The notes under the pieces: generated by a model | Seen by the model: the letters and a program-made list of their open reading frames with translations, nothing else | Database searches by the model: none | Told to the model about the DNA's origin: nothing | Assembly (NCBI GenBank): GCA_937902925.1 | Contig: CALFNN010000087.1 | Span: forward strand, 1-35,369 | Reading direction: 5' to 3' | DNA: 35,369 bases | Source of the DNA: an uncultured Opitutaceae bacterium | GTDB lineage: Bacteria; Verrucomicrobiota; Verrucomicrobiia; Opitutales; Opitutaceae | In this document: positions 1 to 35,369 of the stretch, piece by piece | How the letters are laid out: the number at the start of each line of letters is the position of its first letter | How positions within the stretch are numbered: the stretch's first letter is position 1 | Program-made: the position numbers and the translations under genes

Positions 1-2
1 TG

Positions 3-1664
3 GCGGCCGCCGACCTCGCGAGCATTGCAAACCGTGGCACGACGTTGAACATGTCTCCCCGCTACTACCTCGGCGGGAAGGTCACCGATCCCGGCCCGGT
101 CATCGATTTTGCCCCGAATGGTCCCCGTAGCATCTCCGGCGTCCACCCGTTTACCTGGTATGGCAACAGTTCCACCACGCCTATCGTGGAAAACGTGACC
201 ACCAATAGTGTGATTTCCTCCGGCCAGAAGATTAAGAACGAAATCCGCACCGAGGGACTCGTCTGGCAGGGCTTTTTCTGGAACGACCGCATCGTGCCCA
301 CGGCGGGCTGGCGCTACGACCGGACCCGCCAGATCAACGGACAGGCGTTGAATAGCAGCCCCACCGCCGCCACCTCCACCCTCGATCCCACGACCCGATT
401 GAACGATCTCTCGTATCTCGACAACTATAGCCTCAGCAGCTGGGTCAACAACCAGGGCCGGACCAAAACGAAGGGCATCGTGGTGAAGCCGTTCCGCTGG
501 CTGGATGTCCACTACAACCAGTCGGACAGCTTTCAGCCGGCCAACGTGGCCTATAACATCTATCTCCAATTGCTCCCGAATCCGCAGAGCCAGGGCAAGG
601 ACTATGGATTTTCCCTCAATCTCTTCGACGGCAAGCTGGTGGCCAAAGTGAACCGCTATCAGACCGTCCAGGAAAATTCGCGCAGTGGCCCCACCGGCGG
701 CACCTTCGCCCAGCGCAGCTTCCGCTTTTTCTTTGATGTCAGCTCGCCGCTGGCCAACTACAACGCGACCACCAACACGTTCGGCAATGGCAACGATCCC
801 TGGGACCTCGAACAAGAGGGCACGCAATGGATCCTGGCGCAGAATCCCGGCATGGCCGTCGAAACCGCGCGGCAGGCCGCCATCACGAAATACCTCGTTC
901 CCGCCGGGATCGACTCCGCAACCATCGATCGCGTGCGCCAGATCGGCGGTAACGGGTTTGCCGAGATTAACACGGTCACCTCGACGGGCTATGAGTTCGA
1001 GCTCAACTACAATCCCACGAGCTACTGGACGATGAAGGTGACGGCGGCGGAGCAGAAGGCGATCGATTCACAGCTCTCGCAATACATGAATCAGTTCTTT
1101 GCCACCAACCTCGCTTATCTGCAGAGCATCAAAGACCCCATCACGGGAGGAAATTGGTGGACGACCACCATCGGGACGAGCACCACGGGCGCGCCCTACA
1201 CTTGGTATATCGCCAACATTTCCACGACCCTGAGTCAGGCGTCCGTGAACGCCGGCAAACCGCGGCAGCAGACTCGGGAATGGAGCTTTTCGGGCAACAC
1301 AAATTTCCGTCTCTCCGGCATCACCGAGAACAAATGGCTAAAGCAGTTTGCGGTCGGCGGCGCGGTCCACTGGATGGATAAGGCGGCGGTTGGCTACTTT
1401 GGTATTACCGACCCCGACGGTGTCATCCGCTCGCTGGATCGCAACCGCCCCATCTATGACAAGGCGCGCTATACCGTCGACCTCCTCGCGAGTTACAATC
1501 TGCGCCTTTTCAACAAGGTGCGCGCCCGCCTTCAGCTCAACGTTACGAACGTGCTCGAGGACGGCCGGCTCCAGCCCATCGCTTACAATCCCGATGGCCA
1601 GGCATGGAATTACCGCATCATCGATCCGCGCCAGTTCATCCTGAGCGCGACCTTCGACCTCTGA
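3..1664 (+). CDS. TonB-dependent receptor, C-terminal part (5' end outside window)
   Basis: The reading frame is already open at base 3 (upstream of the first ATG at 45) and runs to TGA at 1662-1664, so the gene begins outside the window. The visible ~553 residues look like the beta-barrel of an outer-membrane TonB-dependent receptor: alternating aromatic/polar strands, Tyr/Asn/Thr-rich loops, a typical late-barrel segment (YTVDLLASYNLRLF, then RLQLNVTNVLEDGR) and a C-terminal strand ending FILSATFDL. The plug and TonB box are not in view. Such receptors import oligosaccharides, siderophores or vitamins using proton motive force through TonB-ExbBD. The GH2 genes directly downstream suggest a carbohydrate ligand, which is inference. 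No SusD-like partner follows. Two hairpins after the stop suggest that transcription ends before the GH2 genes. Confidence 0.85.
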   Translation, partial: AAADLASIANRGTTLNMSPRYYLGGKVTDPGPVIDFAPNGPRSISGVHPFTWYGNSSTTPIVENVTTNSVISSGQKIKNEIRTEGLVWQGFFWNDRIVPTAGWRYDRTRQINGQALNSSPTAATSTLDPTTRLNDLSYLDNYSLSSWVNNQGRTKTKGIVVKPFRWLDVHYNQSDSFQPANVAYNIYLQLLPNPQSQGKDYGFSLNLFDGKLVAKVNRYQTVQENSRSGPTGGTFAQRSFRFFFDVSSPLANYNATTNTFGNGNDPWDLEQEGTQWILAQNPGMAVETARQAAITKYLVPAGIDSATIDRVRQIGGNGFAEINTVTSTGYEFELNYNPTSYWTMKVTAAEQKAIDSQLSQYMNQFFATNLAYLQSIKDPITGGNWWTTTIGTSTTGAPYTWYIANISTTLSQASVNAGKPRQQTREWSFSGNTNFRLSGITENKWLKQFAVGGAVHWMDKAAVGYFGITDPDGVIRSLDRNRPIYDKARYTVDLLASYNLRLFNKVRARLQLNVTNVLEDGRLQPIAYNPDGQAWNYRIIDPRQFILSATFDL

Positions 1665-1674
1665 GCGAAAACCC

Positions 1675-1697
1675 AACCTCACGGTGGCGAGGTTTTT
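1675..1697 (+). terminator. Rho-independent-like terminator after the receptor
   Basis: An AACCTC / GAGGTT inverted repeat (1675-1680 and 1689-1694) is followed immediately by a T run (1693-1697). It lies 11 bases past the receptor stop codon. The stem is short, so strength is uncertain. Confidence 0.5.
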
Positions 1698-1722
1698 CGG
1701 TTCGCAATCTGAATCAGAAAGG

Positions 1723-1756
1723 GACGCCCCGGCCTTGCGGCCGAGGCGTCTTCCTG
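1723..1756 (+). terminator. Second strong hairpin after the receptor
   Basis: GACGCC (1723-1728) pairs with GGCGTC (1745-1750), with an inner GGCC/GGCC stem, followed by TTCCTGCGTT. It probably works with the preceding hairpin to separate the receptor from the GH2 genes. The T tract is poor. Confidence 0.45.
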
Positions 1757-1870
1757 CGTTCGGTCATCAGAAACGAAAGATTCCCGTTCAGCCCGACGCC
1801 GCGTCACTTTAGATCGCTCAACCCGTCTAGCTTGCACCACCTCATCCTCTTTTCCCGACTTTCCTCTCTT

Positions 1871-4570
1871 ATGATCATCCATCCCTATCGCGCCTACCTC
1901 GTCGCCCTGATGTTGGCCGGTGCTACTGCGGTTACCGCCCTCGCGGCCGAGGCCCCTTACCAGCCGCCGGCTTCGCCGCGCGCCACCTATAATTTCAACC
2001 CGGGCTGGAAATTCATCTTTGCCGACACGGCCGGCGCCGATCAGCCGGCGTTCGACGACTCCGCTTGGGCCAACGTGAGCCTGCCGCACACTTGGAATGA
2101 GACCGATTCCTATCGCGCCTACATCAGCCACGGCGGTGGCGACCAAACGGAAAAGTTTGGCGTCGGCTGGTATCGCAAACATTTCAAGCTCCCGGCCAGC
2201 GCCGACGGCCAGAAGGTGTTTCTCCAGTTCGACGGCATGCGGCAAGCCGGGTGGTTCTTCGTCAACGGCCAACCCGTCGGCAAATATGAAAATGGCATCA
2301 CGGCCGTGGGCCTCGACATCACCAAGTTCGCCAAATTCGGCGGCCAGGACAACGTCCTCGCGGTGAAAGTGGACAACAGCCCGAACTACAAGGAGGAGGC
2401 AACCGGAACGCCGTTCATGTGGAACTCGAAGGATTTCAATCCGAATTTCGGCGGGCTCAATCGCGACGCAACGCTGATCGTGGCGGGCATGATTTACCAG
2501 ACGCTGCCGCTCTACGAGAATCTCAAGACCACCGGCATCTACATTTATCCCGAGGCGATCGACCTGAAGAAAAAGACGGCGGACGTTAAGGTGGAGGCCC
2601 AGGTCGTCAACGAGACAGGCGACTACGCCTCGATCACGCTGTCCGCCGTCGTGGTGGACGCGAACGGTGTCGTGCGCGCGAAATTGGACGGCAATACGTC
2701 CGACCTCGTCGCGGGCCAATCGGAAATTTTCACGGCTTCCGGTGCGCTCGCCGGCGCGCGATTTTGGGACGTGAAGGATCCGTATCTCTATCGCGTTTAC
2801 TCGATGCTCTCCGTGAACGGCAAAGTCGTGGACGTGTGCGAGACGACGACAGGGTTCCGGCAGACTGAGTTCAAAGGTGGCGCGGGCACGGGTGGCGTGT
2901 GGCTGAACGGCCGCTTCGTCTGGCTCACCGGCTACGCGATGCGCTCGGCCAACGACTGGGCCGGGCTGGGCGGCGCCTATCCCGACTGGATGCACGACTT
3001 CACGCTCGCGATGGTGCGGGAGAGCAATGGCAACTACATGCGCTGGATGCACGTCGCGCCGCAGCGGGCCGACGTCGCGGCCTGCGACCGGTTGGGCGTC
3101 GTCGAGGTCTGCCCCGCCGGCGACAAGGAGCGGCTGGTCACGGGCCGCCAATGGGACCAGCGCGCCGAGGTGATGCGCGACACGATGATTTTCTACCGTA
3201 ACAGCCCCAGCATCTTTTTCTGGGAGGCCGGCAACACCATCGTCACACCGGAGCAGATGGTGCAGATGGTGGCGCTGCGCAAGGAGCTCGACCCGCACGG
3301 CGGGCGCGTGATGGGCACGCGTGACAATGATCTGCCGAAAGAGAACAAGGCGCTCACACCGATGTCCGAGTATTTCGGCGTCATGATTGGTCAGGCGCCG
3401 CAAACCGACCAGGTCAAAGACGACGACATCTTCCGTGGCTACAGCATCGCGCGTCGCGACAAGGCGCCGTTGATCGAGACGGAAGACTTCCGCGACGAGG
3501 CGGGCCGCAACATCTGGGACGAATACTCCCCGCCGCATTTCGGTTTCAAGCCAAAGGCCGGCACGGCGAGAGATGGCCGGCCGGTCGATACGTGGCACTG
3601 GAACTCCGAGACGTTCTGCCTCGCCGCGGCCATGCGTTATGCGACCTACGTGCGCAACCGGATCGACAACACCGACCCGGCGCACTCGAAGTGGTCGGCC
3701 TACTGCTCGATCTATTTTGCGGATTCCGACGCCGATGGCCGCCAGCAGGGCAGCTATGTCCTGCGCGTGAGCGGCAAGGTCGACGGCGTGCGCATCCCGA
3801 AGTCGCTCTACTTCGTTTCGCGGGTGATGCAGAACGAGCAGCCCGACATCCATATCATCGGGCACTGGAACTATCCGGCCAACACCAAGAAGGCGATGTA
3901 TGTGGCGGCGACCCAGTGCGATCAGGTTGAATTGTTCGTCAACGGGAAATCCGTCGGCACGGCGACCCAGCCTTTCAAGTTCATCGACAACTACGGCGGT
4001 CGAACGATGGGTTCGTCCGAGATGGCGGCGGCCAAGGACTCCGGCTACATCTACGCCTTCCCGGACGTGGAATTCGTGCCGGGTGCGATCAAGGCCGTCG
4101 CGAGTAAGGGCGGCAAGATCGTCGCCCAGCAGGAAATCCAAACCGCGGGCGACCCGAAGGCGATCAAGCTCACACTCCACACCGGACCGCAAGGCTTGCA
4201 TGCGGACGGAAGCGACGTGGCGCTGATCGACTTCGAGGTCGTCGATGCGCAGGGCCGCCGCTGCCCGACCGACGAGGCACGGGTGGATTTCGACGTGAGC
4301 GGACCGCTCGTCTGGCGCGGCGGCTTCAACGCCGCTATGCTGGACTCGACGAACAACCTCTATCTCAGCACCGAGTGCGGCATCAACCGCGTGGCCGTGC
4401 GCTCCACGCTGACCGCAGGCAAGATCACCGTGACGGCGAAACGCGAGGGGCTCACGCCCTCGACGGTGACGATCGATTCACGGGCGACGGAGATCAAATA
4501 CGGCCTCGAGACTCACCTACCTCAGACGTATTCCGGTTTGGCCCAGACCATACCGGGGTTGGTGCCGTAA
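1871..4570 (+). CDS. Secreted glycoside hydrolase family 2-type protein, paralogue 1
   Basis: The frame is open from 1604, but ATG at 1871 is chosen because it gives a signal peptide (residues ~1-26, MIIHPYRAYL then a hydrophobic Ala/Leu core ending ALAAEA); the product is 899 aa. Layout is GH2-like: sugar-binding jelly roll (~30-230, with SLPHTWNETDSYR and GVGWYRKHF), Ig-like domain (~250-350), TIM barrel (~355-640), then C-terminal Ig-like domains of the DUF4982/GH2 domain-5 kind (~690-880). The probable nucleophile is E538 in IETEDF. At the end of strand 4, where GH2 enzymes have W-S-x-G-N-E, this protein has W451-E-A-G-N-T456, so the usual acid/base Glu is absent. Substrate cannot be told; beta-galactosidase would be a default label. 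It is the first of three tandem paralogues. The leader before the ATG is CT-rich with no Shine-Dalgarno. Confidence 0.85.
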   Translation: MIIHPYRAYLVALMLAGATAVTALAAEAPYQPPASPRATYNFNPGWKFIFADTAGADQPAFDDSAWANVSLPHTWNETDSYRAYISHGGGDQTEKFGVGWYRKHFKLPASADGQKVFLQFDGMRQAGWFFVNGQPVGKYENGITAVGLDITKFAKFGGQDNVLAVKVDNSPNYKEEATGTPFMWNSKDFNPNFGGLNRDATLIVAGMIYQTLPLYENLKTTGIYIYPEAIDLKKKTADVKVEAQVVNETGDYASITLSAVVVDANGVVRAKLDGNTSDLVAGQSEIFTASGALAGARFWDVKDPYLYRVYSMLSVNGKVVDVCETTTGFRQTEFKGGAGTGGVWLNGRFVWLTGYAMRSANDWAGLGGAYPDWMHDFTLAMVRESNGNYMRWMHVAPQRADVAACDRLGVVEVCPAGDKERLVTGRQWDQRAEVMRDTMIFYRNSPSIFFWEAGNTIVTPEQMVQMVALRKELDPHGGRVMGTRDNDLPKENKALTPMSEYFGVMIGQAPQTDQVKDDDIFRGYSIARRDKAPLIETEDFRDEAGRNIWDEYSPPHFGFKPKAGTARDGRPVDTWHWNSETFCLAAAMRYATYVRNRIDNTDPAHSKWSAYCSIYFADSDADGRQQGSYVLRVSGKVDGVRIPKSLYFVSRVMQNEQPDIHIIGHWNYPANTKKAMYVAATQCDQVELFVNGKSVGTATQPFKFIDNYGGRTMGSSEMAAAKDSGYIYAFPDVEFVPGAIKAVASKGGKIVAQQEIQTAGDPKAIKLTLHTGPQGLHADGSDVALIDFEVVDAQGRRCPTDEARVDFDVSGPLVWRGGFNAAMLDSTNNLYLSTECGINRVAVRSTLTAGKITVTAKREGLTPSTVTIDSRATEIKYGLETHLPQTYSGLAQTIPGLVP

Positions 4571-4571
4571 C

Positions 4572-4694
4572 GCCCTCGGATTCCACCCACCGCTGCGCAT
4601 TGTTCGCATCAAGGATGGCCGGCACCCAGGCGTGAATCTTTGCCATCATCTCTTTGGGGCGCGTGGTTAGGATCACGACCGGGTCCCCTTCAAG
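4572..4694 (-). pseudogene. Possible SRAP (YedK/HMCES-type) peptidase fragment
   Basis: The minus strand between the first two GH2 genes reads LKGDPVVILTTRPKEMMAKI followed by HAWVPAILDANNAQRWVES. This resembles the segment of SOS response-associated peptidases with the pattern ILTT-x-AN-x-x-M-x-x-IH-x-RMPVIL-x-x-x-x-x-x-WL. Only ~40 residues remain: there is no start, no catalytic N-terminal Cys, and the 3' side runs into the end of the GH2 gene. It is best read as debris from the sequence that occupied this spot before or during the GH2 duplication. The match is from memory and short. Confidence 0.35.
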
Positions 4695-4696
4695 CC

Positions 4697-4728
4697 GCCG
4701 GCCAAAGCCGGCTGTCGCGGAATTTTTT
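4697..4728 (+). terminator. Hairpin plus T run between GH2 paralogues 1 and 2
   Basis: GCCGGC (4697-4702) and GCCGGC (4707-4712) form a 6-bp stem with a CAAA loop. A run of six T follows at 4723-4728 after a 10-base gap. It may attenuate transcription entering the second GH2 gene at 4742. The gap makes it a weak intrinsic terminator. Confidence 0.3.
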
Positions 4729-4741
4729 AGCCCTTTTTTCT

Positions 4742-7459
4742 ATGAAACCTCACCCCGTCCTCTTCCCGCTGATTTTCGGCGCGCTGCTTCTGGGCAGCAC
4801 CACTGCCGTCCATGCCGCCGCGTCCGCCAATCAGGAAAGCCCCGTCGTGGGCGCGAAATTTGCCGCGCCGGCCTCGCCCCGCGCTGTTTATAACTTCAAC
4901 CCTGGCTGGAAATTCGCCTTTGGCGACGAGGCCGGAGTGGATCAGCCGGCATTCGACGACTCGGCGTGGGCCAGCGTCAGCCTGCCGCACACTTGGAACG
5001 AGACCGACTCCTATCGCGCCTATATCAGCCACGGCGGCGGCGATCAGACCGTGAAATTCGGCATCGGCTGGTATCGGAAGCACTTCAAGCTGCCCGCCAG
5101 CGCCGACGGCGGGAAGGTCTTCATTCAGTTCGACGGCATGCGGCAAGCCGGGCGTTTCTTCCTTAATGGCCAGCCCATCGGCAAATATGAGAACGGCATC
5201 ACGCCCGTCGGGCTCGATATCACCAAGTTCGTTAAGTTCGGTGGCCAGGACAATGTCCTCGCTGTGCAGGTGGACAACAGCCCGAACTACAAGGAAGAGG
5301 CCACCGGCACGCCATTCGAGTGGAATTCGACGAACTTCAACCCGAACTTCGGCGGGCTCAATCGCGACGCGACGCTGATCGTGGCGGGCAAGATCTACCA
5401 GACGCTACCGCTCTATGAGAATCTCAAGACCACCGGCATTTACATTTATCCCGAGGCCATCGATCTGAAGAAGAAGACTACCGACGTGAAGGTGGAGGCC
5501 GAGGTCATCAACGAGACCGGCGACTACGCCTCCATCACGCTGTCGGCCGTCGTGGTCGATCGCGACGGCGTCGTGCGGGCGAAACTGGACGGCAATACGT
5601 CCGACCTCGTGGCGGGCCAGGCGGAGATCTTCACCGCCTCCGGCTCGCTGGCGAGCGCGCGTTTCTGGGATGTGAACGATCCGTATCTCTATTGCGTTTA
5701 CTCGATGCTCAGCGTCAACGGCAAGGTGGTCGACGTGTGCGAGACGACGACAGGTTTTCGCCAAGCCGAGTTCAAGGGCGGCGCCGGCACGGGCGGCGTC
5801 TGGCTGAACGGTCGCTTCGTCTGGCTCAGGGGTTACTCGCAGCGCTCGGCCAACGACTGGGCTGGCCTGGGTGGCGCCTATCCCGACTGGATGCACGACT
5901 TCACGCTCGCGATGGTGCGGGGGAGCAATGGCAACTACATGCGCTGGATGCACGTCGCGCCGCAGCGGGCCGACGTCGCGGCCTGCGACCGGTTGGGCGT
6001 CGTCGAGGTCTGCCCCGCCGGCGACAAGGAGCGGCTGGTCACGGGCCGCCAATGGGACCAGCGCGCCGAGGTGATGCGCGACACGATGATTTTCTACCGT
6101 AACAGCCCCAGCATCTTTTTCTGGGAGGCCGGCAACACCATCGTCACACCGGAGCAGATGGTGCAGATGGTGGCGCTGCGCAAGGAACTGGACCCGCACG
6201 GCGGTCGCGTCATGGGCACGCGCGACAACGATCTCCCGGCGGAAAACAAGGCACTGACGCCGATGTCCGAGTATTACGGCGTGATGATCGGCCAGACGTC
6301 GCAGACCGACCAGGTCGCCGGCGACGACATCTTCCGCGGCTACAGCATCGCGCGCCGCGACAAGGCCCCGCTGATCGAGACGGAGGACTTTCGCGACGAA
6401 GCCGGCCGGAACATCTGGGACGAATACTCGCCGCCGCATTTCGGTTTCAAGCCCAAGCCAGGCGCGGCGAAAGACGGCCGTCCCATCGACACGTGGCACT
6501 GGAACTCCGAGACCTTCTGCCTCGCCGCCGCCACCCGCTATGCGAGCTACGTGCACAACCGCATCGACAACCCCGACCCCGTGCACTCGAAGTGGTCGGC
6601 CTACGGCTCGATTTATTTCACGGATTCCGACGCCGACGGCCGCCAGCAGGGCAGCTACGTCTTGCGCGTGAGCGGCAAGGTCGACGGCATGCGGCTGCCC
6701 AAGTCGCTCTTTCACGTCTCGCGCGTGATGCAAAATGAGCAGCCCGACATCCACATCATCGGGCACTGGAACTATCCCGCCAACACGAAGAAGACGATGT
6801 ATGTGGCAGCGACGCACTGCGAACGGGTCGAGTTGTTCGTCAACGGAAAATCCATCGGAGTGGCGACGGAGCCATTCCAATTCTTTGATTCCGATCCGAG
6901 CCGGCCGCCGGCGACCCAGCCCGCCATGGGCGACACAGGGTTCATCTATGCGTTTCCGGATGTGGCATTCGCGCCAGGCGCGATCAAGGCCGTCGCGACG
7001 AAGGGCGGAAAGGTCGTCGCGCAGCAGGAAATCCAGACAGCGGGCGAGCCGAAGGCGATCAAGCTCACGCTCCGCACCGGGCCGCAGGGCTTGCAGGCCG
7101 ACGGTTCCGACGTGGCGCTGATCGACTTCGAGGTCGTGGACGCGCAGGGCCTCCGCTGCCCGACTGACGAGGCGCGCGTGGATTTCGCCGTCACCGGACC
7201 CGTGATCTGGCGCGGCGGATTAAACGCCGCGAAGCTCAATACCACGAACAATCTCTACCTCGACACCGAGTGCGGCATCAACCGCGTGGCGGTGCGCTCG
7301 ACGCTGACCGCGGGCAAGATCACCGTGACCGCGAAACGCGAGGGGCTCACGCCCGCGACGGTGACGATCGATTCGAAGCCAATGGAAATCACCAATGGCC
7401 TCGGCCGCGCGCTCCCGCAGACGCTCCCTGGTTTCGTCATGGCGTCGCCTGCGAAGTAG
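4742..7459 (+). CDS. Secreted glycoside hydrolase family 2-type protein, paralogue 2
   Basis: ATG at 4742 gives a 905-aa protein starting MKPHPVLFPLIFGALLLGS, a clear signal peptide ending near VHAAAS; the upstream in-frame extension is rejected because it would bury this signal. Domain order matches paralogue 1: jelly roll, Ig-like, TIM barrel, C-terminal Ig-like domains. The probable nucleophile is E548 (IETEDF); the strand-4 motif is W461-E-A-G-N-T466, again without the normal acid/base Glu. Most of the protein is near identical to paralogue 1. A stretch (5873-6186) is identical at DNA level to 2972-3285 except one base, which changes RESNG to RGSNG. A small loop near 6890-6930 (DSDPSRPPATQPAM) differs from both other copies. 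It is probably periplasmic or surface located, and the substrate is unknown. Confidence 0.85.
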   Translation: MKPHPVLFPLIFGALLLGSTTAVHAAASANQESPVVGAKFAAPASPRAVYNFNPGWKFAFGDEAGVDQPAFDDSAWASVSLPHTWNETDSYRAYISHGGGDQTVKFGIGWYRKHFKLPASADGGKVFIQFDGMRQAGRFFLNGQPIGKYENGITPVGLDITKFVKFGGQDNVLAVQVDNSPNYKEEATGTPFEWNSTNFNPNFGGLNRDATLIVAGKIYQTLPLYENLKTTGIYIYPEAIDLKKKTTDVKVEAEVINETGDYASITLSAVVVDRDGVVRAKLDGNTSDLVAGQAEIFTASGSLASARFWDVNDPYLYCVYSMLSVNGKVVDVCETTTGFRQAEFKGGAGTGGVWLNGRFVWLRGYSQRSANDWAGLGGAYPDWMHDFTLAMVRGSNGNYMRWMHVAPQRADVAACDRLGVVEVCPAGDKERLVTGRQWDQRAEVMRDTMIFYRNSPSIFFWEAGNTIVTPEQMVQMVALRKELDPHGGRVMGTRDNDLPAENKALTPMSEYYGVMIGQTSQTDQVAGDDIFRGYSIARRDKAPLIETEDFRDEAGRNIWDEYSPPHFGFKPKPGAAKDGRPIDTWHWNSETFCLAAATRYASYVHNRIDNPDPVHSKWSAYGSIYFTDSDADGRQQGSYVLRVSGKVDGMRLPKSLFHVSRVMQNEQPDIHIIGHWNYPANTKKTMYVAATHCERVELFVNGKSIGVATEPFQFFDSDPSRPPATQPAMGDTGFIYAFPDVAFAPGAIKAVATKGGKVVAQQEIQTAGEPKAIKLTLRTGPQGLQADGSDVALIDFEVVDAQGLRCPTDEARVDFAVTGPVIWRGGLNAAKLNTTNNLYLDTECGINRVAVRSTLTAGKITVTAKREGLTPATVTIDSKPMEITNGLGRALPQTLPGFVMASPAK

Positions 7460-7487
7460 TCGGTGCCACGAGTTTTTTTAAGACCCT

Positions 7488-7529
7488 GCCGGCTTGGTTT
7501 GCACGAATGCTGAATCAAGCCGGCTGATT
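7488..7529. promoter_or_regulatory. Inverted repeats in the leader of GH2 paralogue 3
   Basis: A perfect 9-bp inverted repeat GCCGGCTTG (7488-7496) / CAAGCCGGC (7516-7524) lies between the stop of paralogue 2 and the start of paralogue 3. A nested GAATCA/TGATTC repeat sits at 7512-7530. It could be a regulator-binding site or a processing hairpin. A possible -10-like TAATAT follows at 7536, but I see no matching -35 box. Confidence 0.35.
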
Positions 7530-7562
7530 CGGCCCTAATATAGCACGATTGGATTTTACCCC

Positions 7563-10142
7563 ATGCATGTTCATTCCTCATTTCACCCATTCCGCCTGAC
7601 TGGGCGGATCGTGCTGTTTGCCTTGCTCGGCCTGTCGGCGTTTGCGGCGGAGTCACGCTATCAGCCGCCCGCTTCGCCGCGGGCGACCTACAATTTCAAC
7701 CCCGGCTGGAAATTCCTGCGCGAGGATGTGCCCGGCGCGGAGGCGGTGAATTTCGACGACAGCTCGTGGGCCGATGTCGGCCTGCCGCACACGTGGAACG
7801 ACGTGGACAGCTACCGCGCGTTCATCAGCCACCCGGGCGGCGATCAAACCATCTATCTGGGCATCGGCTGGTATCGGAAGCATTTCAAGCTGCCGGTCGG
7901 AACCGAGGGCCGGAAGATTTTCCTCGAATTCGAGGGGCTCAGGCAGGCGGCGCGTTTTTACCTCAACGGCCAGCCGGTCGGCCTGTTTGAGAACGGAATC
8001 ACTGCCTGCGGGCTCGACCTCACCGCGCTGATGAAGTTCGGCGGGCAGGACAACGTGCTGGCGGTGAAGGTGGACAATCGCCCGACCTACAAAGAGGAGG
8101 CCACCGGCACCGAGTTCGAGTGGAAGAACACCAACAGCAATCCGAACTTCGGCGGACTCAGCCGTGACGTCTGGCTGCACGTGATGGGCAAGGTCTACCA
8201 AACGCTGCCGCTCTACGAAAATCTAAAGACGATCGGCGTCTACGTCTTCGGAAAAAACTATGACATCAAGGGCAGGACTGCCGAGATCAACGTCGAGGCC
8301 CAGGTGCGCAACGAGTCGGCGGGCAGCGCGGCGCTCACGCTTGCGGCGGTGGTCGTCGGCGCGGACGGAGTCGTGCGGGCGCAGTTCAACGGCGGATCCG
8401 CGAACCTCGCCACCGGCCAGACCGCGACGCTCACCGCCGCCGGTCCGCTCGCCGGGGCGCGTTTCTGGGATGTCAACGACCCCTATCTTTACGACGTTTA
8501 TTCCGTCCTTTCGGTAAATGGCAAAGTGGCAGACGTGTGTCAGATTCACACCGGTTTCCGCAAGGCCGAGTTCAAGGGCGGCGCGGGCACCGGCGGCGTC
8601 TGGCTCAACGATCATTTCGTTTGGCTCACGGGCTACTCGCAGCGTGCGGCCAACGACTGGCCCGGGCTGGGCTCGGCATATCCGGACTGGATGCACGACT
8701 TTGACGCCGCGCTGCTGCGCGAGAGCAACGGCAATTACGTCCGCTGGATGCACATCTCGCCCACGCGCGCGGATGTCGCCTCCTGCGACAAGTTTGGCAT
8801 CGCAAATGTCTGCCCGGCCGGCGACGGCGAACACGAGACCTTCGACCGTCAGTGGGATCAGCGGGTGGAGGTTATGCGCGACTCCATGATCTATTTCCGC
8901 AACAGTCCCAGTATCCTTTTCTGGGAGGCGGGAAACGCCGGCATCAACGCGGCGCACATGAAACAGATGGTGGATTTGCGCAGGGAACTCGATCCGAACG
9001 GCGGACGGGTCATGGGCTGCCGTTCGCTCCGCGATCCAGGGGCGATCACTGCGGCCGAGTATTTCGGCATGATGCTGGGAAGGCCTGACAGCGACGAGAT
9101 GCGCGACAAGGCCCCTTTGATTGAGACTGAAGATTTCCGCGACGAAGGGGCGCGTGCCGTCTGGGACGATTTTTCGCCGCCGCATTTCGGTTTCAAGAAA
9201 GGCCGGATGGACAGCTACAATTGGAATTCGGAGACCTTCGCCCTCGCCGGTATCCGCCGTTATTTCAACTTCGTCTCCAACCGCATCGATAATTCGGATC
9301 GCGCGCATTCCAAGTATTCGGCCTACGCCTCGATTTATTGGTCGGACTCCGATGCCGACGGTCGCCAGCAGAGCAGCCAGGTCCTGCGCGTCAGTGGCAA
9401 GGTGGACGGAGTGCGCCTACCCAAGGAAATATTTTACGCCTCGCGCGTGATGCAAAGCTCCGTGCCGGACATTCACATCATCGGCCACTGGAACTACCCG
9501 GCGGACACGAAGAAGGCCATCTATGTAATCGCCAGCCATTGCGACGCCGTCGAACTGTTCGTCAATGACCAGTCGCTGGGCTTCAACAATGCCCCGCAAA
9601 ATGGCTATGTTTATGCCTTCCCCGAGGTGGCGTTTGCACCGGGCGCGATCAAGGCCGTCGCCACCAAGGGCGGAAAGGTCGTCGCGCAGCAGGAAATCCA
9701 AACCGCGGGCGAACCGAAAGCCATCAAGCTCACGCTCCACACCGGGCCGCAAGGCTTGCAGGCGGACGGAAGTGACATGGCGCTGATCGATTTCGAGGTC
9801 GTGGATGCACAGGGCCGCCGTTGCCCGACGGATGAAGCGCGCGTCGATTTCGCCGTCACCGGACCGGTCATCTGGCGCGGCGGATTCAACGCCGCAAAGC
9901 TCAAGACCACCAACAACCTCTACCTCGACACCGAGTGCGGCGTTAACCGCGTGGCCGTGCGCTCCACCCTGACCGCGGGCACGATCACAGTCACCGCAAC
10001 GCGCGCCGGCCTCACGCCCGCTACGGTGAAGATCGAGTCACGGGCGACGGAGATCAAAAGCGGCCTCGAAACTCACTTGCCGCAGACGTATTCCAGCCCA
10101 GTCCAAGCCATTCCAGGGTTTGCAGGCAGATCCGATGCTTAA
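7563..10142 (+). CDS. Secreted glycoside hydrolase family 2-type protein, paralogue 3
   Basis: The 859-aa product starts MHVHSSFHPFRLTGRIVLFA with a signal peptide ending near SAFAAES. It has the same architecture as the two preceding paralogues but is more diverged in its N-terminal and barrel parts and shorter (no loop after MGTRDNDLP, no PKPG insert). The probable nucleophile is E523 (IETEDF). The strand-4 motif is W454-E-A-G-N-A459, so the usual acid/base Glu position is Ala. From about 9640 to 10010 its DNA becomes much closer to paralogue 2, and its last ~25 residues (SRATEIKSGLETHLPQTYSS) match paralogue 1 rather than 2, so the gene looks mosaic. It is probably the oldest copy or a diverged specificity variant, which is inference. 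Confidence 0.85.
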   Translation: MHVHSSFHPFRLTGRIVLFALLGLSAFAAESRYQPPASPRATYNFNPGWKFLREDVPGAEAVNFDDSSWADVGLPHTWNDVDSYRAFISHPGGDQTIYLGIGWYRKHFKLPVGTEGRKIFLEFEGLRQAARFYLNGQPVGLFENGITACGLDLTALMKFGGQDNVLAVKVDNRPTYKEEATGTEFEWKNTNSNPNFGGLSRDVWLHVMGKVYQTLPLYENLKTIGVYVFGKNYDIKGRTAEINVEAQVRNESAGSAALTLAAVVVGADGVVRAQFNGGSANLATGQTATLTAAGPLAGARFWDVNDPYLYDVYSVLSVNGKVADVCQIHTGFRKAEFKGGAGTGGVWLNDHFVWLTGYSQRAANDWPGLGSAYPDWMHDFDAALLRESNGNYVRWMHISPTRADVASCDKFGIANVCPAGDGEHETFDRQWDQRVEVMRDSMIYFRNSPSILFWEAGNAGINAAHMKQMVDLRRELDPNGGRVMGCRSLRDPGAITAAEYFGMMLGRPDSDEMRDKAPLIETEDFRDEGARAVWDDFSPPHFGFKKGRMDSYNWNSETFALAGIRRYFNFVSNRIDNSDRAHSKYSAYASIYWSDSDADGRQQSSQVLRVSGKVDGVRLPKEIFYASRVMQSSVPDIHIIGHWNYPADTKKAIYVIASHCDAVELFVNDQSLGFNNAPQNGYVYAFPEVAFAPGAIKAVATKGGKVVAQQEIQTAGEPKAIKLTLHTGPQGLQADGSDMALIDFEVVDAQGRRCPTDEARVDFAVTGPVIWRGGFNAAKLKTTNNLYLDTECGVNRVAVRSTLTAGTITVTATRAGLTPATVKIESRATEIKSGLETHLPQTYSSPVQAIPGFAGRSDA

Positions 10143-10521
10143 CACTCAGGCGTGAGACCCTAGGCCCACTCGATGCCCCAGCGAAGCACGCAAAAGCGTG
10201 GCCTTGAGGGTTTCCCGCTCTGGATCGAGCTAAGCGGAGCCAGTCGTAGAGGCTGCCGAAACCGATTCAACGCTGCGGGACATGGACAGTCTAACTCTGT
10301 TGGGCCATGATTGCCCAATCGACCTAGCGCGCAGGAATCAAGGTGCCGAGCATCAAGCTCGCCAAATACCACCGCGCCCCTTCAATGGCGTCTTCTGATC
10401 AATGGTGAGCGATTTGCGCGCCGACGTTTAGGTGTCCCGGCGGGGGTGGAGTTCTCGAAACCGATTCGGCGATGTCGCTTCAACAGCATTAACCGATTGG
10501 GCGCGCTGCGGCGCATGAACT
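10143..10521. other. Intergenic stretch without a supported gene
   Basis: This is the convergent gap between GH2 paralogue 3 and the minus-strand propeller gene. I see a small hairpin CACGC-AAAA-GCGTG (10187-10200), and the 11-mer GAAACCGATTC twice (near 10258 and 10457). Short open frames on both strands have unconvincing composition. No gene is called. Confidence 0.4.
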
Positions 10522-12117
10522 CTATTGCGGGACCTTGTCGCTGTAGGTCCGGTTGAGCCAGGACTTCGGCACGGGGACGACGCAAATGTTCATGGAGCGG
10601 TTGTCCTCGGAAAGCATCGCGGTTTCAACCTCGATGCGCGTGCTGTCCAAGCTGAAGGTCGGATGAATATGATCGGCGGCGGTCCGTTTGTGGCCCAAAT
10701 CCGCGAGCAAGATCATCTCGCCGGAGTGGCGGTCGATGAGCCAAAGGCGGTATTGGAAGTCGTCACAGACGGCCCAGCGGCCATCCGCAGAGCCGTTGAC
10801 GTGCCAGTCCGAGCGCCCCGGATCGTCCACCGGCAACTGGCCGACAATGCGCATCTCGCGCGTGCGGAGATTGACGATCCCAACACCCGTCGGGTGGTCG
10901 CTGCCGCCCGCAGGGCCCCAAGTCTGAGTGGGATCTCCGGGGGGCCGCGGTGGATTTGCGGCAGGTGCGGCTTGACCGGCGGCTGGCGCGGGGCGGGGCG
11001 GCCGCGGACGTTCGGGCATCCCCGGGAAGGTCGGCGGGTGGAGCGCGATAATCGCAATCGCCACCTCATCCTTCGTGATCACGGCTTCATGCGTGATCCA
11101 TTCGTAGTCGGCTTCGGGATAGAGTGGACGTAAACCGCTGCCGTCGGCCATCACCGTCCAAGTGCGCTGCGGAGCCTTGCCACCGGTCTCCCAGCAGAAA
11201 ACGATTTCCCCGGGCACCCACGGATTCGTCTGGACGTGTCCGATTTGGAAACCGACGCCGGTGACAAACTTCACTTCGCCGGTCTTGAGGTTCATACTGG
11301 CGAGGCCAGACGGACCAGCACCCATGCCGCGCGGGCCGAAGCGCTCGGCGATTTTGGTGCCTGGAGGTAGATGCTTGACCACGTAGTCGCCGGCGATGCG
11401 GAAATATGCGAAGTCGTCGTTGGCATCGATGCCCATGTTGCCATCGGCAGTCATGCCCTCGGGCGTCGTGCCGCAAACGTGTTCATATTCGGAAGCCGCC
11501 TTGAGGGCGCCGGCGGCGCTGTCTGCAAAAAGCTTCGCCAGGTCTACCTCGATGATCTGAAACGGGCCGCGCGGGCGGTTGAATCCACCCCGTCCGCCGG
11601 GGGCGCCGGCGGCGCCAGGACCACTAGGACCGGCCCGACCGCGGGCGGCGGCTTCCGGTGCGGGTGCGGCCGGAGACGCCGCTGCGACGGCAGCCTCAGG
11701 AGGAGATCCGGGGCCAGCGTTGAGTCCAGGGCCGCGGCCCGATCCAGCATTCATATCGCGCATGACATAGAGTTTCATCACGTGGTGGGCGTTGCAGAGC
11801 ATGCCCATGTAGCCCTTCTCGGTCACCTGCACCATCGTGCCGGTCTCCTCATTAACGGCCATCGCCTGGCCTTGGGCGCGGCGGGAACGGAAAATGAGCC
11901 ATTTACCGTCGGCGGTCCACTGCTGGTGGGTCTGATAGATCTTTGAATCTCCTCCCGGCGTGCTCGTGAGGAAGGTGAGCGGCGTGTCTGTCACCGGATC
12001 GACGACGATCTTTTTCTCGGACGGAAACCGCCGGCCGATCTGGGCCGACGCGGGAGACACCAGCAAGAAGACAACGCCCAGCACGAGCGTGGTGTGCAAA
12101 AGCTTTTGATTATACAT
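10522..12117 (-). CDS. Secreted PL22-like (oligogalacturonate lyase-type) beta-propeller protein A
   Basis: The start at 12117 gives MYNQKLLHTTLVLGVVFLLV, a signal peptide cleaved near SPASAQ, and 531 aa; an ATG six codons upstream (12135) is the alternative. The protein is built of TolB/WD40-like blades: THQQWTADGKWLIFRSRR, NEETGTMVQVTE, HEAVITKDEV, SDWHVNGSADGRWAVCDDF, IHPTFSLDSTRIEVETA. The pattern of single conserved His residues (GHVQTNPW, THEAV, DWHVN, HIHPTF) is that of oligogalacturonide lyase (PL22) and related propellers, where such His/Gln residues bind the catalytic metal. A long Pro/Ala/Gly-rich insert interrupts one blade, and a second (RPRPPRPAPAAG) lies further on. Function as a lyase is unproven; it may only be a sugar-binding propeller. 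It is a paralogue of the gene at 12868, in opposite orientation. Confidence 0.7.
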   Translation of the reverse strand: MYNQKLLHTTLVLGVVFLLVSPASAQIGRRFPSEKKIVVDPVTDTPLTFLTSTPGGDSKIYQTHQQWTADGKWLIFRSRRAQGQAMAVNEETGTMVQVTEKGYMGMLCNAHHVMKLYVMRDMNAGSGRGPGLNAGPGSPPEAAVAAASPAAPAPEAAARGRAGPSGPGAAGAPGGRGGFNRPRGPFQIIEVDLAKLFADSAAGALKAASEYEHVCGTTPEGMTADGNMGIDANDDFAYFRIAGDYVVKHLPPGTKIAERFGPRGMGAGPSGLASMNLKTGEVKFVTGVGFQIGHVQTNPWVPGEIVFCWETGGKAPQRTWTVMADGSGLRPLYPEADYEWITHEAVITKDEVAIAIIALHPPTFPGMPERPRPPRPAPAAGQAAPAANPPRPPGDPTQTWGPAGGSDHPTGVGIVNLRTREMRIVGQLPVDDPGRSDWHVNGSADGRWAVCDDFQYRLWLIDRHSGEMILLADLGHKRTAADHIHPTFSLDSTRIEVETAMLSEDNRSMNICVVPVPKSWLNRTYSDKVPQ

Positions 12118-12222
12118 GGGGGTAATCGCTAACAACGGGGATTCGTGGCTCGGTCTTTCGCCATCGAACAGACTGCATAGACCGACTTGAATTTCGAGGG
12201 AAGGGATTTAACATCTGACCGT

Positions 12223-12243
12223 CCCGCAAAAAGCCGTTGCGGG
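12223..12243. repeat. 7-bp inverted repeat
   Basis: CCCGCAA (12223-12229) and TTGCGGG (12237-12243) form a perfect stem with a 7-base loop between the propeller gene and the permease remnant. No T run lies on either side, so it is only noted as a hairpin. Confidence 0.35.
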
Positions 12244-12264
12244 GAGAAGTATTGCACCTGCCAG

Positions 12265-12625
12265 CTACTCGCACTGCCGTGCCACGATTGAATCGACCAT
12301 CGTCGCGCGGCGGGCGGGAATGTAGCACGCAATCACCGCCACCGCCGTGAGTAGCAGCGTGACTGCCGTAAACGTGATCGGATCGTTTGGCGTCACGCCA
12401 CAGAGCAATAGAGCAAGCTCGACAAGGCCCGCGTCGCCGCCATCGCGCCGGCGATCACAATAGCCACTCAGAGCAGCGCTGACGCATGCCTTGGCTCAAC
12501 ATTAGATCGAGCACGTCGCGCCGACCGGCGCCGAGCGCCACTCTCACTCCAGTCTCGTGTGTGCGCCGGGAAACAGTGTAGGCCATCACGCCATATACGC
12601 CGATTGCCGAAAGCAGCACCGCGTC
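12265..12625 (-). pseudogene. ADOP/MacB-type ABC transporter permease, C-terminal remnant
   Basis: The minus strand encodes [20 protein letters not shown] followed by [20 protein letters not shown], the highly typical last-third motif of MacB/FtsX-like permeases of the acidobacterial ADOP type. After a frameshift it continues as IAGAMAATRALSSLL and, shifted again, TPNDPITFTAVTLLLTAVAV and IACYIPARRATMVDSIVARQ, ending in TAG at 12265-12267. At least two frame breaks and the loss of everything upstream of the VYGVMAY motif make it a pseudogene. Its upstream edge coincides with the IS3 transposase fragment that starts near 12622, so an IS insertion plus deletion probably destroyed it. Confidence 0.75.
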
Positions 12626-12814
12626 GTCATCGAAGACTTCCGTCAGGACTACAACAAAGCCCGTCCCCACAGCTCGCTGGGCTACCAGTTACCGCAGCGC
12701 TTCGCCGCGCAGTTCACTCCCTCAATCCATCGCTCCGGGCGGCCTACGGCCTCCCCCCACGATGGATTGCCAACCCCACACCCGTCCGCCATATCAACCA
12801 AACTCCCGGACTAA
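12622..12814 (+). mobile_element. IS3-family transposase C-terminal remnant
   Basis: In the frame of 12557-12814 the translation [20 protein letters not shown] then [10 protein letters not shown] is the unmistakable C-terminus of IS3-family (IS407/ISL-like) transposase OrfB, covering the last part of the rve/DDE domain. The catalytic DDE residues and OrfA are missing. The sequence to its left belongs to a different gene on the other strand, so the left part of the IS is gone. The right end of the IS probably lies somewhere in 12815-12860, but no terminal repeat can be checked with only one end present. Confidence 0.75.
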
Positions 12815-12867
12815 CACCGACCCCGGCCCGAATCCCGCGTCCCCGTCTTCTCATATCTGACAATCTC

Positions 12868-14352
12868 ATGAAAAAAATACTCTGCCTGCTGCCAGAGTTG
12901 GCTGGTCTCGCCTGGTCCATTGCTCTTGTCCTGTCCGTTTCCGCCTTGCTGGTCTCCCCGTTGTCCGCCCAAATCGGCCGGCGGTTCCCGTCGGAAAAGA
13001 AGATCGTCATCGATCCCATTACTGGTGTGCCGCTCACCTTCCTGACCAGCACCCAGGGCACGGGTGATTCCAAGATCTATCAGACTCACCATCAGTGGAC
13101 CTCCGACGGCAAGTGGGTCATTTTCCGCTCCAGCCGTGCGGGAAGCGGCCAGGCCATGGCCGTCAATGAGGAGACGGGGGATATCGTCCAGGTGAGCGAA
13201 TCAGGCTTTCAAGGCATGCTCTGCATCGCCGAGCATTCGATGACCCTCTACTTCCTGCGTTCACAAGCGCTGCCCGGCGCCGCGGTCGAAGCGCCATTCC
13301 CGCCCCCGCCAGCGGCCGCGGCAGGCAGAGGCGACGGTCCGGCCAACACGCGCGGAGGCCGCGGTGGCCGCGGCGGCGGTGGGGTTGGCGGGAGAGGCGG
13401 TCCCCGCGGACCCGCGCAAGTGATCGCCGTTGATCTCGCCAAGCTTTTTGCCGACAGCGCCGCCGGCAGGTTGAAGGCGGCCTCCGAATATGAGCACGTG
13501 CGCGGCACCCTCCCCACGGAGATGGGGGCGCCCGGCGACATGGCCCTCGATCCCACAGAGAATTTTGCCTACATCCGCGTGGGTAGCGTAGAAGCGGCTA
13601 AGCACCTGCCCCCAGACGCCAAGATCGAGAAGTCATTTGGCCCGCGCGGCATGGGTGCCGGTCCGACCGGGCTCGTAAGCATGAATCTCCGGACCGGGGA
13701 AACCAAATTCATACTCGCCGTCCCCTTCCAGATCGGCCACGTGCAGACCAATCCATGGAACCCCGGTGAGATCGTCTTCTGCTGGGAGACCGGCGGCAAG
13801 GCCCCGCAGCGCACCTGGACCGTGATGTCCGACGGCACCGGCCTGCGTCCCCTTTATCCCGAGGCGCCCTATGAATGGGTCACGCACGAGGCCGTCATCA
13901 GCAGGGATGAAGTCGTGATCGCCCTGCTCGCCTTCAGTGGGGAGGGCGTTTGGGATGGAGCCGGCACCGCTGAGCATCCGACGGGCGTCGGGATCGTCAA
14001 CCTCCGCACTCGCGAGATGCGGATCGTCGGCCAGGTGCCGGTCGGCGACCCGGGCCGCTCCGACTGGCACGTCAACGGCTCCTCGGATGGCCGTTGGGCG
14101 GTCTGTGACGATTTCCGCTATCGCCTCTGGCTCATCGACCGCCACTCGGGCGAGATGGCAATAATCGCCGATCTCGGCCAGAAAACCACCGCCCAGGATC
14201 ACACCCACCCGACGTTCAACGCGGACAGCACGAAGATCGAAATTCAGACGGCGATGCTCTCCGAGGACAACCGCTCGTTGAATATCTGCGTGGTCCCGGT
14301 TCCGAGGTCCTGGCTCGCCCGCACCTACGACAACCCAAAAATCGGACCGTAA
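12868..14352 (+). CDS. Secreted PL22-like beta-propeller protein B
   Basis: ATG at 12868 gives MKKILCLLPELAGLAWSIAL, a signal peptide ending near PLSAQ (34-35), and a 494-aa product; the longer in-frame start at 12559 lies in IS3 debris and is rejected. It is a close paralogue of the protein at 10522-12117, sharing IGRRFPSEKKIV, the blades THHQWTSDGKWVIFRS and HPTFNADSTKIEIQTAMLS, and conserved residues H291/Q293, H340-E341, H401 and H447 that match the metal/active-site pattern of PL22 oligogalacturonate lyases. Residues ~153-182 are a Gly/Arg-rich low-complexity insert (GGRGGRGGGGVGGRGG). It lacks the second Pro-rich insert of protein A. Lyase activity is inference. The mobile-element debris in front of it may have removed its original promoter region. 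Confidence 0.7.
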   Translation: MKKILCLLPELAGLAWSIALVLSVSALLVSPLSAQIGRRFPSEKKIVIDPITGVPLTFLTSTQGTGDSKIYQTHHQWTSDGKWVIFRSSRAGSGQAMAVNEETGDIVQVSESGFQGMLCIAEHSMTLYFLRSQALPGAAVEAPFPPPPAAAAGRGDGPANTRGGRGGRGGGGVGGRGGPRGPAQVIAVDLAKLFADSAAGRLKAASEYEHVRGTLPTEMGAPGDMALDPTENFAYIRVGSVEAAKHLPPDAKIEKSFGPRGMGAGPTGLVSMNLRTGETKFILAVPFQIGHVQTNPWNPGEIVFCWETGGKAPQRTWTVMSDGTGLRPLYPEAPYEWVTHEAVISRDEVVIALLAFSGEGVWDGAGTAEHPTGVGIVNLRTREMRIVGQVPVGDPGRSDWHVNGSSDGRWAVCDDFRYRLWLIDRHSGEMAIIADLGQKTTAQDHTHPTFNADSTKIEIQTAMLSEDNRSLNICVVPVPRSWLARTYDNPKIGP

Positions 14353-14811
14353 TTCTTACCGGCCGGCCGTCATCGAGGCGGTCGGTTTGGCGGGGCCGAT
14401 CACCCGTCCCTTCTCTTTCAACACGGCGACGAACGGCTTGAGATCCAAGCCCTTTGACGATGAGAAGGTTCATGGGAAGGCGGGTGGGTTCACTGCGATT
14501 GACGAATCCAATCCCGCCAGCCGCTTTACGTGGGTCGGCGCGGCACGAAGTTCGACTTTCGCCTTCGACAGCCCGGCGATACCCTCATGAGCGCGCTTAA
14601 GCTTTTGCGCCGTCTGTTCCAAAGTGGCGTTCTTGCGAGAGCGCGGTCAGGCGTTCGGACTCATCGAAGAAACTCGGTTCATATATGCTAATGCGCCTCC
14701 CCAGCAAAACGTGTGCCTACTCTCTTTTTAACAATATCTTATGATATTAGAACTGACCTTAATTCACCGCGGCGTAACGCTGCTCCCAAAGTGAACGGAT
14801 CGCAACCGAGA
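14353..14811. other. Intergenic stretch, possible decayed minus-strand gene
   Basis: No intact gene is seen. On the minus strand, with frame changes, there is protein-like sequence: NATLEQTAQKLKRAHEGIAG continuing LSKAKVELRAAPTHVKRLAG (about 14640-14490), then GLDLKPFVAVLKEKGRVIGP (about 14440-14370). The family is not recognised. An AT-rich island at about 14725-14765 holds the inverted repeat AATATC/GATATT (14733-14738 / 14743-14748). An imperfect GC-rich hairpin at 14357-14388 may end transcription of the propeller gene. Confidence 0.3.
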
Positions 14812-17052
14812 TCAGGCCCCGAAATGGAGGAGGAAATATAGCAGGCCCAGAACGGCGAACGCCGTTAGCACGCACAGGCTGAAACCGATCACGTCCTCCC
14901 GGTTCCATTTGAAAAACTCGAATAGCGAATGCGGCAGCAGCAGGCAGGTACGGGTGGCTTCCGGATTCGCATAAGCCGCCCGGACGGCGCGCTCATCCTC
15001 GGCGCGGTCTGCCCGCACCTTCGTCCGCATGCGGAGAAAAAAACGCCGGACCGATTCCGACTCGTCGGGCGCCGTCAGCAGCGAAACGACGATTAGGACG
15101 AGAAAGGGCAACAGGATCTTGTAGGCATAACGCATCGTCTCATTGAGCGCCTGCGGGTTGGCCGACAGGTCGAAGACCTGATCCAGCAGCCAGGTCTCGA
15201 CGTAAAACATGCCCTCGCCGTGTTTCAGGCCTTCGGCTACCCCGATGCCCTGCGCCCAATAGATGGACTTCGGCGGGATGACGACCGCACGGCTGAACTT
15301 CTCGCCGATCTGCAGCGGCGCCGGCGGGGAGCCCGCCCCGGACCAGCCCGCGATCTGCCGGCCGCGCTCCTCTACATCCCGCGACGTGGCGGCAAAGGTC
15401 TCCGGAATCACCCGCTGCCGCGTTGTGCGCATGAGCGCCTCGCTGGTCCGCATCTGCGGAAAAACCGTCGGCAGCGAGAGCGGCAGCACGACAAACATCA
15501 TCATCGCGGTCAGGATTGAGGCCCACGCCCCCTGACGCGTCGCCCGGCGCCACTTCAGTCCGCACCAGAAGGAGGCGGCGATGATCGCATTGAACTCCCA
15601 GATGAACTTGAGCATCTCCAAGATCGAGTAGAAAGAGGTGCACAGCAGCGCCGCCGCCAGCAGCACCATCGCGCCCGCCAGCCGCCCGACCAGCACATAA
15701 TGCGCCTCGCCCCGACCAGGACGCAGCGACTGGTAGACGTTCTTGGTGAACAGACTCGACGACGAGATCATCAGGGTGCTCGCCGTGGACTGGAGCGCAG
15801 CCAGCAGGCACGCGATCATCAGGCCAACCAACCCGAATCCGAGCCCGCCCAGCAGATCGCGGGTCGCGTGGCCCCACACGAGGTCGGAGTTCTGGATGTC
15901 CCGGCCATAAAGGGCGAAGCACAGCATGCCCAGAAAGCCCCACATCACCGAGCAATAGCGCTTCATCATCGTGCCGGCCGTGAAGCCAATGCTCGCCGTT
16001 AGTTCGTCCTTCGCCGACGCGCTGGCCGTGAGCTGGTTCGACTGCGTGGCGACGTTGAGCGTGGTCATGATCGAGAGCACCACGACGAAATACCACGTGA
16101 AGTCGGCATTGGCGGCGGAGCCGAGCAGGGAGAAGAACCGCCCCGGAAGTTCCTCGTGCAGCGTGTGGCCCGCCGCCAGCAGCCCGCTCACCCCGTGCGC
16201 GGCGTTGAGCTTGGCGATGGCAAATGGGACAAGGAGGATCGAAAGCGCCAGAATCAGCGTGCCCTGCACGGTGTCCGTCCACACCGCAGCCTCCAGCCCG
16301 CCGGCGATCCCGTAGACAAAAACAATCAGCACGATGAACCAGATCAGGGCGGATTCGTTGAGGGAGGAAAATTCCCGATGCGGCCGCTGCAAACGCAACG
16401 ACTGCTGTTCAGCCGCCTCACTAATATTGAGGGGGCCCTTCGCACTTTGCTGGTTCAACGTCTCGAGCCGCAGCGCCTGACCCCGCTCGACCCGTTCGGC
16501 CGAGGTCAAGGCGGACTCGGGCTTCAGGGTGATCCCGATCACGGTCGAGCTCACGGCCTTCAGGCCGAGCCCAATGACGAGGATCAGATAGACACTGGCC
16601 ACCAATGAATAGACCATCGCCATCGCGCGCGATCGGAACCGCTCGTGAAAAAAATCGCCCAGCGTCAGCAGTCGCATGCGCCGATACCAAGGTGCCGTGA
16701 ACCAATAAAGCGGCGTGGCCCACAGCCCCACCAACTGGCTCCAGATCCCACCGGCGCCGTCCCGATATGCGGTCGTCACCGCACCCACGGCAGTATCGGA
16801 GCTGGTCGCCTGGCCGAAGGACGAAAAGATCTGGAGCAACTTGCCAAAGCGCCGGCCACCCAGGAAAAAATCCTCCTGGTTCTTTATGCGAAACATGGTC
16901 ACCACGCCGATGACAACCATGAGCACCGCGTAAACGGCGATGACGATCAGGTCGATGGTCGGGAGGCCAAACACAGGGGGAAATGCGGGGTTCGCGGAAG
17001 CGACAAGGCCGAGGGGAAGCTCGATTGCGATCAGAACTACCGGGACCGTCAA
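14812..17052 (-). CDS. Sodium:solute symporter family (SSS) transporter
   Basis: This 746-aa inner-membrane protein has a typical SSS layout. Its N-terminal helix carries IDLIVIAVYAVLMVVIGVV, followed by the hallmark FFLGGRRFGKLLQIFSSFGQ and SSDTAVGAVTTAYRDGAGGI. The helix YGIAGGLEAAVWTDTVQGTL corresponds to the conserved GG-x-x-AV-x-TD-x-x-Q motif. Later come TTLNVATQSNQLTASASAKD and LLAALQSTASTLMISSSSLF. Roughly 14 hydrophobic segments are visible. Two hydrophilic inserts (about residues 185-240 and 545-650) and a C-terminal cytoplasmic stretch plus final helix make it longer than the usual ~550 aa. Such proteins use a sodium gradient to import sugars, polyols or acids. Its position between glycosidase genes and a divergent polyol dehydrogenase suggests it takes up the released sugar or polyol, which is inference. 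Confidence 0.85.
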   Translation of the reverse strand: MTVPVVLIAIELPLGLVASANPAFPPVFGLPTIDLIVIAVYAVLMVVIGVVTMFRIKNQEDFFLGGRRFGKLLQIFSSFGQATSSDTAVGAVTTAYRDGAGGIWSQLVGLWATPLYWFTAPWYRRMRLLTLGDFFHERFRSRAMAMVYSLVASVYLILVIGLGLKAVSSTVIGITLKPESALTSAERVERGQALRLETLNQQSAKGPLNISEAAEQQSLRLQRPHREFSSLNESALIWFIVLIVFVYGIAGGLEAAVWTDTVQGTLILALSILLVPFAIAKLNAAHGVSGLLAAGHTLHEELPGRFFSLLGSAANADFTWYFVVVLSIMTTLNVATQSNQLTASASAKDELTASIGFTAGTMMKRYCSVMWGFLGMLCFALYGRDIQNSDLVWGHATRDLLGGLGFGLVGLMIACLLAALQSTASTLMISSSSLFTKNVYQSLRPGRGEAHYVLVGRLAGAMVLLAAALLCTSFYSILEMLKFIWEFNAIIAASFWCGLKWRRATRQGAWASILTAMMMFVVLPLSLPTVFPQMRTSEALMRTTRQRVIPETFAATSRDVEERGRQIAGWSGAGSPPAPLQIGEKFSRAVVIPPKSIYWAQGIGVAEGLKHGEGMFYVETWLLDQVFDLSANPQALNETMRYAYKILLPFLVLIVVSLLTAPDESESVRRFFLRMRTKVRADRAEDERAVRAAYANPEATRTCLLLPHSLFEFFKWNREDVIGFSLCVLTAFAVLGLLYFLLHFGA

Positions 17053-17248
17053 CGGCGTTTAGCACCACACGTGAGCGGCTTTCGACATCGTTGGGAAAAC
17101 GGATTTGTCGCCGCCGCGGCCGGAATTCGTTGACGATTGGGCCGGCCAGGAAGAAATTTCGTGGCGGTATTCATGTCCGCACATAGTGTGGTTGGAAAAC
17201 GCGGCTGGGTAGCAGGCGCAATTCAACTGACAGGCACTTGAGAAACGT
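17053..17248. promoter_or_regulatory. Divergent promoter region between symporter and polyol dehydrogenase
   Basis: These 196 bases must carry both promoters because the genes diverge. A TTGACG box is seen at 17130-17135, and the palindromes GGCCGGCC (about 17141-17148) and GAAATTTC (17153-17160) are nearby. No convincing -10 box can be paired with the TTGACG, so individual promoters are not called. Confidence 0.35.
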
Positions 17249-18343
17249 ATGAAAAGAACCTCAATCGGCTTACCCCAGTCCATGGCGGCGGTGGTGGCCC
17301 ATGGTCCTGGCGACTATCGTTTGGAGGAGCGCCCGGTTCCCGTGCCGGGTCCGCGAGAGGTGGTGATCAAGGTCAAGAGCACCGGGATCTGTGCGAGCGA
17401 CATGAAGTGTTACACCGGAGCCCCCATGTTTTGGGGCGACAAGGATCGTCCTGGCTATTGCCAGCCTCCGGTCACGCCGGGCCATGAATTTGTCGGTGAG
17501 GTGGTCGGTTTGGGCGAAGGCGCCGGCGATTTCTACGGTTTGGAAATCGGAGATCATGCCATCAGCGAGCAGATCGTTCCCTGCGGCAAATGCCGTTACT
17601 GCCAGCGCGGCCAATATTGGATGTGCGCCGTGCATGACATCTATGGCTTTCGCCAAAAGACGTTTGGTTCCTGGGCGGAATACATGCTCTTCCCAGCTGG
17701 CGCGTTGAACTACAAGGTGCCGAAATCCATTCCCCTGCACCACGCGGTTTTCATCGAACCGCTCGCTTGCTCGATCCACGCGGTCGAGCGCGGTGATCTT
17801 CAATGTCAGGACACGGTCGTCATCGCCGGCTGCGGACCGCTGGGGCTCGGCATGGTGGCGGCGGCCAAGATCAAGGGGCCCGCCCGCATCATCGCCCTCG
17901 ACTTGAGCGACGATCGACTCGCCCTGGCCAAGAGATGCGGCGCCGACATCGGCATCAATCCAAGGAAAGAAGATGCCGTTCGGAAGGTGCGCGAACTCAC
18001 CGAAGGATATGGCTGCGATGTTTACATCGAGGCCACCGGCGCACCGGCGGCCGTTGAGCAGGGCCTGAACATGATTCGCAAGCTCGGCACTTTCGTCGAG
18101 TTCAGCGTCATGCGGGAAAAGGTCACCGTTGACTGGACCATCATCGGTGACTCCAAGGAACTCAACATCCACGGCGCTCACTTGGGGCCGCACTGCTACC
18201 CGGTGGCGATCCGCATGATCGAGCAACAGTTGCTGCCCATGGACCAGATTGTGACCCATCGCCTGCCCTTGAAAGATTTTCAGAGCGGCCTGGATAAAGT
18301 TGTTAGCGGTCTCACCTCCGTAAAGGTCACGCTTGAACCTTGA
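17249..18343 (+). CDS. Zinc-dependent medium-chain dehydrogenase, erythritol/L-threitol dehydrogenase-like
   Basis: This 364-aa soluble MDR-family oxidoreductase has catalytic-zinc ligands C48 (GICASD), H79-E80 (GHEF) and E170. The structural zinc site is complete: C112, C115, C118 and C126 in PCGKCRYCQRGQYWMC. The Rossmann fold has GCGPLG at 194-199 and an acidic D218 after strand 2 (IIALDLS), which favours NAD over NADP. The overall sequence (GQYWMCAVHDIYGF, IEPLACSIHAVERG, LGPHCYPVAIRMIE) is close to what I recall for erythritol/L-threitol dehydrogenases and sorbitol-type relatives. It likely oxidises a polyol to a ketose in the cytoplasm. It is divergent from the symporter, so the two may be co-regulated. 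The start at 17249 is uncertain: ATG at 17282 (MAAVVAHGPG) matches the usual family N-terminus, and neither has a good ribosome site. Confidence 0.8.
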   Translation: MKRTSIGLPQSMAAVVAHGPGDYRLEERPVPVPGPREVVIKVKSTGICASDMKCYTGAPMFWGDKDRPGYCQPPVTPGHEFVGEVVGLGEGAGDFYGLEIGDHAISEQIVPCGKCRYCQRGQYWMCAVHDIYGFRQKTFGSWAEYMLFPAGALNYKVPKSIPLHHAVFIEPLACSIHAVERGDLQCQDTVVIAGCGPLGLGMVAAAKIKGPARIIALDLSDDRLALAKRCGADIGINPRKEDAVRKVRELTEGYGCDVYIEATGAPAAVEQGLNMIRKLGTFVEFSVMREKVTVDWTIIGDSKELNIHGAHLGPHCYPVAIRMIEQQLLPMDQIVTHRLPLKDFQSGLDKVVSGLTSVKVTLEP

Positions 18344-18660
18344 TTTGCACGTCCTAGCCCCATTCCGGCGGCATCGCCCCGGGTGCCCGTCACCCACCAG
18401 CACCAAACCGGCCAGCAACAACGACGTGGCGGCCAGCATCCCGCAATATCCTCGGCGCTGACGCCAGGCGGCTACACCTTCTTTTGCGGGCCCCGATCAC
18501 GCAACTCCGCGACGCAAATTTCTAACGGCCGACTGCGCCGCGAAAATGGCGCGTTTCAAATCCGAAGCTATTCTACACACGCCATCCTTCAAATGTCTCG
18601 ATCAACAACTTGGGTGGCCGCGATGCCTGAGAAGCATCGGTGTTCTTGATTGGTCTTCGT
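18344..18660. other. Intergenic stretch without a supported gene
   Basis: This is the convergent gap between the dehydrogenase and the glycosidase-like gene. The minus strand from 18439 reads MLAATSLLLAGLVLVGDGHP, resembling a signal peptide or membrane helix, but it then runs into the dehydrogenase antisense, so at most it is a fragment. The only structured element is one copy (18535-18566) of a 32-bp repeat found again at 20100-20131. Confidence 0.4.
18535..18566 (+). repeat. 32-bp direct repeat, copy 1
   Basis: This copy matches 20100-20131 at 28 of 32 positions (core GCGAAAAT, GTTTCAAAT, CGAA). Both copies are in the same orientation and non-coding. They flank the glycosidase-like gene at 18661-19659. 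Confidence 0.5.
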
Positions 18661-19659
18661 TCATGGCCCGTGCCGATCGCGGAGATACTCGAGCCACCAT
18701 TTGATTCCGGGGTCTTTGCGCGTGCCGTCGCCACCGGGATTCATGTTTGGCCCGAGGGGTGGCGGCGCCTGCAACCATGTCGAGGCAAGAATGTAGCCGT
18801 TGGCGCCGTCGATGTGCTGGGTGGTCGCGGCGTTTTGGCGTTCCTTCATCTCAGCCGTGTAGACCCCGACGTTCAAGTAGTTGGAAAGGCCATCCTTCTT
18901 GCTGTATTCGCCCCAATATTGCGAGTTCGGTGGTGTCCCTTCCGTCTCGACGTAGGGCTTTCCGGGAATCTTCGGGCTGAAGTGAATCGCCAGGTCCGCA
19001 TTGGCGGGGGGCGCGGGCTTGGCGTTGTAAGCAATGATGCACATTGGATCCACGGCGTGTCCGCGATCGATCATTTCGCCGATGCGCCATTTCATCGCGG
19101 CATTCGCCATGCCCTCATTATCCGGATCGACGAACACGCTCCGATAGTTTCGCTCTTTCAGCCAGGCGACCGTATTGCTGACTGCGCGGTTGGCGTCGGC
19201 CTGCGTCCAATGCGCGAGCCCTTCGCGCGCGCGCGATGCTCCCCAATACAAGCAACCAACCAGCACGATCATTTTGCGCGCATCGGCGGCCTCGATGATC
19301 CGGCTGAGCCGCGCGCCATAGACTGGGTCGAGCGTAGCATCAGGCCGGTAGCCCTTCACATCGGTGAAACGCGAGCCCATGACATAGACGCTAATCGTGT
19401 TCACCCCATAAGAACGGAATTGATCGAGGTGATCGATGAGTTCGCGCGTGGTGTCGTCGGACATCAATGCCGCGGTCGTGCGCAGTCCCTTGATCTTGAT
19501 CGGCTCGCCATTCAGTCGAATCTCTCCACCGGCGATCGTCAGAGCGTTGCGGTTGCCCGATGCGGTCGACGGGGTGGCCGCGAACGACGCCAGGGCGAGG
19601 CTCAGGCCGAAATAGCACAGGGTGCGCAGGAAGTTTCCAAACGTGAATTGAACGTGCAT
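18661..19659 (-). CDS. Secreted TIM-barrel glycoside hydrolase-like protein
   Basis: The start at 19659 gives MHVQFTFGNFLRTLCYFGLS, a signal peptide cleaved near ATPSTAS, and a 332-aa product; the in-frame ATG at 19740 would add a non-signal leader. The N-terminus (GGEIRLNGEPIKIKGLRTTA) is the small beta-hairpin typical of clan GH-A enzymes. It is followed by barrel strands NTISVYVMG, MIVLVGCLYWG and SVFVDPDNEG. N181-E182 in DPDNEGM sits where the acid/base Glu of clan GH-A lies, and E238-T-E240 in YVETEGTPP is a plausible nucleophile site after strand 7. I cannot assign a CAZy family. It presumably acts in the periplasm on the same substrate class as the GH2 proteins, which is inference from location. 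Confidence 0.65.
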   Translation of the reverse strand: MHVQFTFGNFLRTLCYFGLSLALASFAATPSTASGNRNALTIAGGEIRLNGEPIKIKGLRTTAALMSDDTTRELIDHLDQFRSYGVNTISVYVMGSRFTDVKGYRPDATLDPVYGARLSRIIEAADARKMIVLVGCLYWGASRAREGLAHWTQADANRAVSNTVAWLKERNYRSVFVDPDNEGMANAAMKWRIGEMIDRGHAVDPMCIIAYNAKPAPPANADLAIHFSPKIPGKPYVETEGTPPNSQYWGEYSKKDGLSNYLNVGVYTAEMKERQNAATTQHIDGANGYILASTWLQAPPPLGPNMNPGGDGTRKDPGIKWWLEYLRDRHGP

Positions 19660-19929
19660 TGGCGAAAAAGGGTTCGTCGCAAAAGTCAGCCGGACGGCTT
19701 GCGATGATTGAGCCAAACGACCCCAAGTATGCAACGTCACACGGCAACGGCGACGGTGGGTGCGACCGCTGGATTACTCCATGGCGAAAGCGACGGTGGA
19801 CGGCAGGACTGACGGTGGCCTGTTCGGGCGGATGACACCAGGTTGTTCAGGACACCCTCGGTTTGATTTCCATGACCACTGCCGCGGCACCCTCACGCTC
19901 ATACTGTGCAACAGTGCAGAATGAACCCT

Positions 19930-20016
19930 CCTCGGGGCAAGCCCCGAGGTATCCCGGAATGGGGCTCCGCCCCGATGACAGCGGGCGGCATCCATCCTCG
20001 AAGCAAGCGTCGAGGA
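19930..20016. repeat. Cluster of three REP-like palindromes
   Basis: Hairpin 1 is CCTCGGGGC-AA-GCCCCGAGG (9-bp perfect stem, 19930-19949). Hairpin 2 is GGGGC-TCC-GCCCC (19961-19973). Hairpin 3 is TCCTCGA/TCGAGGA (19995-20001 / 20010-20016). Hairpins 1 and 3 both carry CAAG at the loop. Spacing is regular (about 30 bases), as in a BIME-type mosaic. Confidence 0.6.
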
Positions 20017-20099
20017 ACGGTGCCGTCCCGATTAGATTGATCGTGTTGCCAAAACCGGTGTCAGTCTTCCAGCCGAGATTAGTTCAGAGCCGGCTCGGC

Positions 20100-20131
20100 G
20101 CGCGGCGAAAATCGCGTGTTTCAAATGCGAA
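20100..20131 (+). repeat. 32-bp direct repeat, copy 2
   Basis: This is the same element as 18535-18566, 28 of 32 bases identical. It lies in non-coding DNA upstream of the glycosidase-like gene. Confidence 0.5.
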
Positions 20132-20373
20132 TGTCATGGAAACAGCTCAAGGCGTTTGGGCTCGGTCCTGCCTCTCATGGTCGACGAGCTTCAATCGCGC
20201 GAGAGATTGGCGGAAGTTGTCGCGAGGGATATTGGGCGTGAGGACAACGAAGCGAACACGGGCGGACACACGTGAACACCGGCGAAAATGAGGAGGGCAA
20301 ATCGCCCCCAATCTACCCCCGAATACCCCGATTTTTCGCTAAGATGTTGGCGGGGCATAAAAGTCACTGCGGC

Positions 20374-20402
20374 TCATAACCTGAAGGTTGTTCGTGCTAA
20401 CC
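20374..20402 (+). other. tRNA-Met-like segment, possible attachment-site remnant
   Basis: CTCATAACCTGAAGGT resembles the anticodon loop and 3' stem of a CAU tRNA. It is followed by GCTAACCCTC, vaguely like the T arm. The 5' anticodon strand does not pair fully and there is no acceptor stem, so it is not a tRNA gene. It lies 20 bases beyond the 3' end of a tyrosine recombinase gene, where attachment sites often are. Confidence 0.2.
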
Positions 20403-20422
20403 CTCAGAGGACGCGCGAATGG

Positions 20423-21382
20423 TCAGTAACTAACTCGATAGGTCGGCGAATTCTCCACCTTGACGACCCGCTTGTCGTAGAGCCGGGTCGTCGAAATACT
20501 CGCATGCCCGAGCCACTCCGACACCGCGGCCAGATCCGCCCCGTGCTCGAGCGCATTGGTGCCCGCGGTGGCCCGTAGGGAATGCGGCCCAAACCCGGCG
20601 ACATCGATCCCGACTTGGTCGGCGTAGCGCATCACGATCCGCCACAGCGAATCAGCGGTTAGAGCGCCGCTCGTTCCCGCCGCCGATGTCCGATTTCGCA
20701 GCGGCCGAAACATCGCACCGTTCTTGTCTGCGCCATGACCGGCCGCCACGAGGTATTCGTTGATGGCCGCGACAGCCACCGGATGCGCAGGAAGAAACCG
20801 GATTTTCCCGCCTTTGCCGCGGAACTCGAGGTGCGCGATCCCACGGCGGTCGGCCAGATATCCCACGAGAAGCGCGGCAACTTCGGCTCGCCTGGGTCCA
20901 TGGAACAGAAATACCGCGAGGATCGCCCGGTCTCGCTTACCGACCAGCGTTGCGGTGAGCGGCGCCGCCAAAAGCGCCCTCGCCTGCCGGTCGCTGATCG
21001 CGGGCGTTTTTCCCTGGTTCGCCCCTTCCTTGGGTCGCTGGACGCCGGCGACCGGATTGTGCATCACGGCATTTCGGTCGCAGAGATACTCGAAGAGGGA
21101 CGACACGGCGGCGATCTTCCGGCGCACGGTGGCGGGCGCCTGATGGGCAATCGTCTTCCGCCAAGCGAGGACGTGCGATCTGCCGACCTTCCTCAGTTCC
21201 TCCGGTGCTGCGATTCCGAGAAAACCCATAAAACCCCGAACATCGCTACGGTAGGCCCGGCGGGTGTTCGGGTTGGTCAAATTGGCGAACCATTCGACCT
21301 CCGGCGGCACGGCCGCCAAGCCCTGGAACTGCTCCGCCGTGAGCGCCACCGGCGCCGTCGCGAGGGCAGAGTGCGTTGCCAT
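20423..21382 (-). CDS. Tyrosine recombinase/integrase (XerC/XerD-like)
   Basis: ATG at 21382 gives 319 aa (MATHSALATAPVAL...). The N-terminal SAM-like core-binding domain covers ~35-120 (TRRAYRSDVRGFMGFLG, RRKIAAVSSLFEYLCDR). The catalytic domain has the full set: R164 (HGPRRAEV), Lys in GKGGKIRF, H267-x-x-R270 (HSLRATAGT), H293 (LGHASISTT) and Y302 (RLYDK). It should therefore be active in cutting and joining DNA. The start codon touches the proposed left terminus of the TniABQ transposon, so its promoter probably lies inside the transposon end. It may act as a resolvase for cointegrates, the role usually filled by a serine resolvase in Tn5053-type elements, or it may be an unrelated integrase. 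Both are inference. Confidence 0.85.
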   Translation of the reverse strand: MATHSALATAPVALTAEQFQGLAAVPPEVEWFANLTNPNTRRAYRSDVRGFMGFLGIAAPEELRKVGRSHVLAWRKTIAHQAPATVRRKIAAVSSLFEYLCDRNAVMHNPVAGVQRPKEGANQGKTPAISDRQARALLAAPLTATLVGKRDRAILAVFLFHGPRRAEVAALLVGYLADRRGIAHLEFRGKGGKIRFLPAHPVAVAAINEYLVAAGHGADKNGAMFRPLRNRTSAAGTSGALTADSLWRIVMRYADQVGIDVAGFGPHSLRATAGTNALEHGADLAAVSEWLGHASISTTRLYDKRVVKVENSPTYRVSY

Positions 21383-21498
21383 TGTCGCTTTGCATTTAAA
21401 TCCCGGAATTTCGGTTGTTCCATATGAACGATTTAAGCTTTGCACCCTGGTCCGGAAACTACACGTAATTCCCGGATATTTGCACGTAAATACCGGAC
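21383..21498 (+). repeat. Transposon left end with three transposase-site repeats
   Basis: Sites in the same orientation are TGCATTTAAATCCCGG (21391-21406), ACACGTAATTCCCGG (21461-21475) and TGCACGTAAATACCGG (21481-21496). A weaker TGCACCCTGGTCCGG lies at 21441-21455. The promoter for tniA, and possibly the one for the recombinase reading left, must lie here. Confidence 0.7.
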
Positions 21499-21519
21499 TT
21501 TTTCAATCGAAGTGATGTC

Positions 21520-23148
21520 GTGAAAAAAAGACCTGATGAAATCTCCGAGGAGCTTTGGGAAATTGGGTGTGCTCGAGAAACTGTTATCCGGACGTTAGCA
21601 GCCAAGCCACGTCTGTCGCGCGAAGACGTTGATGCGGCGGCTGAAGTCTTGGGGATCCGCCGAACCGTCCTGTATGGCCTGCTGGCCGCGTATCGGAAGC
21701 GTCCCCAGACCACTACGCTCGTTCCAAAAGACCGGGGTCGGCGGCCCGAGACCCGCGTCCTCGAAGCAAAGGCAGAGGCGATGATCGCGACTGCCATCAA
21801 GGAGGATTATCTCGTGCGCGAGCGGCCTCGATTTTCCGATTTCATGCTAAGCCTCGGAGCGCGGTATCATGCGGTGGGCATAAAGGTGCCCGATGCGCGC
21901 ACGGTCCGACGGAGGATCGAACAACTCGACCCACGCAACGTTACCGCCGCGCGCTTCGGCGGGAAACGTTCGAGAGAAATCTATGGCCCCGCGCTTGCGC
22001 AGCCCCAGCCACTCGTGCCCCTGAGCATGTTTCAGATGGATCACAGCCCCGTCGACGTCATGGGCGTTGACGAAACTTCTCGATTGGCGATCGGCCGACC
22101 ATGGCTGACGTTGGCGATCGACGTCGCGACCAGAATAATTGCGGGCTTCTACCTATCCTTCGATCCACCCTCAGCGCTCTCGGTGGCACTGGCGCTGACG
22201 CACGCAGTCCTGCCCAAAGAGTCGTGGCTCCTCGAACGAAAGATAGACCTGCCCTGGCCAGTCTGCGGAATTCCCGACCGAATCGAAACCGACAACGCCG
22301 AGGAGTTTCATTCGAAGGCGTTTGAGCGAGGAGCGGGCGAATACGGAATCAAGATTGGCTATCGGTTGCCAGGATCCCCGCAAACCGGCGGTCACATCGA
22401 GCGATTGATCGGAACGTTCATGCACCGAATCCACCTAATCCCGGGAACGACGTTTTCGAACGTCGCGCAAAAGGGCGACTACGATTCGGAAAAGCGAGCG
22501 GTCATGACCTTGAAAGAAATCGAGCGGTGGCTGACGTTGGAAATTCTCGGCGTGTATCACAAGTCAGTGCACTCTGCGCTTCGGCAACCGCCGGAGCATG
22601 TATGGAAGGAGCGCATCAGCATCAAGCCCGAGCCCGTCCGCCATCCACGAGACCCAGGCAGATTCCTACTGGATTTTCTGCCCGGAGAATATCGCATGAT
22701 TCGGCGCGATGGCATCCAACTGCTGAATCTCCACTATTGGGACAATGTGCTAAGCCCAATGGCGGGCCGTTCCAAGTCACCTTTCCTCGTCAAATACGAC
22801 CCGCGGGACCTTTCGCGAGTGTTTTTGTGGGATGCCAAAGGGGACTATTGGACCATCCCGTACCGCGACCTTGGCGCGCCCCCCATCACACTGTGGGAGC
22901 ATCGAAACGCATTGCGCAAACTTCGCGCCGAAGGCGTAAGGATGGTCGACGAGAAATTGATTTTTCAAACGGTCACCGAGCAACGAGCGATCGTTGCGGA
23001 AGCCAAGCGAAAGACACGGGCTCAGCGTTTGATTCATGCCCGAAGTGGAGCGAACATCGGGCAACCGGCGGATCCACCGCCGGCGCCGGCCGACGTGGTA
23101 AGCGACCCGAAGACACTGCCGCCTTTCCCTGTTGAAGAGTGGTCATGA
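21520..23148 (+). CDS. tniA: TniA-like transposase (DDE, Mu/Tn7 TnsB type)
   Basis: The GTG start at 21520 gives 542 aa. An N-terminal winged HTH-like region (~30-140, LSREDVDAAAEVLGIRRTVL) is followed by an rve/DDE core. D174 (FQMDHSPVDV), D258 (RIETDNAEEF) and E294 (TGGHIERLIGT) form the catalytic triad, with the usual ~35-residue D-E gap. After the core comes a Mu-type beta-barrel C-terminal domain (~390-460, IQLLNLHYWDNVL, SPFLVKYDPRDLSRVFLWD). It carries out 3'-end strand transfer, binding the repeated sites in both element ends. Length and order (tniA-tniB-tniQ) fit the Tn5053/Tn402 group. The stop overlaps the tniB start (ATGA), so the genes are translationally coupled. Confidence 0.88.
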   Translation: MKKRPDEISEELWEIGCARETVIRTLAAKPRLSREDVDAAAEVLGIRRTVLYGLLAAYRKRPQTTTLVPKDRGRRPETRVLEAKAEAMIATAIKEDYLVRERPRFSDFMLSLGARYHAVGIKVPDARTVRRRIEQLDPRNVTAARFGGKRSREIYGPALAQPQPLVPLSMFQMDHSPVDVMGVDETSRLAIGRPWLTLAIDVATRIIAGFYLSFDPPSALSVALALTHAVLPKESWLLERKIDLPWPVCGIPDRIETDNAEEFHSKAFERGAGEYGIKIGYRLPGSPQTGGHIERLIGTFMHRIHLIPGTTFSNVAQKGDYDSEKRAVMTLKEIERWLTLEILGVYHKSVHSALRQPPEHVWKERISIKPEPVRHPRDPGRFLLDFLPGEYRMIRRDGIQLLNLHYWDNVLSPMAGRSKSPFLVKYDPRDLSRVFLWDAKGDYWTIPYRDLGAPPITLWEHRNALRKLRAEGVRMVDEKLIFQTVTEQRAIVAEAKRKTRAQRLIHARSGANIGQPADPPPAPADVVSDPKTLPPFPVEEWS

Positions 23149-24053
23149 GCACGGACCTCGATCACCTTTCGCCCCAGTTTAGATTGATTGCGCTCAAGCC
23201 ATCCGAGGAGCGTATCAATTGGATTCAGCAGGACCGATGGATCAGTTACCCGCGTGCAGAAAAGGCGCTGACGTCGATCAACGAACTGCTCGACTGCCCA
23301 ACTCGCACGAGGATGCCGTGCTTGCTCATTACCGGGGCTCCCGGGATGGGCAAAACTCACATCATCGAGAGATTCGTTCGAACTCATCCCGCGGAATTCG
23401 ACGAGAAGGCGGGCACCACCCGCCGGCGCGTCACGGCGCTGCAGATGCCGCCGGAGCCGGTCGAAAAAGAGTTTTACGAGGAGTTGCTCCTTTCGATGGA
23501 CGCGGTTGTGCCGGCGGGCGGCTCGGTTGCCACGCCGCGCGCGCGAACGCGGACTTTCGCCAAGCAGCTTGGACTTCGGCTAATCATCATCGATGAAATC
23601 CACGCGATGCTGGCCGGGACATTCCGCCAGCAGAGGATCCTGCTCAATTCCCTGAGATTTCTCGCAAACGACCTCCATCTGCCGCTGGTCTGTGCCGGAA
23701 CCCACGAAGCCCATCAGGCGTTGCTCACCGACCAACAATTGGCCGAACGGTTTGCCGTTTTTGAGCTGCCCAAATGGAAAGATGAGGATGCGTTCGTCCA
23801 ATTGCTTAACACATTCGCGTCTCTCTTGCCGCTGCGACGGTCATCTGAACTGGGCTCGCCAAAGATTCGCCAGCGCGTCCTCGCCTTGACTGAAGGCGTC
23901 ACGGTTCGAATCTGCCGGGTGCTCGAGGCGGCGGCGATTGCTGCGATCGCACATGGCACCGAGGAAATTACCTTGGACAGCCTGAGCGACGACTTGGTCG
24001 CCCGGTCACTGGTCTCCATTTCAGATCGCCGGCGGCGTCGCGGTGCCGCGTGA
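23145..24053 (+). CDS. tniB: TniB-like AAA+ ATPase, transposition regulator
   Basis: ATG at 23145 overlaps the tniA stop by four bases (ATGA); an in-frame ATG six bases earlier is less likely. The 302-aa product has Walker A GAPGMGKT at 64-71 and Walker B LIIIDEIH with D150-E151, then AAA+ sensor-type sequence LVCAGTHEAHQALLTDQQLA. It belongs to the TniB/TnsC/MuB group. These ATPases form filaments on target DNA and recruit the transposase, and their partner TniQ helps choose the target. Size fits TniB. Its place between tniA and tniQ supports the call. Confidence 0.88.
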   Translation: MSTDLDHLSPQFRLIALKPSEERINWIQQDRWISYPRAEKALTSINELLDCPTRTRMPCLLITGAPGMGKTHIIERFVRTHPAEFDEKAGTTRRRVTALQMPPEPVEKEFYEELLLSMDAVVPAGGSVATPRARTRTFAKQLGLRLIIIDEIHAMLAGTFRQQRILLNSLRFLANDLHLPLVCAGTHEAHQALLTDQQLAERFAVFELPKWKDEDAFVQLLNTFASLLPLRRSSELGSPKIRQRVLALTEGVTVRICRVLEAAAIAAIAHGTEEITLDSLSDDLVARSLVSISDRRRRRGAA

Positions 24054-24065
24054 CTTGAACAGGCG

Positions 24066-25262
24066 ATGGGATTGAATTCTTCGAACCCGCCGCCTCTCCC
24101 TTTCGCGCCACGACCACATCGTGGAGAGAATTTTACCTCGTGGCTGTTGCGGCTCGCTGGGGCGAACCACCTGACGCTGGATGAACTCCGCGACGTCGTT
24201 GCTCCCCGTGATGCCGGGGCCCGTGCTCCCGTTCCCGACTACGAGCAGTCGCCAACTCAACGAAGGAAATGGGCGAAGTTGGCGCGTATCTCCGAATCCG
24301 CCGTTCGCTCCCTCGATCTGAAAACGCAATTCCCGTTTGTTGATCGCAGGTGGCTGCAACTGCCTGACGCGGACTGGTCAGTCCCGGTTTGCTCAGTCTA
24401 TTGCCCGCAATGTTTCGGCGAGCAGATGAGGAATAACGTTCCGCTTCACCTGAAGGCAGAGTGGCGCCTGGCCTTTGTTACCCGGTGCATGGACCACGCC
24501 ACGCCGCTGGAGCAATTCTGTCCCCAGTGCGGAATCGATGAGCCGGTCTCATTCCCCCCGACCACGGCTCGTTGTCGCCGATGCTGGCACAATCTCGCGC
24601 AAAATCCACGTTCGGCCGCCCAGGAACGCGAGCCTGGCATCGTTGCACTGCAACGGATCGCGGTGGATGCATTTGCTGGCAAACGTATCTCATCGGACGA
24701 AGCGCCCGGACTGAGCGCGCCCCAGTTCCGCCGGCTTTTTTCAGAGTTGATCGGACTATTTACGACGGGTGACTTCCGTCACGATCGCGGCACCTTGATT
24801 GCAGCGTTGGCGCCGGGCCGGTTCAGATTACGCGAGCCGTATGAACGTTACCTGGATCCGCCATTCGCCGACCGACATTGGCGGGAGCGCGAGATGGTTC
24901 TGTCGGCCCTTGCGGAACTGGCTCTACCGCTCGCCCGTCGCACCATACCGAACGCGTGGTGGGTGCGGCGCCGGCATCCGCACTGCTCCCCACTCACGAT
25001 GATTCTTAAGCGGGTGACGCAGCACCGTCGCCGGTTCATGGCGATCGTCGGACGCTGGCCAAAGTCGTTCCAAGACCACATTTCGCGGCCGTATCTCGAT
25101 CCAGAGGCGAGCCCCAACCTCCACGGCCAATTACCGCACGAGTCATGTGCATCAGCTCTCTCGGTCGCTGAAAGATTGGAGGCGTTGTGCAAGACAGCCC
25201 CCGTTTCCGGCTACCGGAAAGTCCGGTATTTACGTGCAAAAAGTCCGGGATTTAGATGCTAA
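24066..25262 (+). CDS. tniQ: TniQ-like target-selection protein
   Basis: This 398-aa protein starts 12 bases after tniB. The TniQ hallmark is near the N-terminus (PHRGENFTSWLLRLAGANHL). It is followed by zinc-binding pairs C113-x-x-C116, C141-x-x-H144, C152-x-x-C155 and C170-x-x-C173 (CPQC, CMDH, CPQC, CRRC). TniQ/TnsD proteins link the AAA+ ATPase to a target site. The last ~20 residues (VSGYRKVRYLRAKSPGFRC) are encoded by the right-end transposase-site repeats themselves (25223-25260), so coding and cis-acting DNA overlap. No attachment-site gene is evident next to the element, so its target rule is unknown. Confidence 0.85.
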   Translation: MGLNSSNPPPLPFAPRPHRGENFTSWLLRLAGANHLTLDELRDVVAPRDAGARAPVPDYEQSPTQRRKWAKLARISESAVRSLDLKTQFPFVDRRWLQLPDADWSVPVCSVYCPQCFGEQMRNNVPLHLKAEWRLAFVTRCMDHATPLEQFCPQCGIDEPVSFPPTTARCRRCWHNLAQNPRSAAQEREPGIVALQRIAVDAFAGKRISSDEAPGLSAPQFRRLFSELIGLFTTGDFRHDRGTLIAALAPGRFRLREPYERYLDPPFADRHWREREMVLSALAELALPLARRTIPNAWWVRRRHPHCSPLTMILKRVTQHRRRFMAIVGRWPKSFQDHISRPYLDPEASPNLHGQLPHESCASALSVAERLEALCKTAPVSGYRKVRYLRAKSPGFRC

Positions 25263-25309
25263 AAGCCGCCCGGCGCCCCGTGATTCCGGGATTTAAGTGC
25301 AGTCCGACA
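25221..25309 (-). repeat. Transposon right end with three transposase-site repeats
   Basis: Sites in inverted orientation to the left end are CCGGTATTTACGTGCA (25223-25238), CCGGGATTTAGATGCT (25245-25260) and CCGGGATTTAAGTGCA (25286-25301), followed by GTC and the terminal CGACA (25305-25309). The first two lie within the 3' end of tniQ. Confidence 0.7.
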
Positions 25310-25779
25310 CCCCACGCCACTACCGTGCCATCGCCTTTCAAGGCCAACGTGTGATAACTGGCAGCCGAAATGGCCGTTATCCCGCTCAAACCGGATGGCA
25401 CGGCCGTTTGACCATAAGTGTTGTTTCCCCACGCCACGACTGTGCCGTCGCTCTTCAAGGCCACAGCGTGATCATAACCCGCCGCTATGGCCGTCACCCC
25501 GTTCAATCCGACAGGAACGCTGGCTGGAACGGCTCCTGAATCTTGATTATTTCCCGCATAATAACCCCACGCCACGACCGTGCCATTGCTCTTCAAGGCG
25601 ACCGAAAAATGACCGCTTCCCGCGATGGCCGTCACACCGCCCAACCCGGCAGGAACAGCCGAAGCACCGCCCACCACAAATCCCCATTCCCCCACAGTGC
25701 CATCACTCTTCAAAGCTATGCTGTGATAGTAAAGCGCAGGGAACGGCGCGCGGAGCTCCGGCGACACCAACCGGGCCAA
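25310..25779 (-). pseudogene. RCC1-repeat (beta-propeller) protein fragment, cut by the transposon
   Basis: The minus strand encodes about three RCC1-type repeats of the form G-x-TVVAWG...VTAIAAG-x-x-HA-VALKSDG, each about 50 residues (for example HAVALKSDGTVVAWGNNTYG). The frame continues past 25310 only as translated transposon end (VGLHLNPGITG). On the other side it starts inside a repeat (YYHSIALKSDGT) without a plausible signal peptide or start. It is thus a middle fragment of a larger, probably secreted or surface, repeat protein. No continuation is found to the left of the transposon, so a deletion accompanied or followed the insertion. Confidence 0.7.
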
Positions 25780-25825
25780 ACCACTTCACCCCAGCGTCCC
25801 TTCGCCGCCGTTTGAGGATTGGTGT

Positions 25826-25869
25826 CTTATACTCTGGACAAGGACGCCATTGGATGGCCAAAGTATGAG
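25826..25869 (+). promoter_or_regulatory. Probable hipBA operator/promoter
   Basis: An inverted repeat CTTATACTCTGG (25826-25837) / CCAAAGTATGAG (25858-25869), 10 of 12 positions complementary, with a 20-base spacer, lies directly before the antitoxin start at 25875. TATACT within the left arm is a good -10 box. HipB-type antitoxins bind such paired sites to repress their own operon. No clear -35 box is seen. Confidence 0.55.
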
Positions 25870-25874
25870 ACATC

Positions 25875-26252
25875 ATGCCGCGAACTACTCCCACGCTCTT
25901 TCCGCCTGCGACCCGCCAACTCGCCTCGCTGGGTGAGCGCCTTCGCGTCGCCCGATTGCGCCGGCGTTATTCCGCCGACTCCGTGGCCAAACGAGCCGGC
26001 GTCGCCCGTGGGACCCTCTATCGCGTCGAAGAAGGCGACCCCGGCGTCAGCCTCGCCACCTACGCCAGCGTGCTTCGCGTGTTGGGCCTGCAAGGCGATC
26101 TCGATCTCATCGCCCGCGACGACGTGCTCGGCCGTAAACTTCAGGATTTGAAATTGTCTACCCGCAAAGTCGCCCCGCGTCGCGCCTCAGTTTCTCCAAA
26201 AACATCGGCCGGCGCCAACGATCCCGTTCCGCCCGCCCCTTCCTCGTCATGA
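25875..26252 (+). CDS. hipB: HipB-like antitoxin, XRE-family HTH
   Basis: This 125-aa protein has a Cro/C1-type helix-turn-helix at about 18-75 (LGERLRVARLRRRYSADSVA, RAGVARGTLYRVEEGDPGVS, LATYASVLRVLGL). The tail (LSTRKVAPRRASVSPKTSAG) is basic, flexible and Ser/Pro rich, as in antitoxins that thread into their toxin. It overlaps the hipA start by four bases (ATGA). It likely neutralises HipA and represses the operon at the repeat in front of it. The ATG at 25875 has no evident ribosome site. Confidence 0.8.
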   Translation: MPRTTPTLFPPATRQLASLGERLRVARLRRRYSADSVAKRAGVARGTLYRVEEGDPGVSLATYASVLRVLGLQGDLDLIARDDVLGRKLQDLKLSTRKVAPRRASVSPKTSAGANDPVPPAPSSS

Positions 26253-27544
26253 GTGCCAGCGCGAAAAAGTCTGCCAGTGCCAACCGGCAACAAATCGATG
26301 TCTGCCTCGATGCCGACATCGTCGAGGCGCTTTGCCGTGTCGGCACGCTCTTCCACGCAGCGGGTCACGGTCACTCGGTTTTTTCCTTCGCCTACGATCC
26401 GGATTGGTTGCGCCGGCCAAACACCTTCGAAATCGACCCCGACCTGCAACTGCACGATGCCGAAAGCTATCCCAGCCAGCCAACGGGCGTGTTTCGGATT
26501 TTCACAGACTCCGCGCCCGACCGCTGGGGTCGCTTGCTGCTCGACCGTCGCGAAACCCTCAAGGCCCGCGAAGAAAAACGACCACCCCGGACGCTCACGG
26601 AATGGGACTATCTCCTCGGCGTGCATGACAGCTGCCGGATGGGTGCTCTCCGCTTCCGGCAGGACGCCGGCTCGCCGTTTTTGGACAACGACCGCAACCA
26701 GGCGGCGCCGCCCATCGCCTCGCTGCGCGAACTCGAAGCCGCGTCGCTGGCGCTCGAAGCGCCGGATGCCGACGAGCAACCCGAGTTTCGCCAATGGCTG
26801 ACCGCCCTGCTGGCCCCCGGCAGTTCGCTCGGCGGCGCCCGGCCCAAAGCCAATTTTACTGATCCGGAAGGAGCCTTGTGGATCGCCAAGTTTCCGAGTC
26901 GCGAGGACCGCCGCGACATCGGCGCCTGGGAAATGGTGGTGCATCAGCTCGCCAAAGCCGCCGGCCTGAACGTCCCGGACACCCAGCTCCTCAGTCTGGG
27001 CAGCCGTCACCGGACCTTTGCCAGCCGCCGGTTTGACCGGTTCGCGAACGGCCGGCGGCGTTTCTTCGTGTCGGCGATGACGCTGCTGAACCGACAGGAT
27101 GGCGAGAACGCCAGTTATCTGGAACTCGCAGAATTTCTCAGCACGCGCGGCAGTCCGGCACACAAAGATGCAGACCTGCGTGAGCTATGGACGCGCATCG
27201 TTTTCAACATTCTCGTCTCCAACCGGGACGACCACCTGCGCAATCATGGTTTCATTTTATCCGCGGACGGCTGGCGCCTCGCGCCCGCCTACGATCTCAA
27301 TCCGAACGTCGAACGAATCCACCACCAGTTGGCCATCGACTCCAGCGATGCCACTCCCGATGTGGCTCTCGCGCTGGCCACGGCCGAGTTCTACGGCCTG
27401 ACCAACGCGCAGGCGGCCAAAATTCTGCAACGCGTGCGGGAAGCCGTCAGTCAGTGGCGGACGGTCGCTACGAACCATCGGCTTCCGCGCGCGGAAATCG
27501 AACGAGTGGCGCAAGCGTTTTCCCTGCCGCCGGTCGGAAGTTGA
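26249..27544 (+). CDS. hipA: HipA-like serine/threonine kinase toxin
   Basis: This 431-aa protein has the HipA fold. The N-terminal subdomain holds RIFTDSAPDRWGRLLLDRRE and TEWDYLLGVHDSCRMGALRF. The Gly/Ser-rich loop GSSLGGARPK at 191-200 contains the usual autophosphorylation Ser. The ATP-binding Lys is K214 (WIAKF), the catalytic loop N325-RDDHLRN332 and the metal-binding D349 in PAYDLNP. All key residues are present, so it should be active. HipA kinases phosphorylate aminoacyl-tRNA synthetases (GltX in E. coli) and cause growth arrest; the target here is not known. It forms an operon with the HTH antitoxin just upstream (4-base overlap). It is probably part of the mobile accessory block with the R-M remnant. 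Confidence 0.85.
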   Translation: MSASAKKSASANRQQIDVCLDADIVEALCRVGTLFHAAGHGHSVFSFAYDPDWLRRPNTFEIDPDLQLHDAESYPSQPTGVFRIFTDSAPDRWGRLLLDRRETLKAREEKRPPRTLTEWDYLLGVHDSCRMGALRFRQDAGSPFLDNDRNQAAPPIASLRELEAASLALEAPDADEQPEFRQWLTALLAPGSSLGGARPKANFTDPEGALWIAKFPSREDRRDIGAWEMVVHQLAKAAGLNVPDTQLLSLGSRHRTFASRRFDRFANGRRRFFVSAMTLLNRQDGENASYLELAEFLSTRGSPAHKDADLRELWTRIVFNILVSNRDDHLRNHGFILSADGWRLAPAYDLNPNVERIHHQLAIDSSDATPDVALALATAEFYGLTNAQAAKILQRVREAVSQWRTVATNHRLPRAEIERVAQAFSLPPVGS

Positions 27545-27849
27545 CCGCTAATCGAACGAGGGACAGGTCTCGGGCAAAGGTCACGGGTCGCTTGCGCGAG
27601 GTGGCGGCCCTCATCCGCGGAATTCGGATCGATCGAGCCTTTGGAGGCCGACGAACGTCGAAAGCGGTGAGACCGTCGGCGGGGCCTGGAGCGGTCGGTG
27701 GGGAGCGCAGCGAACCACCGTCCGCGACGGACTCCCGCCCACAAACGGCCCAGCCGGCGCTCGGGTTGCGAGGCGCACGGGCCAACGAGCCCGTGAAGCT
27801 GAGCAGCCCGAGCGTCGGCGACATGACCGCAGAACGCGGGATGACCCAA
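27545..27849. other. Intergenic stretch after hipA
   Basis: No gene is supported. The stretch is GC-rich with repeated GAGCGCAGCGA-type sequence, and has an imperfect CGGTGG/CCACCG hairpin around 27693-27717. Open frames here have Arg/Pro/Gly-rich compositions typical of non-coding high-GC DNA. Confidence 0.35.
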
Positions 27850-27936
27850 TCACGCGGCCCAGTCCGCGCAGAGGAGTTCGGCCTGGGTGAGGACGGTCTC
27901 CGAGCTGGATTCCAATGCTGTCAGGCCGCCCGTCGA
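27850..27936 (-). pseudogene. Duplicated hsdS 3' tail
   Basis: The minus strand encodes [21 protein letters not shown] followed by AA and TGA (27850-27852). The intact hsdS ends [16 protein letters not shown]. The DNA match extends over about 45 bases (27857-27901 against 28045-28089, same orientation). Upstream of the match the frame closes, so only the tail remains. It is either the end of a lost second specificity gene or a partial duplication. Confidence 0.6.
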
Positions 27937-28030
27937 TCAAGACATCCCTGAACTTGCCGAAACGAAGACCATAGGTTCCGCCGTGATCTGGGCCGGAGTG
28001 CCAGCCGCTCAGTGCGTGCTTCGTGTTCAT
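27902..28030 (-). pseudogene. Possible truncated small gene behind hsdS
   Basis: An ATG four bases after the hsdS stop opens a frame reading MNTKHALSGWHSGPDHGGTY continuing GLRFGKFRDVLIDGRPDSIG. This has protein-like character (GPxHGGTYGLRF resembles small accessory proteins I cannot name). The frame then runs out of phase through the duplicated hsdS tail to 27611 with poor composition. It is probably a gene start fused to the tail copy. Confidence 0.3.
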
Positions 28031-28034
28031 GGTC

Positions 28035-29267
28035 TTACGCCGCCCAATCGGCGCAGAGGAGTTCGGCCTGCGCGAGGACGGTCTTCACCGCCGCTTCCTG
28101 CAAGTCCGGCGGGTACGCTCCCAACAACCCGCGGCTCGGCTTGAGCACCGAAAAACCTTTGATGTCCGGTGCGCTGAGACTCGGGAATACGGAGCCCGTG
28201 GTCTTTTCGAGTAAGCGCTCAAGGCCAACGTTAATCGTCTGGTAGAGGAAACCGTGAAATCCATCTTTGGCCCGAATGGCGCAAACGCCGCGACCGATGC
28301 CATATTTTCCGTCTGAAACCACACGCCTGCCGGTCGTTGAACCGCGCACGCAGAAGATTAGATCACCTTCGGCGGCGAAACGCGTCGCTGCTTCGGTCCA
28401 TTTAGATTTCACCGGAAAATAGTCGCCGAACTCCACCGGGCCGTTGATCAACGGTATGCCGATTCCGTTGGCGTTGTAGCTGTCGCCGTCTGGGGAGAGT
28501 CCCATCATGACGGAAGCGAGTTCGTCGAGTCGCGTAATGTCCCAACCCCGAGGAATTGGGCCGAGCGGAGAGTCTTGGAAGCTCGTGGGGAAAAGAGCTG
28601 CGGTGGATTCATCGAGGGCGGTAGGTTTGCGGCCGTCGAGTTTGGCGCGGACGGGGTCGAAATCCAAGAACCAGCTCTGGAACAGCGCCCGCGCCATCGC
28701 CTCCAGCGTCGCGTTCATTCGCCGGTTCAACTCGATCTTGTCGTCCAGCGCCCCAAGCACCGCCGCGATGGCTTTTTGCTCGGCGAGGGGTGGGATGCTG
28801 GCCTTGTGCGCGAGGATGCGTCCGGGCGATGTGTGCTTGACGGTTGTGCCAGTCGAGCTCGCCAAGACCTCGTGTCGATACTCTTCTGTGCGGAGAAGGT
28901 AGAACAGGAAACCTCGGTCCAGTTCAGCGCCACGTTTTATGAGAACCTTCCCGAGCCGCTGATTGTGGAGGAAGCGCGGGCCACGAGGTTTCGGCACAAG
29001 CGCGGGAAAGCCTAACGTGTCCGCCTGCTTGCTCAGGTCTGTCATGGTCACGACGAGGTCGCCTTCGTTGAGGACGTAATCGTCGGGAACCTCACCGTCG
29101 AAGTATTTGAACTTGTCGCCCTTGAAGCCTCCGCCGATGGCAAAGTTTCCCGGCGTGAGGAGAATGTCGCCGGGTGGCGCGTCGCGAATGTTTTCACCGG
29201 GAAACGCGAAGCCGTGCTTCACGTCCATCACTGCGGCGAGCGATATTTCTTTCCAATCACGCCCCAT
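28035..29267 (-). CDS. hsdS: Type I restriction-modification specificity subunit HsdS
   Basis: ATG at 29267 gives 410 aa ([20 protein letters not shown]); the longer frame to 29531 lies in the antisense of hsdM and is rejected. The layout is the usual pair of target-recognition domains separated by a conserved helix. TRD1 (~1-175) ends in [20 protein letters not shown]. The central spacer is [20 protein letters not shown] with [16 protein letters not shown] (~180-235). TRD2 (~255-385) begins [22 protein letters not shown]-terminal helix ends [10 protein letters not shown]. It would set the DNA target of the HsdM methylase. The start overlaps the original end of hsdM by 11 bases, the normal coupling in hsdMS. 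It appears intact, unlike hsdM, and no hsdR is seen. Confidence 0.85.
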
Positions 29268-29391
29268 AACCCATCCCTCGTAAATTCGTCGTGATGGCCT
29301 TTTCCAGTTTCGCGGACTCGGCGAACTGACCATGCAGTTCGGCGACGAGGCGCGGCATCTTCTCCTCGAAGGGATCGCCGTCGTCTTCGAC
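29257..29391 (-). pseudogene. Detached C-terminus of hsdM after premature TAA
   Basis: Immediately after the TAA at 29394-29392 the same frame continues [44 protein letters not shown] and stops at TGA 29259-29257. This is exactly the expected end of HsdM proteins of this type (YVGAEEVEDDGEPFEEKM...). One base change (GAA to TAA) separates it from the main gene. Confidence 0.8.
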
Positions 29392-30909
29392 TTACTCGGC
29401 GCCGACGTAGCGGCCGGGCGTGAGGACGTGGCCGTGCGCGGTGATTTCGGCCGTCGTCGCGGATTTACAAAATCCGGCGACGTCGGAATACGCGGACGCC
29501 TGCGGAGAGGCGTCCCTACCTTTGTCACCACGCCACGCGTGGTAGGTGGTGGTGATTTTCTGAATGTCGTCGTCGGTCAGCTCGCGGTGGACGCGGTCGG
29601 TGAGCGTGCCCATTTTACGGGCGTCGATGAACAGCGTTTGCTTCCTTCGGTCGCGCAAACGCCCCTCACCCCGGCCCTCTCCCACTGGGAGAGGGTGACG
29701 CGCAGCGGCGGGTGAGGGTTTGCCGCCGGATTTGTCGCGGCAAATAAACCAGAGGCAGACGGGAATCTGCGTTGAATAAAAAAGCTGGCCGGGGAGCGCG
29801 ACCATGCAGTCCACGAGATCGGCCTCGATGAGTTTTTGCCGGATGTCGCCTTCGCCGGACTGGTTGGAGGACATGGCGCCGTTGGCGGAGACGAAACCGG
29901 CCATGCCATGGGGCGCGAGGTGGTGGACGATGTGCTGAATCCAGCCGAAGTTGGCATTGCCCTTGGGCGGGAGGCCGAAGCGCCAGCGCACGTCGTCGTC
30001 CGAACGGAACCAGTCGCTGACGTTGAAGGGAAAGTTCGCGAGGATGAAGTCGGCCTTGAGGTCCGGGTGGAGATCGGAGCGGAAGGTATCGGCCGCATGG
30101 GAACCGAGGTCGCCGTCGATGCCGCGGATGGCGAGGTTCATGACGGCGAGTTTCCAGGTGGTGGGATTCGACTCCTGCCCGTAGATGCTGAGGTCGCCGA
30201 GCTTGCCGCCGTGGGCCTCGATGAATTTTTCGCTCTGCACGAAGAGTCCGCCGGAGCCGCTGCAGGGGTCGTAAACGCGGCCCTTGTAGGGGGCGATCAT
30301 GAAGACGAGGAGCTTGTCCACGCACTGCGGGGTGTAGAACTCGCCGCCGCGTTTGCCCTCGGCACTGGCAAAGCGACCGAGGAAGTATTCGTAAACGCGG
30401 CCCAGCAGATCAACGGAGCGCGAGGATTGGCCGGCGCCCTCCTGCGGCGAGGCGAAGAGGGTGATCGTGCCGATGAGGTCGATGAGTTCGCCGAGGCGGT
30501 GTTTGTCGAGGGCGGGGCGGGCGTAGTCTTTGGGGAGGACGCCTTTGAGGCGGGGATTGTCGCGCTCGATGGCGACCATGGCATCGTCGAGGGACTTGCC
30601 GATGGTGGGCTGCTTGGCGCTGGCCTGGAGGTGGGACCAGCGGGCTTCCTTCGGCACCCAGAAGACGTTCTCGGCTTTGTATTCGTCGGCGTCCTCGGCG
30701 TCGGCGTCTTTGTTCGCGAGGAGCCTGGCGCGGTGCTCCTCGAAGGCGTCGGAAATGTATTTGAGGAAGATGAGGCCGAGGACGACGTGCTTGTATTCCG
30801 CGGCGTCGAGGTTGTTGCGGAGCTTGTCGGCGGCGAGCCAGAGCTTGGCCTCGAAGCCGATGGTGGCGGAGGACTGAGCGGAGGAAGCGGGGGATTTAGC
30901 GCGGGCGAT
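29392..30909 (-). CDS. hsdM: Type I R-M methyltransferase HsdM, C-terminally truncated and start-less
   Basis: Clear Hsd[21 protein letters not shown] then [20 protein letters not shown] at the N-terminus, SAM-binding motif I D214-PCSGSGG, motif IV N292-FPF, then [20 protein letters not shown] and LFIDARKMG. It would methylate adenine with HsdS. Several defects are visible. The natural start should be [10 protein letters not shown] but the codon is ATC (30909-30907); the nearest in-frame ATG is at 31029, through an unlikely leader. Motif IV reads NFPF rather than NPPF. A palindromic repeat is inserted in frame at ~29660-29718. TAA at 29392 removes the last 45 residues. With no hsdR in view, this is most likely a decaying methylase. 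Confidence 0.8.
29660..29718. repeat. Palindromic repeat inserted in frame inside hsdM
   Basis: CCCTCACC (29663-29670) pairs with GGTGAGGG (29711-29718), and inside it CCCTCTCCC pairs with GGGAGAGGG (about 29675-29696). This is the widespread intergenic palindrome type found in many bacteria. Here it adds about 19-20 residues ([20 protein letters not shown]) between CRDKSGG and the LFIDARKMG motif of HsdM. Confidence 0.75.
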
Positions 30910-31323
30910 GAATGAGCGGTAAGCAATAAGCTTTAAGCGGAAAGCGAAACGGAGCGGACGGAGCAGAGAAAATTGAGAACTAAAGGGAGTGAGGCTGAAC
31001 AGGCAGTATGCGGTGGCCGGTCGGCACATCCATCCAATATGCGGGCGGCATCGGATTTTTCTGCACGGAGGCAACCGTGCGGCAAATCGTGATTGAACAT
31101 CAACCAATCAAAGGATGTTACCCAAATGCGCCCCAAACGCGGCGGGTCTGGCCGCAGCGAGGGAGGAGCGGTGAAGCCGCGATCCCGAGCGAAGCGCCAG
31201 ATTGGCCGCGACGCGGCGCACAATCAAGCGCACCAGCCTTGCGCGAAGCGGCGCGACAACGGAGCGACGAAGAGCGGAGGGCTGGCTTTGGTGGCGCCGG
31301 TTGTCCGTGACCAAGCGCAACCG
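30910..31323. other. Intergenic stretch upstream of hsdM
   Basis: No gene is supported. The left half (about 30910-31120) reads as an hsdM leader with the low-complexity run AGCGGAAAGCGAAACGGAGC on the plus strand. The right half is GC-rich with GCAGCGAGGGAGGAGCGG and GAGCGAAGCGCC-type repeats. An hsdR gene, if it ever lay here, is gone. Confidence 0.4.
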
Positions 31324-31917
31324 CTAGGTCTTCACAAAATGTGCGACTATCAGCGCCAGGAGCGCGCCGCACGCGGCGCAGGCGATATAAGGCCAAGCTC
31401 GGGTCTCAAGGGAGACGCGTGCGACCCAGTTCTGCGCCTTCGTCGCCGCGGCGTGGTGTTCTTTCGTGGCGGTTTGGAATTCGCCGCACGCCGCCTGCAG
31501 CCGGGCGGCGCACTGGTTCGCCGTTTCCTCGAAACGCTTCGCGGTTCGGTCGAGCGACTGCGCCGCCTGCTGCTCTTTGTTCTGCCACGCAACGATGTTT
31601 TGCTCCAAGAGTTTTTGATGCGCAGTAAAAAGCGTGCGCACGTCAGCCGTGGCGTTGGTCGTGGCGGTCTCGTGCTTGGCGCAAAGCCGCCCGAACTCGG
31701 CAAGCAGTTTTTCTCGCTCGATGCCGAGAGCTTCCGGCACTTGCCGGGCGATGCACGTGAAGATCGCCATGCCCTCTGCCAGCACCAGCAGCGAATCGCC
31801 GGGATCGAGTGTCCGCAGGTGCGCCACGTAGCGAAAGAACATCTCGCGTTGCTCGGTCGGCAGGTAGGAGCCGATGCGGTCATACACCGAGTCGGCAAAT
31901 CGCGCGGGTGCCGTCAT
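31324..31917 (-). CDS. Coiled-coil membrane protein of transfer operon (TraM-like position)
   Basis: This 197-aa protein starts MTAPARFADSVYDRIGSYLP. The middle part (~75-160) is helical and Gln/Ala/Glu rich (HQKLLEQNIVAWQNKEQQAA, RFEETANQCAARLQAA), consistent with a coiled coil. A single C-terminal membrane helix (WPYIACAACGALLALIVAHF) anchors it. Its ATG overlaps the TGA of the preceding ATPase gene (ATGA at 31914-31917). Size, order and coupling resemble traM in the RP4 traKLM operon, but I see no specific sequence signature. It is probably an inner-membrane accessory factor of conjugative transfer, which is inference from context. Confidence 0.65.
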   Translation of the reverse strand: MTAPARFADSVYDRIGSYLPTEQREMFFRYVAHLRTLDPGDSLLVLAEGMAIFTCIARQVPEALGIEREKLLAEFGRLCAKHETATTNATADVRTLFTAHQKLLEQNIVAWQNKEQQAAQSLDRTAKRFEETANQCAARLQAACGEFQTATKEHHAAATKAQNWVARVSLETRAWPYIACAACGALLALIVAHFVKT

Positions 31918-32642
31918 GGTCGCAGGAGGTCGCGCGCGGAATCGAGTGCTGCGTCGATCTGCCGCGCGTAGGCTTCAGCTCGAACCCGTGCCGTGCCGCC
32001 GTTGAGGAGCGGGCCGCGTCGAGCCGCCTCGGCCGTGCCCACTTGAGCCGCCGTCAGGCCCCGGTTGTCGAGTTCGGTTTGAATCTCGCGGGCGCGCGTT
32101 TTGAGGTCGATGACGATCGGTTCGGCTTTGGCGAGGAAGGCGCGGCCGGGCTCGGTATTCTCAAAATACCCAAAATCATCGCCAGCGATGTGATTTTTCA
32201 CGACGAGATAGCGGGCGCGGCTGCCCAGCGCGTTGGCCCACGTGAACAACGTCTCGACGCTGCTCGCTGCGCTGGTGATCGTGGCGACCGCGGTGAAGCG
32301 AACACCGGCCGCATCGAGTCCGTCGAACATGGTGTCGAACCATTGAAAGGTATCGCGGCCGGAACCGGCGGCGAGGTCGGCCAGTGCGATGGAGGCGTCG
32401 GCCCCAAGTGCCTCATCGATGAAATCGTCGAGCCCGCGTTCGCCGCGGATGTCGAGTTTCTCCGCGTCGGGAAAAAAGTGGCTGAGGGAGCCGCGTTGTT
32501 TGTTCTCGGTGTCGCAGTCGAACAGCGTGGCAGCGATCCCGCGCGTAGCGTAGTAGTCGGCGACGGCGGTGGCGACGGTGGTCTTGCCGACGCCACCTTT
32601 GCCGCCGCAGGAAAAGACGATGAGTTTGGATGGTTTGGTCAT
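31914..32642 (-). CDS. ParA/MinD-type P-loop ATPase (TraL-like)
   Basis: This 242-aa protein has the deviant Walker A of the ParA/MinD/ArsA group, GGKGGVGKTT at ~13-22, with the signature Lys. The second motif is TLFDCDTENKQRGSL (~39-53), and a Walker B-like strand SIALADLAAGSGR lies at ~84-96. RP4 TraL, a nucleotide-binding protein of nearly the same length encoded between traK and traM, is the closest match in arrangement. The gene overlaps both neighbours by four bases, so the three are one translationally coupled operon. No ParB or centromere-like partner follows, which argues against a plasmid partition locus. The role in transfer is inferred. Confidence 0.75.
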   Translation of the reverse strand: MTKPSKLIVFSCGGKGGVGKTTVATAVADYYATRGIAATLFDCDTENKQRGSLSHFFPDAEKLDIRGERGLDDFIDEALGADASIALADLAAGSGRDTFQWFDTMFDGLDAAGVRFTAVATITSAASSVETLFTWANALGSRARYLVVKNHIAGDDFGYFENTEPGRAFLAKAEPIVIDLKTRAREIQTELDNRGLTAAQVGTAEAARRGPLLNGGTARVRAEAYARQIDAALDSARDLLRP

Positions 32643-32968
32643 GGTTGGGAGGGGAGTTTTTCGAGTGGTTTCGAGGGATCGTAGTTGAGCCAGTTGCCGC
32701 CCGTGACGGGACGCGCTGGCGGGAAGCGGGCGGCAGGCGGTCGTGCGCCCGGTGCGACTGCCACGGATTCACGGGGCGGGAGTGCGAAGACCGGACGGCG
32801 GCGTGCGCGCACCTTCACAAAAGAGAAGACGTTGGCCGGTGCGGTCCTCATTCCGAAGCGGTCGCGAAGTTCCGCGGCGATCTGGCGGTAGCCCATGCCA
32901 TCCGCGCGGCACTCACGGATGAATTCCGTATGCGGCAGCAATTTCGACTGAAAGGGTTTGCCGGGCAT
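32639..32968 (-). CDS. Small basic DNA-binding-like protein (TraK-like position)
   Basis: ATG at 32968 gives 109 aa (MPGKPFQSKLLPHTEFIREC); a TTG at 32989 would add seven residues but falls inside the operator repeats. The segment IRECRADGMGYRQIAAELRD followed by RFGMRTAPANVFSFVKVRAR looks like a helix-turn-helix (residues ~17-50). The C-terminal half is Pro/Arg-rich and disordered. Its stop overlaps the start of the ATPase gene. As first gene of a traK-traL-traM-like operon lying next to a repeat-rich region, it is a good candidate for the oriT-binding or autoregulatory protein. That is inference; no family is recognised. Confidence 0.6.
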   Translation of the reverse strand: MPGKPFQSKLLPHTEFIRECRADGMGYRQIAAELRDRFGMRTAPANVFSFVKVRARRRPVFALPPRESVAVAPGARPPAARFPPARPVTGGNWLNYDPSKPLEKLPSQP

Positions 32969-32970
32969 GG

Positions 32971-33056
32971 CGCGTTCAAAGTCGTTCAAGCTCGTTCAAA
33001 CAAATCGCGCGAATGTGCGCCGTGGAGCGGTTCACTTTGAACCGAGTTTGAACGCG
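32971..33056. promoter_or_regulatory. GTTCAA repeat operator upstream of the traKLM-like operon
   Basis: GTTCAA occurs three times with an exact 10-base period (32974, 32984, 32994). The inverse TTGAAC occurs at 33037 and 33048. The outer arms CGCGTTCAAA (32971-32980) and TTTGAACGCG (33047-33056) are a perfect 10-bp inverted repeat, and GGTTCA-CTT-TGAACC (33029-33043) is a perfect inner one. The helical phasing and the position at the start codon suggest an operator or relaxosome site for the HTH protein. Confidence 0.65.
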
Positions 33057-33279
33057 CGGTCCCGCCGCCGCCGATCCGCCCAACGCCCAAAATGGCGTTA
33101 GGGATATTGCGTCTCTTCTTATCATGATTGGGCTTTTCGTGATGTTTTCTGAGTGATTTTGGCTGATGAGATTTTTGTGATTTTAGACTCGTTGAACTGA
33201 TTCGTGATTTTGGTTTCTGGGGATATTTTTTCAGTGAGATGAGGGTTGGTCTGTGAGGTAGGGTTGAGTATTGTTGGGT
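33057..33279. other. G+T-biased non-coding region, candidate oriT or oriV
   Basis: The plus strand from about 33120 is nearly free of C. GTGATTTT occurs three times at 33153, 33177 and 33204 (24- and 27-base steps), iteron-like. A stem AACGCC-CAAAAT-GGCGTT lies at 33082-33099. The region sits between a relaxase module and the traKLM-like operon, where RP4-type elements have oriT. No known nic consensus is recognised. Open frames here are Lys/Thr/Ser/Asn-rich low-complexity readings and are not called. Confidence 0.4.
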
Positions 33280-33678
33280 TCAGTTTTGGGAGGGTTCCTT
33301 TTTTGAGTTGGGTTGAACGGTGATGGTGGTGATGAGAATTTCGTGTGGTCGCATGAGGCTTTGATAGCGGGCATCCTTGATTTGAAGGTGCAGGCCTTTG
33401 CCATCGCTCAAAAGCTTCGCGACTTTGTCGAGGTGCTTGCCGTGAATTGTCACCTCGTGCTCGGTGAGGGTCAGGATCAGCAGCTCGTGCGTAGCGGATG
33501 ATCTCCATTGCCAACGGTAGAGCCACGTCAGTGGAAAGCCCTCCGCGGCGCCGTTCAGTTGGGTCAGAATGAGGCAGCGGTGATTGTCTTCACTGGTGCA
33601 GCAGCCCGGCTCGGAGGATGTTAGAAAGCGGGGTAAATTGGCTTCAGCCGTGTCGGGTGACTTGGGTTTTAGCGTCAT
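33280..33678 (-). CDS. Hypothetical protein downstream of the relaxase
   Basis: The 132-aa product starts 21 bases after the relaxase stop on the same strand, so it is probably in its operon. The sequence has a plausible globular core: CLILTQLNGAAEGFPLTWLY and ELLILTLTEHEVTIHGKHLD, then KVAKLLSDGKGLHLQIKDAR. This resembles small conserved plasmid/ICE proteins in which a beta-rich segment precedes a TVTIHGRNL-type motif, but I cannot name the family. The last ~20 residues (LITTITVQPNSKKEPSQN) enter the G+T-biased region. No signal peptide or membrane segment is seen. Confidence 0.5.
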   Translation of the reverse strand: MTLKPKSPDTAEANLPRFLTSSEPGCCTSEDNHRCLILTQLNGAAEGFPLTWLYRWQWRSSATHELLILTLTEHEVTIHGKHLDKVAKLLSDGKGLHLQIKDARYQSLMRPHEILITTITVQPNSKKEPSQN

Positions 33679-33699
33679 GGTTGGATGCGGCGGAGGGTT

Positions 33700-35369
33700 T
33701 CAGAATCGCATGCGCATTACCGGGGCTGCGCTCGGCGTGTGGTGAACATGAACGGCTTCATCTTCGGATGCGGCCGATTGGCGTGGGACTGGAACGGGTT
33801 TGATGGTCGCAATCGCCACGGTGACTTCGGGGACGGGAACGATAGACAACCACAATTGGCGAACCCGCTCGATCACCGATCGTGCCCACCGGAGCCGACG
33901 GCTGCGCGCTGGCGTCCAAACGTCCAGCGCGGCTTGTCGCGGCCGGTTGCTGTCGGGCAGCGCGTCGAACAGCGCGGCCTTGTCCGGGGTGTAACCCGTC
34001 GCCTGCTGACGAGCGCGCGAAAACGCCACGTAGGTCGCCTTGGCGTCGAGTCGCGCTGCGCACACGATCACTTCGTCGCACGTGCGACCCTGGGCTTTGT
34101 GCGAGGTCACGGCGTAGCCGTGAGCAAATGCCCGGAAATCCGTTGGAATCACTTTCTCGCGTCCTTTTGCATCACGTGCGCGCCACACACCGGACGGTTC
34201 CTGCGAGCCGAGTGTGAGCACCTCGCCGTTGACGAGGCCTGCGGTGCGATGGTTCTGACGGATGAGCACGCGATCACCCGGAGCGAGTTCGATCTCACGT
34301 GGCGCTGACGCGGTCCATGCCGCGGCGTGTCGAGGCGGAGAAACGGTGGCCTCACGACCCTGCGAGTCACGAATCCGAACGGCTCCGCGAGTTACCGCTG
34401 TGACCTCGACTGTCGCCCCGGCCGGCAGGCCGGCTTCGTGCAATGACCGATGCAGCGTCAGCAAATAGCCCGGCCGGTAGTTCGCGGTCCGTTCCCCCTG
34501 CGCTTTGGTCCACTGGAGGGGCTCGGCGACGGTGGTCGAGTGGCCTGTTCCGAGCAGGCTGCGTTTTTTCAATCCGGCACGCACTGCGTCGGTCAGCCGG
34601 TGGATTTCCTCCCATGTGGGAGCGACGAGGATCACGTCGCGCTTCGCCGCGACCCTCTCGACGTAGTGCTCGGCGGCGCTTTTAACGTAGTTGGCCCCGT
34701 CTTCTTTGACCCAGCCGAGCCGGTCGAGAGCCACCAATCCGGCGCGGGCCTGACCCTGTGCCATCAATTTTACCGCGTCGCGATACTCGCGCGCAGTCTG
34801 ACGGCGGATGTCGGTCAACTCGCAGGTTTGCAGGCGCGAGTGATTTTCGAGAATCGACAGAAAATCGCCGGCCTCCACGCCGCTGTGCTGGCGAGAATCA
34901 CCCACGAGGATCAGCCGGGCACCCTGCTTCTCCACGAGCGCGCACAATTCCGCGCCCTGTCGCGTGCTCGCGATGCCGGCCTCGTCCACGATCACGGTCG
35001 CACCGAGCAGACGCGGCCCGTGCCTCGCCTCGCCGGTTTGGAGAAAATCCGCGAGCGTGGTGGCGGTCGAAAATCCTTCGCTACGCAGCACGGCTGCGGC
35101 GGACGTGATGGGAGCGCACGCGAAGACTTCGCGGTTCGCCGCGACGAGGCCGCGCTGCACTTCCTGAAGTGTGAAAGTCTTTCCCGCACCGGCAACACCG
35201 CGCAACGCGCAGACGCGATCCGTCGATCCGAGCAATGATTTCACCGCGCCGCGTTGGTCGGGGGACAATCGTTCGTTCGGTTGAAATCCAATGCTGCCGA
35301 GCGGAGCGCACGCGTTGCGCCCGCCGTTGACGACCGCGATGGCGGAGAGTTCCTGCCGCAATCCTTCCC
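33700..35369 (-). CDS. MobF/TraA-type relaxase, C-terminal helicase part (N-terminus outside window)
   Basis: The frame is open to the window edge, so the N-terminal part is missing. The visible ~556 residues are an SF1B (RecD/TraI-like) helicase. Numbering from the TTG at 35361, Walker A is GVAGAGKT at ~55-62, Walker B VIVDEAG at ~124-129 (D126-E127) and motif III GDSRQH at ~154-159. The RecD-like fold ends with HGYAVTSHKAQGRTCDEVIV and TYVAFSRARQQ (motifs V-VI). This arrangement with a 2B/SH3-like insert (PGDRVLIRQNHRTAGLVNGE) is that of TraI/TrwC/TraA conjugative relaxases. The relaxase His/Tyr domain is expected upstream, so the relaxase call is inferred; a stand-alone RecD2-like helicase is the alternative. 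The adjacent traKLM-like operon favours a transfer role. Confidence 0.75.
   Translation of the reverse strand, partial: EGLRQELSAIAVVNGGRNACAPLGSIGFQPNERLSPDQRGAVKSLLGSTDRVCALRGVAGAGKTFTLQEVQRGLVAANREVFACAPITSAAAVLRSEGFSTATTLADFLQTGEARHGPRLLGATVIVDEAGIASTRQGAELCALVEKQGARLILVGDSRQHSGVEAGDFLSILENHSRLQTCELTDIRRQTAREYRDAVKLMAQGQARAGLVALDRLGWVKEDGANYVKSAAEHYVERVAAKRDVILVAPTWEEIHRLTDAVRAGLKKRSLLGTGHSTTVAEPLQWTKAQGERTANYRPGYLLTLHRSLHEAGLPAGATVEVTAVTRGAVRIRDSQGREATVSPPRHAAAWTASAPREIELAPGDRVLIRQNHRTAGLVNGEVLTLGSQEPSGVWRARDAKGREKVIPTDFRAFAHGYAVTSHKAQGRTCDEVIVCAARLDAKATYVAFSRARQQATGYTPDKAALFDALPDSNRPRQAALDVWTPARSRRLRWARSVIERVRQLWLSIVPVPEVTVAIATIKPVPVPRQSAASEDEAVHVHHTPSAAPVMRMRF

Follow-up and report, generated by a model that had tools for sequence, protein, structure and literature searches.

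A gene for a tyrosine recombinase whose start codon touches the end of a transposon raises the question of whether that gene belongs to the transposon and resolves its cointegrates, or belongs to the DNA into which the transposon was inserted. The case considered here was found in a window of 35,369 nucleotides (the whole stretch of DNA analysed), which is an entire contig (C87) of a 6.0 Mb genome. In the initial annotation, the recombinase was considered as a possible part of the transposon. Our analyses lead to a different answer: the recombinase is a target-side gene and not a transposon gene. Comparisons of sequences and gene neighbourhoods indicate that the transposon is probably a Tn5053-like element, related to elements that insert beside the crossover core of plasmid-type tyrosine recombinases.

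Extent, ends and genes of the window transposon

The transposon spans 3927 bp (21383-25309), from TGTCG at 21383 to a CGACA terminus at 25309, and only tniABQ lie inside it. The left end (21383-21501, plus strand) consists of the TGTCG terminus and subterminal repeats (inverted repeats I1-I3 and I5), which are putative TniA-binding sites. The right end (25218-25309, minus strand) has three subterminal repeats and the CGACA at 25309 (direct repeat D2, inverted repeats I1-I3). The terminal inverted repeats (21383-21414 and 25278-25309) match at 81% over 32 nt, and the subterminal repeats at 21467-21501 and 25218-25252 match at 86%. The first gene, tniA (21520-23148, plus strand), encodes a transposase with the Pfam domains Mu_transpos_C and HTH_Tnp_Mu_2, 44-47% identical to TniA proteins from alphaproteobacterial plasmids. 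It is followed on the same strand by tniB (23139-24053; Pfam TniB, 3.9e-63), encoding an AAA+ ATPase, and by tniQ (24066-25262; Pfam TniQ, 7.3e-15), the product of which is presumed, from the role of its family, to be the target selector.

The consecutive tniA, tniB and tniQ genes on one strand and the TGTC-type inverted ends with subterminal repeats are features of Tn5053/Tn402 elements. Two further features of these elements were not found at the window copy: a serine resolvase of its own (tniR) with a res site, and a 5-bp target duplication (left flank GCCAT, right flank CCCCA). The tni genes leave 137 bp free on the tniA side and 47 bp on the tniQ side, which is too small for a serine resolvase gene.

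A fragment of an RCC1-repeat gene (25310-25779, minus strand; Pfam RCC1_2, 9.9e-28) runs into the right end. Beyond it, a HipBA-like pair (HTH and HipA_C, 25875-27544) lies immediately to the right of the transposon. The remainder of the contig on this side (28035-35361) contains type I restriction-modification genes (hsdS and hsdM), a ParA-like gene and, at the contig end, a TraA/helicase-like gene, a content that suggests a plasmid or similar element. Three GH2 family glycoside hydrolase genes are found in succession at 1604-10142.

The tyrosine recombinase at the left end

The gene adjoining the left end (20423-21382, minus strand) encodes a XerC/D-like tyrosine recombinase of 319 aa (Pfam Phage_integrase, E=1e-19; Phage_int_SAM_1, 3.7e-8) and is located outside the inverted ends of the transposon, which speaks against the initial suggestion that it is part of the element. 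A motif alignment showed that all the R-K-H-R-H-Y positions, which we take to be the catalytic residues, are present. The protein did not reach the NCBIfam equivalog cut-offs for XerC or XerD orthologues (XerD, 131.4 bits versus 329.6; XerC, 127.8 versus 335.15). The recombinase ATG (21380-21382) is, as originally described, in direct contact with the TGTCG at 21383, and the reading frame continues without a stop into the transposon end, as far as a GTG at 21445. The proposal that the promoter of the gene lies within the transposon end appears weak, since a scan of 21340-21560 for sigma-70-type promoters found none, and the leader (AGGGTGGG followed by ATG) present in both close relatives described below is missing at the window recombinase. 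Expression of this gene may therefore be damaged.

A conserved linkage of the recombinase with tniABQ, which the initial annotation suggested looking for, was not supported. In a survey of 252 genomes from the family of the window organism (E<=1e-30 for the recombinase and E<=1e-6 for TniA), the recombinase was found in six genomes and TniA in 12, and the window's own genome was the only one with both. The two thus occur apart in other genomes, an observation that the initial annotation itself had named as one that would refute its view. Relatives of the recombinase were present in 2477 plasmid records, all with less than 60% identity (best 59.7%).

Sites with the recombinase and a core but no transposon

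The closest relatives of the recombinase are encoded by genomes G459 (locus L073, 91% identity) and G506 (locus L074, 78%; this assembly is 8% contaminated). Neither genome has a TniA match, and no match to tni genes was obtained in the L073 and L074 stretches. Both have a perfect palindromic core, ACGTCTGATAA-AATAGG-TTATCAGACGT, with a spacer of 6 (ACGTCTGATAA-6-TTATCAGACGT), 34 bp upstream of the recombinase ATG, on the side now occupied by the transposon in the window. The similarity detected by blastn between the window and L073 covers 20463-21382, ending exactly at the transposon boundary, and that with L074 ends at 21354. The transposon thus occupies the expected place of the recombinase upstream region, core included. 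A recombination site within the left end of the transposon was considered and rejected, since the closest two empty sites have their core upstream of the gene.

Three plasmid loci (L085, L086 and L087) also have a recombinase, a core and DUF1403 with no tni match; the L086 stretch contains a serine recombinase elsewhere. In L085 and L086, 19 bp lie between the core and the start codon annotated for the recombinase. In L087, it is 933 bp away, with two genes between, and contact with the ATG is therefore not general. L084 was rejected as an empty site because phmmer matched tniB-tniQ-tniR remnants in it, away from its core.

Related transposons beside plasmid cores

The best plasmid matches to the window TniA (44-47%, among at least 5000 records) were used to collect related loci; 17 of the best 30 rows were taken in and 13 were left out. 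All 17 loci are from alphaproteobacterial plasmids. The right end of the transposon was located 26-27 bp from the arm of a palindromic core in 12 of the 17 (L036, L038, L042-L047 and L050-L053), sites that are partly non-independent, as pC and pD (see below) and L083 have nearly one flank, and L038 and L046 have one flank. The distance is 27 bp in 11 of these loci and 26 bp in L043. The cores have 11-bp arms with inner GATAA/TTATC and a 6-7-bp spacer. For eight of the 12 loci, the position of the right end had been fixed from the pairing of the inverted ends ahead of any core measurement, and for L047, L050, L051 and L052 it was taken as the GACA terminus at that distance from the core; the termini of L051 (TGACA) and L088 (CCACA) were placed by eye. 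Shuffled sequence yielded no hits in 522,140 bp with the strict core scan and 26 in 533 kb with the loose scan; the core of L045 comes from the loose scan and reading by eye.

An intact tyrosine recombinase is found beside the transposon, on the side away from the core, in nine of the 12 core-site loci, the gene is broken in L045, and none was detected within the stretches read for L047 and L052. DUF1403 and scpB are on the core side in all 12. A module consisting of a tyrosine recombinase, a core and DUF1403-scpB, often near repABC, recurs on plasmids (L036, L042-L044, L050, L051, L053 and L085-L087); no mention of DUF1403 was found in the open PMC papers searched. A nucleotide search using the flank on the DUF1403 side retrieved L083, in which the right end is also 27 bp from the core. 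Two of the collected loci, L048 and L049, are parts of tandem arrays: beside L048 (in L088), 27 bp separate a core from the innermost right end, and beside L049 (in L089, a Sulfitobacter plasmid), one array is at 27 bp, the right end of the left array being unplaceable and the placed one having a second CGACA 6 bp earlier. Several different tniABQ elements are stacked at plasmid sites of this kind in L089 (10700-35600), L052 and L088, and those of L089 flank a recombinase-bearing segment on both sides. Neither a right end nor a core was found in L035, L037 and L039; L035 and L039 are the closest rows to the window TniA among the matches listed (46-47%).

The core-site elements did not form a single clade in the TniA tree. 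In this tree, three Legionella rows (51-58 X) and G039 (17 X) were partly translated out of frame, making their placement meaningless. G039 (TniA 38%) was set aside because its tniA-like gene follows a long frame that was taken, by eye, for tnsA. The Legionellaceae loci (L013-L016) have a resolvase match and, wherever the two ends were callable, ends like those of Tn5053. In L014, a Tn5053-like element with its own resolvase (6799-13094; target duplication AAAAT) is located 120 bp from a perfect palindrome and appears to split a tyrosine recombinase gene within its N-terminal part.

In the eight plasmid relatives with both ends called, the target duplication is complete (5/5) in L036, L043, L044 and L046, 4/5 in L042 and L053, 3/5 in L045 and 1/5 in L038, and some relatives, such as L036, have tniR. 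The contact between transposon and recombinase ATG seen in the window recurs in L038; 49 bp separate the transposon from the recombinase start in L046, the transposon of which is identical to that of L038. Exact contact is not a rule, as the distance to the recombinase start differs among loci. Nevertheless, the placement of the relatives in the same kind of site suggests that the contact in the window is not mere chance.

Identical copies and exchange of flanks

Ancylobacter polymorphus ZM13 carries a 5284-bp transposon, with no mismatches, at the equivalent site in each of the plasmids pA, pB, pC and pD. The recombinases beside these identical copies differ: those of pA, pB and pD are 80-86% identical to each other, and that of pC is only 27-32% identical to them (partial alignments). 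Target duplications are complete in pA (GGTGG), pB (CGCCC) and pD (TCGCG). This pattern is best explained by recent and repeated transposition into the four replicons in a site-specific manner. In pC, the left flank is TCGCT and the right flank TCGCG. The right flank is that of pD for 54 bp, up to 2 bp short of the core end, and then diverges; past the core, pC and pD are alike at 48 of 100 positions, no more than other pairs. A similar case was found in two Pseudohalocynthiibacter plasmids, pRR4-35_4 (L038), with no target duplication, and pRR4-35_2 (L046), with a complete TCGTC. Their transposons have 0 mismatches in 3773 positions, and the right flank of L038 is that of L046 for 57 bp, through the core, with divergence thereafter.

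Core-by-core resolution of a cointegrate would leave a product with its own left flank, the donor segment up to the core and no duplication. The exchange of flanks at the core agrees with such a product, as expected if the recombinase of the target had resolved the cointegrate. However, a two-step exchange between two element-bearing plasmids would look alike, so that resolution is not the only process from which these footprints could come. None of the plasmids compared had the reciprocal flank that the donor-side product would carry.

The window copy and a second copy in the same genome

The strict scan found no core in the window, and no core with up to three mismatches was found in its genome (95% complete). 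No core-like palindrome was detected in 25200-26300. The only palindrome in 19700-21500 (20462-20492, inside the recombinase gene) is a weak one, matching at 10 of 12 positions, and was not taken for a core. The RCC1 fragment has no other match in the genome and stands where the relatives predict the core-bearing flank. We consider that the window copy probably lost its core side when a deletion or rearrangement joined the right end to the RCC1 gene, although an assembly fault might also have created this junction. With the core side lost, resolution through the core would be unusable as the window copy stands, and this copy looks stranded. As it has no core, its targeting has to be read from its relatives. 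The offset implied for the window is 39 bp (duplication included), not 27, if there was no deletion on the left side and the leader was not shorter.

On contig C92 of the same genome lies an element related to the window transposon that is decayed and has an internal deletion (L012, 6192-6800). It keeps remnants of tni genes and, by eye, both ends, and is flanked by a helix-turn-helix gene and by a gene for a different tyrosine recombinase. A candidate core, an imperfect palindrome, is found opposite its right end, beside the start of that recombinase gene, and part of this candidate-core block is common to relatives in G506 (82%) and G033 (77%). We count this case as supporting only.

Proposed mechanism and alternative explanations

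We propose that TniQ and TniB would sense the complex of a recombinase with its core, as Tn5053 uses a serine resolvase at res, and that insertion at a fixed offset would generate a cointegrate. The tyrosine recombinase of the target would then resolve the cointegrate by recombining the two cores, each of which lies beyond a right end; the short stretch from right end to core would be exchanged in the process and the target duplication erased. Subtracting the duplication from 27 bp puts the left boundary of the insertion at some 22 bp from the core, and the core is 19-34 bp from the start codon in compact empty sites, so this offset places the left end near the ATG. The window copy would afterwards have lost its core side through a deletion or rearrangement ending in the RCC1 gene. 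We put at about even the chance that, as a group, these tniABQ elements sense core-bound tyrosine recombinases, insert at a fixed distance and resolve through the enzyme and core of their victim. If so, the exchanged unit would be the transposon plus about 27 bp and half a core, and such elements would be expected to lose tniR and their target duplications. The initial suggestion that the recombinase resolves cointegrates thus stays plausible for the enzyme of the target plasmid acting at the target core, and is not supported for an enzyme of the transposon; the role of the target enzyme is suggested by the flank-exchange footprints at cores 26-27 bp outside the right ends.

A possible but less favoured explanation is that TniQ reads DNA near the core, as a TnsD-like attachment site or a DUF1403-scpB operator, with the recombinase playing no part in targeting. 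The segment between right end and core is indeed somewhat similar among the alphaproteobacterial sites, with a TATAAT-like stretch (by eye), and the offset is kept in L047 and L052, for which no recombinase was found in the stretch read. However, when this segment of pA is compared with those of pB, pC and pD, no more than 9-11 of 26 positions agree and the offset is still 26-27 bp, the G459 and G506 empty sites have only the core type in common with the plasmid sites (by eye), and Tn5053-type elements use the resolvase of their target site, according to the available text of PMC7765201.

A chance insertion near a recombinase on a plasmid-like contig would fit the lack of both core and target duplication in the window, and relatives of the recombinase are common on plasmids. 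We nevertheless regard coincidence as unlikely, given that related elements have the same placement and that a second, decayed copy is found beside another tyrosine recombinase in the same genome.

The least probable explanation, already largely refuted, is that the recombinase is a TnpI-like resolvase of the transposon itself, the real boundary of an unusual Tn5053-type element lying beyond it. In its favour, a serine resolvase gene would not fit into the element, 14 of the 17 plasmid loci have a tyrosine recombinase (in one case a broken one) no more than 6-7 kb upstream of tniA, and tyrosine resolvases are reported for tnsA-lacking Tn7-like elements in the accessible part of PMC8649781. Against it, the gene is outside clear inverted ends with no core in the window by strict scan, the same transposon accompanies dissimilar recombinases in pA-pD, G459 and G506 have the recombinase but no match to TniA, and complete target duplications bracket the transposon without the recombinase in half of the eight loci with both ends called.

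Comparison with known systems

Insertion beside a recombinase-bound core, as we propose for the window type of element, reads as a tyrosine-recombinase version of res-site hunting. It would leave a precise footprint in the exchange of flanks at the core, making the cointegrate route testable, and it could explain the tyrosine 'resolvases' recorded beside tnsA-less Tn7-like elements. Where a tyrosine recombinase neighbours a transposon, the ends should be checked before the gene is booked as a transposon gene.

In Tn4430-type Tn3 relatives, the tyrosine recombinase TnpI resolves cointegrates at the palindromic core of its IRS site, and enzyme and site are both inside the transposon. The likeness extends to the class of recombinase, the palindromic core and, as proposed here, the resolution of cointegrates. 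In our case, however, enzyme and site belong to the target and are outside the transposon ends. TnsF of Tn6022-like Tn7 relatives is, in the sections of PMC10293859 that were available, a transposon-encoded, inactivated tyrosine recombinase domain that targets comM. It shares with the window system the link between a tyrosine-recombinase fold and target choice by a TniQ element, whereas the window recombinase keeps its catalytic motifs and is resident at the target, outside the ends. We therefore rejected a Tn7-like element with a TnsF selector.

The closest parallel is provided by the 'res-site hunters' Tn5053/Tn402, which, as described in the available part of PMC7765201, insert at the res sites of serine resolvases, use the resolvase of the target and form cointegrates, the resolution of which is aided by the target-site resolvase. 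No description of insertion at tyrosine-recombinase cores was found in the portions of open PMC papers available. In104 in SGI1 is presumed, in the accessible text of PMC12217951, to have inserted by res hunting upstream of a recombinase gene, splitting its resolution site; there, however, the enzyme is a Tn3-type (serine) resolvase and the site is res. The targets of Tn5053/Tn402 are likewise serine-resolvase res sites, whereas those considered here are tyrosine-recombinase cores at an offset of 26-27 bp, and the window element is without tniR and res. Targeting of the tyrosine class as well, which is chemically unrelated to the serine class, would point to recognition by these transposons of some property general to recombination complexes.
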